A stretch of 64,000 bases of DNA from Asanoa hainanensis (lineage in GTDB: Bacteria > Actinomycetota > Actinomycetes > Mycobacteriales > Micromonosporaceae), in the NCBI RefSeq assembly GCF_900188485.1, contig NZ_FZPH01000015.1:124001-188000 (forward strand). Reading direction: 5' to 3'. Position 1 is the stretch's first letter; each line of letters begins with the position of its first letter. The translations under genes and the position numbers were made by a program. A model generated the notes under the pieces. That model was given only the letters and a program-made list of their open reading frames with translations, did not search any database and was not told the origin of the DNA. This document shows positions 1 to 64,000 of this stretch, piece after piece.

Positions 1-2
1 CC

Positions 3-1916
3 GGCCCGGTGACCGCCGGCGCGATCCCCCGGCTGGGCATCCCGGGCGTCCGGTTCAGCGACGGCCCGCGCGGGGTGGTGATGGGGCGGTCGACCGCGTT
101 CCCGGTCACCATGGCCCGGGCGGCGACCTGGGACCCGTCGCTGGAGGAACGGGTCGGGCTCGCCATGGGTCTGGAGGCGCGGGCTCGGGGCGCCAACTAC
201 TCCGGTGCGGTGTGCGTCAACCTGCTGCGGCATCCGGCGTGGGGTCGGGCGCAGGAGTGCTACGGCGAGGACCCGGTGCTGACCGGGCGGATGGGCGCCG
301 CGCTGACCCGCGGCCTGCGCCCCAACGTCATGGCCTGCGTGAAGCACTTCGCCCTCAACTCGATGGAGAACGCGCGCTTCACGGTCGACGTGGAGGTCGA
401 CGAGCACGCGCTGCACGAGGTGTACCTGCCACACTTCAAGGCCGTGATCGACGCCGGCGCCGAGTCGGTGATGAGCGCGTACAACTCCGTCAACGGCGCG
501 TTCGCCGACCAGAACGCGGTGCTGCTGACCGACATCCTGCGGGGCGAGTGGGGTTTCACCGGCTTCGTCACCAGCGACTGGGTGTGGGGCACGCACGACG
601 CGGTCGACAGCCTCGTCGCCGGGCTGGACATCGAGATGCCACTGCGCATGCACCGGGCCCGATCGCCGCTCCTGCGCCTCGTGCCCCGCTCGGTGGTGCG
701 GCGGTCAGCCCACCGGATCCTGCGGACGACGCTGCTCCACTACGCCAACCGGGCGGCCGCCGAGCCTTCGCCGGACGTGGTGGCCTCGGCGGCGCACCGA
801 TCGCTGGCCTACGAGGCCGCCGTGCGCGGCGCCGTGCTGCTGCGGAACGAGCCCTCGGTGTTGCCGCTGCCGGCCTCGACGCGGGTCGCCGTCGTGGGGC
901 GGCTCGCGGCCACGCCGAATCTCGGTGACCGGGGCTCCTCCACGGTCGACCCGCCGTCGACGTCGTCGCCGTTGGACGGGCTGCGCGCGGCATTCTCTGC
1001 TCTGTCCTATCTGGATGGCCGCGATGTCGACGCCGCGGTGCGGGCCGCGCGCGACGCCGATGTCGCCGTGGTCGTCGTCGGCATGGGTCCGACGGACGAG
1101 GGTGAGCGGGTCACCAACGACGATCCGGCGAGCCTGGCGTTCCTCGGCTTTCCGCTCACCCTGCGGCCGGTGCAGCGGTTGGCCGCCTGGCTCGCCCGGC
1201 GGGTCACCCGGTTCGAGCCGGGCGGCGACCGTACCCGGTTGACCCTGCACCCGCCCGACGAAGAGCTGATCGCCGCGGTCGCGGCGGCCAACCCGCGGAC
1301 CGTGGTGGTCGTGATCGGCGGCAGCGCGATCGTCATGGAGGCCTGGCGGTCGCGGGTGGCGGCGATCCTGCTGGCCTGGTACCCGGGCATGGAGGGCGGC
1401 CAGGCGATCGCCGACATCCTCACGGGCGCGGTCGAGCCCGGCGGCCGGTTGCCGGTGGCCATCCCCCGCGACGCCGCACACCTGCCGTTCTTCGACGCGT
1501 CCGCCAGCCGCATCCGGTACGACGCTTGGTGGGGCCAACGAAAGCTGGACCGCGACGGGCGCCGCGCCGCGTACCCCTTCGGTTTCGGTCTGGGCTACAC
1601 GACTTTCTCCGTGACGCTGCTGGCGCCCGGTCGGGTGCGGGTCACCAACACCGGTGAGCGGGCGGGCTCGACGGTCGCGCAGCTCTACGCGTTCGACGCG
1701 GACGCGGACCCGCCGGTGCCGGTGCTGGTCGGCTTCGAGCGGGTCACTCTGGACGCGGGCGCCACGGCCGAGGTGGACGTGGAGCTCGACCTGACCCCGA
1801 CGCGCCAACGGGACCCGGCCACCCGCACCTGGTCGCCACGCCCGGGGCGGTGGCGGATCGTCGCCGCGACCCAGCACCCATCCACGTTGGACGGCGCCCT
1901 GGACCTGGTCTTCTGA
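3..1916 (+). CDS. Glycoside hydrolase family 3 beta-glycosidase, 5' end outside window
   Basis: GH3 retaining glycosidase, expected to release terminal beta-linked sugars from oligosaccharides. Seen: the (alpha/beta)8 domain motifs RLGIP and SDGPRG at the N-terminus, KHF about residue 112, and the nucleophile in FVTSDW (Asp near residue 190 counted from the first in-frame GTG); a second alpha/beta sandwich with GGSAIVMEAW; and a C-terminal fibronectin-III-like domain after YPFGFGLGYTTF. No signal peptide can be judged because the reading frame is open to the left edge, and GH3 proteins normally have 20-60 residues before the RLGIP motif, so the true start lies upstream. Substrate (beta-glucoside versus xyloside) cannot be read from sequence. 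It converges on the next gene with no gap. Confidence 0.93.
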   Translation, partial: GPVTAGAIPRLGIPGVRFSDGPRGVVMGRSTAFPVTMARAATWDPSLEERVGLAMGLEARARGANYSGAVCVNLLRHPAWGRAQECYGEDPVLTGRMGAALTRGLRPNVMACVKHFALNSMENARFTVDVEVDEHALHEVYLPHFKAVIDAGAESVMSAYNSVNGAFADQNAVLLTDILRGEWGFTGFVTSDWVWGTHDAVDSLVAGLDIEMPLRMHRARSPLLRLVPRSVVRRSAHRILRTTLLHYANRAAAEPSPDVVASAAHRSLAYEAAVRGAVLLRNEPSVLPLPASTRVAVVGRLAATPNLGDRGSSTVDPPSTSSPLDGLRAAFSALSYLDGRDVDAAVRAARDADVAVVVVGMGPTDEGERVTNDDPASLAFLGFPLTLRPVQRLAAWLARRVTRFEPGGDRTRLTLHPPDEELIAAVAAANPRTVVVVIGGSAIVMEAWRSRVAAILLAWYPGMEGGQAIADILTGAVEPGGRLPVAIPRDAAHLPFFDASASRIRYDAWWGQRKLDRDGRRAAYPFGFGLGYTTFSVTLLAPGRVRVTNTGERAGSTVAQLYAFDADADPPVPVLVGFERVTLDAGATAEVDVELDLTPTRQRDPATRTWSPRPGRWRIVAATQHPSTLDGALDLVF

Positions 1917-2495
1917 TCACCAGGTCCAGCGGCCCAGCCGGAACGGGTAGCGGACCACGACCGAGCCGGCGGCGCTGCTGCCGCTGATCACCAGGTGCGG
2001 CGCGGTGCCGCCCGGCTCGGGGAACGACGGAACGCGGCAGAACACGGTGCCGGCGGTGGTGCTGAGCCGGTCGAGGTCGGCGGTCGCGCCCTTCGGCAAG
2101 ACGATCACCGTGTTGCCGGCCTGCGTGGCCAACTCGATCTCGACGACCCGCTGGGTGAGCACGGCCTCCCGGAAGTCGAGCTTGACGATGCCGGCCCTGC
2201 TGCGCACCACGAGCTTGCGCGGCACGGCCCAGCGGCCGGACCGCCGGATCTGCCCGGCGTGGCTGCGCAACTCGACAGCGGTGTCGGTGGGTGCGACGGC
2301 CGGCAGGGCGGCCGCGGGCAGGTCGGCGACGAACGGCTCGACCTCGCCGTAGGTGCGGGCCCGCAGCACCCCGTCGACCCGCTCCTCGAACTCGGCCATC
2401 GTCAACCGGCCCTCGGACACCGCCGTGTTGAGCCGCGCGATCACGCTCTCCCGGTCGGCGTCCGACATCCGGATGTCGCGCTGGTCGGCACTCAC
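1917..2495 (-). CDS. DUF1707 domain protein with LiaF-like C-terminus
   Basis: Small soluble protein of the actinobacterial DUF1707 family, about 192 residues. Seen: the family hallmark RMSDADRE near residues 9-16 followed by an amphipathic unit ending in RTYGEVEPFVADLP, then a beta-rich segment (about residues 90-190) of the kind found in cell-wall-stress LiaF-like domains, with repeated V-x-V strands and no membrane helix. The GTG start is chosen because it places the conserved RDIR-x-SDADRE block at the usual distance from the N-terminus; the frame stays open further upstream but is unlike the family there. Function is unknown; family members are often annotated as possible envelope-stress or DNA-associated proteins. 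It is divergent from the NLR-type operon and may share its control region. Confidence 0.85.
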   Translation of the reverse strand: MSADQRDIRMSDADRESVIARLNTAVSEGRLTMAEFEERVDGVLRARTYGEVEPFVADLPAAALPAVAPTDTAVELRSHAGQIRRSGRWAVPRKLVVRSRAGIVKLDFREAVLTQRVVEIELATQAGNTVIVLPKGATADLDRLSTTAGTVFCRVPSFPEPGGTAPHLVISGSSAAGSVVVRYPFRLGRWTW

Positions 2496-2595
2496 GTCGA
2501 TGACTCTACGGTGCCGGGCATCGACCGGGAACAGGTCCGGCGGGCGTCGATCTGTCGCCCTTTCGGTGGCGGTGAGCCTCGATCGCGGGCCGTAC

Positions 2596-2641
2596 GCTGT
2601 TGGCTGTTGGCTGCGTACTTCGTGCTTCGTACTGCGTGCTT
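2596..2641. repeat. Tandem short repeats ahead of NLR operon
   Basis: A heptamer GCTGTTG is repeated twice head-to-tail (2596-2609), and a 14-mer CGTACTTCGTGCTT (2614-2627) is followed directly by CGTACTGCGTGCTT (2628-2641), differing at one base. The array ends 14 bp before the ATG of the small membrane protein and just before its GGAGG ribosome-binding site. It lies in the divergent control region with the DUF1707 gene. A regulatory role is inference; it could also be replication-slippage debris. Confidence 0.6.
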
Positions 2642-2655
2642 CGGACGGAGGGCCG

Positions 2656-2946
2656 ATGTCGAGTTCGGGTTGGCGTGCCGCCGCGGCCGGGGTCTCGGTC
2701 GCGCTCGGAGCCGGTGTCGGTGTGGTGACCAACGTCCTCACCGAGAGCTGGGACGTCGGGCTGCTGGTCGGCCTGATCGCGCTCGTGGTCGCCGCCGTCG
2801 TCCTCCAGGTGCTCGTGTCGTTGCTAGCTGACGCTGACGCCGGGTCGGCCGTCTCCCTGCGGGCCAGGGCGACGGGCCACTCGACGATCGTGCAGGCCGG
2901 GCGCGACATCGTCACCCGCTCCGACGTGGCCGATGACCAACGTTGA
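2656..2946 (+). CDS. Small two-helix membrane protein with C-terminal QAGRD motif (candidate NLR effector)
   Basis: A 96-residue protein with no enzyme domain that I recognise. Seen: two hydrophobic segments (about residues 7-24 and 31-53, a hairpin), then a polar tail carrying STIVQAGRDIVT (Q near residue 80), nearly the same as GTILQAGRDVIT at the N-terminus of the ATPase encoded next. A GGAGG ribosome-binding site sits 5 nt before the ATG, and the gene overlaps the ATPase gene by 14 bp, so the two are probably translationally coupled. Known: bacterial NLR-like proteins can share a short amyloid-forming motif with an effector encoded by the adjacent gene, motif at the effector C-terminus and NLR N-terminus. 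Inference: this is a membrane-disrupting effector recruited by the ATPase. Alternative: an inert membrane anchor. Confidence 0.72.
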   Translation: MSSSGWRAAAAGVSVALGAGVGVVTNVLTESWDVGLLVGLIALVVAAVVLQVLVSLLADADAGSAVSLRARATGHSTIVQAGRDIVTRSDVADDQR

Positions 2947-5900
2947 CGTCGGCGCGCTCAAGGCGGTCGCCCGCGGCTCGGGGACGATCCTGCAGGCGGG
3001 CCGCGACGTCATCACCGGCACGGTCTTCAACGGCGGCTTCGCGCGGCTGCGGGACGTGTGGCTCGACCCGCAGCCGGTGTTCGACGAGGTGCAACTCGAC
3101 CGCTTCGCCGGCCGGGAGTGGCTGATCTCCAAAGTGGACGACTTCGTGGACCGGCACGACCACGGCTTCGTCGTCGTCCAAGGGCCGGCCGGCGTCGGCA
3201 AGACCGCGGTCGCCGCCTGGCTCGCCGCCCGGCGCGGCTGGCCCTGCCACTTCACCCGCCGCGCCAAGGGCCGGTCCGCGGCGACCGCACTGCGCAACCT
3301 GGCCGCGCAGATCATCGCCGCGTACGAGCTGTCCGAGCAGTTCGCACCCGGCGGCGGCCTGCCCGACACCGCCGCGGAGCCGGGCTGGTTCGAGCAGGTC
3401 CTGCGGGCCGGCGGCGAACGGGCCGCGGCGGCCGGGCAACGCCTCGTGATCGTGGTCGACGGGCTCGACGAGGCCGAGACGTTCGAGGGCGACCTGCCGC
3501 TGGGCCTGCCCGCCCGCCTCCCGCGCAACGTGGTCGTCGTGGCCACCTGCCGCACCGGCAGCGCGCTGCCCGGCCTGCGACTGCCGTGGCAGGTCACCAC
3601 CATCAAGCTCGGCGACCGCCGCAACCTCGACGACATGCGGCGCTTCCTGGACCGGTCGGTGCGCGCCGACCCGCAGATCGCGGACCGGCTGACCATCGAC
3701 CCGGAGGTCTTCATCGACCGCCTCCTCGAGCGCTGCGGCGGGGTCTGGGTCTACCTGCGGTACGTCCTCGACGAGGTCCGCTTCGGCCTGCGCTCCCCCG
3801 ACGACCTGGCGGCCCTGCCCGCCGACCTGTCCGGCTACTACACGCAGGCGCTGTTTCCCCCCGGCGCCGACGACCCGATCCGGTCGCGGGTCCTGTCGAC
3901 CCTGGCCGCGGTGGCCGAACCGCTCCCCGCGCCGCTGCTGGCCGACCTCTGCGGGCTCGGCTCCCCCGACGTCGAGACGTTGTGCGAAGGCCCGTTCCGA
4001 CCGTTCCTCACGGTCACGGACGACTCCCGCTACGGGATCTACCACCTGAGCCTGCGCGACTACCTGCACGGCGCGGCGACCGGGCCGATGCTGGCGGCCG
4101 ACCGGCATCGCAGCGACCGGCTCGGCCGCGCGACCGCCGCCGCCCACGGGGCCATCGCCGACTTCTATCTCGCGCTGTTCGGCGGGCTCGCCGACGGGTT
4201 GCCGTCGCTCGCCGGCGACCTGGACCTCGTCGACGTCCACGGTGGCTACGCCCGGCGCAACCTCGCCTTCCATCTCGAACGCGGTGGCCGCGAGGACGAC
4301 CTGCACCGGTTGCTGGCCGTCGAGGCGCGTGGCGCCTGCCTCTGGTACGCGGCCCTCGACCACGTGTCCGCGAGCGCCGACTTCGGTACCGACCTCGGCC
4401 GGGCCCGGGCGCTGGTGGCCCAGCGGGTGGACGCCGACCTGCGGGCTGGGCGGCCGTCGCCGCACGCGGGGCTGGACCTGCGCTACGCGATCATCGCGGC
4501 GGCGACGTACTCGTTGACGGTCGCCATTCCGTTCGGGCTGACGGTGGCGCTGGTCCGGCACGGCTTGTGGGGCGCCGAGCGGGCGCTCGCCGAGACGGAG
4601 CGGCTGCGGCGGTCGCGTGATCGCGTCCAGCAGGCGCTGCTGCTCCTCCCCGTGCTCACCGGCGCGCATCGGGCCCGGGCGATCGCGCTGGCGCTGGCCT
4701 CCGCCCGATCCGACGAGTACGCGGCCGACCGTGCCCAGTCCCTCGCCGAGATCCTCGAAAGCGTCGACGAGCCCGAAGAGGCGCTCGTCATGGAGGCGAT
4801 GGATGCCGCGCTGCACCTCGACCTCAGCATGCGGGCCGAGGCCATCGTCCGCCTGGCACCGCTGCTGCCGGCCCGGTGCCTGCGTGCCGCCGTCGAGGTC
4901 GCACTCACGCTGGACGACCCTGGTGACCGGCTCTGGTTGTCGACCTCGCTGGCCCGGCACGTTCCCGAGGACGAGCTCCCCCGTCTCGTGCATGCCGTCG
5001 GCGCCACCCCCGAGGACCAGCTCAGGGCAGAGTTGATCGAGGCGGTGGCGGAGCGGTCGGTGCCTGCCACGTTGCCGGACCTGCTCGTTGCCGCCCATGC
5101 CATCGCGACCAGCGACGACCGCGGGTTGGCGCTGTTGAGCATCGCCGTGGGCCTGAGTGCCGACGTACGGGACGAGTCGCTGGCGGACGTCCGGGCAACG
5201 GTGGACCCCAGCCACCGTGCGTTGGCGCTGGCGAGGTCCGCCGCCTCCCTCGATCGCGCCGACCTGGTGCGCGAGGCTGTCGCGGCGGCGCTCAGCTGCG
5301 AGCCCGAGATGGATGCGCTGGAGTCGCTGGTCAACGTCGCCTGCCTGACCAGAGAGGTGCAGGGCGAGGACGCACTGGCGGACTGCCTGGACCGCCTGGC
5401 GACGGCCGAGGTGCGGGTCGAGTTCATCCAGGCGCTGGCGACCGTCGACGGTCCGCCGGTCGACGCGCTCCTCGGACTCGTCGACCGGATCACCGACGAG
5501 CGGGGTCGGCCATCTGCGCTGGCGGCGCTCGGGGAGGTCGCGACCGGTCCGGCCGCGAAGACCATCGTGGAGCTGGCCGCCGGGCAGTCCGACGCGATCG
5601 ACCGCGCCCGGGTGCTGGGCGAGGTCGCGCGCAACGCCGACGCGGAGCTCGCGGAGACGCTGCTCGCCGAGGTCGCCCGGCTGCCGGAGGCGTACCTTCG
5701 CGCGCACGTGGTCAACAACCTGGCCGACCGGCTGACCGGGGCGCAGGTCGGTGCCGCTCTGTCGCTGGTCCAGTCCATCACCGACGAACACGGCCGGGCG
5801 CGGTTCCTGGCCGCCGCTGCGACCGCGGAGACGCGCGAGGTGTTGCTGGCGGACGCCCTCACGGAGGCCGAACGGATCACGTTCCACCAGGACCGCGCCA

Positions 5901-6859
5901 TGGCCCTCGTGGACATCCTGGAGGCCGGGGGGCCATCGGCTCCGGTCGGCCTCGTCGACGAGCTGTTCGGGCTGACGTCGAGGTTCCTCCCGGACACGCT
6001 GAACACGATGTGCCTCGAGCGCACCCGGCCGTGGTTCTCTCCGGAGCAGTGGTCGACCGTCTTCGACATCGCCCGCACCGAAGCCCGGAAACCGTCGCAC
6101 GAGTCCACCCCGGCTGCCTGGGCCTTGTACCACCTGGCCGCGCTCGGCCCGCCGGCCCGCTCTCCTGAACTGCTGCGTGCGTCCGCCGGTCGGGCCCGCG
6201 AGCTGCGGTCAGGTCCGTACCAGTCCTTGCTGCTGATGTTGATCGCGGCGAGGCTGCCCGGCGAGGAGGGTCGGACGCTGCTGCGCGAGGCCATGGACAC
6301 CGTCGCTCGGGCCGACCCCGGCGCACCGCCGCTGGAGCGGTTCGCGTCCCTGCTGGTCCGCGTCATTCCGGAGGCGGTCCTCGTCAGATGCCTGGCCGCG
6401 GGCCACACGCTCCTGCGTCCTGACGCCGACCCTGCGGTTCTGGAGCAGGTGCTTCGCCTCCTACCGGCCCCGGTCGCGCAGTTGGGCGTCGACGCTCTGG
6501 CGGGTGTTGCCACACCAGGCGAGCGCGGCCTGATCTTCGCGAACACCGCCCTGCTCCTGCGCGAGCCCGCACGCGAGGCCGCCGTGCGGCACACCCTGGC
6601 CGATCCCAGCTTCGCGCGGGGGCGGTCGCAACTGGTCAGCCGGGCGACCGCGCGGGCGGCCGGCCAGCTCGACGCGTACGCCTTCGGTCTGCTCCGCCGC
6701 TGCCTCGACGACGTCGACCTCGACGACTGCCTCTCGATCCTGTCCGGCGCGACCGACCTGGTCCGCGCCTGCGGCGGTGAGGCCGCGATCAACGACTGCC
6801 TCGAAGCCGCCCGTACGGTCCGCCGGTGGTGGCCGCGCCTGACGGACCAGCCACACTGA
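2933..6859 (+). CDS. NACHT-type NLR-like ATPase with helical repeat sensor region
   Basis: Large (1308 residues) STAND-class ATPase, probably cytosolic. Seen: residues 17-28 carry GTILQAGRDVIT, echoing the upstream membrane protein; Walker A GPAGVGKTA (Lys near residue 90); Walker B/NACHT signature LVIVVDGLDEAE (near 170-180); sensor-like VVVATCRTGS; then winged-helix-like sequence to about residue 430; and a long C-terminal half of degenerate helical units rich in A-L-x-D and R-A-x-x-L-A spacing, compatible with a solenoid. Known: in this architecture the solenoid senses a trigger and the NTPase oligomerises to activate an N-terminal or partnered effector. No effector domain is fused here, so the neighbours (membrane protein before, HEPN protein 5 bp after) are the likely outputs. 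The trigger is unknown. Anti-phage role is inference. Confidence 0.85.
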   Translation: MTNVDVGALKAVARGSGTILQAGRDVITGTVFNGGFARLRDVWLDPQPVFDEVQLDRFAGREWLISKVDDFVDRHDHGFVVVQGPAGVGKTAVAAWLAARRGWPCHFTRRAKGRSAATALRNLAAQIIAAYELSEQFAPGGGLPDTAAEPGWFEQVLRAGGERAAAAGQRLVIVVDGLDEAETFEGDLPLGLPARLPRNVVVVATCRTGSALPGLRLPWQVTTIKLGDRRNLDDMRRFLDRSVRADPQIADRLTIDPEVFIDRLLERCGGVWVYLRYVLDEVRFGLRSPDDLAALPADLSGYYTQALFPPGADDPIRSRVLSTLAAVAEPLPAPLLADLCGLGSPDVETLCEGPFRPFLTVTDDSRYGIYHLSLRDYLHGAATGPMLAADRHRSDRLGRATAAAHGAIADFYLALFGGLADGLPSLAGDLDLVDVHGGYARRNLAFHLERGGREDDLHRLLAVEARGACLWYAALDHVSASADFGTDLGRARALVAQRVDADLRAGRPSPHAGLDLRYAIIAAATYSLTVAIPFGLTVALVRHGLWGAERALAETERLRRSRDRVQQALLLLPVLTGAHRARAIALALASARSDEYAADRAQSLAEILESVDEPEEALVMEAMDAALHLDLSMRAEAIVRLAPLLPARCLRAAVEVALTLDDPGDRLWLSTSLARHVPEDELPRLVHAVGATPEDQLRAELIEAVAERSVPATLPDLLVAAHAIATSDDRGLALLSIAVGLSADVRDESLADVRATVDPSHRALALARSAASLDRADLVREAVAAALSCEPEMDALESLVNVACLTREVQGEDALADCLDRLATAEVRVEFIQALATVDGPPVDALLGLVDRITDERGRPSALAALGEVATGPAAKTIVELAAGQSDAIDRARVLGEVARNADAELAETLLAEVARLPEAYLRAHVVNNLADRLTGAQVGAALSLVQSITDEHGRARFLAAAATAETREVLLADALTEAERITFHQDRAMALVDILEAGGPSAPVGLVDELFGLTSRFLPDTLNTMCLERTRPWFSPEQWSTVFDIARTEARKPSHESTPAAWALYHLAALGPPARSPELLRASAGRARELRSGPYQSLLLMLIAARLPGEEGRTLLREAMDTVARADPGAPPLERFASLLVRVIPEAVLVRCLAAGHTLLRPDADPAVLEQVLRLLPAPVAQLGVDALAGVATPGERGLIFANTALLLREPAREAAVRHTLADPSFARGRSQLVSRATARAAGQLDAYAFGLLRRCLDDVDLDDCLSILSGATDLVRACGGEAAINDCLEAARTVRRWWPRLTDQPH

Positions 6860-6864
6860 CGGCC

Positions 6865-7563
6865 ATGTCGTTTCCGGTCGTCCTCCAGGACAGCGTCAAC
6901 CGGTTCGCACGCTCGCTCGAGGTGCCGCGGCGGCTGGTGAGCCTGCACCCGCGTACACCCGGAAACGCCGGCAACTTCTCGGCCCTGCCACCGGCGGTCG
7001 TGCTCGGGGTGATCTCCGCGTTCGAGGGCTTCGTCGAGGACTTCCTGGCGACGGCTTTACACCAGCGGGGGTACGGGCTGGGCCAGATCGCCCGCCGGGT
7101 GTCCATGAACAACCCGACGGTGGACGAGTTCTTCCGTCGCTGCGCCAACGAGTTCCCCGGGATCGGGGCGCGGCTGGCGGCCGGTCCGGGCGTCTCGGTG
7201 TGGAACGTGCCGGGGGTCGGCCGGCGCCCGCAGATCGAGACCGTCGACCTGGCCGAGCTGCGTCGCCGCGCCGACGGCTGGATGCAGGTGCGGCACTGCC
7301 TGGCACACGGGCTGGTCTCGGGGTGGCGGAGCGAGGTCTGGCCGGGCCCGCTGCGCGGCACCGCGACCGTGAGCAGCGTGCTGCGCCCACGCCCGGGCGG
7401 CCGGCACGCGATCGGCCTGATCGGAGCGATCTCCTGCGCCCGCATCCACCTGCACGGCGCCCGCCTGATCGCCGACGCCGTCGCGGCCGAGCTTGACACC
7501 GACCTGAGCTGGACGGCCCTTCCTGACTTCCCGTTGGAGAGATCTGTCGTACCCGGGCGCTGA
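6865..7563 (+). CDS. HEPN-like putative ribonuclease (RiboL-PSP-HEPN type)
   Basis: A 232-residue soluble alpha-helical protein. Seen: AFEGFVEDFLATAL near residues 52-65, an N-x-P step followed by a helical stretch, and near the middle of the second half the motif VRHCLAHG, giving R143-x4-H148. Known: HEPN ribonucleases of the RiboL-PSP/MAE_28990-like groups have this R-x4-6-H motif with a following G, and are common toxins or effectors in conflict systems. The ATG is taken because it lies 5 bp after the ATPase stop; an upstream in-frame GTG would overlap that gene by 34 bp. Position in the operon suggests a second effector or an RNA-sensing partner for the NLR-like ATPase. Catalytic activity is inferred from the motif alone. 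Confidence 0.68.
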   Translation: MSFPVVLQDSVNRFARSLEVPRRLVSLHPRTPGNAGNFSALPPAVVLGVISAFEGFVEDFLATALHQRGYGLGQIARRVSMNNPTVDEFFRRCANEFPGIGARLAAGPGVSVWNVPGVGRRPQIETVDLAELRRRADGWMQVRHCLAHGLVSGWRSEVWPGPLRGTATVSSVLRPRPGGRHAIGLIGAISCARIHLHGARLIADAVAAELDTDLSWTALPDFPLERSVVPGR

Positions 7564-7673
7564 TGTCGGTGTCCGATTGGCTGTGGTGGTTTGTCGGCTT
7601 GGTGGTTGCTCGCGATCATTGTGGAGTGATCGGCTAATCGCATCTAGTGACGGAGCGAGCGGGAGGCTGACGC
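7561..7673. repeat. Duplicated upstream region, copy 1
   Basis: About 113 bp before the first CHAT-STAND gene is closely matched by the region before the second one (12811-12926). Shared blocks include TGATGTCG, GTCCGAT, TTGTCGG, GGTGGTTGCTCG, GATCATTGTGGAGTGATCGG, GGGAGGCTGACGCG. It therefore moved with the coding sequence in the duplication. It includes the GGGAGG ribosome-binding site and a conserved inverted repeat. A weak -35 (TTGTCG) and -10 (GATCAT) with a 17-bp spacer are present in both copies. Confidence 0.85.
7613..7632. promoter_or_regulatory. Inverted repeat CGATCA-N8-TGATCG, candidate operator
   Basis: Perfect 6-bp arms with an 8-bp spacer TTGTGGAG, 41 bp upstream of the GTG start. 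The arms and the spacer are conserved at the same distance before the paralogous gene, except for one outer base. This conservation in a diverged upstream region argues for a binding site, for example autoregulation; the binding protein is unknown. Confidence 0.5.
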
Positions 7674-10600
7674 GTGGGTGTAGTGCTGCGGTTGACGCAG
7701 GCCGCAGCGGACGACGGTCAGCACCTGGTGACCACCCGCCTGACCGGGCTGCCGGACTACACCGAAATGTCGGCGACCAGCCGGTTCGAGTTGTCGATCA
7801 CCGACGAGGACCGGGAGCGCATCCGCTGGTACCTGGAAGACTTCCTGGAGTACCCCCTCGACCCGGCCCCGACCATCGCGGCCGATGTGGAGGCCCGGCT
7901 GGCCGAGATCGGCACCCGGCTGTTCTCGCTCGTGTTCACCGGGGAGGAGGCCCGCGAGCTGTGGGCCGGCGTCCGGGGACTGCTGCACACGGTGCGGGTC
8001 GAGGTCGCCTCCGACGTCGACGCGGCCGCGATGCTGCCGTGGGAGCTGCTGCGCGACCCGCGCACCGACCGGCCGGTCGCGCTGGAGGCCGCTGAGTACG
8101 TCCGGGTCAACGCCCAGCCGGCCAAGCGGGTGCCGCTGCCCACCGCGGACGATGCCGAGCGGCTGCGCGTGCTGTTGGTGATCTGCCGGCCGGGCGGGGG
8201 CGACGACGTGCCGTTCCGCTCGGTCGGCGCGCTGCTGCTGAAGACCGCGCAGACCCAGGAGATCCTCGACCTGACCGTGCTGCGCCCGCCGACGTTCGCC
8301 GCGCTGTCCGCGGTGCTGCACCAGGCCTACGACGCGGGCCGACCGTTCCACGTCGTCCACTTCGACGGGCACGGCACCTATCTGCCGTCGACCCGGCTAC
8401 GCGCGGCCGAAGGTGTCTCGGTCGGCCAGGCCATGTACGGCCTGCTGTCCCCGGCACGCGAAGGCAGCCACGGGTACCTGCTGTTCGAAGACCCGACCAC
8501 GACCAGCAACCAGCAGCTGGTCGACGGGCCGGCGCTCGGGGCGCTGCTGGCCCGCACCGGTGTGGGGGTGCTCGTCCTCAACGCCTGCCGCTCGGCGTAC
8601 GCCGAGGCGGCGGAGCGGCCACGCACGGGCCAGGGCGACGACGTCCACACGCAGGTACGCGGGTACGGGTCGTTCGCGCTGGAGGTCAGCGACGCGGGGG
8701 TCGCCGGCGTCGTGGCGATGCGCTACAGCGTCTACGTCGTGACCGCGGCCCAGTTCGTCACCGACCTGTACGCCGCACTGCTGGCCGGACGCACGCTGGG
8801 CGGGGCGGTGTCGGCGGGTCGGCGCCAGTTGGCCGCTGCGCCGAACCGGTCGATCGCGTTCGACTCGCGGCCGTTGCAGGACTGGTCGGTGCCGGTCGTC
8901 TACGAGACGGCACCGATGACGCTGGTGCGCGCGGCGTACGGCACGCGCGACGCGGTGCGCATCACTGTTGGCCGGTCGGGTTCCCGCTTGGCGGATGTCG
9001 CCGCCGCCGGGGTGCCGCCCGGCCCCGAGGTCGGGTTCTTCGGCCGCGACGAGACTCTGTTGGCGCTCGACCGGGCGTTCGACACGCATCGGATCGTGCT
9101 GCTGCACGCGTACGCCGGCAGCGGCAAGACGTCCACCGCGGTGGAGTTCGCCGGCTGGTACGCGTCGACCGGTGGGCTCACCAACCCGGCGAACGGCCAG
9201 CGCGGACCGGTGCTGTTCTCGTCGCTGGAGCAGCGGACGCCATTGGTGGCGCTGCTCAACCAGCTCGGCGCCGTGTTCGACCCGGCGTTGGAGAACAGCG
9301 GCATCCAATGGCTCAGCCTCTCGGACGCCGAGCGGCGGGACGTGGCCCTCCAGGTTCTGGCACAGATTCCGGTGTTGTGGATCTGGGACAACGTCGAGCC
9401 CGTCGCCGGGTTCCCAGCCGGCACACCATCGGCGTGGACCCACGAAGAACAGCGTGCGCTGCGCGATTTCCTCCACGCCGCATCGCGTACGCAGGCCCGG
9501 ATGCTGTTGACGTCGCGGCGCGACGAGCAGGGCTGGCTCGGCGACCTGCCCACCCGGGTGCGGCTGCCCAGGATGCCGATGCGTGAGCGCATCCAGTTCA
9601 CCCAGGCGCTCGCCGCCCGGCACGGCCACCGGATCAGCGAGGTCGAGGACTGGCGGCCGCTCTTGCGCTACAGCGACGGCAACCCCCTTACCATCACTGT
9701 CGTCGTCGGGCAGGCCCTGCGCGCCGCGTACACCAAGAAGGCCCAGATCGAGGAGTTCGTTGCCCGTCTCCGCGCCGGTGAGACCGACCTCGCCGACGCG
9801 GACGAAGCCCAAGGACGCTCCCGGTCGCTGGGCGCCTCGCTCACGTTCGGGCTGGAGGCCGCGTTCACCGCACCGGAGCGCGGCCAGCTCGCGCTGCTCA
9901 GCGTGTTCCAGGACACGGTCGACGTCGATGCCCTGGTGGGTATGGGTGAGGAGAACACGGGAACGGCGGTGCCGGCGTTGGTCGGGCTCACCCGGACTGC
10001 CGGGATCGACCTGCTCGACCGCGCGGCCGAGATCGGGCTGCTCACCGCACTCGGCGACGGCTACTACGCGATCCATCCGGCGCTGCCGTGGTTCTTCCGA
10101 CAGCTCAGCGCGATCGACGTGGACTCCGACGCGACGGCGCATTCGCAGGCCGCCTACATGGCCGTCATGGCCGAACTTGGCAGCGCCTACCACCGGTGGT
10201 ACAACCGGGGCCGCACCGACGTCGTCGACGTGCTGCGGTTGGAGGAGGCGAACCTGCTCCACGCCCGGGCCCTGGCCCGCGCCGCCGGCCGGTGGTCCCA
10301 GGTGGCTGGCTGCATGCAGGGCCTACAGATCCTTTACGGGCAGACCGGCCGCGCCGCGGAGTGGTCCCGCCTCGTCGACGAGCTCGTGCCGGACTTCGTC
10401 GACCCGGATACCGGCGGGCCACGGTCCGGCCTGGAACAGGAATGGGTCGTGCTCACGGAGTACCGGGTGTTCATCGCCCGCGCTGGCATGGCCTGGACCG
10501 AAGCCCTGCGGTTGCAACACTCCGTCGTCGAGCTCGCTACGAGCCGGGCCGCCGCGGCGCTCGACACCACTCCGGAACGGCGCACCGACCTGGACCGCAG

Positions 10601-11324
10601 CCGCATCCGCACCCTGGCCGTAGGCGAGGGTGCCCTCGGGCAGATTCTGCGCGAGCAGCAGGATCGCGGCTGCGTGACCCACTACGAACGCGCAGCCGAA
10701 CTCTTCCGTGCCATTGACGACCGCCGCGGAGAAGGCGTTACCGCGTTCAACCTCGGCCACGCCCACATCAATATTCCGTCTCTGCGGAATCTGGACCGGG
10801 CCGAGCACTGGTATCGCCGCGACCTCGAGCTGACCGACGAAGCGGACCGCGTCGGCCTGGCCCGCAGCACCGGACAGCTCGGCCGGGTGGCGCACGAGCG
10901 GTTTCGCGATGCCCGCGCCGCCGGGCAACCGGAGCCGGTGCTGTTGGAGTACCTCAACGCGGCGGCTGACGCCTACAAGCAGGCGCTGCGGTTGCTGCCC
11001 GCTGACGCGGTGTCGGACCTTGCCACCGCTCACCACCAACTCGGCATGGTCTACGACGAGGCCGGCCAATACGACTCCGCCCTTAGCCATTTCCAACAGT
11101 CGATCCGGCTCGAGGAGGCGGCCAGCAACCGCTACGGCGCAGGGCAGACCCGCCAAGTGTTGGCAATGCTGCTGTTCCGAGCGGGACGCCCTGACGACGC
11201 GCTGCTGTACGCCCGCGCTGCCCTGGCCGATTACACGTCCTACGGGGCCAGCGCCAGCGCCGAGATCGAGAAGGTCGAACGAATGATCGCCGAGCTGAAC
11301 GCGGCCGCCGGGCGGGCATCATGA
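7674..11324 (+). CDS. CHAT protease - STAND ATPase - TPR protein, copy 1
   Basis: A 1216-residue cytosolic protein with three parts. Seen: an N-terminal region, then a CHAT (caspase-like) domain with HFDGHGTY (catalytic His near 233) and LNACRSAY (catalytic Cys near 305); a P-loop STAND/NB-ARC-like module with HAYAGSGKTS (Lys near 485), WIWDNVEP as Walker B region and MLLTSRRDE; and from about residue 860 TPR-like helical pairs (for example DLATAHHQLGMVYDEAG). Known: CHAT proteases fused to STAND modules are predicted switch proteins in bacterial conflict and programmed-death systems, with the protease cutting an effector. GTG start with GGGAGG 8 nt upstream. It shares 4 bp with a zinc-ribbon gene, which in turn shares 4 bp with a membrane-protein gene, so the three are co-translated; the membrane protein is a candidate protease substrate. 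Paralogue at 12927-16592. Confidence 0.92.
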   Translation: MGVVLRLTQAAADDGQHLVTTRLTGLPDYTEMSATSRFELSITDEDRERIRWYLEDFLEYPLDPAPTIAADVEARLAEIGTRLFSLVFTGEEARELWAGVRGLLHTVRVEVASDVDAAAMLPWELLRDPRTDRPVALEAAEYVRVNAQPAKRVPLPTADDAERLRVLLVICRPGGGDDVPFRSVGALLLKTAQTQEILDLTVLRPPTFAALSAVLHQAYDAGRPFHVVHFDGHGTYLPSTRLRAAEGVSVGQAMYGLLSPAREGSHGYLLFEDPTTTSNQQLVDGPALGALLARTGVGVLVLNACRSAYAEAAERPRTGQGDDVHTQVRGYGSFALEVSDAGVAGVVAMRYSVYVVTAAQFVTDLYAALLAGRTLGGAVSAGRRQLAAAPNRSIAFDSRPLQDWSVPVVYETAPMTLVRAAYGTRDAVRITVGRSGSRLADVAAAGVPPGPEVGFFGRDETLLALDRAFDTHRIVLLHAYAGSGKTSTAVEFAGWYASTGGLTNPANGQRGPVLFSSLEQRTPLVALLNQLGAVFDPALENSGIQWLSLSDAERRDVALQVLAQIPVLWIWDNVEPVAGFPAGTPSAWTHEEQRALRDFLHAASRTQARMLLTSRRDEQGWLGDLPTRVRLPRMPMRERIQFTQALAARHGHRISEVEDWRPLLRYSDGNPLTITVVVGQALRAAYTKKAQIEEFVARLRAGETDLADADEAQGRSRSLGASLTFGLEAAFTAPERGQLALLSVFQDTVDVDALVGMGEENTGTAVPALVGLTRTAGIDLLDRAAEIGLLTALGDGYYAIHPALPWFFRQLSAIDVDSDATAHSQAAYMAVMAELGSAYHRWYNRGRTDVVDVLRLEEANLLHARALARAAGRWSQVAGCMQGLQILYGQTGRAAEWSRLVDELVPDFVDPDTGGPRSGLEQEWVVLTEYRVFIARAGMAWTEALRLQHSVVELATSRAAAALDTTPERRTDLDRSRIRTLAVGEGALGQILREQQDRGCVTHYERAAELFRAIDDRRGEGVTAFNLGHAHINIPSLRNLDRAEHWYRRDLELTDEADRVGLARSTGQLGRVAHERFRDARAAGQPEPVLLEYLNAAADAYKQALRLLPADAVSDLATAHHQLGMVYDEAGQYDSALSHFQQSIRLEEAASNRYGAGQTRQVLAMLLFRAGRPDDALLYARAALADYTSYGASASAEIEKVERMIAELNAAAGRAS

Positions 11325-11617
11325 CCGGTGACCAGCCGTACCAGCCGAACCCGGTTCCCGGCTGGGGTGACACCGTCGCGTCCTGGCCGTGGCAGACCTG
11401 GCTGGAGCACGACGTCCAACTCGGCTGGCTCAAGGCCGGTGACTGCCCCGCTTGCGGACACCGAATGACGGTCCACCAGACCAGGCAGCGATACGCCGGT
11501 CCGGTCGAGTGGAAGCACGCCCGATGCAACTGTGGACATCCCCACGAAGGCCGACCGGCCGACGAACCCGTCAAAGGCTGCGGTCAGCAGGCCGACATCC
11601 GAGCGGCGACGTCGTGA
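11321..11617 (+). CDS. Small zinc-ribbon protein in CHAT-STAND operon
   Basis: A 98-residue protein whose ATG overlaps the CHAT-STAND stop codon (ATGA). Seen: a Trp-rich N-terminal segment (WPWQTWLEHD), then CPAC (C42, C45), RCNCGH (C69, C71), HPHEGRP and GCG (C87), a pattern that can hold one zinc ion. Resembles a class of short uncharacterised actinobacterial proteins ending in C-x-C-G-x-x-H-x-G-R-P and a GCG motif. No known function. Being sandwiched between the protease and the membrane protein with 4-bp overlaps on both sides suggests fixed stoichiometry with them. It could be an adaptor, inhibitor or substrate of the protease; this is inference. Confidence 0.75.
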   Translation: MTGDQPYQPNPVPGWGDTVASWPWQTWLEHDVQLGWLKAGDCPACGHRMTVHQTRQRYAGPVEWKHARCNCGHPHEGRPADEPVKGCGQQADIRAATS

Positions 11618-12243
11618 TCGGCCAGTCACGACCACACGATCCCGACCCGCCGGACGCGGCCGAGTGGGACAAGGCGGCGGTGACGTTCGCGACCGAGCAA
11701 CTCACCCGGGTACGGGCGTCGGCAGCCGCCTGGACCGGCACCGTGGGCACGCTCCTCGGCCTGTTCGGCGCGGTCGCCGTGGTCGGCGGCACCACCAAGC
11801 TCGCCGACGTGCCGAGCCCGACGCTGCGGTGGGTCGCGGTGGGCCTGGTCGCTTTCGGCGGGCTGCTGGCCGGCGCGTCGATCGTCACCGGCGTCCGGGC
11901 CGCACACGGGGCCAGCCTCCGCACCTCCGACAACTGGTCGGGCACCGCATACCGCGCCGCCATCGTCCGGAACACCGACGACGCGCTCGACTGGCTGCGC
12001 TGGGCCCGCTGGACCGGGCTGGCCGCCGCGCTGACCGTCTTCGCGATCGGCCTGCTCGGACTGATCAGTGTCGCGGCGAAGCCCGAGAAAGCGGCCACGA
12101 CGACCGCCGTCGTGGTCGACGAGACCGGAGCGGCCGTGTGCGGACCGATCGGGCGCGCCGCCGACGGCCGGCTCACCGTCAACGGCACTCAGGTGGGCAC
12201 TGTCCGCGACATCACCGTGGTGACCGCCTGCCCGGTCCGCTGA
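11614..12243 (+). CDS. Membrane protein coupled to CHAT-STAND operon
   Basis: A 209-residue protein starting at a GTG that overlaps the preceding stop (GTGA). Seen: a charged cytosolic N-terminus of about 35 residues (EWDKAAVTFATEQLTRVRAS), hydrophobic helices at about 38-58, 68-92 and 128-152, and a beta-rich C-terminal domain of about 55 residues holding one Cys pair (VCGPIG, TACPVR) that may face outside. I do not recognise the family. Given its genetic coupling to a caspase-like protease, it is a candidate downstream membrane effector or anchor released by cleavage. No amyloid-type QAGRD motif is present, unlike the membrane protein of the NLR operon, so the two systems would signal differently. 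The second CHAT-STAND copy lacks an equivalent partner. Confidence 0.75.
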   Translation: MIGQSRPHDPDPPDAAEWDKAAVTFATEQLTRVRASAAAWTGTVGTLLGLFGAVAVVGGTTKLADVPSPTLRWVAVGLVAFGGLLAGASIVTGVRAAHGASLRTSDNWSGTAYRAAIVRNTDDALDWLRWARWTGLAAALTVFAIGLLGLISVAAKPEKAATTTAVVVDETGAAVCGPIGRAADGRLTVNGTQVGTVRDITVVTACPVR

Positions 12244-12244
12244 C

Positions 12245-12733
12245 CTACGGCCGCGGATCGGTGCGAGCGGTCGCGGCCAGCGCCAGCGCCGGCTCAGCGA
12301 CGGGCGCGGGCCCAGTCTCGGGTTCCGGGCGGTGGCGGAAGGTCCACCAGCGATAGAGCACGTAGTTGAAGACCAGGTTGGTGCCGCCGGCGATGATGCG
12401 GGCCGGGACCAGCCCGATCCCCAGCGCGCCGAGCGCGGTCACGCCGGCCACCGTGAGCACGTAGTCGCCGAGCACCTGCGGGGCGAACCGGGCCAGCTGA
12501 CCGCGCACCCCGTGCCCGGAGGCGTGGAAGGCGAAGGCACGGTTGAGGGCGAAGTTCAGCGCGTACGTGACCCAGAACGCGATGCTCACGGTCGCGGCGG
12601 GCGGCAGCGGCGTGACCGCGTCGAGCACGGCCAGCAACGTCAGGTCGAAGGCGAAACCCACGCCGGCGAGGGCGAGGAAGCGGGTGACGGAATGGCGGTA
12701 GGCAAGTCGCAAGATCCGCGATGCCCGACTCAC
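12245..12733 (-). CDS. GtrA-family membrane protein
   Basis: About 162 residues with four predicted membrane helices, the GtrA fold. Seen: FLALAGVGFAFDLTLLAVLD, then WVTYALNFALNRAFAF (the conserved N-F-x-x-N-R-x-W/F-x-F block), and NFVLYRWWTF-like NYVLYRWWTF near the end. Known: GtrA proteins are thought to help flip or pass polyprenyl-linked sugars for cell-surface glycosylation. The GTG at 12733 is preferred over 12742 because a TAGGGT -10 element lies exactly 7 nt before it, the leaderless layout seen at several genes here. It points against its neighbours and separates the two CHAT-STAND copies; no functional link to them is evident. Confidence 0.85.
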   Translation of the reverse strand: MSRASRILRLAYRHSVTRFLALAGVGFAFDLTLLAVLDAVTPLPPAATVSIAFWVTYALNFALNRAFAFHASGHGVRGQLARFAPQVLGDYVLTVAGVTALGALGIGLVPARIIAGGTNLVFNYVLYRWWTFRHRPEPETGPAPVAEPALALAATARTDPRP

Positions 12734-12740
12734 GCCGCAC

Positions 12741-12746
12741 ACCCTA
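12741..12746 (-). promoter_or_regulatory. TAGGGT -10 element, leaderless start of GtrA gene
   Basis: TAGGGT on the minus strand, followed by 7 nt and GTG, so transcription would begin at or next to the start codon. Same spacing as several other genes in this window. Confidence 0.45.
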
Positions 12747-12810
12747 GCCCCGAAACCTGAACCGCCCGGTGCGGGGTCGCCGTTCAGACCCGGCGCCGAT
12801 CCCGGCGCAA

Positions 12811-12926
12811 TGATGTCGTTGTCCGATCGGGTGGGGTGATTTGTCGGGCTGGTGGTTGCTCGTGATCATTGTGGAGTGATCGGCTAGTCGCAACTGGTGA
12901 CGGGTGCAAGTGGGAGGCTGACGCGC
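12811..12926. repeat. Duplicated upstream region, copy 2
   Basis: Second copy of the upstream block found before the first CHAT-STAND gene, with short substitutions and a few single-base indels. It keeps the GGGAGG ribosome-binding site, the inverted repeat and the TTGTCG/GATCAT pair. The GtrA gene lies between the zinc-ribbon/membrane genes of copy 1 and this block. Confidence 0.85.
12863..12882. promoter_or_regulatory. Inverted repeat conserved before CHAT-STAND copy 2
   Basis: TGATCA-TTGTGGAG-TGATCG: 5-bp inner arms GATCA/TGATC and the same 8-bp spacer as in copy 1, 44 bp before the GTG. One outer base differs from copy 1, so the outermost pair is lost here. Confidence 0.5.
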
Positions 12927-15900
12927 GTGGATGTCGTGCTGCGGTTGACGCAGGCTGCTGCGGACAACGGTCAGCACCTGGTGACCGCGCGGCTGACCGG
13001 GCTTCCCGGCTACGCCGAGGCAGCGTTCACGAGCCAGTTCGAGCTGTCGATCACCGACGAGGACCGCGAGCGCATCCGCTGGTACCTCGAGGACTTCTTG
13101 GAGTACCCCCTCGACCCCGCGCCGATGATCGCGGCCAGTGTGGAGGCCCGGTTGGCCGAGATCGGCACCAGCTTGTTCAAGCTGGTGTTCGCCGATGAGG
13201 AGGCGCGTGAGCTGTGGGCCGGCGTACGGGGCGTGCTGCACACGGTGCGGGTCGAGGTCGCCTCCGACGTCGACGCGGCGGCGATGCTGCCGTGGGAGCT
13301 GCTGCGCGACCCGCGCACCGACCGGCCGGTCGCGCTGGAGGCCGGCGAGTACGTCCGGGTCAACGTCCAGCCCGCCAAGCGCGTCGCACAGCCCGTCGCG
13401 GAGGACGCCGAGCGGCTGCGCGTGCTCCTGGTGATCTGCCGGCCCGGCGGGGGCGACGACGTGCCGTTCCGCTCGGTCGGCGCACTGCTGCTCAAGAACG
13501 CGGCGGCCGGCAAGGTGCTGGACCTGACGGTGCTGCGCCCACCGACTTTCGCCGCGCTCTCGGCGGTTCTCGAGGAGGCGCATCGGACGGGGCAGCCGTT
13601 CCACGTCGTGCACTTCGACGGGCACGGCACCTATCTGCCGTCGTCAGCGTTGCATGCGGGTGGCGGCACGGCGGTCGGTCCGATCATGTACGGGCTGCTG
13701 TCCCCAGCTCGCGAGGGCAGTCACGGATACCTGCTGTTCGAGGACCCGACCACGACGAGCAACCAGCAGCTGGTCGATGGGCCGGCGCTCGGGGCGCTGC
13801 TGGCGCGCACCGGTGTCGGGGTGCTGGTGCTCAACGCCTGCCGCTCCGCATATGCCGAGGCTGCGGAGCGGCCGCGCACCGACCAGACGGACGACGTGCA
13901 CGCGCTCGTCAGGGGCTACGGGTCGTTGGCGCTGGAGGTCAGCGACGCGGGGGTCGCCGGCGTCGTGGCGATGCGCTACAGCGTCTACGTCGTGACCGCG
14001 GCCCAGTTCGTCGCCGACCTGTACGCCGCACTGCTGGCCGGACGCACGCTGGGCGGGGCGGTTTCAACCGGTCGGCGCCAGTTGGCCGCCCAGCCGAACC
14101 GGTCGATCGCGTTCGACCCGCGTCCACTCCAGGACTGGTCGGTGCCGATCGTTTACGAGACAGCATCCGTGACGCTGGTGAACACGAAGCGGGACACCGC
14201 GCGGATCACCGTGGGCAGACCTGAAGCCCGCGTCACGGACTTCGGTGCCCGCGGATTGCCGCCCGGGCCCGAGGTCGGGTTTTTTGGCCGCGACGAGACG
14301 CTGCTGGCGCTCGACCGAGCATTCGACACCCACCGGATCGTGCTCCTCCACGCATACGCCGGCAGCGGCAAAACATCCACGGCGGCGGAGTTCGCCAGCT
14401 GGTACGCGGCGACCGGCGGCCTCACCAACCCAGGCAACGGCATGCACGGACCCATACTGTTCTCTTCCCTGGAGCAGCGAACGCCGCTGGTGGCGCTACT
14501 CAACCAGTTCGGCGCGGTGTTCGACTCGGCACTGGAGGACAGCGGGATTCAATGGCTCAGCCTCTCTGACGACGAGCGGCGGGACGTGGCCCTCCAGGTG
14601 CTGGCACAAATACCGGTTCTGTGGATCTGGGACAACGTCGAACCGGTCGCCGGCTTCCCGGCCGGCACACCGTCCGCGTGGACCCCCAGAGAACAGCTCG
14701 AGCTGCGCGACTTCCTCCGCGCCGCAGGGCGGACGTCCGCCAGAATGCTGCTCACCTCCCGCCGCGACGAACACGACTGGCTCGGCGACCTGCCCATTCG
14801 CGTCCGACTACCCAGAATGCCGATGCGCGAGCGCATCCAATTCACCCAGGCACTCGCCACCCGACACGGCCACCGCGTCACCGACGTCGAGGACTGGCGG
14901 CCGCTGCTGCAATACAGCGACGGCAACCCCTTGGCGATCACGGTGATGGTCGGGCAGGCCCTGCGCGCCCGATACACCGCCAAAGCCCAGATCGAGGAGT
15001 TCGTCGCCCGCCTCCGGGCCGGCGAGATCGATCTCGCCGACGCCGACGAGGCCCAAGGACGCTCCCGGTCACTGGCCGCCTCGCTCACGTTCGGGCTGGA
15101 AGCCGCGTTCACCGCACAGGAACGCGCCCAGCTTGCGCTGCTCGCCACGTTCCAGAACACCGTCGACGTTGACGCGCTAGTGGGAATGGGCAGCGAGCAC
15201 AACCCCTGGGCCCTATCAGCATTGGCCGGACTGACCCGAGAAGTTGGGATGGATCTGCTCGACCGAGCGGCCGAGATCGGGCTACTCACCGTCATCGGTA
15301 GCGGCTACTACTCGATCCACCCGGCGCTACCGTGGTTCTTCCGCCAGCTCCAGGCTGTCGACGCCGCAGACGACCCGGGCAAAGACGGACGGCTTCGGGA
15401 CGCCTACAGCTTCGCAATCGGTAGTCTCGGCCACACCTATCACAGCTGGTACGACGAGGGCCGCCGCACCGAGGCGGTGAACGTGCTGCGGGTCGAAGAG
15501 GCGAACCTGCTCCACGCCCGGGCGTTGGCCCGCGCGACCAGCGGCTGGAGTGCTGCGATCGGTTGCATGCAGGGCCTCCGTACCCTCTACGCGGCCACTG
15601 GGCGCGACGCCGAGTGGGCCCGTCTCGTCGACGAGGTCAAACCCGATCTGATCGACCCAGAGACCGGCGGGCCCAGATCTGGCCTGGCTGAGGAATGGGC
15701 GCTGCTCACCGAATACCAAGTCGCGATCGCCATTGGTCGCCGGGACTGGGCCGCAGCGCTGCGGCTTCAGGAGACCCTGGTGGCTCATACTGCGCAGGTG
15801 GCCGCGGCTGCGCTCGCGACTGCTAAGGACCGACGTACCGAGACAGACCGCCACCACATCCGCAACCTTGCCGTTTCCGAGTCGACCCTCGGGGACATCT

Positions 15901-16592
15901 TGCGCGATCAGCAAGATCGCGCCTGCGTAACACACTACGAACGCGCCGCCCAACTCCTCCGTGCCACCGGCGACCGTCAGGGCGAAGGCATAATCGCGTT
16001 CAACCTTGGCCACGCCCACATGGACATTCCGTCGTTGCGAGACTTGGACCAGGCCGAACAGTGGTACCGCCGCCGTCTTGACCTGGTCGACGAACGGGAC
16101 CTCGTCGGGCGGGCCCGCGCTACCGGACAGCTGGGCAAGGTGGCATATCTACGGTTTCGCGACGCCCGCGACTCCGGAAATCTCGACACGGAGATGCTGC
16201 TCGGCCATCTCAACGCCGCCGCCGCCGCGTACCTACAGGTCCTCGAACTGCTACCCGCCGACGCCGTGCCGGACCTCGCAACCACCCACCACCAGCTCGG
16301 CATCATTTACCGGAGCGGCGGCGAATACTCCATCGCATGGACCCACTACCAACAGGCGATCCGGCTGAGAGAGGCGTCCGGTAACCGGTTCTTCGCCGGG
16401 CAGACGCGACACGAGGTCGCGGTACTGCTCGCCCTGAGCGGCCGTGTCGGTGACGCACTGCTGTATGCCAACACAGCCCTGGATGATTACGCGTCCTACG
16501 GCGCTGGTGCCGCTGAGGATTTCGCTGACCTCCAGAGCTTCATTGCCCGCCTGACAGCACCCGCCGGACCGACCGCAACCAACGCACCGTGA
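12927..16592 (+). CDS. CHAT protease - STAND ATPase - TPR protein, copy 2
   Basis: Paralogue of the gene at 7674 with the same three-part layout, 1221 residues. Seen: CHAT motifs HFDGHGTY (His near 233) and LNACRSAY (Cys near 305) at identical positions, HAYAGSGKTS (Lys near 482), WIWDNVEP, and C-terminal TPR-like repeats. The GTG is chosen by alignment with copy 1 and its GGGAGG site; an ATG 30 bp upstream is in frame but lies before that site. In the CHAT half, stretches of more than 100 nt differ by about one base between copies, while the linker after the CHAT domain and the TPR half differ much more. Unlike copy 1 it is not followed by zinc-ribbon and membrane-protein genes. Inference: two switches with a common output and different sensors. 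Confidence 0.92.
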   Translation: MDVVLRLTQAAADNGQHLVTARLTGLPGYAEAAFTSQFELSITDEDRERIRWYLEDFLEYPLDPAPMIAASVEARLAEIGTSLFKLVFADEEARELWAGVRGVLHTVRVEVASDVDAAAMLPWELLRDPRTDRPVALEAGEYVRVNVQPAKRVAQPVAEDAERLRVLLVICRPGGGDDVPFRSVGALLLKNAAAGKVLDLTVLRPPTFAALSAVLEEAHRTGQPFHVVHFDGHGTYLPSSALHAGGGTAVGPIMYGLLSPAREGSHGYLLFEDPTTTSNQQLVDGPALGALLARTGVGVLVLNACRSAYAEAAERPRTDQTDDVHALVRGYGSLALEVSDAGVAGVVAMRYSVYVVTAAQFVADLYAALLAGRTLGGAVSTGRRQLAAQPNRSIAFDPRPLQDWSVPIVYETASVTLVNTKRDTARITVGRPEARVTDFGARGLPPGPEVGFFGRDETLLALDRAFDTHRIVLLHAYAGSGKTSTAAEFASWYAATGGLTNPGNGMHGPILFSSLEQRTPLVALLNQFGAVFDSALEDSGIQWLSLSDDERRDVALQVLAQIPVLWIWDNVEPVAGFPAGTPSAWTPREQLELRDFLRAAGRTSARMLLTSRRDEHDWLGDLPIRVRLPRMPMRERIQFTQALATRHGHRVTDVEDWRPLLQYSDGNPLAITVMVGQALRARYTAKAQIEEFVARLRAGEIDLADADEAQGRSRSLAASLTFGLEAAFTAQERAQLALLATFQNTVDVDALVGMGSEHNPWALSALAGLTREVGMDLLDRAAEIGLLTVIGSGYYSIHPALPWFFRQLQAVDAADDPGKDGRLRDAYSFAIGSLGHTYHSWYDEGRRTEAVNVLRVEEANLLHARALARATSGWSAAIGCMQGLRTLYAATGRDAEWARLVDEVKPDLIDPETGGPRSGLAEEWALLTEYQVAIAIGRRDWAAALRLQETLVAHTAQVAAAALATAKDRRTETDRHHIRNLAVSESTLGDILRDQQDRACVTHYERAAQLLRATGDRQGEGIIAFNLGHAHMDIPSLRDLDQAEQWYRRRLDLVDERDLVGRARATGQLGKVAYLRFRDARDSGNLDTEMLLGHLNAAAAAYLQVLELLPADAVPDLATTHHQLGIIYRSGGEYSIAWTHYQQAIRLREASGNRFFAGQTRHEVAVLLALSGRVGDALLYANTALDDYASYGAGAAEDFADLQSFIARLTAPAGPTATNAP

Positions 16593-16717
16593 CCCGACGA
16601 GCGAACAACCCGACGGCAAGGGTTCGGTGCGACGGGCAGCCCGCTCTCTGTGCCAACACAGCGGCGAGGTCCACGACATCATCCCGATCACGTCCCGCAC
16701 CGGTCCTGAGCAGGGGC

Positions 16718-17734
16718 TCAGCGGCGCGGGTCCACGTGGATTTTCGGGGCGGCGCCCCATTCCGGCGGGCGGCTGCCCGCCAGCACGTCGGCTGCCTCGG
16801 CCAGGCCGACCGTGGCTGCGACCAGCGGGCGCGGGTCGACCGTGCCCGTCGCGTACAGCTCGATCGTTCCTGACAGACCCCCGGACGCGCTGAGCACGCC
16901 GACCGCCGTTACGTCCTTGAACACCAGTTCGCGGGAGTCGATCAGGGACGGCTCCTCCGCCAGGCCGATGTAGACGACCCGGCCGCCCGGCTCGACCCGG
17001 CGCACCGCGAAGCCTGGCAGGTCCGTGGCGTTCGTCGCGTCGACGACCGCGTCGAAGGTCAGGTCGTCGGGAAGCGAGGGCAACGTCCAGGTGTGCTCGA
17101 AGCCGAGCCCCCGTGCGAACGCCAGTGACGGCTCGTCGCGGCCCAGCAGGTGCACCTCGGCGCCCCGGGCCACGGCGATCTGCGCGGCCAGCAGGCCGAT
17201 CGCGCCCGGGCCCAGCACCAGCAGCCGGCTCGTCGGGGTCAGGGCCGCCGCCTCGACCACCCGCAACGCGTTGCCGCCCGGCTCGACCAGGGCGCCGAGG
17301 GTCGCGTCTACCGAGTCCGGCAGCGGGTGCAGCGCGCGGACCGGCACCGGCAGCTGCTCGGCCAGCGCACCCGGCCAGCCGCCGCGGATGCCGATCTCGA
17401 AGCGGTCCGCGCACAGGTGCTGGCGTCCGCTGAGACATCTCAGGCAGTTGCCGCAACCCAGCATGGTGTCGCCGGTGACCCGCCGGCCGAGCCAGGCGTT
17501 GTCGACCTCCGCGCCGACCGCGGACACGACGCCGCACCACTCGTGACCGATTCTGATCGGGTACGCGGCGTCGCCGCTGTGCAGGTAGGCCATGTGGCCC
17601 GAGTAGAACTCGGCGTCGGTGCCGCAGACGCCGGCCCGCTCCACATCGACGATGACCTCGCCGATCCGGGGCACCGGCGGGGCCACGTCCCGCACCTCCG
17701 CCCGGCCCGGCCCGACGACGACGAACGCGCGCAC
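16718..17734 (-). CDS. Zinc-dependent medium-chain dehydrogenase
   Basis: MDR-superfamily alcohol/polyol dehydrogenase, 338 residues, NAD(P)-dependent. Seen: GVCGTD with the catalytic-zinc Cys near residue 36, GHEWCG (second ligand His), the structural-zinc set CGNCLRCLSGRQHLC, and a Rossmann motif VLGPGAIGLL. Known: the sorbitol/threonine-type members oxidise secondary alcohols of sugars, polyols or amino-acid-derived diols. Start set at the GTG with an AGGGGG site 5 nt before it; another GTG lies 6 nt upstream. It is divergent from a sugar-acid dehydratase, so a role in oxidative pentose, hexonate or polyol catabolism is plausible, but the substrate is not readable from the sequence. Confidence 0.88.
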   Translation of the reverse strand: MRAFVVVGPGRAEVRDVAPPVPRIGEVIVDVERAGVCGTDAEFYSGHMAYLHSGDAAYPIRIGHEWCGVVSAVGAEVDNAWLGRRVTGDTMLGCGNCLRCLSGRQHLCADRFEIGIRGGWPGALAEQLPVPVRALHPLPDSVDATLGALVEPGGNALRVVEAAALTPTSRLLVLGPGAIGLLAAQIAVARGAEVHLLGRDEPSLAFARGLGFEHTWTLPSLPDDLTFDAVVDATNATDLPGFAVRRVEPGGRVVYIGLAEEPSLIDSRELVFKDVTAVGVLSASGGLSGTIELYATGTVDPRPLVAATVGLAEAADVLAGSRPPEWGAAPKIHVDPRR

Positions 17735-17767
17735 CGCCACCCCCTGCCACCCGATCAGGCGAATCTT

Positions 17768-17773
17768 GATAAT
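17768..17773 (+). promoter_or_regulatory. GATAAT -10 element, leaderless start of dehydratase
   Basis: GATAAT followed by 7 nt and ATG. No ribosome-binding site precedes the ATG, which supports a leaderless mRNA. No clear -35 was seen. Confidence 0.45.
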
Positions 17774-17780
17774 GGGCAGT

Positions 17781-19499
17781 ATGCCTGCCCCTCTCCGCTC
17801 CGACGCGTGGTATGCCGGCCAGGACCGCAACTCGTACATCCACCGGGCCTGGATGCGCCGCGGCGCGCCCGACTCGGCGTTCGACGGCCGGCCCCAGATC
17901 GCCATCGCCAACACCGCCTCCGACCTGACGCCCTGCAACATGCACCTCTCCGAGGTGGCCCGCAGCGTCGCCAACGGCGTCTGGGAGGCCGGCGGCGTAC
18001 CCCTCGAACTGCCCGTCGTGTCCCTCGGCGAGACGCAGGTCCGGCCGACCGCGATGCTCTGGCGCAACATGGCCGCGATGGCCATCGAGGAGATGATCCG
18101 GGCCAACCCGATCGACGGGGTCGTGCTGCTCGGCGGCTGCGACAAGACCATCCCGTCGCTGCTGATGGGCGCCGCCTCCGTCGACCTCCCGGCGCTGGTC
18201 GTGCCCGGCGGCCCGATGCTCACCGGCACGTTCCGCGGCGCGCCGCTCGGCTGCGGCACCGACGTCTGGCGGCTCTCCGAGGAGGTCCGGGCCGGCACGC
18301 TGTCCAACCGTGACTTCCAGGCGTCGCAGTCGGCGATGATCCGGAGCAAGGGGCACTGCAACACGATGGGTACGGCCTCGACGATGGGCCTGCTCGCCGA
18401 GGTGCTGGGCACGACGCTGCCGGGCACGGCCGGGCTGCCCGCGCCGGACAGCCGCCTCCAGGAGCGGGCGCACGAGTCCGGGCGGCTCGCGGTCGAGATG
18501 GTGCGTGAGGGCCGGCGACCGAGTCAGATCATCTCGAAGGCCAGCTTCCACAACGCGATCGTCGCCCTGGGCGCGCTCGGTGGCTCGACCAACGCCGTCG
18601 TGCACCTGCTGGCCATCGCCGGGCGGCTCGGCGTGCCGTTGACCCTCGACGAGATCGACCGCGCCGGGCACGGCATCCCGCTGCTCGTCGACCTCCAGCC
18701 GGCCGGCCGGCACCTCATGGAGGACTTCCACCGCGCCGGCGGGCTCACCGCCGTACTCCGGGAGATCTCCGACCTGCTCGATCTCGACGCGCTCACCGTC
18801 ACCGGGCGTCCGCTCGGCGACTACCTCGAGGACGGCGCCATCCACGACACCGAGGTGATCCGGCCCCGCAGCGAGCCGATGATGGCCGACGCCGGCATCG
18901 CCGTGCTGCGCGGCGACCTGGCGCCCGACGGCGCGATCATCAAGCCGGCGGCGGCGACGGCGGAGCTGCTCCAGCACCGGGGTCGCGCCGTTGTCTTCGA
19001 CTCCGTCGAGGACCTCCACCACCGGATCGACGACCCGGCGCTCGATGTCGACGCCGACTCCGTGCTGGTGCTGCGCGGCTGCGGGCCGCGGGGCTACCCG
19101 GGCATGCCCGAGGTGGCCAACCTGCCGCTGCCGCGCAAGCTCCTGCAGCAGGGCGTCCGCGACATGGTGCGGGTCTGCGACGGGCGGATGAGCGGCACCG
19201 CGTACGGGACGGTCGTGCTGCACGTCTCCCCCGAGGGCGCGGCCGGCGGACCCCTGGCGAAGGTGCGCGACGGCGACCCGATCGTGCTCGACGTCGAGGG
19301 CCGCCGGATCGACGTCGACGTGCCCGCCGCCGAGTTCGCGGCCCGCGAGCCCGCTCCGGCGATGGTCGCGGCGCTCGCCCGGCCGACCCGGGGATGGGAA
19401 AAGCTGTACGTCGATACGGTTCGCGGAGCAGAAACTGGAGCGGATTTGGACTTTCTCGTCGGCGGAAGTGGCGACCGCGTGCCCCGTGACTCGCATTGA
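17781..19499 (+). CDS. IlvD/Edd-family sugar-acid dehydratase
   Basis: Iron-sulfur dehydratase of 572 residues. Seen: cluster-binding cysteines in LTPCNMHL (C52), GGCDKT (C120) and GHCNTMG (C193), the motif GGSTNAVVHL, CDGRMSGTAYGTVVLHVSPE and the C-terminal ending GWEKLYVDTV...DFDFLVGG-like sequence (here LDFLVGG). Known: this C-terminus and overall pattern are typical of the pentonate/hexonate dehydratase branch (L-arabinonate, D-xylonate, D-galactonate) rather than of dihydroxy-acid dehydratase of branched-chain amino acid synthesis. An ATG 9 nt upstream is also in frame; 17781 is preferred from the -10 spacing. Divergent from a zinc dehydrogenase, consistent with oxidative sugar-acid breakdown. 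Exact substrate uncertain. Confidence 0.9.
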   Translation: MPAPLRSDAWYAGQDRNSYIHRAWMRRGAPDSAFDGRPQIAIANTASDLTPCNMHLSEVARSVANGVWEAGGVPLELPVVSLGETQVRPTAMLWRNMAAMAIEEMIRANPIDGVVLLGGCDKTIPSLLMGAASVDLPALVVPGGPMLTGTFRGAPLGCGTDVWRLSEEVRAGTLSNRDFQASQSAMIRSKGHCNTMGTASTMGLLAEVLGTTLPGTAGLPAPDSRLQERAHESGRLAVEMVREGRRPSQIISKASFHNAIVALGALGGSTNAVVHLLAIAGRLGVPLTLDEIDRAGHGIPLLVDLQPAGRHLMEDFHRAGGLTAVLREISDLLDLDALTVTGRPLGDYLEDGAIHDTEVIRPRSEPMMADAGIAVLRGDLAPDGAIIKPAAATAELLQHRGRAVVFDSVEDLHHRIDDPALDVDADSVLVLRGCGPRGYPGMPEVANLPLPRKLLQQGVRDMVRVCDGRMSGTAYGTVVLHVSPEGAAGGPLAKVRDGDPIVLDVEGRRIDVDVPAAEFAAREPAPAMVAALARPTRGWEKLYVDTVRGAETGADLDFLVGGSGDRVPRDSH

Positions 19500-19536
19500 T
19501 GACACGCGGCTACTGCGCTGTCGCTTTGTGCACCAC

Positions 19537-19564
19537 TTGCGACCGGATCTCCCTTGGGTATGCT
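19537..19564 (+). promoter_or_regulatory. Candidate sigma-70-type promoter
   Basis: TTGCGA, 16-bp spacer, TATGCT, ending 32 bp before the ATG of the secreted coiled-coil protein. GGAGGG follows in the leader. Confidence 0.45.
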
Positions 19565-19596
19565 CGTGCGCGGTTTGACGGAGGGAAACGACGAGA

Positions 19597-20622
19597 ATGA
19601 CCGCCGCGCGACGACGCTGGCTCGCAACTGTCCTGGCACTGGTCGCCGCGCTCGTGGTAGCCGTGGTGCCGCCGAGCGCCGGCTACGCCGCACCCAGCCC
19701 TTCGCCGGGCGCGCCCAAGGAAAAGGCGGTGCCGCTGCTCGGTGACGTGCTCGAGTCGACCGGCCGGCAGTACGCGAAGGCCAAGGCGGTGCTCGACAAG
19801 TCCCGGCAGCAGCAGCTCAAGCTCGACCTCCAGGTCCAGGCGGCCGAGCGGAGGATCAAGGAGCTGCAGCCGCAGGTGAGCGAGTTCGCGACCGAGACGT
19901 ACCGGACCGGTCGCCTCACCCCGATGGTCGCGATGCTCAACGCGTCGGCCGACGGCGGCTTCCTGGAGAAGGCGACCGTCCTGGAGCGGCTCAACCAGTA
20001 CAACTCGAGCAAGCTCCAGGCGCTCGTCGCGGCCGAGGAAGAGGTGGCGGCGACCAAGGCCAAGATCGACGCCGAGGTAGCCGCCCAGAAGGCCGCGGCT
20101 GCCTCGATGGCCAAGCAGAAGAGCGCCGCCGAGCGCGAGCTCGACAAGGTCGGCGACCTGGCCGTCGGGGTCGGCCTGGACCCCACCAACGTGGCCGCGA
20201 CCTCGCCCAAGGCCAAGCCGGCGCCGCGCTCGGCCGACGGCGGCTGGCCGGACGAGTCGTGCAACAAGGACGACCCGACCACCAGCGGTTGCATCACGGG
20301 GCGCACGCTGAACGCGTACAAAGAGGTGAAGCGCGCCGGATTCAACCGGTTCGTCGGTTGCTTCCGGTCCGGCGGGCCGTTCGAGCATCCGAAGGGCCGG
20401 GCCTGCGACTGGTCGTTGCTCAAGAGCGGATTCGCGCGGGCGGCCAACCGTGACCAGGAGAGGTACGGGAACGACCTGGCCGCGTTCCTGATCAGGAACG
20501 CCGACGCGCTCGGGATCCTCTACGTGATCTGGTACAAACGCATCTGGTTCCCCGCTACCGGGTGGAAGTCCTACAGCGGCGAGAGTGACCATACGGACCA
20601 CGTACACATGTCAATGCTTTGA
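19597..20622 (+). CDS. Secreted coiled-coil protein with ARB_07466/VanY-like C-terminal domain
   Basis: Exported protein of 341 residues. Seen: Sec signal peptide (basic MTAARRRW, hydrophobic core, Ala-x-Ala-like site near AGYAAP), a long coiled coil rich in Lys, Gln, Glu and Ala (about 45-200), a Pro/Ala linker, and a compact C-terminal domain with HPKGRACDWSL, IWYKRIWFP and SDHTDHVHMS. Known: that domain is common at the end of actinobacterial cell-wall proteins with NlpC/RipA-like coiled coils; its His/Asp pattern resembles zinc D,D-carboxypeptidases, but activity is not established. Likely acts at the peptidoglycan. A strong hairpin terminator follows the stop codon. Confidence 0.88.
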   Translation: MTAARRRWLATVLALVAALVVAVVPPSAGYAAPSPSPGAPKEKAVPLLGDVLESTGRQYAKAKAVLDKSRQQQLKLDLQVQAAERRIKELQPQVSEFATETYRTGRLTPMVAMLNASADGGFLEKATVLERLNQYNSSKLQALVAAEEEVAATKAKIDAEVAAQKAAAASMAKQKSAAERELDKVGDLAVGVGLDPTNVAATSPKAKPAPRSADGGWPDESCNKDDPTTSGCITGRTLNAYKEVKRAGFNRFVGCFRSGGPFEHPKGRACDWSLLKSGFARAANRDQERYGNDLAAFLIRNADALGILYVIWYKRIWFPATGWKSYSGESDHTDHVHMSML

Positions 20623-20641
20623 CGCTTCGGTGAATGTGTCG

Positions 20642-20680
20642 ACGCCCGGGCCGGCGAATGCCGCCCGGGCGTTTCGGCTT
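20642..20680 (+). terminator. Rho-independent-type terminator
   Basis: 10-bp stem ACGCCCGGGC / GCCCGGGCGT with an 11-nt loop, followed by TTTCGGCTTTTC. It lies 20 bp after the stop of the secreted protein gene. Confidence 0.7.
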
Positions 20681-20773
20681 TTCGCGGGAACCCCTGACCC
20701 ACAATGCGTCGCCGCATAGCGTGGGGAAATTCGAGTCGCCAGCTTTCCCATGGGGACGACGAGGGGGATTGTC

Positions 20774-21466
20774 ATGTCGAAGGTACTTTTCATCGTGAGC
20801 GGCGCGACCTATTGGGTGCTTAACGACGGCACGCGGTACGCGACCGGCTATTGGGCCGAGGAGTTCGCGAACCCGTACAAGATGCTCACGGACGCCGGTC
20901 ACGACGTCGTGGTCGCCACCCCGGGCGGAGCCATCCCGAACGTCGACATGATGAGCCTGCGCCCCTCGATGGCGGGTGGCGAGAAGGGCGCCCTGGAGCT
21001 GGAGGAGATCATCCGCTCCGCCGAGGTGATGCGCCGGCCGCTGCAGTTGTCGGACGTGCGCCTGGAGGACTACGACGCGGTCTATCTGCCCGGCGGTCAC
21101 GGACCCATGTCGGACCTGGCGTGGGACGCGGACGCGGGCCGCCTCCTCACAGAGCAGCTCCTCTCGGGGAACCCGCTGTTCATCGTGTGCCATGCGCCGG
21201 CGTCGCTGCTCGTCACCCGGATCCACGGTGAGTCGCCCTTTGCCGGCAAGAAGGTCACGGGCTTCACCAACGAGGAGGAGGACGAGGTCGGTCTGGCGTC
21301 CCGGGCGCCCTGGCTGCTGGAGACGGACCTGAAGGAGAAGGTCCACGTCAAGTACAGCCGTGGCCCGAAGTGGGAGCCCTTCATGGTGGAGGACGGCAAC
21401 CTGACGACCGGCCAGAACCCGCACTCGGCCGCCGTCCTCGGCGATCGGATGCTGCAACTGCTTTAG
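20774..21466 (+). CDS. DJ-1/PfpI-family (Hsp31-type) class I amidotransferase-like protein
   Basis: Cytosolic protein of 230 residues. Seen: GTRYATGYWAEEFANPY near the N-terminus, a Glu/Asp-rich loop, LPGGHGPMSDL, the nucleophile elbow VCHAPA (Cys near 139), and VEDGNLTTGQNPHSA, the signature of the Hsp31-like branch. Known: such proteins act as glyoxalase III, deglycase-like or stress chaperones. A GAGGGGG ribosome-binding site lies 5 nt before the ATG. It ends tail-to-tail with the next gene, overlapping its stop by 4 bp. Enzymatic role here is inferred from the conserved Cys-His; specific substrate unknown. Confidence 0.9.
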   Translation: MSKVLFIVSGATYWVLNDGTRYATGYWAEEFANPYKMLTDAGHDVVVATPGGAIPNVDMMSLRPSMAGGEKGALELEEIIRSAEVMRRPLQLSDVRLEDYDAVYLPGGHGPMSDLAWDADAGRLLTEQLLSGNPLFIVCHAPASLLVTRIHGESPFAGKKVTGFTNEEEDEVGLASRAPWLLETDLKEKVHVKYSRGPKWEPFMVEDGNLTTGQNPHSAAVLGDRMLQLL

Positions 21467-22182
21467 TGACCGGCGCTCTGGCCGCCGTCGACGTGGGAGA
21501 TCTCGCCGGTGACGAACGGTGCCTGCTCCAGGTAGCGGATCGCCCGCACCACGTCGTCGATCTCGCCCATCCGATTGACCGGGTGGCGCGCCGCTTCGAT
21601 GCCGTCCGGGTCGTCGGGATGCATGGGGGTGCGGATGACCCCGAGCGCGACGGCGTTGACCCGGATGCCGCGGGTGGCGTACTCGATCGCCAGTGACTTG
21701 GTGACGGCGTCGAGGCCGCCTTTGGTGAGGGCGGTGAGCCCGGCGGGCACGTTGGCGTCGGCCTGGTTGACGAGGCTGGTCGAGATGTTGACGACGTGCC
21801 CGCCGGGGTCGCCCACGCGGGCCAGCATCGCGGTGATCGCGCTGCGGGCGATGTCGAAGAAGCCCCGCAGGTTGACCCCGACGACCTTCTCGTAGTCCGC
21901 GTCGGTGTAGTCCGTGAACGGCTTGGAGACGAAGAGCCCGGCGCAGTTGACGAAGCTGTCGACGCGGCCGAAGCGCTGCACGGCCGCGTCGACAACGCGC
22001 GCCCCGGTGCCGAACTCGGACACGTCGCCGGGCACGGCGAGCACCTCCGGATCGGCCGAGGGCTGGATGGAGAGCCCGGTCGCGGTGACGCCGTAGCCCA
22101 GCTCCCGATAGGCCGCGACCACCGCCGCCCCGATGCCTCCCGAGGCCCCGGTGACCACGACGACCTTCCGCACGGAGTCCAT
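21463..22182 (-). CDS. Short-chain dehydrogenase/reductase lacking the catalytic Tyr
   Basis: SDR-fold protein of about 239 residues. Seen: TGASGGIG nucleotide-binding motif, NCAG in place of NNAG, a serine in NISTSL, and LTALTKGG where the usual Y-x3-K should be; the Tyr position is Thr150 with Lys154 kept. A GTG 18 nt upstream is also in frame. Known: classical SDRs need Ser-Tyr-Lys; I recall related actinobacterial SDRs with VPS-x-L-x-S-LTKGG, so the change is probably a subfamily trait, not a recent mutation. It may be a non-canonical reductase or a binding protein. Same direction as the MFS gene that follows its neighbours upstream, 55 bp away. Confidence 0.88.
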   Translation of the reverse strand: MDSVRKVVVVTGASGGIGAAVVAAYRELGYGVTATGLSIQPSADPEVLAVPGDVSEFGTGARVVDAAVQRFGRVDSFVNCAGLFVSKPFTDYTDADYEKVVGVNLRGFFDIARSAITAMLARVGDPGGHVVNISTSLVNQADANVPAGLTALTKGGLDAVTKSLAIEYATRGIRVNAVALGVIRTPMHPDDPDGIEAARHPVNRMGEIDDVVRAIRYLEQAPFVTGEISHVDGGQSAGH

Positions 22183-22237
22183 AACGGAATCATTTCGCAC
22201 AGTTCGCGGCTAGGTGTCGTTATCTGGGCCCGAGGCG

Positions 22238-23749
22238 TCAGGCGCCACCATGACCAACAGGGGTGCTGTTCGTCGGCTCCGTCACCTCCTTCCCCTGGCC
22301 GTGGCCCTGGCCTACCGGGGGCAGGTGTCGTAGCGCGCGTAGGCAGAGCACCGCGGCGACCGCGATCGCGGCCGCGCTGATGGCGGCCACCAGGTGCAGG
22401 CCGTCGGTGAAGGCGTCGCGGGCCTGGGCGAGGAGCGCCGGCGGGGTCGTGGCGAGCGAGTCGCCCGACCCGGCCGGAGCGCCGTGCCGGTGGACCGCGG
22501 CGGCGACGCTGCCGAACACCGCGACCCCGAGCGCGAAGCCGAACTCGTTGGCCGTCTGGGAGAGGGAGGCGGCCGAGCCGGCCCGCTCCGGTGGGACCGC
22601 GCCGACGACGATCCCGGTGCCGAGGGTGACCAGTGGGCCCGCACCGATGTTGAACAACGCCATCCCGGTGATCACCGCGGTCGCGTCCGTGGCAGCCGTC
22701 AGCAGCACCAGACCGACGACGGAGATCGCGAGGCCGCCGGCGATCAGGGGCGCCGGGCGGATCCGGCGGGCGGCGAGGGGCGCCAGCTGGGTGGCGACGA
22801 GGCCCGCCGCCACCGCGGGTAGCAGCGTGAGACCCGCCCGCAGTGGCTGGTAGCCGGCGACCAGCTGCAGGAACTGGGTGATCAGCACCATCACGGTGCC
22901 GGGCAGCATCGTGTTGACGAACATCGCGCCGAGCGCCGTGCGGAACGTGCGTTCCCTGAAGAGCCGCAGGTCGACCAGCGGGTGTGCCAGCGTCCGCTGG
23001 CGGCGCAGGAACACCACGGCGAAGAGCAGGCCGACGACCAGCGCGGCTGCCGGGGTGGGCGAGACGCCGTGGCGGGCCAGCTCCTTGATGCCGTAGACGG
23101 CCGGCAGGATGGCGGCCAGCGAGAGCCCGACGCTGACCAGGTCGAGCGGGGCCGGGTCACGCCCCGGCCGGTCTTTGGGTAGCAGGACCGGGCCGAGCGC
23201 GAGCAGCAGGACCATCGCCGGCACCGCGATGAGGAAGACCGAGCCCCACCAGAAGTGGCCGAGCAGCACTCCCCCGACGACCGGGCCGATCGCGCTGCCG
23301 CCCATCAGCGACATCAGCCAGACCCCGATCGCGGTGGCGCGCTGCTTCGGGTCGCGGAACATGCCGGTGATCAGCGCGAGCGTGGTCGGGCCCATGGCCG
23401 CACCGGCCACGCCGAGCAGCGCCCGGGCCGCGATCAGCATGGCCGGGCTGTCCGCGTAGGCGGCCAGCACCGACGCGACCCCGAACACCGCCGCTCCGCC
23501 GAGCAGCAGCCGCCGGCGCCCGAGGCGGTCACCGAGCGCGCCCATCGTGATCAGGAAGCCGGAGAGGAGGAACCCGTAGCCATCGATGATCCAGAGCTGG
23601 TCGGTGCTGCCGGCGCCGAGGTCGCCGCTGAGCTGCGGCACCGCGAGCAGCAGCACGAACAGGTCGATCGAGACGAGCAGCGACGGAAGGGCCAGCACCG
23701 CCAGCCCCACCCACTCCTTGCGCCCCGCCCTCAGGTCGTTCACATTCAT
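22238..23749 (-). CDS. MFS transporter, DHA2 (14-helix) drug-efflux type
   Basis: Integral membrane proton-drug antiporter, 503 residues. Seen: repeated hydrophobic helices compatible with 14 TMS, motif A-like GALGDRLGRRRLLL after helix 2, and motif C-like GPVVGGVLLGHFWWGSVF in helix 5. Overall similar to the SmvA/QacA/LfrA group that exports cationic biocides and antibiotics. Strong possible hairpin just upstream of the start (23758-23785). It follows a CDGSH gene on the same strand and precedes an SDR. No dedicated regulator is adjacent. Confidence 0.92.
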   Translation of the reverse strand: MNVNDLRAGRKEWVGLAVLALPSLLVSIDLFVLLLAVPQLSGDLGAGSTDQLWIIDGYGFLLSGFLITMGALGDRLGRRRLLLGGAAVFGVASVLAAYADSPAMLIAARALLGVAGAAMGPTTLALITGMFRDPKQRATAIGVWLMSLMGGSAIGPVVGGVLLGHFWWGSVFLIAVPAMVLLLALGPVLLPKDRPGRDPAPLDLVSVGLSLAAILPAVYGIKELARHGVSPTPAAALVVGLLFAVVFLRRQRTLAHPLVDLRLFRERTFRTALGAMFVNTMLPGTVMVLITQFLQLVAGYQPLRAGLTLLPAVAAGLVATQLAPLAARRIRPAPLIAGGLAISVVGLVLLTAATDATAVITGMALFNIGAGPLVTLGTGIVVGAVPPERAGSAASLSQTANEFGFALGVAVFGSVAAAVHRHGAPAGSGDSLATTPPALLAQARDAFTDGLHLVAAISAAAIAVAAVLCLRALRHLPPVGQGHGQGKEVTEPTNSTPVGHGGA

Positions 23750-23757
23750 GAGTACCT

Positions 23758-23785
23758 CTCCGGTGGTGAATGGTTCACCCCGGAG
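23758..23785 (-). promoter_or_regulatory. Inverted repeat upstream of MFS start
   Basis: GGTGAA-TGG-TTCACC flanked by CTCCGG/CCGGAG, a 12-bp stem with one bulged T. It sits 8 bp before the MFS ATG and next to its ribosome-binding site. It could be a repressor site, or a hairpin separating the MFS gene from the upstream CDGSH gene. Confidence 0.45.
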
Positions 23786-23815
23786 GTCGGAGTCGTCGGA
23801 CGCTTTTCGACAACC

Positions 23816-24037
23816 TCAGTCGCGGCCGGTGCCGGCCTTGAAGCGGGTCGTGCGGTGCGAGCCGTCGCAGAAGGGTTTCGTGGCGGACATCCCGCACCGG
23901 CAGAGCGCGACCGTCGAACGCCCGGTCTCGATCGTCTCGCCGTCGACGGTGACCATCTCGAAGTCACCGCGGATCAGCAGGGGCCCGTCCGGGTACGGTG
24001 TCACGGTCGCGGCCGGTTCCTCCTGGGCAGGTCGCAT
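23816..24037 (-). CDS. CDGSH iron-sulfur domain protein
   Basis: A 73-residue protein. Seen: CRCGMSATKPFCDGSH, matching the C-x-C-x2-S/T-x3-P-x-C-D-G-S-H signature that binds a 2Fe-2S cluster through three Cys and one His; preceded by a beta-strand region GPLLIRGDFEMV. Length is typical of bacterial single-domain members. Start at ATG MRPAQ; upstream sequence in frame is unlike the family. Its divergent neighbour, 70 bp away, is a haem-oxygenase-like iron enzyme, a pairing I recognise in actinobacteria, suggesting the CDGSH protein donates electrons or iron-sulfur equivalents to it. That link is inference. Confidence 0.92.
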   Translation of the reverse strand: MRPAQEEPAATVTPYPDGPLLIRGDFEMVTVDGETIETGRSTVALCRCGMSATKPFCDGSHRTTRFKAGTGRD

Positions 24038-24107
24038 GGTGTCGGATTCCCCCCGCGGGCACGCGGAAACCAGGTTTGATCGGCCGCCGCGCGGGCACCC
24101 GTCGCCG

Positions 24108-25124
24108 GTGACCATCGTTTCCCCGCAGCGCCTCACCGGACCCACCCTGCCGCTGGCCCGTGGCCCGGTCTCGGCGGCGCTCCGAGCGGCCCTGGCCGGC
24201 CCGCCGCGTGACCTGCCGGTCGTCACCTGGCCCGCAACCGACCCGCTGCACGACGAGGATCTCCAGGTCACCCTTTACCTCTGTTACGAGCAGCATTTCC
24301 AGGGGTTCGCGGGCGTCGACCCCGCATGGGAGTGGAACCCGGCGCTGCTGGCCCTGCGCGCGTCCGCCGAGCGGCCGTTCGTGGCGGCCCTGCGCGACCT
24401 CGTCGGCGACCACGAGCCGCCCACCGACGTACCCGCGGCGCTCGTCGCACTGGCGACCGACCCCGATGGACCGTCGCTCGCCGCGGACGTCCGCCGGCAC
24501 GCGACCCTCGACCAGTTCCGCGAGCTCCTCGTCCATCGCTCGGTCTACCAGCTCAAGGAGGCCGACCCGCACACCTTCGCGATCCCCCGGCTGCGCGGTG
24601 CGGCGAAGGCCGCGCTGGTGGAGATCCAGATCGACGAGTACGGCGGTGGCCGCCCGGAACGTATGCACGCGCAGCTGTTCCGGAACGCCATGGACGGCTT
24701 CGGCGTCGACAGCACCTACGGCGCCCACGTCGACCGGGTGCCCGCGATCACCCTGGCCGGCGTCAACCTCATGTCGCTGTTCGGCTTGCACCGGCGCTGG
24801 CGCGGCGCGCTGGTCGGCCAGTTGGCTGCCTTCGAGATGACCTCGTCGGAGCCGAACCGGCACCTCGCGGCCGCGGCCCGCCGGCTGGGCGCGGACGACC
24901 GGACCGCCCGGTTCTTCGACGAGCACGTGGAGGCGGACGCGGTGCACGAACAGATCGCGGCGTACGACCTGGCCGGGCGCTACGCCTCCGACACCCCCGA
25001 CGGCGCCGATGACGTGCTGTTCGGCGCACGCTGCGGCTTGGCCGTCAGCGCGCTCATGGCCGACCACCTGGTGCGCTCCTGGACGGCGGGCAAAAGCTCC
25101 CTGCTGCCCCCTGCGGCCCGCTAG
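24108..25124 (+). CDS. Iron-containing redox enzyme (haem-oxygenase-like fold)
   Basis: A 338-residue all-helical protein of the haem-oxygenase-like diiron family (Haem_oxygenas_2 type). Seen: LYLCYEQHFQGF, the block VEIQIDEYGGGRPERMH with acidic/His metal ligands, FEMTSSEPN and FFDEHVEADAVHEQIA with further Glu/His ligands. Known: family members use a diiron centre for N-oxygenation, desaturation/fragmentation of fatty acids or related oxidative chemistry, mostly in secondary metabolism. GTG start chosen because the family begins shortly before the Pro-rich LTGPTLPLARG segment. Divergent from CDGSH. Substrate unknown. Confidence 0.88.
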   Translation: MTIVSPQRLTGPTLPLARGPVSAALRAALAGPPRDLPVVTWPATDPLHDEDLQVTLYLCYEQHFQGFAGVDPAWEWNPALLALRASAERPFVAALRDLVGDHEPPTDVPAALVALATDPDGPSLAADVRRHATLDQFRELLVHRSVYQLKEADPHTFAIPRLRGAAKAALVEIQIDEYGGGRPERMHAQLFRNAMDGFGVDSTYGAHVDRVPAITLAGVNLMSLFGLHRRWRGALVGQLAAFEMTSSEPNRHLAAAARRLGADDRTARFFDEHVEADAVHEQIAAYDLAGRYASDTPDGADDVLFGARCGLAVSALMADHLVRSWTAGKSSLLPPAAR

Positions 25125-25128
25125 ACCA

Positions 25129-25788
25129 TCACGGGCAGGCGGTGGCCGGAGCGACGCCGAGGGCGTCCAGCGTGGACAGCAGCTCCGCGCGTGTGAGGTC
25201 CGCTCCGAAGATGTCCGAAGAGCCCGGCTGCAGCACGCGGCCCGTGCTCAGCGGATGCAGCGGCACCGGGTCGAAGCCCATCGCGTCCACGAGTTCGGTC
25301 ACCGCCGTCATGGCGGCACCGTCGTCGCCGGCCACGGCGAGCGCCCGGCGATCGGGGGCGCCCGACGGTCGCGTCCAGGCGTCCAGCTCGTGGTAGCCCA
25401 TATGGTTGAACGACTTCACCACGTCCACGCCGAGGATCTCGCGGACGATCTCGCTCGAGGACCGGGTGGCGCCCTCCCATTCCGGGAGTACGCCGTCGAC
25501 CGGAGGCCAGTAGTTCATCGCGTCGACCACGACCCGGCCCCGCAGGGCCGCCGAAGGGACGGTCTCCAGCCGGGCCAGCGGCACCGCCACGATCACGATG
25601 TCGGCCTGGGCAGCCGCTTCGGCACCCCGCATCGGGACGGCGCCCGGCGCCAGCACGTCGACGATCAGGCCCAGGTCAGAAGGGTCGCCCGAGCCGGCGA
25701 TCGCCGTAGGACGGCCGGCCGCGACACTCAGCCGGGCCAGGACGGTGCCCACCTTGCCCGCTCCGAGTACGGCCACCCGCGCGCTCAT
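25129..25788 (-). CDS. NADPH-dependent F420 reductase-like / NADP oxidoreductase
   Basis: Rossmann-fold protein of 219 residues. Seen: N-terminal VAVLGAGKVGTVLARL, IVIVAVPLARL, VVVDAMNYWPP, VKSFNHMGYHEL. Known: this is the coenzyme F420H2:NADP+ oxidoreductase / YrrC-like group whose members bind NADP through GAGKVG. Its ATG overlaps the stop of the upstream luciferase-like monooxygenase (ATGA), so the two are coupled; the latter usually uses F420 or FMN. Together they may form an F420-linked redox module, an inference from coupling. Converges on the iron enzyme gene with a 4-bp gap. Confidence 0.85.
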   Translation of the reverse strand: MSARVAVLGAGKVGTVLARLSVAAGRPTAIAGSGDPSDLGLIVDVLAPGAVPMRGAEAAAQADIVIVAVPLARLETVPSAALRGRVVVDAMNYWPPVDGVLPEWEGATRSSSEIVREILGVDVVKSFNHMGYHELDAWTRPSGAPDRRALAVAGDDGAAMTAVTELVDAMGFDPVPLHPLSTGRVLQPGSSDIFGADLTRAELLSTLDALGVAPATACP

Positions 25789-26780
25789 GCCGACTCCTTG
25801 CGTACGACCGGCGCCACCTCGGTGGCGAAGAGCTCCAGGCTCTTGTCGACCATGCCGGCTGGCATGCCGCCCACGTCGAACTGGCCCACGTAGCGGCTGA
25901 TGCCCAGCAGTTCCCGGTGATTCATGATCTTGTCGATGACCTCCTGCGGACTGCCGACCAGCAGGCCGGCGCGGATCCACTGGTCGTAGACCTCGCGTGG
26001 CATACCACCGGGGAACTGCGGAAGCTTGCCGAGGTATTCCGCGTAGTAAGGGTAGAACTCGTCACGCGCGCCCTGTGAGGTGCGGCCCACGTACATGTGC
26101 CCGCCGCTGCCCACCCGCAGCCCCGCCGGGTCGTGACCGGCCGAGGACGCCGCACGGCGGTAGAGCTCGACCATCCCCCGCGCCGGCGCCGGGTCGGTGA
26201 AGATGGCCACGAACATCGGGGCACCGAGACGCCCGGCCCGCACGGCCGACTGCGGCGTGCCGCCGACCCCGACCCAGACGGGCAGCACAGGCTGCAGAGC
26301 ACGCGGCGTGACCACCGCGTCCGACAGCGGCGGACGGGTGCGGCCCTGCCACGTCACCGGCGACGAGCGGGCCACCTCCAGCAGCAACCGGAGCTTCTCG
26401 TCGAACAGGACCTCGTACTCGCGCAGGTCGTAACCGAACAGGCCGAACGACTCGGTGAAGGCGCCCCGCCCGGCGATGATCTCCGCGCGCCCGCCCGAGA
26501 GCTGGTCCAGGGTCGCGAACTGCTGGTAGACCCGCACCGGGTCGGCGGTGGAGAGCACCGTCACAGCGGTGCTGAGCCGGATCCGCTTCGTCACCGAAGA
26601 GATCGCCGCCAGCACGATCTCCGGCGCCGACAGCGTGAAGTCGGCGCGGTGGTGCTCACCCAGGGCGATCACGTCCAGGCCGGCCTCGTCGGCGTAGCGG
26701 GCCTGGGCGACCAGGTCCGCGAGCCGCTGCCGGGTGGTGACGGTCCCCGTGTCGCCGAACGTGTAGATGCCGAGTTCCAT
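25785..26780 (-). CDS. LLM-class (luciferase-like) F420/FMN-dependent oxidoreductase
   Basis: TIM-barrel monooxygenase-like protein of 331 residues. Seen: MELGIYTFGD start, LGEHHRADFTLSAPEIVLAAI, TKRIRLSTAVTVLSTADPVRVYQQFATLDQLSGGRAEIIAGRG, all hallmarks of the bacterial luciferase-like family, and VLPVWVGVGGTPQSAVRAGRLG for the phosphate-binding end. GGGGAT lies before the ATG. Known: members oxidise or reduce small organics using FMNH2 or F420. It is translationally coupled to an NADP/F420-type reductase downstream, which could recycle the cofactor. Substrate unknown. Confidence 0.9.
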   Translation of the reverse strand: MELGIYTFGDTGTVTTRQRLADLVAQARYADEAGLDVIALGEHHRADFTLSAPEIVLAAISSVTKRIRLSTAVTVLSTADPVRVYQQFATLDQLSGGRAEIIAGRGAFTESFGLFGYDLREYEVLFDEKLRLLLEVARSSPVTWQGRTRPPLSDAVVTPRALQPVLPVWVGVGGTPQSAVRAGRLGAPMFVAIFTDPAPARGMVELYRRAASSAGHDPAGLRVGSGGHMYVGRTSQGARDEFYPYYAEYLGKLPQFPGGMPREVYDQWIRAGLLVGSPQEVIDKIMNHRELLGISRYVGQFDVGGMPAGMVDKSLELFATEVAPVVRKESA

Positions 26781-26855
26781 GATCAAATCCCCACGCGTCA
26801 AAGCGGAACTTCATCCTCCGCTTGCTCGACGAGCGTAACGCGCGGCCAGGCCCGG

Positions 26856-27464
26856 TCATTCCCCGCCCAGCGCGGCCTCGATCTCGCCGATCACCTGCGC
26901 GGTGCTCTCGAACAGCACGGCCCGCATCCCGTACGCGCGCGCACCGGCGATGTTCGCAGCGAAATCGTCGACGAACAGCACCTCGGCGGGCGAGACATCC
27001 AGCCGCGAACAGGTCAGCTTCCACAGCGACGGGTCCGGCTTGCTCAGGCCCACCTCGTGCGAGTAGACGCACTCGTCGACCAGCGAGACGAGACCATAGG
27101 CGGCCTCCTCCCGCTCGCGCGCCCCGACGAAGCTGTTGCTGAGGATCCCGGTGCGCACCCGAGACCGCAGGTCGCGCGCGTACGAGATGAGCTCGGTGTT
27201 CGGACTGCCCAGGTAGCGCTGCCACATGTCCTCCATCACGGCCGATACCTGCGAATCGGTGAGGCCGAGCCGGTCCCGCATCGCCGCGTGCACCTCGGCC
27301 TCCGTCACGGTGCCGATCGCGCCGGCGGCCCACACGTCAGCCATCGCGGCGTCCATCGAGCCGGAGACCAGGCCGAGCCGAGGCTCCCACTCCCCCTCGA
27401 AGTCCATCGGACCGGCGAACTCCAGCACACCGCCGATATCGAAGACCACAGCGCGAATCGTCAT
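26856..27464 (-). CDS. HAD-superfamily hydrolase
   Basis: A 202-residue HAD-IA type phosphatase. Seen: motif I VVFDIGGVLEF (nucleophile Asp9; the usual second Asp is Gly, as in many FDIGGV proteins), motif II ILSNSF, motif III Lys in SKPDPSLW, motif IV VLFVDDFAANIAGARAYGM. Helical cap between residues 15 and 80. The missing acid/base Asp suggests dehalogenase/epoxide-hydrolase-N-like or weak phosphatase activity rather than classical phosphoglycolate phosphatase. Stands alone between an LLM oxidoreductase and a decayed hydrolase. Confidence 0.88.
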   Translation of the reverse strand: MTIRAVVFDIGGVLEFAGPMDFEGEWEPRLGLVSGSMDAAMADVWAAGAIGTVTEAEVHAAMRDRLGLTDSQVSAVMEDMWQRYLGSPNTELISYARDLRSRVRTGILSNSFVGAREREEAAYGLVSLVDECVYSHEVGLSKPDPSLWKLTCSRLDVSPAEVLFVDDFAANIAGARAYGMRAVLFESTAQVIGEIEAALGGE

Positions 27465-27523
27465 GATCGACACGGTACGAACAAAGCCCCGCGCGGCGAC
27501 ATACGTAAGACGTACTAAGCGGA

Positions 27524-28346
27524 TCAGACACCCGGCGGGCAATCCGGCACCAGCAGCGTGGCGATCTCCTTGCCCAACGACAGCGCGTTGTCGGTGTTCG
27601 CGTTGGACTTCGGCCCCAACGTCACGTACGCGACGACCAGCGTCTGGGTCTTCGTGTCGTAGTACACGACACCGTCGTAGCCGGCATAGGCCGGGTTCAT
27701 GAAGAACCAGTCACCGTCGTGCGCGACGCCATACGCGAAGTATTTGGTGTCCGTGAGCGCTCCCAGCCCGGCCGTCGACGGCGCCATATTTCCACTGTGG
27801 AGGAAGACCGTGGGGTTCCAGAACGTCGAGTCCTCGAAGATCCCGCGTTCGTTGGTGTACGCGTGCAGATAGGGCTCGCTGATCTGCGAGTTGAGCACGA
27901 CCTGACTGTCCCGCATCCCCAACGGGTCGAGGATCCGCTCCCGCAACAGGTCGGCGAGCGATTCTCCGGTCGCCTTCTCCAACACGTCACCCAACAGGAC
28001 CAGGTCGCTGTGGGCGTACGCGAAGCTCGTGCCCGGCGCGAACAACGGCGGACGCTCGTTGGCGAGCACGAGCAACTGCGAGCTGGTGAACCCGGTGAAC
28101 GGGTTGCCGCAGAACTGCGCGAGGGTGTTCGGCGCGCCACACCCCGTACACGGCGCCGGTGAGGTCTCGTTCCCGCATCTTCCGCGCGACGATGTCGGCG
28201 ATCTCTTGGCTCTCCGGGTCGCCGGCCGACGCGGCGGGGCCGCCGTCGCTGACACCGACCGTCGGGACGCGGCGGTCGCCGGCGGTGACGAGCCCGATGG
28301 CCAGGGCCATGACGAGCAAGGTGGACAGCCGACTCGAAACCTTCAT
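27524..28346 (-). pseudogene. Decayed secreted serine hydrolase (beta-lactamase/DD-peptidase family)
   Basis: Remnant in two frames. Seen: frame one gives a signal peptide (MKVSSRL, hydrophobic core) and EIADIVARKMRERDLTGAVYGVW; frame two resumes with FTGFTSSQLL, RPPLFAPGTSFAYAHSDLVLLGDVLEKATG, ILDPLGMRDSQV, GYTNERG-like AYTNERG and KTQTLVVAYVTLG. Known: intact relatives have about 100 more residues between these blocks, including the catalytic S-x-x-K, and another stretch between GNM and the KYFAYGVA block, which here is also short. The expected Tyr-x-Asn motif reads YAH. So at least two deletions and a frame change removed the active site. Non-functional as a hydrolase with good confidence. 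Confidence 0.78.
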
Positions 28347-28412
28347 GGACCGCCGCCCTCGGTGGAAGAAACGGTGCACCCTGGTTTCGTGAACGTACCT
28401 CGCGTCTGTCGC

Positions 28413-28952
28413 TTATGACCCGATTTCAGGGGTTGGCGGCCGCAGAGACGCGAGTGCCTCGGCCAGGATGCGGTCGCTGAGCGCGGTGCCGGCGGTCGCC
28501 CGCGCGAGGATCAGCGCACCCACGGCCGTGCTGACCGCGGCCAGGTCGCCGAGCTGGTCCGCGTAGTACTCGACCCCCGCGCCGAACGTCGCGGCCAGGT
28601 CGGGGTCGGCGGCCGGCATGTCGCGGGCGAAGCCGGCGATCGGGCAGCCGTCGCCGGGATCGTCGCGATGGTCCGGCGAGAGGTAGTGGTCCAGGAAGCC
28701 CGCGCGAGCGCCGGGCTCGCCGAGCGCACTCAGCCGGCGCTCGACCTCGGCCAGCCCCTGCGCCAGCGCCTCGACCGCCAGCGCGTCCTTCGACGCGAAC
28801 TGCTTGTAGAAGCCACCGTGCGTCAGACCGGCCCCAGCCATCACGTCCGCCACACTGACCTGGGAAACCCCGCGCTCACGGAACAGCCGCGTGGCCGTCT
28901 CCACGACCCGCTGCCGGTTCTCGCGCGCCTGCGCCTGCGATACCCGACTCAT
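28413..28952 (-). CDS. TetR-family regulator
   Basis: A 179-residue repressor. Seen: N-terminal HTH VVETATRLFRERGVSQVSVADVMAGAGLTHGGFYKQF with the classic G-x-Y/F-x-x-F ending, and a C-terminal domain resembling TetR_C_ (GCPIAGFARDM, often with Cys conserved). Divergent from a SnoaL-like gene, with a perfect palindrome between them, so it probably controls that gene and itself. TATTCT lies 7 nt before the ATG, though GGAG in the same 7 nt could serve as a ribosome-binding site. Confidence 0.92.
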   Translation of the reverse strand: MSRVSQAQARENRQRVVETATRLFRERGVSQVSVADVMAGAGLTHGGFYKQFASKDALAVEALAQGLAEVERRLSALGEPGARAGFLDHYLSPDHRDDPGDGCPIAGFARDMPAADPDLAATFGAGVEYYADQLGDLAAVSTAVGALILARATAGTALSDRILAEALASLRPPTPEIGS

Positions 28953-28959
28953 GTACTCC

Positions 28960-28965
28960 AGAATA
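28960..28965 (-). promoter_or_regulatory. TATTCT -10 element of tetR-type gene
   Basis: TATTCT on the minus strand followed by GGAGTAC and ATG; leaderless or very short leader. Confidence 0.4.
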
Positions 28966-28969
28966 GATG

Positions 28970-28980
28970 ATGAGCCTCAT
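28970..28980. promoter_or_regulatory. Palindrome ATGAG-C-CTCAT, candidate TetR operator
   Basis: Perfect 5-bp arms around one base, in the 42-bp gap between the TetR gene and the SnoaL-like gene, adjoining the -10 region of the regulator. ATGAG/CTCAT arms are common in TetR-type sites. Confidence 0.55.
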
Positions 28981-28994
28981 ACAACAGGCCTAAC

Positions 28995-29396
28995 ATGATG
29001 GTCATGCACAGCAAGGCCGAGATGAGTGACGCCGTCACCCGGTTGTTCCGGGACGGCGACCGGGGCCCGATCCTGCCGATGCTCAGCGACGACGTCGTGC
29101 TCACGCTGCCGGCGACACTCCCCTACGGCGGCGTGTTCACGGGCCGCGACGCGTTCGACGGCTTCTTCTCGAAGAGCCCGGCCGCCAGCCCGGTCTGGGA
29201 GTCGTTCGACATCGCCGTCGAGGACGTCCTCGCCGCCGACGACCACATCATCGCCCGACTCAGGAACACGGCCGTTCCGAAGGCGACCGGCAAGCCGGTG
29301 GTCTTCGACAACCTCTGGTTCCTGCGGGTCGCGGACGGCCGCATCGTCAGCGTCCAGCTCTACGCGGACACCGCGGTCGTGACGAACACGCCCTAA
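28995..29396 (+). CDS. SnoaL/NTF2-like protein
   Basis: A 133-residue (or 130 from the ATG at 29004) alpha+beta-barrel protein of the ketosteroid-isomerase-like superfamily. Seen: AVTRLFRDGDRGPILPMLSDDVVLTLPA, GRDAFDGFF, and the strands IIARLRNTAVPKATGKPVVFDNLWFLRVADGRIVSVQLYAD. Such proteins bind or isomerise small hydrophobic ligands; the catalytic residues vary and none can be assigned here. It is probably the target gene of the divergent TetR regulator. The 3' end overlaps a broken regulator gene by 4 bp. Confidence 0.85.
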   Translation: MMVMHSKAEMSDAVTRLFRDGDRGPILPMLSDDVVLTLPATLPYGGVFTGRDAFDGFFSKSPAASPVWESFDIAVEDVLAADDHIIARLRNTAVPKATGKPVVFDNLWFLRVADGRIVSVQLYADTAVVTNTP

Positions 29397-29850
29397 GACA
29401 TCATTCCCACCAGCAACACCTCCAGCGCCACATCGCGCTGCGCCGGAGTGTCGGTCACCTTCGCCATGCGGAGGAACATCGCGACGTCCTCGACGGTGAG
29501 CCCGTCCCGGAGGCCGCCCGCGGCCCGCAACCGGGTGGTGGCCGGCTCCACGACCTGTTCGAGCAGGCGCACGGCGTACGCGATGGTCCGGCTGCTGCCG
29601 TAGGCCAGCTGGTTGAAGGCGTCCCCCTCGGCCGCCGGCATCGTGCAGCTCTCCGTGAACATCACCCGGAACGCCTCCGCCGGGTCCGGGATCAGGGCGG
29701 CCCGCTCGTGCTCGTCGCCATGCCGGCCCGGCGCGCCACCTCGTCGAGCGCGACGTCGGGCCCCCGCTCCCGAAAGACCGCCACGGCCGCCTCGACCAGC
29801 CGTTGCCGGTTGCGCACCTGGTCCCGCACCATGCCCAGCGAAGAGCTCAT
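29393..29850 (-). pseudogene. Broken TetR-family regulator
   Basis: Two frames together make a TetR protein with its middle missing. Seen: N-terminal part VRNRQRLVEAAVAVFRERG and ALDEVARRAGMATS, then the frame stops at once; in another frame the C-terminal domain resumes at LIPDPAEAFRVMFTE and runs through LRDGLTVEDVAMFLRMAK. The recognition-helix end and the following G-T-L-Y-x-H-F-x-x-K/R-E-A-L segment (about 20-25 residues) are gone. Inference: a small internal deletion causing a frameshift, inactivating DNA binding. It would have controlled the divergent KSI-hydrolase fusion gene, whose start it abuts. Confidence 0.72.
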
Positions 29851-31057
29851 GCGTACCAGGCTGCAGTCGTACCTCGACGCCCTCAACGCCCGTGACGCCG
29901 ACGCCGCCGTCGCCCTGTTCGCGCCCGGCAGCACGCTGGAGGACCCCGTCGGCACCGGCGTCGCGGACGCCCACGAGCGCCTGCCCCGCATGTTCGAGCA
30001 GGTGCCCGCCGGCTCGCGGTTCACATTGGACACTCCGATCCGCGCCTCGCACGGCGCGGCGGCGGCGATGGCCTTCACGCTCGAGACGGTCGTCGACGGA
30101 ACACCCGTGCGGGTCCGGTCGCTGGACGTGATGGAGTTCGGCGACGACGGCCTGATCACGCACATGAACGCCTACACCGGTCCGTCCGACCAGGAGTTCG
30201 ACAGGCCACCGGCGTTCGAGGGCTTCGAACACGGCTACGCGGTGGCCAACGGGGTGCGGCTGCACTACGAGATCGGCGGCGAGGGCGAGCCGCTGGTCCT
30301 GCTGGACGGCTTCCCCCGCACCACGCACGCCCTGCACGGCATCATGTCCGAGCTGGTGAAGCGCTACCGGGTCATCGCCGTCGACTACCGCGGCCAAGGC
30401 GGCTCCGACAAGCCGGCCGACGGCTACGACAAGAAGACCATGGCCCGCGACGTGTACGAGCTGGTGCGCGGGCTGGGCTACGACAAGGTGCACATCGCCG
30501 GCGGCGACATGGGCGGGATGGTCGCGTACACGTTCGCGGCGAACCACCCGGAGGCCACCGCGAAGCTGGCGCTGTGGGACGCCGGACCCTTCGGCCCGTC
30601 CCACGCCACCATCGCGTCCTTCCCGCGCTCCGGAGCGGGGAACCCCTGGTGGTACCCGCTCAGCCACGTCGACGGCCTGCCGGCGAAGCTGCTCGCGGGG
30701 CGGTTCCGGCCGCTGGTCGACTGGGCGGCCGACCACTTCGCGGTCCACCCCGAGAAGATCACCGAGGCGGACCGGGAGGTCTGCGCGCGGGCGTACGCGT
30801 CTCCCGAAGCGGTGACGGCCGCGTTCGCCACCTATGGCGCGTACCACCAGGACATCGTCGACAACGCCACCTACCCGCGGCTGGCCATGCCCGTGCTGTG
30901 CCTGGGCAACAGCTCCACGCTCCCCTTCCTCAAGTCGGAGCTGGCGGACAACTTCCCGGACAATGCCCACTACGTCACCATCGACGACACTGGTCACTAC
31001 ATCGCGGAGGAACAGCCCGAGGCCGTGGCCGCCGAGCTGGAGAAGTTCTTCGGCTGA
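29849..31057 (+). CDS. SnoaL-like domain fused to alpha/beta hydrolase (epoxide-hydrolase type)
   Basis: A 402-residue two-domain protein. Seen: residues 1-115 form a SnoaL/KSI-like domain (YLDALNARDADAAVALFAPGSTLEDPVG, MEFGDDGLITHMNAY); residues 130-402 an alpha/beta hydrolase with oxyanion segment LLDGFPRTTH, nucleophile elbow GGDMGGM (Asp, as in epoxide hydrolases and fluoroacetate dehalogenases), and terminal His in DDTGHYI. Another in-frame ATG lies 18 nt upstream. Known: both folds occur alone as small polyketide or steroid-modifying enzymes. The fusion may couple isomerisation and hydrolysis of one ligand. Its former regulator appears broken. Confidence 0.85.
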   Translation: MRTRLQSYLDALNARDADAAVALFAPGSTLEDPVGTGVADAHERLPRMFEQVPAGSRFTLDTPIRASHGAAAAMAFTLETVVDGTPVRVRSLDVMEFGDDGLITHMNAYTGPSDQEFDRPPAFEGFEHGYAVANGVRLHYEIGGEGEPLVLLDGFPRTTHALHGIMSELVKRYRVIAVDYRGQGGSDKPADGYDKKTMARDVYELVRGLGYDKVHIAGGDMGGMVAYTFAANHPEATAKLALWDAGPFGPSHATIASFPRSGAGNPWWYPLSHVDGLPAKLLAGRFRPLVDWAADHFAVHPEKITEADREVCARAYASPEAVTAAFATYGAYHQDIVDNATYPRLAMPVLCLGNSSTLPFLKSELADNFPDNAHYVTIDDTGHYIAEEQPEAVAAELEKFFG

Positions 31058-31116
31058 CCGCCCGGGCGGCCTAGCGTTGACGAGGTAGCACCCCGTCCCG
31101 TCGAAGGAGGCCGGTC

Positions 31117-32850
31117 ATGCCCGACCGCACAGAACGTCGCCTGTCCGCGTCGGTTCTCGTGATCGGCACCGGCGGGTCGGGGTTGCGGGCGGCGATCGAG
31201 CTCGCCGAGCGCGGCGTCGACGTGCTCGTACTCGGCAAGCGGCCCCGGCTCGACGCGCACACCACGTTGGCCGCCGGCGGTATCAACGCCGCGCTCGGCA
31301 CCATGGATCCGCAGGACAGTTGGCAGCAGCACGCGGCGGACACCATCAAGGAGAGCTACCTGCTGGCCGACCCGCGCACCGTGGAGATCGTGACGCAGGG
31401 TGCCGCCGCCGGCATCCACGACCTGGAGCGCTACGGGATGGCGTTCGCGCGCGAGGACGACGGCCGCATCTCGCAACGGTTCTTCGGCGCGCACACGTAC
31501 CGCCGCACGGCGTTCGCCGGTGACTACACGGGCCTGGAGATCCAGCGGGCGCTCGTGCGGCGGGCGACCGAGCTGAACATCCGGATCCTCGACAGCGTGT
31601 ACGTGACACGCCTGCTCGTGCGGGACAACACGGTCTTCGGAGCGTACGGCTTCGACCTGGGCGACGGCACCCGCGCGGTGGTGCACGCCGACGCGGTGAT
31701 CCTGGCGACCGGCGGGCACACCCGGATCTGGCGGCGCACCTCGTCGCGGCGGGACGAGAACACCGGCGACTCGTTCCGGCTGGCGGTCCTCGCCGGTGCG
31801 CGGCTGCGTGACCCGGAGCTGGTGCAGTTCCACCCGTCCGGGATCCTCGAGCCCGAGAACGCGGCCGGCACCCTGGTCTCCGAGGCCGCCCGCGGCGAGG
31901 GCGGGATCCTGCGCAACGCGGTCGGCGAGCGGTTCATGGAACGCTACGACCCGGAGCGCATGGAACTGTCCACACGCGACCGGGTCTCCCTGGCGGAATA
32001 CACGGAGATCATGGCGGGTCGGGGCACCGCCAACGGCGGTGTCTGGCTCGACGTGTCCCACCTGCCGCGCGAGACCATCATGCGGCGGCTGCCGCGGGTC
32101 TACCAGATGATGCTGGAGATCCAGATGCTCGACATCACCGCCGGCCCGATCGAGATCGCACCCACCGCGCACTACTCGATGGGCGGGGTGTGGGTCCGGC
32201 CGGAGGACCACAGCACCGACGTGGCCGGCCTCTACGCGGTCGGTGAGGCGGCCAGCGGGCTGCACGGTGCGAACCGGCTCGGCGGCAACTCCCTGTCGGA
32301 GCTGCTGGTCTACGGCCGCATCGTCGGCGCGGCGGCGGCCGCGTACTCCGCCGGGCTGGACGCGCAGCACCGCTCGCGGGACGCCGTCGACCAGGCCCGC
32401 GCCGAGGTCGACGACCTGCTCGCCGCCGACGGTCACGAGAACGTCCGGGCGCTCCAGCGGGCGGTTCGCGACACGATGACCGCGTACGCCGGCGTGGTCC
32501 GCGACGACCCGGGGCTCCGGGCCGGCCTGGCCGAGCTCGACGCGATCGAGGACCGCATGCGGGACGTGGGCATCCACCCGGACATCGCCGGCTTCCAGGA
32601 CCTGGCGCACGCCTTCGACCTCAAGTCCTCGGCGCTGGCCGCGCGGGCCACCCTGGCTGCTGCGCTGGAACGGCGGGAGACCCGGGGCTGCCACAACCGC
32701 AGCGACTATCCGGACCTCGACCCCGACCTGCGGGTCAACCTCGTCTGGTCACCGGCCACGGGCGTCGTGCACGAGGAGATCCCGCCGGTGCCCGCCGAGA
32801 TCGCCGACCTCATGACCGAGGTGTCGAGCGTCGGCAAGCTCGTAGAGTGA
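31117..32850 (+). CDS. Fumarate reductase/succinate dehydrogenase-type flavoprotein
   Basis: FAD enzyme of 577 residues. Seen: dinucleotide motif VLVIGTGGSGLRAAIE, HTTLAAGGINAALG (a His where covalent FAD is attached in SdhA/FrdA), substrate-loop ELVQFHPSGI, PTAHYSMGGVWV, GLYAVGEAASGLHGANRLGGNSLSELLVYGRIVG, and a C-terminal helical domain ending with RSDYPDLD. AAGGAGG lies 8 nt before the ATG. No iron-sulfur or membrane-anchor subunit gene is nearby, so this copy is either a stand-alone oxidase such as an L-aspartate-oxidase-like enzyme or the catalytic subunit of a complex encoded elsewhere. Confidence 0.92.
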   Translation: MPDRTERRLSASVLVIGTGGSGLRAAIELAERGVDVLVLGKRPRLDAHTTLAAGGINAALGTMDPQDSWQQHAADTIKESYLLADPRTVEIVTQGAAAGIHDLERYGMAFAREDDGRISQRFFGAHTYRRTAFAGDYTGLEIQRALVRRATELNIRILDSVYVTRLLVRDNTVFGAYGFDLGDGTRAVVHADAVILATGGHTRIWRRTSSRRDENTGDSFRLAVLAGARLRDPELVQFHPSGILEPENAAGTLVSEAARGEGGILRNAVGERFMERYDPERMELSTRDRVSLAEYTEIMAGRGTANGGVWLDVSHLPRETIMRRLPRVYQMMLEIQMLDITAGPIEIAPTAHYSMGGVWVRPEDHSTDVAGLYAVGEAASGLHGANRLGGNSLSELLVYGRIVGAAAAAYSAGLDAQHRSRDAVDQARAEVDDLLAADGHENVRALQRAVRDTMTAYAGVVRDDPGLRAGLAELDAIEDRMRDVGIHPDIAGFQDLAHAFDLKSSALAARATLAAALERRETRGCHNRSDYPDLDPDLRVNLVWSPATGVVHEEIPPVPAEIADLMTEVSSVGKLVE

Positions 32851-32855
32851 CCGGG

Positions 32856-33353
32856 TCAGCGGCGTTCGAGCAGGCCGCGTTCGGTCAGGAAGGCGCGCAG
32901 CGTCGCGTCGTCCGCTTCGGACATCCGTTCGCGAGGGATCACCGTGGCCGCCATCCGGCCGACGTACACGATCCAGAACTCGCGGTTCTCGGTCACCCGG
33001 GCGACGCCGTCCCAGGCGATGCCACTGGACTCGGTGCCGCTGCGCATCATGATGTTCTCGTCGGTGATGTCGTAGCTGCCGTCGACGGCGTAGCCGCTGG
33101 AGCGGCGGCGCGCACGCCACCGCACCAACGGCCCGTAGACCATCGCCAGGACGCCGCCCACGATCATCGCGATGTACAGCGGCGAGATCTGGTCGCCCCG
33201 GTCGAACCCCTGCGAGAGGGCGAGGCCGATCGCACCGAGCACCGCCAGCACGGCGCCGACGTAGCCGTATTTGCGGTGCGCGACACTGCTGAGCACGGCG
33301 GCCACGCGGCCCGGGTAGGCCGGATCGGCCGGGAGGTCAAAACGGATGTGCAC
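32856..33353 (-). CDS. YcxB-like membrane protein with PH-type domain
   Basis: A 165-residue protein. Seen: N-terminal extracytosolic/cytosolic strand IRFDLPADP, two hydrophobic helices (about 33-50 and 58-76, the second ending in RWRARRR), and a C-terminal beta domain YDITDENIMMRSGTESSGIAWDGVARVTENREFWIVYVG typical of YcxB-like proteins, ending in a helix. Function of the family is unknown. Starts at GTG. It converges on the flavoprotein gene, with 5 bp between stops. Confidence 0.82.
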   Translation of the reverse strand: MHIRFDLPADPAYPGRVAAVLSSVAHRKYGYVGAVLAVLGAIGLALSQGFDRGDQISPLYIAMIVGGVLAMVYGPLVRWRARRRSSGYAVDGSYDITDENIMMRSGTESSGIAWDGVARVTENREFWIVYVGRMAATVIPRERMSEADDATLRAFLTERGLLERR

Positions 33354-33397
33354 GTCAGAACGATAGTGCCCACCCGCCCGGCCTGCGCCGCATCCCG

Positions 33398-33433
33398 GAT
33401 CGTGCCGCCGCCGGGGTCGGCGGCGGCACGATC
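33398..33433 (-). terminator. Perfect 16-bp-stem terminator hairpin
   Basis: Arms GATCGTGCCGCCGCCG and its exact complement around a GGGT loop, 6 bp past the stop of the Tat-exported protein gene. No U tract, as is usual in high-GC actinobacteria. Confidence 0.75.
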
Positions 33434-33438
33434 GCCCG

Positions 33439-34275
33439 TCAGCCCCGCTTGGCCGGGCCGAGCTTGGGGTTGATCGGCTTGGCCGCCCTGGCCGTGGCCG
33501 GGAACTCCGCGGTGCCGGACGCGAAGGTGAACGCGACGGCGTCGATCAGCACGTGCACCGGCCCGCCCGAGTTGTAGATCGAGATGGCGTCGTCGTGCAC
33601 CGGGTGCCGGCCGTGGCCCACCGTGAACGCGTTGGCCAGCGCGGTGCCGACCGGGTAGTTCAGGGTGGACGTGTCGGGCCGGCCCGGCACGCCGTACGGG
33701 TAGATACTCAGGTGCCCACCGGTCACCGCGTCGACCGCCGTCACGTTGCCGTGCATGGCGTCGGCGTAGCGCACGAGAGCGCTGGCGATGACGTGCATCG
33801 TGGTGTTGCTGCGGAGCCGCCCCTGCGAGTCGAGGACGTCCTTGTTGATGATGAGCTCCCGCCCCGCCGCGGTGCGGGTGTTGACCAAGCGCGACGGGAC
33901 GACCGGCACCAGCTGGCTGGCGTTCATGTTCGTGTGGACGATGTAGGTCTCGCCGGGCCGCTGGACGATGTAGAGGTTGCCGGTCTGGTCGATGGTCATC
34001 GACCCGACCGGGGCGTTGTTCAACGACCCGTTGCTCGGCACCAGCCGCAGAGCCGGGCCACCGGCGTTGTGCACCGACAGCAACACGTCGTTGGCGTTGC
34101 CGACGAGTTGCGTGGGCACCACGCCGGCGTTGCCACCCTGGACGAGCGCGTCGCCCGGGTCGGCCTGCGCCGGCGAGCCGGCCACCGCGCCGACCGCGCC
34201 CGCACCCACGACGCCGGCCGCGACCGTTCCCGCACGGCGCAACAGCCGCCGTCGGCCAATGGTTTCCTCGGACAT
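33439..34275 (-). CDS. Tat-exported surface protein with RLVNTR-type domain
   Basis: A 278-residue exported protein. Seen: twin-arginine motif RRRLLRRAG near residues 8-16, hydrophobic segment, A-x-A cleavage near PAQAD; then an all-beta region with VPSRLVNTRTAAG, LSIYPYGVPGRPDTSTLNYPVG and VHVLIDAVAF. Known: the RLVDTR/STLNY/DVVGY domain occurs as repeats on secreted actinobacterial hydrolases and adhesins; role likely carbohydrate or surface binding. Only one copy here and no catalytic domain. Followed by a strong terminator. Confidence 0.82.
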   Translation of the reverse strand: MSEETIGRRRLLRRAGTVAAGVVGAGAVGAVAGSPAQADPGDALVQGGNAGVVPTQLVGNANDVLLSVHNAGGPALRLVPSNGSLNNAPVGSMTIDQTGNLYIVQRPGETYIVHTNMNASQLVPVVPSRLVNTRTAAGRELIINKDVLDSQGRLRSNTTMHVIASALVRYADAMHGNVTAVDAVTGGHLSIYPYGVPGRPDTSTLNYPVGTALANAFTVGHGRHPVHDDAISIYNSGGPVHVLIDAVAFTFASGTAEFPATARAAKPINPKLGPAKRG

Positions 34276-34342
34276 GCGAATCTTCCCCCGTTCGCTTTGG
34301 CAATGAGGAGATCAGTGTCCAAGCCGGCCGGCCCGATGTGCG

Positions 34343-35536
34343 CTATGCATCGGCTTTCTGACGCTGTGCAACTTTTTCGGGCGATGCGAATCCGGCGCGG
34401 GCCAGGACCGCAGTGGTCAGCAGCGAGCCCAGCGCGGCCACCGTCATCGCGCCCGCCGGCGTGACGAGCTCGGCCACCGCGCCGACCGTCGTCGCGCCGA
34501 TCGCCTGCATCGTCAGCATTCCGCTGCCGGCCAGGCCCAGGCCCTGACCGAGCAGGTCCTCCGGCACGGCGGCCACGAACTGTTCCTGGATGGTCAGCGT
34601 GGCCGCGTAGCCGAACGACGCGACCGTCACCAAACCGGTCGCCCAGACCACACCGGGGTGCAGGGCGAACGCGAGGTAGGGCAGGGCAAGTAGCGCGTAC
34701 AAGGGAAAGCCGATCCTGGCCCGCAGTCGTGGGCCCGCCAGCCGGCCGATGACGACGTCTCCCGCCAGCATGCCGGCCGCCGCACCGACGAAGAGCGCGC
34801 CGGCCGCGTTCCCGGCGTACGGCACGAACATCGCCTCGGCCCCGACGATCAGGCCGTTCGGCAGCCATTGCGCCAGCAACAGGTTGCGCAGCGGCGCCGT
34901 CCCCAGCAGTCGGCGGTTGCCGCTCCAGGTGGCGCCGACCGAGGCCCGCCCGACCGTCCTGGGTGGACGATGCCGGAGCCCGAACCGCACGAGCGCCGCC
35001 CCGAACGCGCCGAGGCCGGCGGCCGCCCAGAACGCCACGGTCGGCCCGATCAGCGCCAGCATGGTGCCGCCGACCGCGAAACCCACGATCTGCATGGCGC
35101 CGGCCGAGGCGTTGAGCGCCGAACGGCCCAGGACGTACGCGTCGGCCGGCAGCACGTCGACCACGACCGCGTTGCCGACCGCGCCGACGACCGCGTCGCC
35201 GACCCCGGTCACCATGATCAGCACCAGCATGGCCCAGATCGGCAGGAGGCCGGTCGCGAAGACCGCGATCAGAGCCGCGTGGGCCAGCCGCCAGCCGACC
35301 AGCGCGGCCCGCGGCGGCAGCCGGTCGGCCAGTGACAGCAGGGTCAGGGCGCCCAAAGCCTGCGGCAGGAAGCCACCGAGGTACGCGACCGCGGCCAGCA
35401 GCGGCGATCCGGTGTGCGCGTAGACCAGAGCCGACAGCGCCAGCAGCTCGATCGTCTTGGCCGCCACCGAGATCGCGCCCGAGCCGAACAGGGCGCGGAA
35501 CTCCCGGAGGGCGAAGAGGGCCCGATACGTCGTCAC
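34343..35536 (-). CDS. MFS transporter (12-helix)
   Basis: Membrane permease of 397 residues. Seen: about 12 hydrophobic helices, short N-terminus ALREFRALFGSGAISVAAKTIELLALS typical of the MefA/enterobactin-exporter-like group, and charged loop LADRLPPRAALVG in place of motif A. GTG start preceded by CTGGAG. Divergent from an ArsR-type regulator, with an inverted repeat covering the regulator start, so expression is likely controlled by it. Cargo unknown; macrolide or other drug export is plausible by similarity only. Confidence 0.88.
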   Translation of the reverse strand: MTTYRALFALREFRALFGSGAISVAAKTIELLALSALVYAHTGSPLLAAVAYLGGFLPQALGALTLLSLADRLPPRAALVGWRLAHAALIAVFATGLLPIWAMLVLIMVTGVGDAVVGAVGNAVVVDVLPADAYVLGRSALNASAGAMQIVGFAVGGTMLALIGPTVAFWAAAGLGAFGAALVRFGLRHRPPRTVGRASVGATWSGNRRLLGTAPLRNLLLAQWLPNGLIVGAEAMFVPYAGNAAGALFVGAAAGMLAGDVVIGRLAGPRLRARIGFPLYALLALPYLAFALHPGVVWATGLVTVASFGYAATLTIQEQFVAAVPEDLLGQGLGLAGSGMLTMQAIGATTVGAVAELVTPAGAMTVAALGSLLTTAVLARAGFASPEKVAQRQKADA

Positions 35537-35572
35537 GGACCGGAGACTCCAGGACGCGCTCCGGCCTCCGCT

Positions 35573-35598
35573 ATTGTTTCGTCCGGAGGCGAAACGAT
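35573..35598. promoter_or_regulatory. Inverted repeat over regulator start, candidate autoregulatory operator
   Basis: GTTTCG-TCCGGAGG-CGAAAC, extended by imperfect pairs (ATTGTTTCG / CGAAACGAT). The spacer is the ribosome-binding site and the right arm runs into the ATG of the ArsR-type regulator. TATTGT within the left part may be a -10 element. Confidence 0.6.
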
Positions 35599-36562
35599 GG
35601 CGACGCTGTGGGTCGGCCCGGACGAGCTGGCCAAGGCCCGGTTCGCCATGTCCCCGATCGCGAACCTGACCGGTGCGCTGCTGGTCGCGAGCGGTTGGCG
35701 CGAACCCGCCCTGGACACCGCCTGGGTCGCCTCGGCCCGGGCCGCGTTGGCCGAAGACCCGGTCCTGCGCGCGCTGGCCGCGGTGATCCGCGAAACCCGG
35801 GAGCTCCCGGACCTGATCTCGATGCCACCGTCCGGTGTGGACACTAACTTGGCCGAGGAGCTGGCCACCCTGCGCGCCACCCCGCACGAGCGCGCCCTGC
35901 GCGACCTGCGGGCCAGCGCCGCCGACCAGCGCGGTGGCCGGCCGCTCCCGTTGCCGGCCGTCCTGAGCCGCCGCGGCGTCACCGGCCGCCTGGCGGACGC
36001 GTTCGCGGCGTACTGGGACGCGGTCATCGCCCCGTACTGGCCCCGGGTCCGGGCCGGCCTGGAACGCGACATCGTCCGGCGGTCGGGCCTGCTCGCCACC
36101 TATGGCTGGGCCCGCGCGCTCGACGGGTTGCGGTCCGACCTGCGCTGGCGGGCCGACGGGCGGATCGACCTGACCACGATGCCCGGCCCGTCACACCGGC
36201 TGGTCGGCGCCGACCTGCTCTTCGTGCCGAGCGCGTCCAGCGGCGGTTGGCTGAGCCTGAACCCGCCGCACCGGTACGCGCTGGTCTACCGGGCCGGCGG
36301 CGTCACCGAGGCCTGGACGGGCGCCGGCAGCCCGTCGCCGCACCGCCTGGACCGCCTGATCGGGCGGTCCCGGGCCGCACTGCTCGGTGCGCTCGCTGAG
36401 CCGGCCAGCACGAGCCAGCTGGTGGCCCAGCTCGGGATGAGCCTCGGCGCCGTCGGCGACCATCTCGCGGTGCTCCGCGAGGCCGGCCTGGTCAGCCGCA
36501 GCCGCAGCGGCCGGACCGTGCAGTACCGCCGGACCGCGCTCGGCGACGCCCTCGCCGGCTGA
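35597..36562 (+). CDS. ArsR-type winged-helix regulator with N-terminal ligand domain
   Basis: A 321-residue regulator. Seen: N-terminal 230 residues of helical sequence (WVGPDELAKARFAMSPIANLTGALLV, SGLLATYGWARALDGLRSDLRW) typical of large actinobacterial ArsR-like proteins with DUF5937-type domains, and a C-terminal winged helix TSQLVAQLGMSLGAVGDHLAVLREAGLVSRSRSGRTVQYRRT. No metal-binding Cys motif. GGAGG lies inside an inverted repeat just before the ATG. Divergent from an MFS transporter, which it probably represses. Confidence 0.88.
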   Translation: MATLWVGPDELAKARFAMSPIANLTGALLVASGWREPALDTAWVASARAALAEDPVLRALAAVIRETRELPDLISMPPSGVDTNLAEELATLRATPHERALRDLRASAADQRGGRPLPLPAVLSRRGVTGRLADAFAAYWDAVIAPYWPRVRAGLERDIVRRSGLLATYGWARALDGLRSDLRWRADGRIDLTTMPGPSHRLVGADLLFVPSASSGGWLSLNPPHRYALVYRAGGVTEAWTGAGSPSPHRLDRLIGRSRAALLGALAEPASTSQLVAQLGMSLGAVGDHLAVLREAGLVSRSRSGRTVQYRRTALGDALAG

Positions 36563-36575
36563 GCCGTCAGCGGTG

Positions 36576-37430
36576 TCAGCCCGTCGGCCGGCGGAAGTCG
36601 GTGGCGTCCGGGAGCTGCCGGAAGCCGGCCGAGACGTAGGCCGCCACGCCGCCGTGGTTGCCGCTCGGCGTGCAGACGGTCGCCGTGGAGGAACCCAGCT
36701 CGCGCAGCGCGGCGGCCGCGGCCAGCGTGATGGCGCGGCCGAATCCGCGGCCACGATGGTCCTTGTGCACGCCGAGGGGCTCGATCAGGCCCGGTCGCCC
36801 TTCTCCCGCCGACCAGACCGTCACCGTGGCGGCCGCGTTGCCGTCGCCGTCGTAGCCGACCAGGCACCTGGCCCGCCGGTAGGCCGGACCGGCGGCCATC
36901 GCGCGCCAACGCTCCACTGTGAACGTCGAGTTGGCGAACATGGCCCGCTGCACCGCGACCCGGTCCTGGAGGAGCCGATCCTGGACGTCGTGCGCGTCGA
37001 TGACCTCGATCCGCAGCCCGCTGTCGTCCACCTTCTCGGTCAGGTCCCGGGACAACGGTGTCCACGGCTCGTCGGCCACCCAACCGCTGCCGCTCAGGAG
37101 CTCGCGAAAGGCTTTGCCGAAGCGGGCCTCGACGGCGGACAGCGCCGGGTCCGACAGGTCGGCCAGGAGCTGGGCGGCGAACGCGGCGTCGTCGTCGAGG
37201 CTCGGCGCGATGCCCATCCGGATCAGCCCGGAGTCGTCGTCGACCATGCCGGCGGCCACGATCCGCCCGTCGCGGGTCCACACCCGGAGGGCTTCGACCA
37301 ACGCCTGCTCGCCCAGGCTGCAGTTCCACCCCAGGTCACCGGGGTGAAGCTGGACCGGCCCGCCGGTGTGCTGCCAGCCCGCCACCGCGTCGACGATCTC
37401 GCTCAGTTGGTTGGGAGTCGCACGCTGCAT
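36576..37430 (-). CDS. GNAT-family N-acetyltransferase, two-domain form
   Basis: A 284-residue protein with a degenerate N-terminal GNAT-like half and an acetyl-CoA-binding C-terminal half. Seen: LGVHKDHRGRGFGRAITLAAAAALRELG (motif A, R/Q-x-x-G-x-G/A equivalent) near 215-240, and AAYVSAGFRQLPD near the end. Known: GNATs acetylate amines of small molecules or proteins; the substrate is not predictable. Converges on the ArsR-type gene and lies 45 bp from the OsmC gene on the same strand. Confidence 0.87.
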   Translation of the reverse strand: MQRATPNQLSEIVDAVAGWQHTGGPVQLHPGDLGWNCSLGEQALVEALRVWTRDGRIVAAGMVDDDSGLIRMGIAPSLDDDAAFAAQLLADLSDPALSAVEARFGKAFRELLSGSGWVADEPWTPLSRDLTEKVDDSGLRIEVIDAHDVQDRLLQDRVAVQRAMFANSTFTVERWRAMAAGPAYRRARCLVGYDGDGNAAATVTVWSAGEGRPGLIEPLGVHKDHRGRGFGRAITLAAAAALRELGSSTATVCTPSGNHGGVAAYVSAGFRQLPDATDFRRPTG

Positions 37431-37475
37431 ACCTCGGACCCAACCACACCACGCAATCGGTTTGTGGCGCCAGTT

Positions 37476-37904
37476 TCAGCGCGGGCCGACGAACTCCGTA
37501 CGCACGCTCCAGGCGAACTGGATCAGCAGGGTCACGGGCGACTTCTCGGCGATGTCGTGCATCACCTTCAGGTCGTCGGGGTCGGGCTCCTCGCTCAACG
37601 TGATCGTGCGCTGGAGGTAGCGCTCCGCACCGTCGTACGCGGGCTCGTGGTAGTCGATCTCGACGGTGATGTCGCCGGCGGTGTCGTACTTGTAGTCGAC
37701 GTACTGCCGGAGCGTCTGCGCCGTGCACGAGGCGAGCGCCATCAACAGGTACTCGGTCGGCGTCGGGCCTTCACCGACGGAGCGGTTGTGCGGTTCGTCG
37801 GCGAGGAACGCGAAGCCCCGCGTGGTCAGGTCCGTGCGCCGGCGCTCGGTGGCCGGGAGCACAGCTCGAGCGGATGCGACAACACGATCCCGATCGGTTT
37901 CCAT
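37476..37904 (-). CDS. OsmC-family protein lacking second redox cysteine
   Basis: A 142-residue OsmC/Ohr-fold protein. Seen: EGPTPTEYLLMALASCTAQTLRQY with Cys60 at the usual first cysteine position, and DIAEKSPVTLLI where the second cysteine of the family (normally KCPV) is Ser122. Known: OsmC/Ohr peroxidases need both cysteines to reduce organic hydroperoxides. Inference: either one-cysteine peroxidase chemistry with an external thiol or a non-peroxidase role such as ligand binding. A perfect 14-bp palindrome lies 47 bp upstream. Confidence 0.88.
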   Translation of the reverse strand: METDRDRVVASARAVLPATERRRTDLTTRGFAFLADEPHNRSVGEGPTPTEYLLMALASCTAQTLRQYVDYKYDTAGDITVEIDYHEPAYDGAERYLQRTITLSEEPDPDDLKVMHDIAEKSPVTLLIQFAWSVRTEFVGPR

Positions 37905-37950
37905 CAACAGCGCCTTCCTGTAGTCGGTCCTCGGAACCCTAGCCCCGAGC

Positions 37951-37964
37951 GGACTATATAGTCC
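37951..37964. promoter_or_regulatory. 14-bp perfect palindrome GGACTATATAGTCC
   Basis: Uninterrupted palindrome between the OsmC gene and the small GNAT gene. TATAGT occurs on both strands and could be the -10 of either gene, so a bound dimer would block both. No regulator gene is adjacent; MarR or HxlR type proteins favour such AT-centred sites. Confidence 0.55.
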
Positions 37965-38042
37965 AGTCTGCGCCTCACGGCAGGCAGCTCCGTCGCAATA
38001 ATGGACGGGTTGGTCCACTACAAAAACAGCGAAGGAACACCG

Positions 38043-38387
38043 ATGACAGACCCCACCCGCGCGCTCGACTTCGAGGTCGTCAAGGACGAGGAAGCCGGCG
38101 CCTACTCCGCCGTCACCGCGGGGCGGGAGGTGGCCGGGCTCGCCTACGACGTCGCCGGCGGCGACCGACTCGTGCTGCGGGCCACGTCGGTGTTCCCCGA
38201 GTTCCGCGGCCGGGGCATCGCCACCGAGCTGATCCGACGCGTGCTCCAGGACGTCCGCACGGAGGGCAAGACGGTCACGATCATGTGCCCGATCGTGCGC
38301 GCCTTCATCGAGCACAACGCCGGCTACGCCGACCTCGTCGACCCGGCACACCCGGGAGTGGCTAGTGGTCTCGCGCTAGAGACCTGA
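38043..38387 (+). CDS. Small GNAT (YidJ/YjdJ-like) acetyltransferase
   Basis: A 114-residue mini-GNAT of the GNAT_acetyltr_3 class. Seen: YSAVTAGREVAGLAYDVAGGDRLVLRATSVFPEFRGRGIATELIRRVLQDVR with R-G-R-G-I-A cofactor motif, and IMCPIVRAFIEHN near the C-terminus, characteristic of this class. GAAGGAA lies before the ATG. Divergent from OsmC with a shared palindrome. Last 26 bp overlap the end of a broken regulator gene. Biochemical substrate of the class is unknown. Confidence 0.88.
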   Translation: MTDPTRALDFEVVKDEEAGAYSAVTAGREVAGLAYDVAGGDRLVLRATSVFPEFRGRGIATELIRRVLQDVRTEGKTVTIMCPIVRAFIEHNAGYADLVDPAHPGVASGLALET

Positions 38388-39120
38388 GCTCGGCCAGTTT
38401 CGCCTCGGCGGGCGAGCCCGCCGGAGCGCTGTGGACGTTCACGCGCTGGACGGCGTCGCCCGGCACCGGGAAGGCCTCGCAGTCGAGCCGGAGCTCGCCG
38501 ACCAGGGGGGGCGCATCAGCACGCTGGCGAAGGTGCACTCGAAAGCGCCCTGCTTCGCCCACATGAGGCGGAAGTCCGCACTGCGCTCGCGCAGGGTGGC
38601 GATCACCTCGGCCACCCGGGCGTCGCCCGGATCGCTCGCCGCCTGCAGGCGTAGGCCGTCCGCCATGCCCTCGGCGATCCGCCTCCACTCGACGTACCGC
38701 TGCCTGGCCTCTGGAACCAGGAAGGTCCACACGGCGAGGTTCCGCTCGGCGGCGGGGTCGAAGAAGAGCTCGGCGGCCAGCGCGTTCACCGCCAGGACGT
38801 CCAGGCCGCGGCCCGTCACCATGACGGGTACGTCGCCGAAGGTGTCCACGAGGCGCCGGACCGTCGGCCGTACCCGCTCCCGACGGGCCGGCGGGGTGGC
38901 GGTGGACGGGCGGCGCGGCGCCGCCAGCAGATCACGCAGATAGCGGCGCTCCGCCGCGTCGAGGCTGAGGGCGTCCGCGACGCCCTTCAGCACCGCGTCG
39001 GAGACGTGGCCGACGCGGCCCTGCTCGAGCCGGGCGTAGTAGTCGAAGCTGACGCCGGCGAGCCGGGCGACCTCCTCGCGACGCAATCCGTTGACCCGGC
39101 GCGGGCGGAGACCATCGCCG
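38362..39120 (-). pseudogene. Broken XRE regulator with MmyB-like ligand domain
   Basis: Seen: HTH segment GLRREEVARLAGVSFDYYARLEQGR and MmyB-like domain (PVMVTGRGLDVLAVNALAAELF, FRLMWAKQGAFECTFASVLM); then a frame change at a run of 7 G (38505-38511 on the plus strand), after which another frame gives LVGELRLDCEAFPVPGDAVQR and the normal family ending. Adding one base to the run would restore the frame. At the other end the frame continues into GLRPRRVN but there is no ATG/GTG and the usual first 25-30 residues are absent. Intact relative: 40400-41230. The frameshift might be a sequencing error, the missing start is not. Confidence 0.72.
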
Positions 39121-39145
39121 GCGGCGGGCTCGGTGCGGCCCGGCG

Positions 39146-39454
39146 GACTACCGGCTGACGCTGCCCGAGAGCCATCCGGTGCCCGGCTCCTGGACCGGAC
39201 TCGACGCCAACGCGGCCCGAGAGCGGATATTCGCCGGGATCGGCGCCGACGGGATGACCGCCCACGAGCTCGTCGCGGACGGTCCCCATCGCGTCATCGC
39301 CGTCGTCGAGCCGACCGGCCTCGACGGCGCGGGCAACCGCTGGTCGATGCTGTTGACCGAGCTGCTCTGGATCGAGGACGGCAAGATCACCGACATCAGG
39401 CCGTTCTGGTGGGACGTCGCCGAGCTCAACCGGATCGCCGACAGCAGGCGCTGA
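39146..39454 (+). pseudogene. N-terminally truncated SnoaL-like remnant
   Basis: Seen: DYRLTLPESHPVPGSW, then GLDANAARERIFAGIG, VEPTGLDGAGNRWSMLLTELLWIEDGKITDIRPFWWD, the second half of an NTF2/SnoaL-like fold that should be preceded by about 35-40 residues including the first helix. The sequence to the left belongs to the 5' remains of the XRE regulator on the other strand. Inference: one deletion near 39120-39145 removed both promoters and both N-termini of a divergent pair. An ATG at 39179 is in frame and could still express a 91-residue fragment. Confidence 0.62.
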
Positions 39455-39467
39455 GCGCGACCGTCAC

Positions 39468-40283
39468 TCAGCCCTGGGCCAGGCGCGAGAGGTGGTCCCA
39501 CTCTTCCAGCCCGGCGAGTCGGCCGGCGTACTCGGTGCGCACCGCGTCGAGTCCGTTCGTGCCGAAGAGCACCCGCAACGGCGGGTTGGGGGCGTCGGCC
39601 AGGGCCAGGATCGCCTGGGCGGTGGCGGCCGGGTCGCCGGGTGCGAAACCGGAGCCCGCCGCGCCGGCGTAGAGGGCCTCGTGGGCGTGCGCGTACGCGG
39701 GGTCCCGGGTGGACTGGGGCGAGGCCGTGGCCAGGTCGGTCGGGAACATGATCGGTTCGATCAGGGTGACGTGGATGTCGTACGCGGCGACCTCGGCGGC
39801 CAGCGACTGGCTCATCGCCTCCAGCGCCCATTTCGACGCCTGGTAGATGCCAAGCGCCGGGTACGCGATCAGGCCCCCGAGGGAGGAGACCTGCATGATC
39901 CGGCCGCGGCGGCGACGACGCATGCCGGGCAGCACCGCCCGGGTGGTCCACAGCGCGCCGAAGTAGTTGACGTCCATCTGCGCGATGGCCTGTTCGGCGG
40001 TGACCTCCTCCACCGCGCCGTGCAGCATGTGCCCGGCGTTGTTGACCAGCACGTCGATGCCGTCGAAGCGCTGCTCGGCCCGGGCGACGGCGGCATCGAC
40101 GGCCGCGCGGTCCGTGACATCCAGTTCGAGCGCGAGCAACCGGTCGCCATAGCGGTCGGCCAGGGGCTTGAGCGTCGAAGCGTCGCGGGCGGCAGCGGCG
40201 AGGTTGTCGCCGCGGTCCAGGATGGCTTCGGCCCAGTGGGCACCGAGCCCGCGGGACGCGCCGGTGAGGAACCAGGTGGACAT
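39468..40283 (-). CDS. Short-chain dehydrogenase/reductase
   Basis: Classical SDR of 271 residues. Seen: TGASRGLG cofactor motif, NNAG, SSLGG serine and YQASK catalytic pair, long C-terminal substrate region. Fits the group that includes retinol- or 3-oxoacyl-type reductases often controlled by divergent XRE regulators. Divergent from the intact XRE gene with a 19-bp palindrome between, so likely its target. Substrate unknown. Confidence 0.92.
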   Translation of the reverse strand: MSTWFLTGASRGLGAHWAEAILDRGDNLAAAARDASTLKPLADRYGDRLLALELDVTDRAAVDAAVARAEQRFDGIDVLVNNAGHMLHGAVEEVTAEQAIAQMDVNYFGALWTTRAVLPGMRRRRRGRIMQVSSLGGLIAYPALGIYQASKWALEAMSQSLAAEVAAYDIHVTLIEPIMFPTDLATASPQSTRDPAYAHAHEALYAGAAGSGFAPGDPAATAQAILALADAPNPPLRVLFGTNGLDAVRTEYAGRLAGLEEWDHLSRLAQG

Positions 40284-40348
40284 GGGGTTGCTCCCAAGAT
40301 CGGTTGGATCGGTCGTGATCCAGCCTGCGGCGGCCCCGGGCGCCTTGG

Positions 40349-40367
40349 CAGAGTGAGTCTCACTCTG
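40349..40367. promoter_or_regulatory. 19-bp palindrome, candidate XRE operator
   Basis: CAGAGTGAG-T-CTCACTCTG, perfect 9-bp arms, 33 bp before the XRE regulator GTG and 66 bp before the divergent SDR start. Placed where the -35 of the regulator gene should be. Confidence 0.65.
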
Positions 40368-40399
40368 GCTGGCGCGGCCGCGGCGAGCACACTTGGTGG

Positions 40400-41230
40400 G
40401 TGGACGCTCAACTGCTGGCGGAGTTCCTGCGGACCCGCCGGGCCGCACTCACCCCCGACGAGGTCGGCGTGGCGACGGCGGGCCGGCGGCGGACCCCGGG
40501 ACTGCGGCGCGAGGAGGTCGCGGCCCTGGCCGGCGTCTCGACGGACTACTACACCCGGCTGGAACAGCGGCGGGCCACGGCGGTGCCCTCCGAGGTCGTG
40601 GTGCGCTCGTTGACCCGGGCGCTCCGGCTGAGCCAGGACGAGCGCGACCACCTCTACCGCCTCACCGGCCACCCCGTTCCCGACCGCCACCAGGACCACC
40701 GGTACGTCGCCCCGGCGCTGCTCACCGCCCTCGACGCGCTGACCGACATGCCCGCCCAGGTCATGACCGATCTCGGCGACACGCTGGAGCAGAACCGCCT
40801 GGCCCGGGCCGTCTTCGGCCCGCCCACCGGGACGACCGTCGTCTACCGCTGGTTCTGCGAGCCCGGCGCGCGGAGCGGCTACCCGGTCGAGGACCATGCC
40901 GCGGAGTCCCGCGCGCTGGTCGCCGACCTGCGTGCCGCGGTGACCCGCCGCGACGATGCCCCGGCCCGGTCGCTCGTCGCACGGCTGGTGGCCGACAGCC
41001 CGGAGTTCGCCGCGCTGTGGAACCTGCACGACGTCGCGGTCCTGCGCCGGCGCCGCAAGCGGATCCAGCATCCCGGGGTCGGCCTGCTCGAGTTCGACTG
41101 CCAGTTCCTCGTCGACGAGGACCGCTCGCAGATCCTGGCCCTGTTCTCACCGGTGCCCGGCACCGCGACGGCCGAGCGGCTGACGCTGCTCGCCCTCGAG
41201 TCGTTCGTCGGTCACGCGTCCGCGGGATAG
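40400..41230 (+). CDS. XRE-family regulator with MmyB-like ligand-binding domain
   Basis: A 276-residue regulator. Seen: N-terminal HTH FLRTRRAALTPDEVG and PGLRREEVAALAGVSTDYYTRLEQRR, then a MmyB-like PAS-type domain (YVAPALLTALDALTDMPAQVMTDLGDTLEQN, WNLHDVAVLRRRRKRIQHPGVGLLEFDCQFLVDEDRSQIL). Known: such regulators bind fatty-acid-like or other ligands and control a divergent oxidoreductase. GTG start. It overlaps the end of modC by 19 bp tail-to-tail. Intact counterpart of the broken gene at 38.4-39.1 kb. Confidence 0.92.
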   Translation: MDAQLLAEFLRTRRAALTPDEVGVATAGRRRTPGLRREEVAALAGVSTDYYTRLEQRRATAVPSEVVVRSLTRALRLSQDERDHLYRLTGHPVPDRHQDHRYVAPALLTALDALTDMPAQVMTDLGDTLEQNRLARAVFGPPTGTTVVYRWFCEPGARSGYPVEDHAAESRALVADLRAAVTRRDDAPARSLVARLVADSPEFAALWNLHDVAVLRRRRKRIQHPGVGLLEFDCQFLVDEDRSQILALFSPVPGTATAERLTLLALESFVGHASAG

Positions 41231-42279
41231 GCGCGCGTCTCGGTGGCTTTGACTGCTGCCCAGACGCGCCGACCCGGGACGAGCTCGAGCTGCGCGGCGG
41301 CCGCCGGAGTGACGTCGGCGGCCGCGGCGATCGGCCCGTCGAGCTGGAGCCGCAGGTTGTCGCCGTGCCGTTGCACGGCGGTGATCGTCGCGGGCCAGGT
41401 GTTGCGCGGGCTGCCGGTCGGCTGGTCGAGGTGGACCGCGACCGCGATCGGGGAGAACGCGACGAACACGTCCCCGTCGACGGCGTCGGTGGTCGTCAGG
41501 GTCAGCCCGCCGGCGACCTCGACACCGCCGCCGGCTGCCCGGCCCCGGTAGAGGTTGAGGCCGACGAGGCGGGCCACGTAGTCGGTCCGTGGTTGGGCCG
41601 TGATCTGGGCGGCGTCGCCCTCCTGGACGACCCGGCCGCCTTCGAGGATGACGAGCCGGTCCGCGAGCACGAGCGCGTCGAGCGGGTCGTGCGTGACCAG
41701 CAAGGTCGCGCCGGGGTGCGCCGCGAGATGCCGGTGTAGCTCCGCGCGGGTGTCGAGGCGGGTGCGGGCGTCGAGTGCCGCGAGCGGCTCGTCGAGGAGC
41801 AACAGCTCGGGCTCGACGGCGAGGGCGCGGGCGAGCGCGACGCGCTGCGCCTGGCCGCCGGAGAGCTGCCGGGGCTTGCGGCGCGCGTGGTCACCCAGAC
41901 CCACCCGGTCCAGCCAGGCGGCGGCGACCACGCGGGCCTCCTTGCGGGCCGTGCCGTGGCTGCGCGGGCCGAAGGCGACGTTCTCGAGCGCGGTCAGGTG
42001 CGGGAAGAGCAGGTAGTCCTGGAAGACGACGCCGATGGGCCGGTGCTCGGGCGGCACCCAGCGCCGGGCCCGGGCGTCGTCGAGCTCACGGTCGCGCAGC
42101 CGGATGTGCCCGTCCGTCAACGGAACGAGCCCCGCCAGGGCACGCAGGGCGGTGGTCTTTCCGGCCCCGTTCGGCCCGAGCAGCGCGACGACCTCGCCGG
42201 GGTCGATCCGCAGGTGAATGTCGAGCCGGAAGGCACCCCGGTCGACGACGATGCGGCTGTCCACGAGGGGCGCGGTCAT
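41212..42279 (-). CDS. modC: Molybdate ABC transporter ATP-binding protein
   Basis: ATPase of the molybdate importer, 355 residues. Seen: Walker A GPNGAGKTTAL, Q-loop VVFQDYLLFPHL, signature LSGGQAQRVALARAL, Walker B LLLLDEPLAALD, H-loop VTHDPLDAL, and a C-terminal TOBE/Mop-like domain (about 290-350). Last gene of modABC: its ATG overlaps the modB stop (ATGA). Couples ATP hydrolysis to uptake through ModB. Confidence 0.94.
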   Translation of the reverse strand: MTAPLVDSRIVVDRGAFRLDIHLRIDPGEVVALLGPNGAGKTTALRALAGLVPLTDGHIRLRDRELDDARARRWVPPEHRPIGVVFQDYLLFPHLTALENVAFGPRSHGTARKEARVVAAAWLDRVGLGDHARRKPRQLSGGQAQRVALARALAVEPELLLLDEPLAALDARTRLDTRAELHRHLAAHPGATLLVTHDPLDALVLADRLVILEGGRVVQEGDAAQITAQPRTDYVARLVGLNLYRGRAAGGGVEVAGGLTLTTTDAVDGDVFVAFSPIAVAVHLDQPTGSPRNTWPATITAVQRHGDNLRLQLDGPIAAAADVTPAAAAQLELVPGRRVWAAVKATETRAYPADA

Positions 42280-43100
42280 GGCGCGGTGATCCAGCGGTCG
42301 CGGAGGGCGGCGAGGATGACCACGGACACCAGCAGCAGGATGAGGCTCAGCACGATCGCGCCGTCGAGGTCCTGTTCGAGGGTGAGGTAGACGGCCAGCG
42401 GCATCGTCTGCGTCTTCCCGGGGAAGTTGCCCGCGAAGGTGATGGTGGCGCCGAACTCACCGAGCGCACGGGCCCAGCACAGCACCGCACCGGCGGCGAT
42501 GCCGGGCGCGACCAGCGGCAGCGTGACGCGGCGGAAGGTGGTCCAGCGGCCGGCGCCGAGGGTCGCGGCGGCCTCCTCGAAGCGGGTGTCGGCACCGCGC
42601 AGCGCGCCTTCGACCGCGATGACGAGGAACGGCATGGCGACGAACGCCTCGGCCAGCACGACGCCCTTGGTGGTGAACGCGAACGTCAGCCCGAACGCCT
42701 GGTCGAGCCATTCGCCGACCAGCCCGCGGCGGCCGAACACGAGCAGCAACGCCAGACCCCCGACGACCGGGGGCAGCACGAGCGGCACGGTCACCAACGC
42801 CCGGACGATGCGCCGGCCGGGAAACTCGACACGGGCCAGCAGCCAGGCCAGCGGTACGCCCAGCAGCAGGCACAACAGCGTCGCGAGCGTCGAGGTCTCC
42901 AGCGACAGCCGCAGCGCGGTCAGGACCTGCGGGTCGGTCAGGCGCTGGGGCAGCGTCGCCCACGGTGCCCGGACCAGCAGGCCCGCCAGCGGCAGCACGA
43001 GGAAGGCCAGCGCGATGATCGCCGGGACGACCAGGACCGCGGGGGTACGGCCGACCCGCCGCCGGAACCGGGGGGCTCCGGCGGCGTCTGTGCGTGTCAT
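42276..43100 (-). CDS. modB: Molybdate ABC transporter permease
   Basis: Inner-membrane permease of 274 residues. Seen: about six helices, ABC permease coupling motif EEAAATLGAGRWTTFRRVTLPLVAPGI (EAA loop) and RALGEFGATITFAGNFPGKTQTMPLAVY, the molybdate/sulfate/thiamine permease signature. Its ATG shares one base with the modA stop (TAATG). Middle gene of the modABC operon. Confidence 0.95.
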   Translation of the reverse strand: MTRTDAAGAPRFRRRVGRTPAVLVVPAIIALAFLVLPLAGLLVRAPWATLPQRLTDPQVLTALRLSLETSTLATLLCLLLGVPLAWLLARVEFPGRRIVRALVTVPLVLPPVVGGLALLLVFGRRGLVGEWLDQAFGLTFAFTTKGVVLAEAFVAMPFLVIAVEGALRGADTRFEEAAATLGAGRWTTFRRVTLPLVAPGIAAGAVLCWARALGEFGATITFAGNFPGKTQTMPLAVYLTLEQDLDGAIVLSLILLLVSVVILAALRDRWITAP

Positions 43101-43906
43101 TACGGTGCCTGGAAACCAGCGTCTGTCAGGACCTTCTCGCCCGGGTCGGAGAGCACGTAGTCGACGAATGCCTGGGCGCCCGCCTTGTTGGGCGCGTTCT
43201 TCAGCACGACGATCGGGTAGTCGTTGACGGCCTGCGCCGACTCCGGGAACTCGACCGCGTCGACGCTGCTCGCGGCGGCCTTGGCGTCGGTGCGGTAGAC
43301 GAGCGCCGCGTCGACCTCGCCGAGGGTCACTTTGGACAGTGCCGCCTTGACGTCCTGCTCCTGGGTCACCGGGGTGACGGTAGTCCCCGACGCGGCGAGG
43401 GCCTTCTTGGCGGCCGCGCCGCACGGCACCTGCTCGGCACAGAGGGCCACCTTGACGCCGGCCTTGCTCAGGTCGGGCAGGCCCTGGATGCCCTTCGGGT
43501 TGCCCTTCGCGACCGCGATCACCAGTTGGTTCTTCGCGAAGATCGTCGGCTGCCCCTCGGCGTTGCCGGCGTCGGTGACGGTCTTCATGTTGGCCGGCGC
43601 CGCGGACGCGAAGACGTCGGCCGGCGCGCCCTGGTTGATCTGCGTGGCGAGCGCCGACGAGCCGGCGAAGTTGAAGACCACCTTGGTGCCGGGGTTGGCG
43701 GCCTCGAAGTCCTTGCCGATCTGGGTGAACGCCTCCGTCAGCGACGCCGCGGCGAACACGGTGATGTCGCCGGTGACCGCCGTCGAGCCGGGCGTCGGCG
43801 CGCCGATGCCGCCCGTCGCCTCGTCGCCGTTGCCGCAAGCGCCGACGGCCAGCAGGGCGGTCACCGCCAGGCCGGCCACGATTCCGCGTATCGAGCGTGT
43901 GATCAC
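43100..43906 (-). CDS. modA: Molybdate-binding lipoprotein
   Basis: Periplasmic-side receptor anchored by lipid, 268 residues. Seen: signal peptide with lipobox VGAC (Cys24), then TVFAAASLTEAF, FNFAGSSALATQINQGAPADVFASA, the molybdate-binding hallmarks (Ser residues and the ADVFASA loop), and VYRTDAKAA. GTG start preceded by AGGAGG 8 nt away; an upstream in-frame ATG lies before that site. First gene of the operon; molybdenum supply serves cofactor enzymes elsewhere. Confidence 0.94.
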   Translation of the reverse strand: MITRSIRGIVAGLAVTALLAVGACGNGDEATGGIGAPTPGSTAVTGDITVFAAASLTEAFTQIGKDFEAANPGTKVVFNFAGSSALATQINQGAPADVFASAAPANMKTVTDAGNAEGQPTIFAKNQLVIAVAKGNPKGIQGLPDLSKAGVKVALCAEQVPCGAAAKKALAASGTTVTPVTQEQDVKAALSKVTLGEVDAALVYRTDAKAAASSVDAVEFPESAQAVNDYPIVVLKNAPNKAGAQAFVDYVLSDPGEKVLTDAGFQAP

Positions 43907-44043
43907 GCGCTGGTCCTCCTTATTGTCAGAGCTGGGCACGACAGGCCGACGTTATCAGCCGCAACTGCCACCGGTGATCGCTATATGGGCTCGCTTTCGC
44001 GGCGAATCTAGCCTTCGTCAGCTCGCACCTGCATGATGGAACG

Positions 44044-45117
44044 GTGACCGCCGAGCCACCCACGGTGCGCGCCTGGGAGGCGCTCGACGGCGCGCAGGTC
44101 CAGCGCTGGTCCGAGGTCCTCGACGCGATCGCGGCGCTCCTGCCCGGCCCGCACAGTCGGGTCGTGGTGGACGGCCCTCCGCCGCTGGCGGCCACGGTGG
44201 CCGACCGCCTGGTCGACACGTTGCACGCCGTCGGGCAGCCGTGCGTACGCCTCACCGACACGAGCCCGGAAGCCGACGAGGACGGCTGGTGGGTCAACGG
44301 CGGCGCGCGCAGCACCACGGTCGCCGACGGCGCACGCTGGCGGTCCCGTCCGCCGCACGCGCCGTGGCACGTGGTCATCTGGCTCCGGTCGCATCCGGTG
44401 GCCCCGGGCGAGGACGGCACCGACGTCGTCATCGACCTGCACGACCCCGGCTGGCCCGTCATCCGCCACGTCGCACCCGGTCTCGACCCACGGCAACCGT
44501 GGTACGTGACGGAGAGCCGCGCCTTCTTCGGCATTCGCGCCGCCACCTGGGACAGCAGGTTCGGCGACGACACCGAGGCGTACGGCGCGGCGATCGCGGA
44601 GGCGGGCCTGCGGCCCGGGCACCGCGTGCTCGACGTCGGCTGCGGCACCGGCCGGGCACTGCCGGCGCTGCGTGCCGCGGTCGGCGCCGGCGGGGTCGTG
44701 GCCGGCGTGGACCTCACGCCGCAGATGCTGGCCGTCGCCGCAGACCGCGCCCGCGCGTCCTGCTCGGCGCTCGTCCTCGGTGACGCGCGCCGCCTGCCGT
44801 TCGCGGCCGACTCCACCGACGCGATCTTCGCCGCCGGCCTGGTCATGCACCTGCCGGACCTGGAGGCCGGGTTGGCCGAGCTCGCCCGCGTCACCCGCGC
44901 CGGTGGACGACTGATCGTCTTCCACCCGTACGGACGCGCCGCCCTGGCCGCCCGCCACGGCCGCGCGCTGACCCCGGACGACCCACTCGACCAGCGCCGG
45001 TTCGGTCCCGCCCTGGTCGCCACCGGATGGCGGCTCGACCGCTACGACGACCCACCGCACCGCTTCCTGGCCCTCGCCACCCGCGCGGTCGGTCAGGTCG
45101 TCGCCGCCGCCGCATGA
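44044..45117 (+). CDS. SAM methyltransferase with N-terminal degenerate kinase-like domain
   Basis: A 357-residue protein in two parts. Seen: residues 1-150 resemble an actinobacterial uridine-kinase-like P-loop protein, but the loop reads VVDGPPPLAATVAD with no GKT/GKS; it keeps VVIDLHDPGWPVIRHVAP, typical of that family. Residues 165-357 are a class I methyltransferase: VLDVGCGTGRALPALR, GVDLTPQMLAVA, FAAGLVMHLPDLEAGLAELARVTRAGG. Inference: the first domain is a dead kinase used for binding. GTG start. The end overlaps the next gene by 25 bp, tail-to-tail. Methyl acceptor unknown. Confidence 0.85.
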   Translation: MTAEPPTVRAWEALDGAQVQRWSEVLDAIAALLPGPHSRVVVDGPPPLAATVADRLVDTLHAVGQPCVRLTDTSPEADEDGWWVNGGARSTTVADGARWRSRPPHAPWHVVIWLRSHPVAPGEDGTDVVIDLHDPGWPVIRHVAPGLDPRQPWYVTESRAFFGIRAATWDSRFGDDTEAYGAAIAEAGLRPGHRVLDVGCGTGRALPALRAAVGAGGVVAGVDLTPQMLAVAADRARASCSALVLGDARRLPFAADSTDAIFAAGLVMHLPDLEAGLAELARVTRAGGRLIVFHPYGRAALAARHGRALTPDDPLDQRRFGPALVATGWRLDRYDDPPHRFLALATRAVGQVVAAAA

Positions 45118-46082
45118 CGACGCAGGGTCGTCTCCGGTAGGCCGCATTCCGCGGCGATGTCGCGCCAGGACCGCGGGACGCTCCGCCGGGCCGCGATGTA
45201 CGCGACGAGCGTGGGATAGCCGAACGCCTCCGCGACCGCGGCGGCCCGGGCGTCGGCGAGATGCCGCTTCGTGGCGTGCGCGACCGGGCGCAGCCCATGG
45301 TGGCGCAGTGCCGCGTGGACGGTCGTCGCCGTCACACCCGCCTCCAGCGCGATGGCCGAGACCGTGCGGTGTTCGTCGACGTGCCGGGCCCGCAGATAGC
45401 CGGCGGTGTCACCGAACCCGTGCGCGAGCGCCGCCGGCCTCAGCCGGGCGTCCGCGCGCAGCGGTGGCACCACGCCCGGCGCGACAGCGGCCAGCTGCCG
45501 CGACACCCAGTCCTTGTGCAGGCCCGCCTCGCGGCTGATCGCCGCCATGCTCGCGCCCCGGCGCAACCGGTCGGCGACGTACGAGGGAAAGTCCGCGAAC
45601 CCGAACCGGTCGGCGACCCCTGCCGCGACCCGCGCCATCCGGTCCGCGGCGGCGCGCCGGGTGCCCTCGGCCCGCGCCGCCCGGCTGATGCCCGCGAGCG
45701 TGCGCAACGTCTTGGCCCGGCGCTCGGCCGGCTGCCGCCGGCCCCGGGCGGCCGTGGCCGCCGCCGCGGTGAGCGCTCCGCTGCGCGCCCGGTCGTGGGC
45801 CAACCGCTGGGCCCGCTGGATCGCGGGCTCGACGGCGAACCGGGCCGTGAACGACGCCGCGCGCCGCTTGCGGGTGGCCTCGCCGGACAGGGGGTTGCTC
45901 AGCTCGAGCCCGAAAGCCGCGAGGTAGTCGGCCTTCGACCAGCCGTGCACGCGGATGTGACTGGCCACCGAAAGGAAGAAACGGCCACACAGGTGGCAGC
46001 AGACCCGGTCGCCGTCGGCGACCATCCGGCCCAGCGGAGCGTGGTAGCCGGTGCCGTCCGGAAGCCTCCCGACAGGCCGCAC
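45093..46082 (-). CDS. Ros/MucR-type zinc-finger protein with three HTH repeats
   Basis: DNA-binding protein of about 329 residues. Seen: CHLCGRFFLSVASHIRVHGWS, a C2H2 finger (C29, C32, H42, H46) of the Ros/MucR kind, followed by YLAAFGL; a basic, Ala-rich linker; and three repeats of about 45 residues, each with F-G-[FY] then Y-[VLI]-x-x-R and an HTH (ISREAGLHKDWVSRQL, IALEAGVTATTVHAAL, IAAECGLPETTLRRHA). Start at the GTG 8 nt after GGAGG; two further GTGs lie just upstream. A 9-bp inverted repeat is next to this start. Multi-HTH design suggests recognition of a long or tandem site. Target unknown. Confidence 0.78.
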   Translation of the reverse strand: MRPVGRLPDGTGYHAPLGRMVADGDRVCCHLCGRFFLSVASHIRVHGWSKADYLAAFGLELSNPLSGEATRKRRAASFTARFAVEPAIQRAQRLAHDRARSGALTAAAATAARGRRQPAERRAKTLRTLAGISRAARAEGTRRAAADRMARVAAGVADRFGFADFPSYVADRLRRGASMAAISREAGLHKDWVSRQLAAVAPGVVPPLRADARLRPAALAHGFGDTAGYLRARHVDEHRTVSAIALEAGVTATTVHAALRHHGLRPVAHATKRHLADARAAAVAEAFGYPTLVAYIAARRSVPRSWRDIAAECGLPETTLRRHAAAATT

Positions 46083-46097
46083 GCGCACCACCTCCGA

Positions 46098-46122
46098 CCG
46101 GTAGTCACTCTGAGACTACCGG
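46098..46122. promoter_or_regulatory. Inverted repeat CCGGTAGTC-N7-GACTACCGG
   Basis: Perfect 9-bp arms, loop ACTCTGA, in the divergent gap between the zinc-finger/HTH gene (16 bp from its start) and the PadR gene. It would lie on the promoter or leader of the former; binder could be either product. Confidence 0.6.
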
Positions 46123-46155
46123 CAGGACCTCCGGACCGGAAGCGGGTCCGGGCCA

Positions 46156-46161
46156 TAGGCT
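46156..46161 (+). promoter_or_regulatory. TAGGCT -10 element, leaderless start of padR-type gene
   Basis: TAGGCT, 7 nt, GTG. No ribosome-binding site in between. Confidence 0.45.
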
Positions 46162-46168
46162 GTGCGCC

Positions 46169-46690
46169 GTGGTCGACCTACCCCTCGGCACGTGGATCGT
46201 GCTGGCCCTCGTCGACGAGGCGCCGACGCACGGGTTCGCGGTCGCCGCGCTGACCGCCGAGGGTGCGGAGATCGGCCGCGCCTGGGCCATCCCGCGGCCG
46301 CTGGTCTACCGCTCGATTGACCGGCTGACCGAGCTAGGCCTGGTCGCGGCCCGGTCCACCGAGGCCGGCGCGCGCGGCCCGGTGCGGTCCATCGTGGCCA
46401 GCACCCCCGCCGGCCACGCCGCGGCCGCGGACTGGCTCGACCGCCCGGTCACCCACGTGCGGGACATGCGCTCGGAGCTCCTCGTGAAGATCGCCCTCCG
46501 GATGCGCCGCGCCCTCGGCCTCGGCCCCCTGATCGTTGCGCAACGCGCGGTCCTCACGGACGTACACGCCGCCCTGGACCAGCAACGCCGCACCGCGGAC
46601 GGCTTCGGCCGCGTCCTGCTGAGCTGGCGCACGGAGAACGCCCAAGCGGCCCTACGCTTCCTCGACGACCTCGACGACCTCGACGACTAG
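46169..46690 (+). CDS. PadR-family regulator
   Basis: A 173-residue winged-helix regulator. Seen: LPLGTWIVLALVDEAPTHGFAVAALTAEG, RPLVYRSIDRLTELGLVAARSTEAGARGPVRSIVASTPAG, the PadR N-terminal pattern, and a helical C-terminal part with LLVKIALRM and LLSWRTENAQAALRFLDDLDDLDD (the last residues from a short tandem GACCTCGAC repeat). Known: PadR proteins dimerise through the C-terminal helix and respond to drugs or phenolics. Ends 4 bp inside the MerR-redoxin gene, tail-to-tail. Target unknown; the divergent zinc-finger gene is one option. Confidence 0.87.
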   Translation: MVDLPLGTWIVLALVDEAPTHGFAVAALTAEGAEIGRAWAIPRPLVYRSIDRLTELGLVAARSTEAGARGPVRSIVASTPAGHAAAADWLDRPVTHVRDMRSELLVKIALRMRRALGLGPLIVAQRAVLTDVHAALDQQRRTADGFGRVLLSWRTENAQAALRFLDDLDDLDD

Positions 46691-47583
46691 CGCGGGCGGC
46701 GCTTGGTCAGCCACCGCAGCACGTCCAGGGCGTGTGAGGCCGGGTACGGGATCGGGTGGAAGACGTGCTCGATCACCTCGTCGGCGACGATCAGCGTCAG
46801 TCGTTTGTAGAGCGTCATGTCGCCGGCGGTGAAGGTGGGCAGGCCGAGCGCGGAGGCCAGGGTCAGGCGTGGGTCGGGGATCAGCGGGTACGGCAGCCGC
46901 AGGCGGTGCACGAGCTCGCGCTGGTAGCCGGTCGACTGTGCGGACAGCCCGTAGACCCGTTCCGCCCCGGCCGCGCGCAGCTCCGCGTGGTGGTCGCGGA
47001 ACCAGGCCGGCTGCTCCCCCTCGCCCAGCGCGCCGTGCACCTCGAGCAGGCTGTTGGGCAGGTCGACGCCGGGGCGACCGGTCAGCGGGTAGACGAAGAT
47101 GACGCTGCGTCCCGGGCCGAGCGCCGACAGGTCGACGGGCCGCCCGTCGGTGGCGTAGAAGGTCAGCTTGGGCAGGGCCCGGCCGACCAGGTCGTGCGGG
47201 TCGCCCGCGGTGGCGGGTTCGCCGGTGACCACGCGACCGGCGGCCGCATCGAGCCGGGCGTCGAGGGCGTCCCGCTGCGCGGCGAGCTTGCCGATGCGGT
47301 CCTCGATGGCGGTGATCGTGCCGCGGTAGGTCGCCAGCGCGGCCGCGCAGACGTCGGCCTCGTCCGACCCGGCGGCGATCGACTCGACGAACGGGCGGGT
47401 CTCCTCGACGCTGAGCCCCAGCGTCATCAACTCGCGGATCTGGGCGACCATGCGGACGGCGACCGGCTCGTACTCGCGGTAGCCGTTGCCCAGGCGCCGC
47501 GGCACGACCAGCCCGACCGACTCGTAGTAGCGCAGGGCCCGGATCGTCGTGCCCGTCCGGCGCGCCAGCTCACCCACCCGCAC
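46687..47583 (-). CDS. MerR regulator fused to cysteine-less redoxin domain
   Basis: A 298-residue fusion. Seen: MerR HTH (VGELARRTGTTIRALRYYESVGLV, then YREYEPVAVRMVAQIRELMTLGLSVEE), a coiled-coil linker, and from about residue 130 an AhpC/TSA-like redoxin domain (LPKLTFYATDGRPVDLSALGPGRSVIFVYPLTGRPG, WFRDHHAELRAAGAERVYGLSAQ, YPLIPDPRLTLASALGLPTF). Relatives have GCTPQSC before the FRDH motif; here it reads GEGEQPAW, so the peroxidatic and resolving cysteines are gone and the domain has none. Inference: a ligand or oxidant sensor without redox catalysis. GTG start, TAGCAT 7 nt upstream. Divergent from a methyltransferase-pdxH operon. Confidence 0.85.
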   Translation of the reverse strand: MRVGELARRTGTTIRALRYYESVGLVVPRRLGNGYREYEPVAVRMVAQIRELMTLGLSVEETRPFVESIAAGSDEADVCAAALATYRGTITAIEDRIGKLAAQRDALDARLDAAAGRVVTGEPATAGDPHDLVGRALPKLTFYATDGRPVDLSALGPGRSVIFVYPLTGRPGVDLPNSLLEVHGALGEGEQPAWFRDHHAELRAAGAERVYGLSAQSTGYQRELVHRLRLPYPLIPDPRLTLASALGLPTFTAGDMTLYKRLTLIVADEVIEHVFHPIPYPASHALDVLRWLTKRRPR

Positions 47584-47665
47584 GGGCCCGATGCTAAACC
47601 CGCACCCTGGGGTACGGGTCAAGCGGCTTGACCCGCACCCCGAGGTGCGGGTTTAGCGTCCCGGC
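47584..47665. promoter_or_regulatory. Back-to-back MerR-type divergent promoters
   Basis: The whole gap is nearly a mirror image. Plus strand: TTGACC (47628-47633), 19-20 bp, TAGCGT (47654-47659), ATG 6 nt later. Minus strand: TTGACC, same spacing, TAGCAT (47591-47596 on plus as ATGCTA), GTG 7 nt later. Each spacer holds a dyad (CCCGCACC-N4-GGTGCGGG on the plus side, a slightly degenerate one on the other), the long spacer plus internal dyad being diagnostic of MerR activation. Outer 13-bp arms CTAAACCCGCACC/GGTGCGGGTTTAG are exact, and the two -35 elements form a palindrome with 10-bp arms around one G. Confidence 0.78.
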
Positions 47666-48421
47666 ATGATCAGAGGCGACTTCGACTACGAGACCAACGG
47701 CCACGGGTACGCCCAGCGGCGGCGACCCGATCCCCGCATCGCGGCCATGATCCACGCGGCGCTCGGCAACGCCCGTACCGTCCTCAACGTCGGTGCGGGC
47801 GCCGGTTCCTACGAACCCGACGACCGCTATGTGGTCGCGGTCGAGCCCTCGGCCCGCATGCGCGCCCAGCGACCTTCGACCGCGGTGCCCGCCCTGGACG
47901 CCGCCGCCGAAGATCTCCCCTTCGACGACGACGCCTTCGACGCGGTGCTGGCGACCGTCACCGTGCACCAGTGGGCGGACCCCGCCCGCGGCCTGGCCGA
48001 GCTCCGCCGGGTCGCCCGCGGGCCGGTGGTCGTGCTCACCTTCGACGGCGACCTGCTCGACCGCTTCTGGCTCGCCGAGTACGCGCCGGAGCTGATCGTC
48101 GCGGAACGCCGCCGCTACCCGGCGATCGCCACCATCGCCGACGCAGTCGGTCCCGAGACGCAGGTCGTCGAGGTGCCGATCCCGATCGACTGCGTGGACG
48201 GCTTCACGGAGGCCTACTACGCACGGCCCGAGCGTTTCCTGGACCCGGCGGTGCGGGCCGCGCAGTCCGCGTGGGGCTTCGTCGACGCGCTCGCGACGGC
48301 CCGAGCCGTCGACCGGCTCAGCGGCGACCTGTCCTCCGGCGCCTGGGACGCCCGCCATGCCCACCTGCGTACCCAGCCGACCTTCGCGGGTTCGCTGCGC
48401 CTGATCGTCGGCCGGCCGTGA
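47666..48421 (+). CDS. Class I SAM-dependent methyltransferase
   Basis: A 251-residue methyltransferase. Seen: MIRGDFDYETNGHGYAQRRRPDPRIA, motif I TVLNVGAGAGSYEP, acidic AVEPSARM, AAEDLPFDDDAFDAVLATVTVHQW and RRVARGPVVVLTFD. Similar to the UbiE/COQ5-like small-molecule class. Leaderless start under a MerR-type promoter; stop overlaps the pdxH start (GTGA), so the two are co-translated. Acceptor unknown. Confidence 0.9.
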   Translation: MIRGDFDYETNGHGYAQRRRPDPRIAAMIHAALGNARTVLNVGAGAGSYEPDDRYVVAVEPSARMRAQRPSTAVPALDAAAEDLPFDDDAFDAVLATVTVHQWADPARGLAELRRVARGPVVVLTFDGDLLDRFWLAEYAPELIVAERRRYPAIATIADAVGPETQVVEVPIPIDCVDGFTEAYYARPERFLDPAVRAAQSAWGFVDALATARAVDRLSGDLSSGAWDARHAHLRTQPTFAGSLRLIVGRP

Positions 48422-49071
48422 CCGACGTCCGGACGTACCTGCGGGCCCTGCCGGTCTTCGCCGGACCGTTGCCGACCTTCGACCCGACCGAGGCGCCGCA
48501 GCGACCCGACCAGCTCTTCCTCGACTGGCTCACCCACGCGGTCGATGCCGGTGTGCGCGAGCCGCACGCGATGACGCTCTCCACCGTCGGCCCCGACGGT
48601 GCCCCCTCCGCCCGGGTCCTGATCCTCAAGAACGTCGATGAGCACGGCTGGCAGTTCGCCGTGCACGCCGACTCCCCGAAAGGTCAGGACCTGCTCCGGC
48701 GACCGGCGGCGGCGCTCACGTTCTACTGGCCGGCCCTGCCTCGACAGGTACGCGTCCGGGGACCGGTGCGTCCCGAGCCGGCCGAGCTCAGCGCCGCGGA
48801 TTTCCTCGCCCGCCCTGCCGGGTCCCGCGCCGAGGCCTCGCTCGGCCGGCAGAGTCAGCCGCTCCCGGACCGCCGGGACCTCGACCTCGCCGTCGAGCGG
48901 GCGACCGCCCGCGTCGCCGCCGAACCCGCGCTCGTCGATCCACGGTGGACGCTCTGCACCCTGGCGGCCGAGCAGGTGGAGTTCTGGCAGGGCGACAAAC
49001 ACCGCAAACACCTCCGGCTGCGCTACGCGCGCGACGCGGCCGGATGGAAACGGGACCTGCTCTGGCCCTGA
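48418..49071 (+). CDS. pdxH: Pyridoxamine 5'-phosphate oxidase
   Basis: FMN enzyme of 217 residues making pyridoxal phosphate from PNP or PMP. Seen: DWLTHAVDAGVREPHAMTLSTVGPDGAPSARVLILKNVDEHGWQF (FMN-binding and conserved RxxLLK-like RVLILK), NYRSPKG-like ADSPKGQDL, LTFYWPALPRQVRVRGPV, and the C-terminal signature EFWQGDKHRKHLRLRY. The usual WP-x-L-x-RQ-V motif is intact. GTG overlaps the upstream stop. A perfect hairpin follows. Placement under a MerR promoter with a methyltransferase suggests it is an alternative copy or a paralogue used with that operon; whether another pdxH exists is unknown. Confidence 0.88.
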   Translation: MTDVRTYLRALPVFAGPLPTFDPTEAPQRPDQLFLDWLTHAVDAGVREPHAMTLSTVGPDGAPSARVLILKNVDEHGWQFAVHADSPKGQDLLRRPAAALTFYWPALPRQVRVRGPVRPEPAELSAADFLARPAGSRAEASLGRQSQPLPDRRDLDLAVERATARVAAEPALVDPRWTLCTLAAEQVEFWQGDKHRKHLRLRYARDAAGWKRDLLWP

Positions 49072-49077
49072 GCGGCG

Positions 49078-49113
49078 ACGCGGGCACGGCCGGGAGGCCG
49101 GCCGTGCCCGCGT
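49078..49113. terminator. Bidirectional terminator, perfect 16-bp stem
   Basis: Arms ACGCGGGCACGGCCGG and exact complement, loop GAGG, placed 6 bp after pdxH and 4 bp after the convergent PHP-type gene. Serves both strands. Confidence 0.78.
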
Positions 49114-49117
49114 GTGC

Positions 49118-50992
49118 TCAGCTCACCCGGCGGTGGCGGGGAATGCCGCCCGCGGGGGTGTCGCGCAGCAGCCAGACCGGGTTGGACAGCGCGATCGGCG
49201 TGGCCGAGCCCGCCGCGCGCACCTCGACCCGCAGGAACGTCGGCGCGCTCGTGTCGACCTTCAGGTCCACGTATCCCCGCCGGAACTCGGCGGCGGCCAG
49301 GTCCTGGACGGTCGTGCCCGGCTCGGGCGTGGTGGGCCCGGCCAGGTCGACCGTGCCCCGCACCACGCGGACGGTGCCGCCGGCGGGCAGCTGGTCGGCC
49401 AGGATGCGCACGTTGCGCGTCCGCGCCCGCGAGACCGTGACCGAGCCCATCGGGGCCTCGCCGTCGACGAGCAGGCCGAGGGTTCCGGTGAACGCGGCGG
49501 GGTTGCCGAAGAACACGTTGCCCGACGAGAGCGACGGGAGCAGGTGGTCCAGGTCGCGGCTCTTGGAGTAGGCCCAGGTGACGAAGTTGGCCTGCTGGCC
49601 GAACCAGTCCTGGCCCGAGTGGTCGTCGCTGACCCCGGTGCCGGTCAGGAACAGCCCGTTGCGCGAGCAGACGTCCCAGACCTGCGCGTGGTGGTCCAGG
49701 TCGACGCCGCCGCGGCTCGGGTAGCCGACCTCCAGGATGTCCGCGCCCATCGCCTTGTCGGCGACGATCGACGCGGCGACCGAGGCCCGCATCGTGTCCT
49801 GCTGCGCGACCGGCAGCACGGCCGGGTTCGAGGTGCCGAAGGGATGGTTGTACGAGGCCAGCCCGCCGGCCGCGTGGATCATCTCGATGGCGGCGATCGC
49901 GGCGTCCGGGTCCGGGTCAGCGGTCGGCGTCGGCTGCGCGAACGTGGGCATGTGCAGCCGCGGCCCGTACCAGTTGAAGTGGGTCGGCTTGAGCAGTGAC
50001 ACCTCCATGCCCTGGTACTGCCGGACCGCCGGGAAGCGGTGGGCGTACCCGCGCATCAGCTCCGCCTGCTTCCGCAGCACGGCGTCCGCGCTCCGGGTGG
50101 GCCGGGTGATGCGCAGCAGGTCGAACCAGCCCTCGGCGCTGCGCCCGCGCGTGCTGACCGCGCTGAGCGTCAGGTTGGACATCGCGGCGTCGGCGGCCTC
50201 GATGTCCGGCCAGAGCCGCGCCAGGTCCTCCTCGGGCCGCAGCTCGATCGTGTTCCACCGACCCTGGCGGGCCGGCACGTGCACGGTGCCGGCGATGCCG
50301 TCGCGGGTGCGCGACCGGCTCTGCGTGCCGTCGACGACGTAGGTGAGCGTGTACTGGCCGGCCGGGCGGCCGTGGGTGGCGGGCCGCCAGCTCGTGGTCA
50401 GCGTCAGCGTCAGGTAGCTGTCCGGCGAGACCGACGCGGGGAACACGTCGACGGTGATCCGCTGGTCGTACACGGACCGCTGGTCGACGGTGTTGGCCGC
50501 CGAGCCCTTGACCCCGACCGACGCCGGTTCCCGACCCGCGGACAGTGCGGCGAGGTGCAGCGAGCCGGGCACGGCCGCGTCGCCGGGCGACGCCATGGCC
50601 GGGTCCCAGGTCACCTGGGACGTGGCGAGCGTGCCGGCCGACTGCGGGGCCCAGGTCCAGACGACCTTGTTGACGGTCTCGCTCGGCCCGGTCAGGTGCA
50701 GCACGTCGGGGTAGCCGTGCTCGGCCATCCGGAAGTCGTGCTCGGTCCAGAAGAGCACGTCGATGCCGGTCTTCGTGGCCTGGTCGAGGTGCCCTTCCAT
50801 GCTTCCCGTGCCCTCGCTCCAGGACGCGTGGATGTGCATGGCCATCGAGACGGTGTCCGGCCGCTTGACCGGCGGTCCGTCGTGGTGCGCTTCCGATGCG
50901 AGGGCGGGCTGCGGGCCGAGGGCCAGCCGTCCGGCGCTGAGCGCGGTGATCGCGGCTGCCGACTTCAGCACGCCGCGCCTTGACTGCGTCAC
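49118..50992 (-). CDS. Tat-exported PHP-type metallo-hydrolase (CehA/McbA-like)
   Basis: A 624-residue exported protein. Seen: twin-arginine motif SRRGVLK near residues 4-10 and hydrophobic stretch; metal-binding AMHIHASWSEGTGS and FWTEHDFR of the PHP fold; a large beta-rich insert (about 90-300) with jelly-roll-like strands; then GMEVSLLKPTHFNWYGPRLHM, YNHPFG and GTGVSDDHSGQDW, further metal ligands; C-terminal beta sandwich. GTG preceded by GGAG; an in-frame ATG lies 42 nt upstream. Known: CehA/McbA-like enzymes hydrolyse phosphoesters or carbamates. Substrate unknown. Confidence 0.87.
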   Translation of the reverse strand: MTQSRRGVLKSAAAITALSAGRLALGPQPALASEAHHDGPPVKRPDTVSMAMHIHASWSEGTGSMEGHLDQATKTGIDVLFWTEHDFRMAEHGYPDVLHLTGPSETVNKVVWTWAPQSAGTLATSQVTWDPAMASPGDAAVPGSLHLAALSAGREPASVGVKGSAANTVDQRSVYDQRITVDVFPASVSPDSYLTLTLTTSWRPATHGRPAGQYTLTYVVDGTQSRSRTRDGIAGTVHVPARQGRWNTIELRPEEDLARLWPDIEAADAAMSNLTLSAVSTRGRSAEGWFDLLRITRPTRSADAVLRKQAELMRGYAHRFPAVRQYQGMEVSLLKPTHFNWYGPRLHMPTFAQPTPTADPDPDAAIAAIEMIHAAGGLASYNHPFGTSNPAVLPVAQQDTMRASVAASIVADKAMGADILEVGYPSRGGVDLDHHAQVWDVCSRNGLFLTGTGVSDDHSGQDWFGQQANFVTWAYSKSRDLDHLLPSLSSGNVFFGNPAAFTGTLGLLVDGEAPMGSVTVSRARTRNVRILADQLPAGGTVRVVRGTVDLAGPTTPEPGTTVQDLAAAEFRRGYVDLKVDTSAPTFLRVEVRAAGSATPIALSNPVWLLRDTPAGGIPRHRRVS

Positions 50993-51117
50993 GTGGTACT
51001 CCAGTTTCGCGATGGTTCGGGGTCCGCCTCCCATGGCTAGACCGCGAAAACCAATGGCAGGCGGCGGGAAACTGGCGGGTACGCGAACGTCGCGAAGATC
51101 AACTCGTCCCGGGTTGG

Positions 51118-51606
51118 CTAGATCACCTGGCTGCGGCGTTCGAGCAGGACGACGTCGCGCCACTCGCCGTCGCGGCGACCGAGGCGCTCCCGGGTGCCGA
51201 CCACGCGGAATCCGGCCGCCTCGTGCAGGCGGAGACTCGCCACATTGGTCGGGAAGATGGCGGATTGGATGGTCCAGATGCCGGACCGCTCCGTCGAGGT
51301 GATCAGCGCGCGGAGCAATGCCGCACCCACGCCTCTCCCCCGGGCCGCCGCGTCGACGTAGACGCTGTGCTCGACCACGCCCGCGTACACCGGTCGCGCG
51401 GAGACCGCCGACACCGCGACCCAGCCCGCTATGCGCCCATCGAACATTGCGACAAATCTATGTGAAGGCAGTCGCGAGCCGTCAAAGGCCGACCAATCCG
51501 GCGCAACGGTCTCGAAGCTGGCCTCTCCCGAGTCCAGGCCTTCCTGGTAAATCCGCCGAGCCGCAGGCCAGTCCACTGCCTCCAGCGGTCGGATCTGTGC
51601 CTCCAT
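51118..51606 (-). CDS. GNAT acetyltransferase of phosphinothricin/methionine-sulfoximine type
   Basis: A 162-residue acetyltransferase. Seen: IRPLEAVDWPAARRIYQEGLDSGEASFET, GWVAVSAVSARPVYAGVVEHSVYVDAAARGRGVGAALLRALI (acetyl-CoA motif R-G-R-G-V-G) and LHEAAGFRVVGTRERLGRRDGEWRDVVLLERR. This is the Pat/MnaT branch, acting on amino-acid analogues such as phosphinothricin or methionine sulfone. Resistance function here is not shown. Confidence 0.9.
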   Translation of the reverse strand: MEAQIRPLEAVDWPAARRIYQEGLDSGEASFETVAPDWSAFDGSRLPSHRFVAMFDGRIAGWVAVSAVSARPVYAGVVEHSVYVDAAARGRGVGAALLRALITSTERSGIWTIQSAIFPTNVASLRLHEAAGFRVVGTRERLGRRDGEWRDVVLLERRSQVI

Positions 51607-51750
51607 GACCGCCGAGCGTATCGGGACAAAGGGTGTGACTGGTTGTCGCCGGGGCGTGACGATGCGCACCTTGACCCTTTGGCTGTCCCCGATGACGGGC
51701 TTCCGGTGGCAATCTTGAATGTGCGCCATTAATTCGGAGAGGGGGTCCGG

Positions 51751-52923
51751 ATGGCCACGATGGGGTCGGTTACGCGGGTCGAGAGGCTCCCGCACGTAGA
51801 CAACCTGCGCGCCGTGATGGTCGCGTGGATCATCGGTGGGCACGCACTGCTGGGCTATTCGGCCATCGGGGGTTGGCCGTACGACGAAGTCCAGGAGACC
51901 ACGTTCCATCCAAAATCCGAGCTCGCCATGGCCGTCGTCGTCGGACCGACGGCCCTTTTCGTGATCGGCACCTTCTTCTTCATCGCCGGCCTGTTCGCAC
52001 CGGCGGCGATGGCCCGCAAGGGTCCCGGCAAGTTCGCCAGTGAGCGGCTGGTGCGCCTCGGCGTACCCTTTCTGCTCTTCGCCCTGCTGGTCTGGCCGCT
52101 GTTCATGTGGTTCGCCTACCTCGCGGCCGGCTACAAGGTCTCGTTCTGGTGGGAGTTCACGCACCGGCACCCGTTCCTCGACTCGGGACCGCTCTGGTTC
52201 GCCGAGATCCTGCTCTACGTGTCGCTGGCGTACGCGGCGCTGGTCTGGGCCCGCGACCGCGCCCGCGCCGACGGCCGCGTCGACGAGTCGGACGAAGGCC
52301 CGACGACCCTGGGTGGCCGCCAGCTCGTGACGCTGGTCGCGATGGTCGCGCTCGCGTCGTTCATGGTTCGGCTCTGGTTCCCGGCGCAGAGCAAGCAGGT
52401 CCTCGACCTGCACGTCTGGCAGTGGCCGCAGTGCGTGGCCATGTTCGGCCTGGGCGTCGCGGCGGCCCGCTTCGGCTGGGCCAAGCGCGTCCCTGAGGGC
52501 CTCCGGCGCGGCTGCGGGGTCGCGGTGATCACCACGGTGCTGGCGCTGCCGGTCTACGCGTGGACGGTCGGCATCGGCGACCTGGCCGACGACGCGGGCC
52601 CGTACCAGGGCGGCTGGCACTGGCAGGCCCTGTTGCTCGCGACCGTTGAGGCGGTGCTGGTGGTGGCCGGCTCGGTCTGGGTGCTGGGCCTGGCCCAGGA
52701 CCGCCTGCAGGGAGTCAGCCAACTCTGGCGGCGCTGCGCGCGCGGCTCGTTCGCGGCGTTCGTCCTCCAGGCACCCGTCCTGCTGACGCTGGCGATCCTG
52801 CTGCGCCCGTTCGACCTGCCGGCGGAGGCGAAAGCGATCGCGGTGGCCGGCATCGGCATCCCGGTCTGCTTCTGGCTGGCCTGGAAACTGATCGAACGCA
52901 CTCCGGTGGGGCGCTACCTCTGA
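51751..52923 (+). CDS. Acyltransferase-3 family membrane protein
   Basis: A 390-residue integral membrane protein with about 10-11 helices. Seen: HVDNLRAVMVAWIIGGHALLGYS (the D-x-L-R-x..H motif of acyltransferase 3), ERLVRLGVPFLLF, and a Trp-rich WWEFTHRHPFLDSGPLWFAEILL segment. Strong GAGAGGGGG upstream. Known: family moves acyl groups onto sugars, peptidoglycan or antibiotics. Stop overlaps the Nudix start by one base (TGATG), implying coupling. Confidence 0.87.
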   Translation: MATMGSVTRVERLPHVDNLRAVMVAWIIGGHALLGYSAIGGWPYDEVQETTFHPKSELAMAVVVGPTALFVIGTFFFIAGLFAPAAMARKGPGKFASERLVRLGVPFLLFALLVWPLFMWFAYLAAGYKVSFWWEFTHRHPFLDSGPLWFAEILLYVSLAYAALVWARDRARADGRVDESDEGPTTLGGRQLVTLVAMVALASFMVRLWFPAQSKQVLDLHVWQWPQCVAMFGLGVAAARFGWAKRVPEGLRRGCGVAVITTVLALPVYAWTVGIGDLADDAGPYQGGWHWQALLLATVEAVLVVAGSVWVLGLAQDRLQGVSQLWRRCARGSFAAFVLQAPVLLTLAILLRPFDLPAEAKAIAVAGIGIPVCFWLAWKLIERTPVGRYL

Positions 52924-53324
52924 TGCCCGCGATGATCGACAAGGTCGCGTGGGTGCTGGTGTCCGGCGGGACGATCCTGTGCTCCCGCAACCACGGCCGG
53001 GACCTGTTCTATCTGCCCGGCGGCCGGCGCGAGGCGGGCGAGAGCGACCTGCAGACGCTGGTGCGAGAGGTCCGCGAGGAGCTCGGCGTCACGATCGTCG
53101 CGGGGACGGAGTCGCACGTGGGCACGTTCGAGGCCGAGGCACACGGACGGCCGCCGGGCACCCGGGTCACGATGACGTGCTACACCGCCGACCACCACGG
53201 CACGCCGCACCCCGACACGGAGATCGCCGAGCTGGCCTGGTTCGGCTACGCGGACCGCGACCGGGTGTCGGCCGCCGACCGCCTCGTCTTCGACCACCTG
53301 CACGCGGCAGGTCAACTGCCCTGA
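52923..53324 (+). CDS. Nudix hydrolase
   Basis: A 133-residue pyrophosphohydrolase. Seen: Nudix box GGRREAGESDLQTLVREVREELGV, fitting G-x5-E-x7-R-E-U-x-E-E-x-G-U, with the preceding FYLPGG strand; catalytic glutamates are intact. Coupled to the acyltransferase gene. Could clean or cap nucleotide derivatives; substrate not predictable. Ends 4 bp before the next gene on the other strand. Confidence 0.9.
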   Translation: MPAMIDKVAWVLVSGGTILCSRNHGRDLFYLPGGRREAGESDLQTLVREVREELGVTIVAGTESHVGTFEAEAHGRPPGTRVTMTCYTADHHGTPHPDTEIAELAWFGYADRDRVSAADRLVFDHLHAAGQLP

Positions 53325-53328
53325 CTGG

Positions 53329-54091
53329 TCAGCAAGCCGCCGCGGGTTCGGCGAGCACGTCTCTGCAGGCGATCGCACGAAACTCCGCGAGGCCGAAGTC
53401 GTAGAGATCGGCCCGGACCGTGAGGTCCTCCCCCATGAGGGCGATCGCGAACCTGTCGATGTCACCGTCCACGTTGCCCCCGAGGTCATTCTCGGTAAGC
53501 GGGGTCTCCCCCGCGTTGGGCGGATACATCGCGTTGTACATCCACGCTCGGACCACCCCCTGCACGCGGCATGTCCTCGGCTCCTCCCTCGGGAAAGGCC
53601 GGCACGAGACCTGCGGAAAGAGCGCCACCAGCCGTTCGGCGCTCTGGGCCGCCTCGCGCGAACACCACGCTCGATCCTGGCCCACCCCGCTCGGGAGAGC
53701 GGGAGAAGAAGGTCCAGTCGTGGACGCGAGGAGTGGAGCACGCGTAGAACTCGTCGAGACGCGCCTCCGCGTCCGCGAGACCGTTGAGGAACTCGCCGTA
53801 CGAGGCGCCGCGCTGGTCACGCATCTGCAGCGCCCGGTCGGAATCAGCCTGGACCCGGGCACTGTCGACCTGGGCACGCACGGTTGCCTGGGTCGCGTAG
53901 GCGGTGACCAACCCACCCACGAGCGCACCCAACAGCGACCCGACCACGGACATGACCGCGGGAAAGAGCACCGCGTCGCCGATCAGCCGATGGCGCCGGA
54001 CCGGCGTGTCCGAGGTCGCCGTCGAAACGTCCTTTTCGGACACCGGACCCGGCTCGGCGGCTGATGGCTTGGACGGTTCGGCCGACTCCAT
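53329..54091 (-). pseudogene. Frameshifted membrane/coiled-coil protein of unknown family
   Basis: Two frames form one protein. Seen: frame one gives a cytosolic Ser/Pro-rich start, a single helix (LFPAVMSVVGSLLGALVGGLV), a short coiled coil VRAQVDSARVQADSDRALQMRDQRG and HDWTFFSRSPE; the other frame continues from about 53680 with AWCSREAAQSAERLVALFP and WMYNAMYPPNAGETPL to LAEPAAAC. The switch lies in a G-rich run, so one inserted base (or two lost) explains it. No known domain. Might be a sequencing error. Confidence 0.5.
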
Positions 54092-54147
54092 GCCCGCACG
54101 CTAGCGAACAACGGCCAACATCCCCGAGTGCTCGGCCGTACGCACCT

Positions 54148-55197
54148 CTAGCTGGTAGGCCGGCCAGAGCCCGTGTCGTTCAGGGTGGTGAGGACGTGGA
54201 CAAGGTGGTGCGACGTGCCCCACGCCCGCCACTCCATCGGATTTCCCGGACCTGCGGCGCGACGGGAGCGTCGGTCGAGTTCAGCGTCGCCCCAGCAATG
54301 GTCGGCGCGCGCCCAATGCCCCGAGTCCACCAGGTCCGCACAGAGGTCGTAGAACCCTGCGTTGCCGGCCTCTTCGGCCCGCTGCCGGCGATGAATCCAC
54401 CAACAGTCGTGGCTCGTGTAACGCAGATTGGGTGGCGGCGCCCGGCCCTCTGCCAGGCCTGGATCGGCAATGCCGTAATCGCCGTACTCGACGGCCAGGT
54501 CAGTGACGCGATCGGCGAGAGCCTTGTCCCATCGTCGGATCGGTTCCGGCGATCGGGTGAGCCGCCTCCGGAGGGTGGCCGAGCTAGGCATTGCCGCCGC
54601 GGCGATGGTTACTGACCGCCACGGTTGACGCCGTGCCCAAATGACGGCCTTCCTGCCGATCGCCTCTGCGCGGGAAACCGCTACCTCTGACGTGACCGTG
54701 GACATGTCGAGTACCAGATCGCATTGTTCGACCGAGACGCCCACCTAGCCGTCCAGGCGCCGGAGCAACTCGTCGTCGAAGGTGAGCTCGTCGCTACCGA
54801 GGCGCACCACCGCCCGATTGACCTGAGCATGCACGGCTTCTCCATGCCGCCGCAACCGTGCGGGCGGGTCCGTCAGTCGGATGACTGGCAGAACTGGTAC
54901 ATCGAAGGCCCCGAGGTCGTCGGCGATATCGGTGATCGGGTGGCGCCACGTGTCGCCGGGATCGTCCAAGTGCCGCACGTCGATCCCGACCGGGGCTACG
55001 GCCAGCCGGTCGCGTGCTCGTTCAGAGAAATGGAACGCGTCCCTGATCGGGTCACCACTGCGCGGCGGGACCTCGAGTATGGGCAGGACTCTGCGGACCT
55101 GGTCATCAGTCAGGTGGTCGAGCGCCAGCAGCTCGCCCGCGCGGCCCTTGAGTATCGGGACGTAGAGCAAACGGCCACCTCGATCCGCCCAGCGCAC
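54148..55197 (-). pseudogene. Beta-family protein gene interrupted by in-frame amber codon
   Basis: One continuous frame of about 350 codons, the normal length of the T4 beta-protein family (PF14350-type). Seen: YVPILKGRAGELLAL and VLPILEVPP at the N-terminus, VDLILD-like CDLVLDMS in the middle, WRSVTIAAAAMP, GDYGIADP, APPPNLRYTSHD and WRAWGTSHHLVHVL at the end. A single TAG (54745-54747) splits it between LLRRLDG and VGVSVEQCDLV; the codon after TAG is GTG. Known: beta-family genes often sit in defence islands. Inference: recent nonsense mutation, or reinitiation at GTG giving two chains. Confidence 0.75.
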
Positions 55198-55474
55198 TGA
55201 TAGTAGTCAATAAATGACGTTCTGTGCGAACGAGCGAGTCCAGATGGTGAAATCGCGTGCTTGATCCGGCGACGGTCCGGCGCGGCAGGCGCCACGCTCG
55301 ACCTCCGGTCAGCGCGCCTTTGACCCGTGCACTATGTCTGGCTCGGTATGGCTCAGCGCAGCCGCCGAACGACGTCCGGGGGCTTTCCCAGTCCGCCTCG
55401 CTGATGTCGATCACGGTGTGAATCTAGAGGGGATGCCGTTCCACGCGGCCGCAATCGGGTAAGCAGGAGTCAGG
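55198..55474. other. Intergenic region, no gene seen
   Basis: About 277 bp between the beta-family gene and a methyltransferase. No protein family, terminator or strong repeat was recognised. A GTG-initiated frame on the minus strand from 55414 has no family resemblance. A stretch near 55197-55225 is AT-richer than the surroundings and may hold the promoter of the beta-family gene. Confidence 0.4.
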
Positions 55475-56263
55475 TCAGGCGGGCTTGACTGCCCGCGTCG
55501 CGAAGTAGTGCGACAGGTATTCGGCCGATGCGTTGGATTGGTGTGGTGCTTCTGCGAAGCCTGTGACGACGAAGCCCGCCGCGATCTGGCCGCCGATCTG
55601 GGTCGTGAGGGTGTGGCTGTATTCGAGCGCGGCGTCCGCGCCGAACTTCGTGGCGCGTTCCTCGGCGGAGTAGTGCGTGACGTCGCTGTAGGGGAGTTTG
55701 TGCACCACGACCAGCTCGCCGCGCTCGTCGAGGGCCTCGTGGTCGAACAGGTACACATCGGGGTTGAGGAAGCCCGCCAGCACCGTGCCGCCCGGGCGCA
55801 GCACGCGGAAGCACCCCCGCCACACCGGTGCCAGGTCCGGCACGAACAGGTTCGAGACCGGATGGAACACGACGTCGAAGGTCGCGTCGCCGAAGGCGCC
55901 GAGGTCGCTCATGTCGCCCAGGACGGTGCGCAGGTCGAGCCCGTCGCGCGCCGCCACCAGCTCGTCCTGGCCGAGCTGGCCTGGTGAGTTGTCGAACACG
56001 GTGACCCTCGCCCCCGCGGCGGCGAGGATCGGGCCCTGCTGGCCGCCGCCGGAGGCCAGGCACAGCACGTCCTTGCCGGTCAGGTCCGCCGGCAGCCAGG
56101 AGCGGTCGACCGGCTCGTGCCCGATGAGCACGATCGACCAGTCGCCCCGGCGGGCGCGCTCGACAGCCTCGGTGCTCACCGGCCTCGACCACTCGTTGCC
56201 CTGCTGGACGTACCTGTCCCAGGCCGCCCGGTTGTGGGCCACGGGGTCGAAAACGGTGCCCAC
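55475..56263 (-). CDS. Class I SAM methyltransferase
   Basis: A 262-residue enzyme. Seen: FDPVAHNRAAWDRYVQQGNEWSRPVS start typical of its subfamily, motif I VLCLASGGGQQGPILAAAG (ASGGGQQ form), VTVFDNSPGQLGQDELVA, VVFHPVSNLFVPDLAPVWRGCFRVLRPGG. It lies 4 bp downstream of the ECF sigma gene on the same strand, so it is probably co-transcribed. Acceptor unknown. Confidence 0.9.
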   Translation of the reverse strand: MGTVFDPVAHNRAAWDRYVQQGNEWSRPVSTEAVERARRGDWSIVLIGHEPVDRSWLPADLTGKDVLCLASGGGQQGPILAAAGARVTVFDNSPGQLGQDELVAARDGLDLRTVLGDMSDLGAFGDATFDVVFHPVSNLFVPDLAPVWRGCFRVLRPGGTVLAGFLNPDVYLFDHEALDERGELVVVHKLPYSDVTHYSAEERATKFGADAALEYSHTLTTQIGGQIAAGFVVTGFAEAPHQSNASAEYLSHYFATRAVKPA

Positions 56264-56267
56264 CAGG

Positions 56268-56885
56268 TCAGGACGTGGAGCGGAGGCGGTGGCCTTCGCG
56301 GTCGGCCATCGCGGCCACCAGGTCCGCGCGGGCCCGGGCCACCCGGGAGCGGATCGTGCCGACCGGGCAGCCGCAGACCTCGGCCGCCTCGGCGTAGCTG
56401 AGGCCGGCGATCTGGGTCGCGACGAAGGCCTCGCGGCGCTCCGGGTCCAAAGCGTCGACCAGGTCGGTCAGGGCCAACCCAGCCTCGAAGCCGGCGCCAC
56501 CATGATCACGCGCGAGCTCGGCCTCCGCGACCGGCTGCCAGTCGTCCAGCGCGGCCAGGCGCGGGCGGCGGGAGACGTACCGGATGTGGTCCGCGCAGGC
56601 CCGCCGGGCGATCGCCAGCAGCCACGTGCGGGCCGTGGACCGGGCGTCGAAGGCCGGCAGGGCCCGCATCGCCCGCAGGTAGATCTCCTGGGTCAGGTCG
56701 TCGGCCTCGCCCGGGCCGACCAGGTGCGCCACGAAGCGGCGGAGCTGGTGTTGGGTGGCCTCGACGAAGGCGTGGGCCGCGGCGCGGTCGCCGGCCTTCG
56801 CCGCCAGCGCCCAGCCGGTGACCTCGTCGAGGTCGGCGACGGGCTCGCTGGCGCGCGGGCCGCGCTGCCGTCCGGGTAGGCGCAT
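56268..56885 (-). CDS. ECF sigma factor, SigC-like
   Basis: A 205-residue extracytoplasmic-function sigma factor. Seen: region 2 with RRFVAHLVGPGEADDLTQEIYLRAMRALPAFDARSTARTWLLAIARRACAD and region 4 with LDPERREAFVATQIAGLSYAEAAEVCGCPVGTIRSRVARARADL. Similar to mycobacterial SigC, which is linked to copper supply. Divergent from a zinc-finger anti-sigma candidate; an ECF-type promoter lies in the gap. Regulon unknown. Confidence 0.9.
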   Translation of the reverse strand: MRLPGRQRGPRASEPVADLDEVTGWALAAKAGDRAAAHAFVEATQHQLRRFVAHLVGPGEADDLTQEIYLRAMRALPAFDARSTARTWLLAIARRACADHIRYVSRRPRLAALDDWQPVAEAELARDHGGAGFEAGLALTDLVDALDPERREAFVATQIAGLSYAEAAEVCGCPVGTIRSRVARARADLVAAMADREGHRLRSTS

Positions 56886-56946
56886 GCGCGCAAGGTTAGC
56901 TTGTCCGGTTTACCCCGGTCACCCCGCGGTCGGCGGCAAATTCGGC

Positions 56947-56975
56947 GGGAACTGGACGCGACTTTCGCGCGACTA
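56947..56975 (+). promoter_or_regulatory. ECF-type promoter GGGAAC-N17-CGACTA
   Basis: GGGAAC (56947-56952) and CGACTA (56970-56975) in the gap between the sigma factor and zf-HC2 genes; the GTG of the latter is 8 bp past the -10, suggesting a leaderless start. Fits self-controlled ECF pairs. Confidence 0.5.
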
Positions 56976-56982
56976 TGGAGGT

Positions 56983-57762
56983 GTGGAGTGTGAGCGGATC
57001 CGGGAAATGCTGTCGGCGCGGCTCGACGGCGAAGACGCGCCGGGCGAGCGCGAGCTGACCGAACGGCACCTCGCCGACTGCGCGCACTGCGCGGCCTGGC
57101 TCGACGCCGCCGCCGTGGTGACCCGCCTGGCCCGCACGGCGCCCGTGCCACCGGCCAGGCCGATCGACCTGACCTCGGTCGACCTGCCGCCCACCGCCGA
57201 ACCGCCCGAAAGGCTCGAAGAGCCCAACGAGCGCCGCCGGCCACGGCTCGCGGTCGGGTTGCGGCTCGGCCTCGCGGCCATCGGCGCCGTGCAGTTCCTG
57301 TTGGGCGCCGCCCAGGTCGCGGGCCTCGGCCGCGACGACCACGCGCACGAGGCGGCGCTCGGGTCCGGGCACCTCTGGCACGAGTCGGCCGCCTGGAACC
57401 TGGCCATCGGCGCCGGGTTCGCCTTCGTCGCCCTGCGCCGCACCCGGCCGACCGGGATGCTGCCGACGTTGACCGCGTTCGTCGGCGTGCTCACCCTGCT
57501 CTCCGCCAACGACATCATCGCCGGCCGGGTCGAGCCGGGCCGGCTGGCCAGCCACGGCTTCCTGATCGCCGGCTGGCTGATCACCTTGGCGCTGTCCCGC
57601 CCGGCCCTCGACCCCGGCGAGCCGCCGGCCCGCGGCACCACCCGGCGCTGGACCGCGTCGTTCGACCCGGAGCCCACCACCGCCACCGCCGGCCCGCCGC
57701 GGCTGCGCCTGGTGGAGCGCCACGCCCCGGCAACCGCGCGGCACCGGGCAGAGGCCGCCTAA
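56983..57762 (+). CDS. Zinc-finger (zf-HC2) membrane anti-sigma candidate
   Basis: A 259-residue protein. Seen: N-terminal ZAS domain CERIREMLSARLDGEDAPGERELTERHLADCAHCAAW with H-x3-C-x2-C; a Pro-rich linker; about four to five hydrophobic segments (about 90-200), with a His-rich loop DDHAHEAALGSGHLWHE; cytosolic Arg-rich tail. GTG chosen from the ECF promoter spacing and family length. Known: ZAS proteins bind and hold ECF sigmas at the membrane. The His-rich loop suggests metal sensing, agreeing with the SigC-like partner. Divergent rather than co-directional layout is less usual. Confidence 0.82.
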   Translation: MECERIREMLSARLDGEDAPGERELTERHLADCAHCAAWLDAAAVVTRLARTAPVPPARPIDLTSVDLPPTAEPPERLEEPNERRRPRLAVGLRLGLAAIGAVQFLLGAAQVAGLGRDDHAHEAALGSGHLWHESAAWNLAIGAGFAFVALRRTRPTGMLPTLTAFVGVLTLLSANDIIAGRVEPGRLASHGFLIAGWLITLALSRPALDPGEPPARGTTRRWTASFDPEPTTATAGPPRLRLVERHAPATARHRAEAA

Positions 57763-57790
57763 AAGGGCAGAAACCGGGCTCGGCCGGCAC

Positions 57791-57796
57791 TAGCCT
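57791..57796 (+). promoter_or_regulatory. TAGCCT -10 element, leaderless start of DUF1254 gene
   Basis: TAGCCT, 7 nt, ATG. No ribosome-binding site between. Confidence 0.45.
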
Positions 57797-57803
57797 CGCA
57801 GGT

Positions 57804-59120
57804 ATGGACCGTGCCGGGCTGGCCGCTGATGCCTACGTGTACGGGTACCCGCTGGTCGCCAGCCTGTCCGAGGTCATGCGGTTCACCCGCGACGGTCTCG
57901 GCGCGGTGCCGGCCACCCCGTTCAACGCCTTCGGCCACGCCCACCGCCTCGCCGGCCCGAGCGACACGTTCGTCAGCGTCAACAACGACACCGTCTACTC
58001 GATCGGCCAGGTCGACGTCGGCGGCGGCCCGGTGCGGCTGACCGTGCCCGACACCGACGGCGCCTACTACGTGCTCCAGGTCGTCGACGCCTGGACCAAC
58101 AACATCGCGTACGTCGGCCGCCGCGCGTCCGGCACGAAGGCCGCCAGCTACCTGATCGCCCCGCGGGGCTGGTCCGGCGAGGTTCCGGACGACACCACGC
58201 TGATCCGGGCCTCGACCTCGGTGGTCTCCATCATCGGGCGACTGGCCTGCGCCGGGCCCGAGGACCTCCCGCGCGTCGAGCGGCTGCAGAAGGGCCTGCG
58301 CCTCCACGCGGCCACCCCGTCGGAGCGCGCGCCGCTGCCGTCGGTCGCCGCCACCGGCGTACCCACGGATCTGCTCTTCTTCGAGCACCTGCGGGCCTGG
58401 CTGGCGGCCTTCCCGCCGGCCGTCCCCGACCGGGCCTACCAGGAGCGGTTCCGGCCGATCGGCCTGCTGAACCCGGACCCGCCGTACGCGGACCCGCCCG
58501 ATGATCTCGCCGAAGCCCTGGCGGAGGGTGCCGCGCGGGGCCGCACGCGGATCGAGGAGGCTTCCCGCACGGCGAGCACGGTCAACGGCTGGCACCTCGC
58601 GCCGCACGCGTTCGACTACAACGTGGACTTCCTCGGCCCCGGGACCGTCGACTCCCCACAGTGGAAGATGACCGACCGGATCCGCGGCTATCTGGCGCGG
58701 GCGGTGGCGGCGCGGGTCGGGCTGTGGGGAAACCACGGCTACGAGGCGGTGTACGCGCCGGTCTACGTGGACGCCGACGGTGCTCCGCTGGCCGGGGCGC
58801 ACGCGTACGAGATCCATTTCACGGCTCCGCCGCCGGTGGACGCGTTCTGGTCACTGACCATGTACGACATGCCGGACTACTACCTGGTGCCGAATCCGCT
58901 CGACCGCTATTCGATCGGCGACCGTACCCCCGGACTGCGACGTGAACCCGACGGTTCATTCACTCTCCGGGTGGGTCATTCGGCTCCCGCTGACGGCGAT
59001 ACGGCCAACTGGCTGCCGGCCCCGCCCGGCGCCTTCCGCCCGATCATGCGCCTCTACCAGCCACGATCCGAGATCCTGCAGGGTACGTACGCCCTGCCGC
59101 CGGTGGTACGCCTCGGCTAG
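57804..59120 (+). CDS. DUF1254/DUF1214 protein
   Basis: A 438-residue protein with both halves of the family. Seen: AYVYGYPLVASLSEV and VSVNNDTVYSIGQVDV (DUF1254), FDYNVDFLGPG, GLWGNHGYEAVYAPVYVDADGAPL, YEIHFTAPPPVDAFWSLTMYDMPDYYLVPNPLDRYSIGDRTPGL (DUF1214). No signal peptide, so cytosolic unlike many members. Role unknown; family is widespread in environmental bacteria and its folds resemble sugar-lyase-like barrels. Confidence 0.87.
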   Translation: MDRAGLAADAYVYGYPLVASLSEVMRFTRDGLGAVPATPFNAFGHAHRLAGPSDTFVSVNNDTVYSIGQVDVGGGPVRLTVPDTDGAYYVLQVVDAWTNNIAYVGRRASGTKAASYLIAPRGWSGEVPDDTTLIRASTSVVSIIGRLACAGPEDLPRVERLQKGLRLHAATPSERAPLPSVAATGVPTDLLFFEHLRAWLAAFPPAVPDRAYQERFRPIGLLNPDPPYADPPDDLAEALAEGAARGRTRIEEASRTASTVNGWHLAPHAFDYNVDFLGPGTVDSPQWKMTDRIRGYLARAVAARVGLWGNHGYEAVYAPVYVDADGAPLAGAHAYEIHFTAPPPVDAFWSLTMYDMPDYYLVPNPLDRYSIGDRTPGLRREPDGSFTLRVGHSAPADGDTANWLPAPPGAFRPIMRLYQPRSEILQGTYALPPVVRLG

Positions 59121-59214
59121 CCCCGAAGTTGGCCCCCTTCCGCACAGCGCACACACAGGTGAAGATGGTGTGTCCGCGTGTCCCCCCACGACGCCGCCCC
59201 GGATCGGAGCAGCC

Positions 59215-61296
59215 ATGGCGAGACGAGCGCTGGCGCTCGCCGCTGCCGTGGCGGTGGTGCTGGGCGCCGGGATCATCCTGTTCCCCGGCATCGCGGGCGT
59301 GCTCTGGGGCACCGCCGGTGCCTTGGCCGCCGGCGGCATCCTGTTCGGCCTCCGCACACACCAGCCGGCCCGGCGCACACCGTGGATCCTGCTCGCCGCC
59401 GCCGTGGCCGCCCTCGGAGCCGGCGACGTCGCCTACGACCTCAGCGGCAACGGCTCCGACCCCGGCGGCGCCTGGCTGGTGGTCGCCGAGATCTGCTACC
59501 TGACGCTGTTCCCGCTGCTGGCGTACGCGCTGCTGGGCCTGACTCGCACGAGCGCCGCCCTGCGGGACCGGTCCACGGTGGTCGACCTGCTCTCGTTGGT
59601 GATCGCCGCCGGCCTGGTCGGCTGGACGGTGACCACCGGCCCGATGTCCGACACGTCGACCTGGCCGGTCTACGACCGCTCGCTGGCCGCCGCGCACGTG
59701 CTCGGCTCGATCGTGGTGGTCGTGGTGACCAGCGCGCTGGTGGTGGCCACCCGGGCCCGCAACGTCTCCGCCTTGCTGCTCGCGACCGGTGCCGTCGGCC
59801 TCCTCGCCGCAGACACGCTCGAAGCGCTCGCCGAGGTGGGTGCCGGCGTGCCCGGCGGCCGCTACTGGGAGCTCGGTTACCTGGTCTGCTACGCCGCCTG
59901 GGGTGCCGCGGCGCTGCCGCCGTCGATGGCCCGGCTGACCCTGCCGGTCGAGCCGCGGATCGACTCCGGGCGCGGGCTGGGCATCCTGCCCGTGCTGCTG
60001 ATCGCGCTGACCGGCCCGGGCCTGCTGCTGGTCGGCGACATCCGCGACGACGTCGGCGTGGTCACCGTCGTGGCGGTCGGCTCGGCGCTGATGACCGTGC
60101 TGGTCGCGACCCGGCTCAACGACGCGCTGACCGCACAGCGCCGCGCGGTCGAGCGGGAACGGCTGCTCCGCCACGCCTGCGGCGAGCTGGTCGCGGCCGC
60201 CGACGCCGAGGCGGTGGCCGCGACGCTGGTCGCCGGCATCGACCGGCTGCTGCCCCGGGGCCATCCGCACCGGGTCATCTTCGTCAGCGCGATCGCCCCG
60301 GTCGACCCGGACGACGGCGAGACGCTGCCGCTGTCCGGTGTGGCCGCCGGGCCGCCGCGGCTACCCAGCTCGTGGTCGGCCGTCAACGAGTCCGACGGCC
60401 GGGCGCGCCGGCTCAAGGCGAGCGAGGAGACGGCCGACCTGCGACCGGCGCTCGACCGGCGCCTCGCGGCCGGGCAGGCCCGGGCCACCGGCAAGGCACC
60501 CGTCCCGGCCGGCCCGGTGTTCGGCCGGGTCGACGCCGCCGACGCGATGGCCTGGCGCCCGCTGGTGCTGCTCGACCACCAGCCGCCCGCGACGGCCGGC
60601 GGCCGGCGCAGCCGCCTGAGCGCCACCCGGCTGCTGCACCCTGACCTGCGCGGGCCGTTGGCCGGGCTGCCGGCCGCCCTGGTCGCCTCCCTGGCCGCCG
60701 AGCAGCCTGGCCGGCACCGCTCGCCGATCAGCGCCGTCGCGATCGCCGGCGACCACGCCGTGCTCGCCGGCCTCCAGGACACCCTCGAGGTGCTGGCCAG
60801 CCAGGCGGCGCTGGCGCTGCGCCGGGTCGGCCACACCGTGGAGACCAGCCGCCGCGAGCGCGACGCCTACCTGAGCGCGGTCAGCGAGCGCACCGCCGAC
60901 GTGGTGATCCTCCTCGACGCCGACGAGTGGATCCGCTACGCGAGCCCGTCGATGGCCGACATGCTCAAGGTCTCGGTGCCGATCCTGTCGACCTGGCGCG
61001 ACATCATCCACCGCGACGACCACGGGCAGGTGGAGAACACCCTCGACCGGGCGCGGTCCGCACTGGACGGCAGCGGTGTCAACACCGAGTGGACCCTGCG
61101 CCGCTCCGACGGGTCCTGGCTCCAGGTCGAGGTCAACTGCCGCGACCTGCGCAACCACCCGGCGGTGCAGGGCCTGGTGCTGACCCTGCACGACGTGACC
61201 CCCGACCGCCGGGTCGACCTACCGTCGACGCTGCGCCGCCTGGACCGCTCCGCTCCGGGCCGCAACCGCCGCAGCGTCTGGCGCCGCTTCGGCTGA
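59215..61296 (+). CDS. Membrane PAS-domain sensor without output domain
   Basis: A 693-residue protein. Seen: nine or so helices in residues 1-310 (LALAAAVAVVLGAGIILFPGI onward), a soluble region 325-540 with GAF-like features (ACGELVAAADAEAVAATLVAGIDRLLP), then a PAS domain about 545-670 (DADEWIRYASPSMADMLK, DIIHRDDHGQV, LQVEVNCRDLRNHPAVQGLVLTLHDVT). Known: close architectures in Micromonosporaceae continue into GGDEF/EAL or kinase domains; here the protein ends 25 residues after the PAS domain with an Arg-rich tail. Inference: truncated or partner-dependent sensor. GGAG 6 nt before the ATG. Confidence 0.82.
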   Translation: MARRALALAAAVAVVLGAGIILFPGIAGVLWGTAGALAAGGILFGLRTHQPARRTPWILLAAAVAALGAGDVAYDLSGNGSDPGGAWLVVAEICYLTLFPLLAYALLGLTRTSAALRDRSTVVDLLSLVIAAGLVGWTVTTGPMSDTSTWPVYDRSLAAAHVLGSIVVVVVTSALVVATRARNVSALLLATGAVGLLAADTLEALAEVGAGVPGGRYWELGYLVCYAAWGAAALPPSMARLTLPVEPRIDSGRGLGILPVLLIALTGPGLLLVGDIRDDVGVVTVVAVGSALMTVLVATRLNDALTAQRRAVERERLLRHACGELVAAADAEAVAATLVAGIDRLLPRGHPHRVIFVSAIAPVDPDDGETLPLSGVAAGPPRLPSSWSAVNESDGRARRLKASEETADLRPALDRRLAAGQARATGKAPVPAGPVFGRVDAADAMAWRPLVLLDHQPPATAGGRRSRLSATRLLHPDLRGPLAGLPAALVASLAAEQPGRHRSPISAVAIAGDHAVLAGLQDTLEVLASQAALALRRVGHTVETSRRERDAYLSAVSERTADVVILLDADEWIRYASPSMADMLKVSVPILSTWRDIIHRDDHGQVENTLDRARSALDGSGVNTEWTLRRSDGSWLQVEVNCRDLRNHPAVQGLVLTLHDVTPDRRVDLPSTLRRLDRSAPGRNRRSVWRRFG

Positions 61297-61303
61297 GCCG
61301 CTT

Positions 61304-62695
61304 CTACGGCCGGGTCGGGTCCGTCCACGGGCCAGTGGGCAGGGTGGGCACGTCCTCGTCGTCCTCCACCATGCACAGGGGCAGCCGCTCGCCCAGGTAC
61401 CGCAGCGCCAGCGAGCCGAGCACCGCCGAGACCACCGAGCCCGCCAGCACGCCCAGCTTGGCGTCCGCGATCTGCACCGGGTCGTCGTACGCCAGGTCGG
61501 TGATGAACAGGCCGATCGTGAAGCCGATGCCGGCCAGGGCGGAGCCGCCGATCAGGTGGCCGTAGCGGACCCGGCCGGGCAGCTCGCCCAGCTTGGTCCA
61601 CAACGCGAACGCGGTGCCGAGCGAGATGCCGACGACCTTGCCGGCCACCAGGCCGACCAGCACGCCGATGGTCACCGGCGACTGCGCGGCCCGCGACAGG
61701 CTCTCCTGGTTGATGATCACGCCAGCGTTGGCCAGGGCGAAGACGGGCACGATGACGTACGCGGAGAAGGGGTGCAGCACGTCCTGCAGGCGGTCGTTGG
61801 CGGGCACGGTGGCCCGCGCGGCCGAGACGGTCAGCCGGGCGCGCTCGGCGTCGGCGCGCTCGATCAGCCCGCGACCGTAGAAGCGCAGGAACTCGAGCAG
61901 CCGCGGGTCGGTCGGCGTCGCCGGCACCAGCAGCCCGAGGATGACGCCGGCGAGGGTCCCGTGCAGGCCCGACTCGTAGACGGCGAACCAGAGCGCGACG
62001 CCGAACAGCGCGTACCAGCGGAGCTGCCAGACACCCGCCCAGCGCAGGCCGAACAGGATCGCGGCGAGGCCGATCGCCACGATCAGCGGCACCATACGCA
62101 GGTCGTCCGTGTAGAAGATGGCCATCACGAGGATCGCCACGATGTCGTCGACGATCGCCAGGGTCAGGAAGAAGAGCCGGAGCTGGTCGGGGCAGCGCGG
62201 GCCGAACAGCGCCAGGATGCCGAGCAGGAATGCGGTGTCCGTGGAGATCGGGATGCCCCAGCCGTGCTCGGCCGAGGTGCCGGCGTTGAACGCGTAGAAG
62301 ATCAGCGCGGGCACGATGACGCCGCCGGCGGCGCCGAAGATCGGGGCCAGGACGTACCGCCCGCGGCGAAGCTCGCCGACCGTCACCTCACGGTTGATCT
62401 CCAGGCCGACCGTGAGGAAGAAGATCGCCATGGCGGCGTCGTTGATCCAGTGCCGGATGTCGAGCGTGATCCCGTAGCCGCCGACCGAGATCGACGCCTC
62501 CGTCTCCCACACCCACTCGTAGTGGCCGCCCGGGATGTTCGCCCACACCAGCGCCGCGATCGCGGCGGCGAGCAGCAGGAAGCCACTGCCGGCCTCGGTG
62601 ACGAGGAAGCGGGTGACCGGTTGCGGCACCAGCGGCAACGCGCTCGACAGCCGGGTCCGGGGCCCCGGCCGCGGTGGGAGGGAGGCCGTGCTCAC
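61304..62695 (-). CDS. nhaA: Na+/H+ antiporter NhaA
   Basis: Integral membrane antiporter, 463 residues, exporting Na+ in exchange for protons. Seen: 11-12 helices, HWINDAAMAIFFLTVGLEINREVTVGELR, FGAAGGVIVPALIFYAF, GWGIPISTDTAFLLGILALFGPRCPDQLRLFFLTLAIVDDIVAILVMA (includes the paired acidic residues IVDD in helix 5) and GIGFTIGLFITDLAYDD. GTG starts directly after the stop of the thiol-oxidoreductase gene, with no gap, implying co-translation. Tail ends in acidic EDDEDVP. Confidence 0.95.
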   Translation of the reverse strand: MSTASLPPRPGPRTRLSSALPLVPQPVTRFLVTEAGSGFLLLAAAIAALVWANIPGGHYEWVWETEASISVGGYGITLDIRHWINDAAMAIFFLTVGLEINREVTVGELRRGRYVLAPIFGAAGGVIVPALIFYAFNAGTSAEHGWGIPISTDTAFLLGILALFGPRCPDQLRLFFLTLAIVDDIVAILVMAIFYTDDLRMVPLIVAIGLAAILFGLRWAGVWQLRWYALFGVALWFAVYESGLHGTLAGVILGLLVPATPTDPRLLEFLRFYGRGLIERADAERARLTVSAARATVPANDRLQDVLHPFSAYVIVPVFALANAGVIINQESLSRAAQSPVTIGVLVGLVAGKVVGISLGTAFALWTKLGELPGRVRYGHLIGGSALAGIGFTIGLFITDLAYDDPVQIADAKLGVLAGSVVSAVLGSLALRYLGERLPLCMVEDDEDVPTLPTGPWTDPTRP

Positions 62696-63202
62696 CTATC
62701 GGCCGAGCCCGAGCGTGCTGCGCAGCGGGCCGAGCTCCACCCGTCCGGTGTAGAGCCGGCCGTCGACGAACAGGGTGGGTGTGCCCCGGACGCCGTCGGA
62801 CACCCCGGCCGTGTAGTCGCGCTCGACGGCCGGCCGGAACGCCTGTGCCGCCTCGCCGACCACCGACTCCGGGTCGTCCACACCCGCCTCGGCCGCGTAC
62901 GCCGCCAGGTCCGGATCGGTCAGTCGGGCCTGGTGTTTGAAGAGCTGGTCGTGCATGGGCCAGAAGCGCTCGCCGGACGCCTCGGCGGCGAGGGCGGCGG
63001 TGAGCGCGTACGGGTGCTTGGTGAACACGGGGAAGTGCCGGAAGACCAGGCGGACCCGGCCGTCGGAGCCGTCGATCAGCTTGCGCAGCACGGGAAAGGC
63101 GGCACCGCAGTACGGGCACTCGAAGTCGCCGTACTCGACCACGGTGATCGCCGCGCCGGGATCCCCGTACACGTGCCGGTCCAGGTCGATGGCGTCACTC
63201 AC
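62696..63202 (-). CDS. DsbA-family thioredoxin-fold protein
   Basis: A 168-residue protein of the DsbA/Tlp class without an evident signal peptide. Seen: VVEYGDFECPYCGAAFPVLRKLI (redox C-P-Y-C), VRLVFRHFPVFTKHPYALTAALAAEAS, GVRGTPTLFVDGRLY with cis-Pro. Known: related domains are fused to the C-terminus of NhaA in some actinobacteria; here it is a separate upstream gene ending exactly at the nhaA start. Inference: it may act with or regulate the antiporter. GTG start. Confidence 0.92.
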   Translation of the reverse strand: MSDAIDLDRHVYGDPGAAITVVEYGDFECPYCGAAFPVLRKLIDGSDGRVRLVFRHFPVFTKHPYALTAALAAEASGERFWPMHDQLFKHQARLTDPDLAAYAAEAGVDDPESVVGEAAQAFRPAVERDYTAGVSDGVRGTPTLFVDGRLYTGRVELGPLRSTLGLGR

Positions 63203-63271
63203 CCGTTCGATCGTGCCACCGACTCGGGCCTCAGGTGCGAAGATCGGAAATCCTTCGGGTACGGTCGCCCG

Positions 63272-64000
63272 ATGGTCGATCGATCGCCGGCACTGGGCGC
63301 GGTCTTCTGGCGTTTCTGGGGCGCTTCGGCCCTGGCCAACCTCGGCGACGGCATCCGGGTGGCGGCCTTCCCGCTGCTGGCCGTGACGCTGACCGACTCG
63401 CCTCTGGGTGTCGCCGCGGTCGCGGCCGCGCAGGTCCTGCCGTGGCTCGTGACCGGGTTGCTGGCCGGCGCGCTGGCGGACCGGCACGGCGCCCGCCCGC
63501 TGGTGGTGGTTGCCGACGTGGCCCGCGTCGCGGTGCTGCTCGTCCTCGTCGTCGCCGTGGCCGGCGGCTGGGCGACGATCACGCTGGTGGTCGCGGCCGC
63601 GTTCCTGCTCGGCGTCGGCGAGACGGTACGCGACACCGCCGCGCAGACGGCCATCCCGCGCCTGGTCCACGACAGCCAGCTGGAGAAGGCCAACGGCCGC
63701 CTGGTGGCAGGCGAGATCGTCGGCAACGAGTTCGTCGGCCCACCGGTCGGCGCGCTGCTCTTCGTCGTCGGTGCCGCGCTGCCGTTCGCGGCCAACGGCG
63801 CGGCCCTGGCGCTGGCCGTGCTGCTGGTGCTGTCGCTGCCGCTGAGCCTGGCCCGCGCCGTGCCTTTGGCTGGGGCCCGCGTGGCCTCCCCGGGCGTCCT
63901 TGCCGGGTTGCGCTGGCTGTTGCGCAACCCGCTGATGCGCACGCTGGTCGCGGTCAGCGCGGCGGTGGGCGCGGCGGACAGCGCGTGGTTCGCCATCTTC
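63272..64000 (+). CDS. MFS transporter, 3' end outside window
   Basis: Open to the right edge; 243 codons visible. Seen: FWGASALANLGDGIRVAAFPLLAVTLTDSPLGVA, GLLAGALADRHGARPLVV (motif A-like), VGETVRDTAAQTAIPRLV, QLEKANGRLVAGEIVGNEFVGPPVGALLF, typical of the 12-helix enterobactin-exporter-like group. ATG start; 69 bp divergent from the DsbA-type gene. Cargo unknown. Confidence 0.9.
   Translation, partial: MVDRSPALGAVFWRFWGASALANLGDGIRVAAFPLLAVTLTDSPLGVAAVAAAQVLPWLVTGLLAGALADRHGARPLVVVADVARVAVLLVLVVAVAGGWATITLVVAAAFLLGVGETVRDTAAQTAIPRLVHDSQLEKANGRLVAGEIVGNEFVGPPVGALLFVVGAALPFAANGAALALAVLLVLSLPLSLARAVPLAGARVASPGVLAGLRWLLRNPLMRTLVAVSAAVGAADSAWFAIF

Follow-up and report, generated by a model that had tools for sequence, protein, structure and literature searches.

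What could a transcriptional regulator sense with a peroxiredoxin-type domain that has lost both of its redox cysteines, and which genes would it serve? The question is raised by a locus of Asanoa hainanensis, a soil bacterium, that lies within the 64,000-nucleotide stretch of DNA analyzed here as a whole (the window; contig NZ_FZPH01000015.1). Architecture, operators, co-occurrence, cysteine loss, and selection were read from the sequence; binding, dimer formation, activation, ligand sensing, and one stress common to the enzymes are what we infer.

Architecture of the regulator and its redoxin cysteines

The regulator and the two sites within it, in window coordinates, are as follows.

46687..47583, minus strand: MerR-redoxin regulator of 298 amino acids, GTG start at 47583, stop ending at 46687 (translation and Pfam); the MerR part covers about residues 1 to 120 and the redoxin part about residues 126 to 298.
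47347..47349, minus strand: codon of C79, the regulator's only cysteine, in the MerR part just ahead of the dimerization helix.
47005..47022, minus strand: site of the two lost redoxin cysteines, residues 188 to 193 (now E188 and A193), from the alignment of fusions.

Pfam placed MerR_1 at residues 3 to 63 and Redoxin at residues 134 to 278, in the numbering of P0001, which starts one residue ahead of the regulator's GTG. The winged-helix domain scored above its curated cutoff (PF13411; 53.2 bits versus 21.6), and the Redoxin domain was also above cutoff (33.9 bits versus 26.6). In the AlphaFold model, a single chain with a mean pLDDT of 81.7, a long dimerization helix (residues 80 to 117) follows the DNA-binding domain; the packing of the domains is unsure, since the pTM is 0.57. 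The peroxiredoxin fold is kept: the redoxin part of the model superposed on BCP/PrxQ structures with VIA-align Z scores of 16.5 to 18.3 (at Z 18.3, RMSD 2.4 and 150 aligned). Those matches were to the redoxin domain, with no MerR structures among them, and the MerR half was therefore placed by sequence, its best matches being CueR and CadR. The C-terminal domain is thus a peroxiredoxin-Q-like fold. C79 did not figure in the initial annotation of this DNA.

The winged helix, the dimerization helix, and the dyad in a long promoter spacer are common to the regulator and to the MerR activators CueR, CadR, and SoxR, but instead of their C-terminal metal loop it carries a full peroxiredoxin fold fused at the C terminus. 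BmrR, TipA, EcmrR, and SkgA are MerR proteins with a large C-terminal drug-binding effector domain. The regulator resembles them in joining MerR to a fused effector domain, but sequence matches are confined to the MerR part, and its own effector domain has the peroxiredoxin-Q fold. From the peroxiredoxin Q/BCP enzymes, on which its redoxin part superposes, it differs in that both catalytic cysteines are gone and the domain is part of a regulator. A related redoxin domain is also found fused to HxlR, a DNA-binding domain of a type other than MerR, in the window's own genome (L003) and in eight relatives (L241 to L248); unlike the window regulator, these proteins kept the GCTLE cysteine in all nine cases read.

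The initial annotation had held that both redoxin cysteines were lost, and the alignment agrees, with E188 at the peroxidatic position and A193 at the resolving position. It had also proposed a survey of MerR-redoxin fusions for cysteines and neighbors. In a tree of 65 fusions, the redoxin pair was lost in one clade of 45 (support 100/99) and retained in the remaining 20. Within this cysteine-poor clade, the peroxidatic cysteine is missing in 44 of the 45 (L076 is the exception) and the resolving cysteine in all 45. As 44 members lack both, the loss is lineage-wide, and a local reading error or a single mutation is ruled out; the suspicion that relatives would keep the cysteines proved true of more distant relatives only, since close ones lack them as well.

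What remains of the domain is far from uniform in its conservation. Residue 163 and residues 165 to 176 are 98 to 100% constant in the cysteine-poor clade, W194 is newly fixed, and R261, presumably the catalytic arginine of the peroxiredoxin active site, is invariant in 45 aligned fusions. Residues 188 to 193 drift and vary in length, and pLDDT is below 50 at residues 188 to 191. All 45 members of the clade that entered the tree have a full-length redoxin domain; its dN/dS was 0.04 to 0.36 in 13 pairs, exceeding that of the MerR part in 12 of them. By these substitution rates, the redoxin domain of the cysteine-poor clade is still under purifying selection.

Mirror operators and their distribution

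The gap upstream of the regulator gene and the operon beyond it contain the following features.

47590..47660, no strand: whole mirror region, two 35-nt arms with −35 boxes 5 bp apart.
47591..47622, minus strand: merR operator/promoter, −35 TTGACC (47622 to 47617), 20-bp dyad spacer, −10 TAGCAT (47596 to 47591).
47628..47659, plus strand: mirror operator/promoter of the methyltransferase-pdxH operon, −35 TTGACC (47628 to 47633), 20-bp dyad spacer, −10 TAGCGT (47654 to 47659).
47666..48421, plus strand: class I SAM-dependent methyltransferase of 251 amino acids (Pfam; nearest solved structure 3ege).
48418..49071, plus strand: pdxH2, a second pdxH-like FMN enzyme of 217 amino acids, whose start overlaps the methyltransferase stop by 4 nt.

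Two back-to-back MerR-type promoters with dyads and spacers of 19 to 20 bp had been described in this gap, and the description stands. Both sites lie in the 82-bp gap and follow the pattern TTGACC-N20-TANNNT with a dyad; the spacer is 20 bp with TANNNT as the −10 and 19 bp if the −10 is placed one base earlier. The arms (47590 to 47624 and 47626 to 47660) are 89% complementary and separated by 1 nt. The best 35-nt arm pair in the gap reached 31 matches, compared to a maximum of 23 in 2,000 base shuffles, and with up to 3 mismatches allowed, the window gave no matches beyond the two operators and 100 shuffles gave none at all, for a pattern derived from these sites and their relatives. A chance mirror repeat is ruled out by the base shuffles and by the window-wide search. 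The −10 is 7 nt from the merR start (GTG, 47583) and 6 nt from that of the methyltransferase (ATG, 47666), a geometry by which both promoters look leaderless, as had been supposed. No canonical sigma-70 promoter with a 16- to 18-bp spacer was found in 46600 to 49300, and no RNA element matched Rfam at the gathering score in 45000 to 50000.

Across genomes, the operator follows the fusion. Among 150 genomes of the family, it was found (at up to 1 mismatch) in 25, that is, in all 23 with an intact fusion and in 2 with a broken one (G031, corresponding to L046, and G615, whose site is identical to that of the L112 genome); the 125 sampled genomes of the family with neither an intact nor a broken fusion all lack it. 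Among 394 genomes of the class it occurred in 3, namely the window genome and two more, in every case ahead of a MerR-redoxin gene. This co-occurrence supports the earlier proposal that one regulator likely serves both itself and the methyltransferase-pdxH operon. The 49 other fusion genomes contain 76 operator sites, of which 48 belong to merR, 15 to the methyltransferase (one precedes a shortened gene copy), and 4 to pdxH2, with 5 beside eno2, a second enolase, without merR, and 4 elsewhere; three-mismatch sites in G003, G004, and G031 and a two-mismatch site (G105:C3) were left out of the assignment. This distribution points to several targets that recur, of which the methyltransferase-pdxH operon of the window is one.

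The merR operator is conserved in 58 of 60 fusion loci at up to 2 mismatches, and the −10 stands at a distance of 6 or 7 nt from the start of merR in 57 of the 60. Mirror autoregulation is not obligatory, because in G003, of the same genus, the methyltransferase-side operator is kept and merR has no site within 2 mismatches. The fusion itself is missing in three of five same-genus relatives.

Enzymes associated with the operator

The nearest structure of the methyltransferase, 3ege, gives no hint of its substrate. Homologs of the enzyme are found in 27 of 197 genomes of the class (E values up to 1e-60), the window genome among them, as well as in 40 plasmid records; the three records opened showed differing neighbors. 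pdxH2 contains both PNP oxidase Pfam domains (PF01243 and PF10590) above cutoff; it misses the TIGR00558 equivalog cutoff (157.9 versus 180 bits) and passes that of the broader NF004231 (167.6 versus 129), and its nearest solved structures are PNP oxidases, with PhzG not far behind. Another pdxH in the window genome (G000:C15) is 42% identical to it. The window's pdxH is an accessory second copy encoding a putative PNP/PMP oxidase. The tie to vitamin B6 synthesis that had been suggested is to this extent looser than proposed: pdxH does lie in the operon, but as an accessory copy, and the commonest partner is another enzyme.

That partner is eno2, the most frequent neighbor in the survey of fusions, divergent from the regulator in 24 of the 60 loci and fused in frame to MerR-redoxin in 4. 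No eno2-facing operator was found at up to 4 mismatches in any of the 24 divergent loci, so control of eno2 there is something we infer; the four fusions aside, only G002 has an operator directly ahead of an enolase. In 17 of the 60 loci, none of eno2, the methyltransferase, and pdxH2 was near the regulator in the DNA examined (at most about 6 to 8 kb per side, in some cases less), and 8 of these have an unlinked operator at one of the three enzymes elsewhere in the genome. eno2 differs from eno1 at fixed positions, and these include the loop that follows the histidine (HADSNVD to HADNPLD) and a cysteine near the GDD motif. eno2 is absent from the window genome.

Cysteine-bearing MerR-redoxin fusions were found in 9 of 81 genomes of genus g76, which we presume to be Streptomyces, one of them incomplete (L187). 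They share the architecture of the window regulator and a related operator, but C68, C79, and the redoxin pair are present in all eight aligned, the operators differ somewhat in sequence, and several have, by eye, a ribosome-binding-like leader; eno2, the methyltransferase, and pdxH2 were absent from their 1.5-kb flanks. In Streptomyces coelicolor, the accessible part of PMC9739823 proposes SCO7639 as the activator of the divergent second enolase gene SCO7638, an arrangement that resembles the fusion loci with a regulator divergent from eno2; it differs in that this part of the paper names no regulator family and draws no redoxin link. PhoP has been proposed as a possible repressor of SCO7638 (PMC7244524, accessible part). 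By title and start of abstract, none of the papers listed from the open-access literature, which leaves out most subscription papers, described this MerR-redoxin fusion, whether by itself or together with an enolase.

What the regulator may sense

We think it fairly probable that the protein is a MerR activator that controls its own gene and that its disabled peroxiredoxin domain responds to a signal other than peroxide. Since the redox cysteines are lost yet the domain is kept by selection, binding of a small molecule is its most likely role. A regulator dimer would sit on each dyad inside the over-long 20-bp spacer; a small molecule bound in the old peroxide pocket would engage the effector domain, the signal would pass to the MerR coiled coil, and the regulator would bend the DNA, making the promoter usable by RNA polymerase. 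The output would be leaderless mRNAs of merR itself and of the methyltransferase-pdxH2 operon, possibly with an additional thiol input through C79. In relatives, one switch would serve a small set of enzymes: the second enolase, the methyltransferase, and the second pdxH. The domain seems to be an old enzyme turned sensor. A more specific suggestion, which we regard as a long shot, is that the ligand of the PrxQ pocket, now without cysteines, is a small anionic compound linked to glycolysis, such as an enolase ligand or inhibitor; in Catellatospora and Phytohabitans, sensor, activator, and regulated enolase would then form one 730-residue protein, a feedback loop in a single chain.

The signal could also enter through the MerR half, with C79 sensing redox state or electrophiles and the redoxin domain, devoid of cysteines, playing only a structural part, a possibility we consider rather doubtful. 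Metal- and thiol-sensing MerR proteins have their sensing cysteine at the start of the dimerization helix, and C79 stands at this usual position, so thiol chemistry may take place there. It aligns with a CadR cysteine, which we take to be the CadR sensor cysteine, and is present in 44 of the 45 cysteine-poor fusions and in all 16 four-cysteine members. Nevertheless, it pairs with no cysteine in the four CueR alignments shown, and the regulator has no second or third cysteine for a C-terminal metal loop, leaving the usual three-cysteine metal site absent. Moreover, C79 is missing in L096 and in the four enolase fusions, which retain the redoxin pair, yet the operators are of the same type, and the redoxin loop of residues 163 to 176 is almost constant, beyond the seeming need of a mere scaffold. 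That near-constancy, together with the fixed W194, the low dN/dS, and the full-length domain across the clade, also makes it improbable that the redoxin domain is degenerating and the protein is a constitutive or purely DNA-occupancy autoregulator with no signal, even though both catalytic cysteines are gone, residues 188 to 193 drift, the redoxin part usually evolves faster than the MerR part, and 4 of the 60 fusion loci (L046, L107, L108, and L112) have broken frames.

Other readings start from the partner enzymes. SF2312, an enolase inhibitor from Micromonospora (PMC6863902, accessible part), is the model for a defense against an enolase-blocking natural product, in which eno2 would be a tolerant spare and the regulator would sense the compound or the resulting metabolite jam. 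The producer genus belongs to the window's family, and a second enolase that departs from eno1 at fixed positions adjoins or is fused to the regulator. We give this reading little credence, as both enolases seem, from motifs compared by eye, to retain the SF2312 contact residues named in the accessible part of PMC6863902, the window genome lacks eno2, and pdxH2 and the methyltransferase would be left unexplained. A circuit centered on B6, in which the regulator responds to B6 vitamers or aldehydes by tuning the PLP supply, would account for pdxH2 in the window operon and with its own operator in 4 of the 49 other fusion genomes. It strikes us as very unlikely, because pdxH2 is a second copy near the regulator in just 7 of 60 loci, falls under the TIGR00558 cutoff with PhzG structurally close, and has closer pdxH copies without an operator both in genomes with the fusion (G096 and G097) and in genomes without it (G001 and G005).

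If the reading of an autoregulated activator with a disabled peroxiredoxin sensor is right, an antioxidant enzyme domain can, once fused to a DNA-binding domain, give up its catalytic chemistry and persist in a sensing role, and living relatives display both states as well as the loss of the cysteines. The regulator would also be tied to extra copies of the enolase and pdxH genes. The MerR-redoxin-enolase proteins would be an unusual instance of an enzyme of glycolysis that shares a chain with the regulator likely to activate it. The very specific operator offers a direct handle for hunting the regulator's signal.

Architecture of the locus and its mirror-image operators

The genes and frames considered here are as follows.

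41212-43939, minus strand, molybdate ABC transporter-like frames modC, modB, and modA (named by eye)
46687-47583, minus strand, MerR-redoxin fusion gene (merR), 298 residues, MerR DNA-binding domain at the N terminus, redoxin domain at the C terminus
47666-48421, plus strand, methyltransferase gene
48418-49071, plus strand, pdxH-like gene, overlapping the methyltransferase gene by 4 nt

The AlphaFold model of the fusion, with an alignment of 45 fusions (mean pLDDT, 81.7; pTM, 0.57), comprises a MerR-type region, a long helix (residues 80 to 117), and a redoxin domain. BCP/PrxQ structures superposed on the modeled redoxin part with Z up to 18.3, and the best Foldseek E value for this part was 2e-10.

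The 82-bp gap between merR and the methyltransferase gene contains two operators in mirror arrangement, as the initial annotation had described. In each, a TTGACC box and a TANNNT box flank 20 bp of spacer that has a dyad at its center, and a start codon lies 6 to 7 nt beyond TANNNT. This pattern, derived from the window sites and those of relatives themselves and then counted in the window, gave 2 matches against 0 in 100 shuffles. The spacing of back-to-back -35 boxes is not fixed, being 3 bp in locus L060 and 15 bp in L105 and L113; since the boxes lie 5 bp apart in the window, polymerase probably cannot occupy both promoters at once.

Loss of the redoxin cysteine pair

Relatives were drawn from whole genomes and from a search of genome contigs (best 80 of 98 relatives), and 24 of these 80, matching the MerR part alone, were dropped. 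The remaining relatives and further loci from whole genomes, minus 3 duplicates, gave 60 distinct loci. For the tree, five were excluded (L046, L107, L108, and L112, broken; L114, truncated) and 10 fusions met in later genome searches were added, giving 65 rows; L178, which repeats the L185 gene, and the incomplete L187 were kept out. The broken reading frames of the four fusion genes reflect either decay or draft-assembly errors.

Four cysteine positions were compared in the 65-row alignment, C68 and C79 in the MerR part and columns 188 and 193 in the redoxin part. All four cysteines occur in 16 rows, the redoxin pair alone is kept in 4 rows, which are fusions to enolase, and the pair is missing from 45 rows, with the exception of a single cysteine at 188 in L076. 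Cysteine-bearing MerR-redoxin fusions were found in 9 of 81 genomes of one genus (g76), presumably Streptomyces. The cysteine-poor rows form one clade (support, 100/99). When an outgroup of nine rows, chosen by us, was used to root the tree, the ancestor likely had the four-cysteine state and the redoxin pair was likely lost once. The initial annotation held that relatives keeping the cysteines would count against its cysteine-less redoxin; because the 45 rows form a single clade, this objection holds for more distant fusions only and fails for the clade itself.

Within this clade, residues 163 and 165 to 176 are constant at 98 to 100%, W194 is fixed, and residues 188 to 193 drift; R196 and R261 are among the residues also present in the cysteine-bearing fusions. 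For 13 pairs, dN/dS was 0.04 to 0.36 in the redoxin domain and 0.04 to 0.16 in the MerR domain. The redoxin domain is retained, under a constraint looser than that on MerR in 12 of the 13. In G002, a genome of the same genus, a two-cysteine redoxin with a short in-frame MerR-domain remnant ahead of it (L044:5868-6400, minus strand) is a decayed second fusion.

Operator targets and the associated enzymes

Across 49 other fusion genomes, 76 operator sites were found at ≤2 mismatches, and targets were assigned from the DNA read at each site.

Targets of the 76 operator sites
merR: 48
Methyltransferase gene: 15, one (G076) ahead of a shortened copy
Beside divergent eno2 (second enolase gene), merR absent there: 5
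pdxH2 (second pdxH-like gene): 4, one (G078) with a shortened frame
Small frame in Nonomuraea, taken from its motif to be gamma-glutamylcyclotransferase-like: 2
Second MerR-redoxin gene: 1
No clear target: 1

At methyltransferase and pdxH2 sites with a visible start, the start codon lies 6 to 7 nt downstream. The operator is retained beside eno2, with no merR found there, in L153, L158, L163, L166, and L167; in G002, a site precedes the second enolase gene, whose start is overlapped by a seven-codon frame (by eye). The operator does not cover every pdxH2: in G096 and G097, both with the fusion, a closer pdxH copy is present but has no site within 2 mismatches.

Among the 60 loci, eno2 is divergent to merR in 24, the methyltransferase gene is present in 15, and pdxH2 in 7; none of the three enzymes lies within the flanking DNA read in 17, eight of which have an unlinked operator site elsewhere in the genome at one of the three. 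In 57 of the 60 loci, 6 or 7 nt separate the site from the start of merR; the gap is 31 nt in L046, and no site within 2 mismatches was found at merR in L040 and L099.

The operator (≤1 mismatch) occurs in 25 of 150 genomes of the family, including all 23 with full-length fusions. The remaining two, G031 (locus L046) and G615, hold broken fusions, and the G615 site has the same coordinates and letters as that of the L112 genome. Fusion search matches in G031 and G036 cover the redoxin part only, and the site found in G003 is the one on the methyltransferase side. Only 3 of 394 genomes of the class had an operator site, namely, the window's own and two others, both with the site preceding a MerR-redoxin gene; the reversed pattern gave 0 matches in the same scans of family, class, and fusion genomes.

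All 16 genomes checked encode a pdxH with 37 to 43% identity to that of the window; this is presumably the housekeeping copy. A closer copy (53 to 100%) accompanies it in 8 of them, which marks the window pdxH as an additional one. An enolase search of the window genome found a single enolase and no eno2. In a comparison of eleven eno2 proteins with the nine best enolases (the distant L151 and L152 left aside), most active-site motifs were kept in eno2, SIEDP varying in 3 of 11. Cysteines in GDDVFCT and in GCGQIKTG, near active-site motifs, are present in 11 of 11 (including L058, L062, L071, and L075); eight of the nine housekeeping enolases are without cysteine, and the ninth shares GCGQIKTG.

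In 4 of the 60 loci (three from Catellatospora, one from Phytohabitans), eno2 is in frame with merR-redoxin, at 729 to 734 residues. In these loci (L102, L103, L104, and L106; about 6001-8190), a single frame of ~730 codons spans the MerR and redoxin domains plus an entire enolase, and this frame may encode either one predicted protein or an enolase re-initiated at an internal ATG. Fusion frames of at least 736 residues occur in seven family genomes; four are, by contig coordinates, the fusions read here, and the other three are presumed alike.

A proposed redoxin-bearing activator and related designs

We propose that the fusion, as a MerR activator, would drive its own gene and a small enzyme set, with its peroxiredoxin domain, non-catalytic and repurposed, acting as the sensor. 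We consider this mechanism moderately probable from sequence and hold the anatomy of the locus with greater confidence. Its strongest rival is sensing by C79, which is present in 44 of the 45 cysteine-poor rows (L096 being the one without) and lost, together with C68, from the four enolase fusions. Our searches of an open-access library found no description of the MerR-redoxin fusion. In the passages of PMC9739823 seen, SCO7639 of Streptomyces is proposed as activator of the divergent second enolase gene SCO7638, its family being unnamed there, and a passage of PMC7244524 suggests PhoP as a repressor of SCO7638.

Among 28 methyltransferase homologues read by eye, nine (L221, L222, L224, L226, L228, L229, L230, L232, and L234) have a different N-terminal MerR domain in frame, so this family is joined to MerR proteins elsewhere too.

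The window genome also encodes an HxlR domain joined to a redoxin (L003:1153-2085, contig G000:C24; Pfam HxlR, 77.7 bits; AhpC-TSA, 47.1 bits), matched across both parts by eight relatives from the family (L241 to L248). The GCTLE cysteine is kept in 9 of 9 of these fusions, L247 having another five residues later. Since HxlR-redoxin fusions exist beside the MerR-redoxin ones, redoxin-bearing regulators are a recurrent design here, with the cysteine-less MerR clade as the odd one out.
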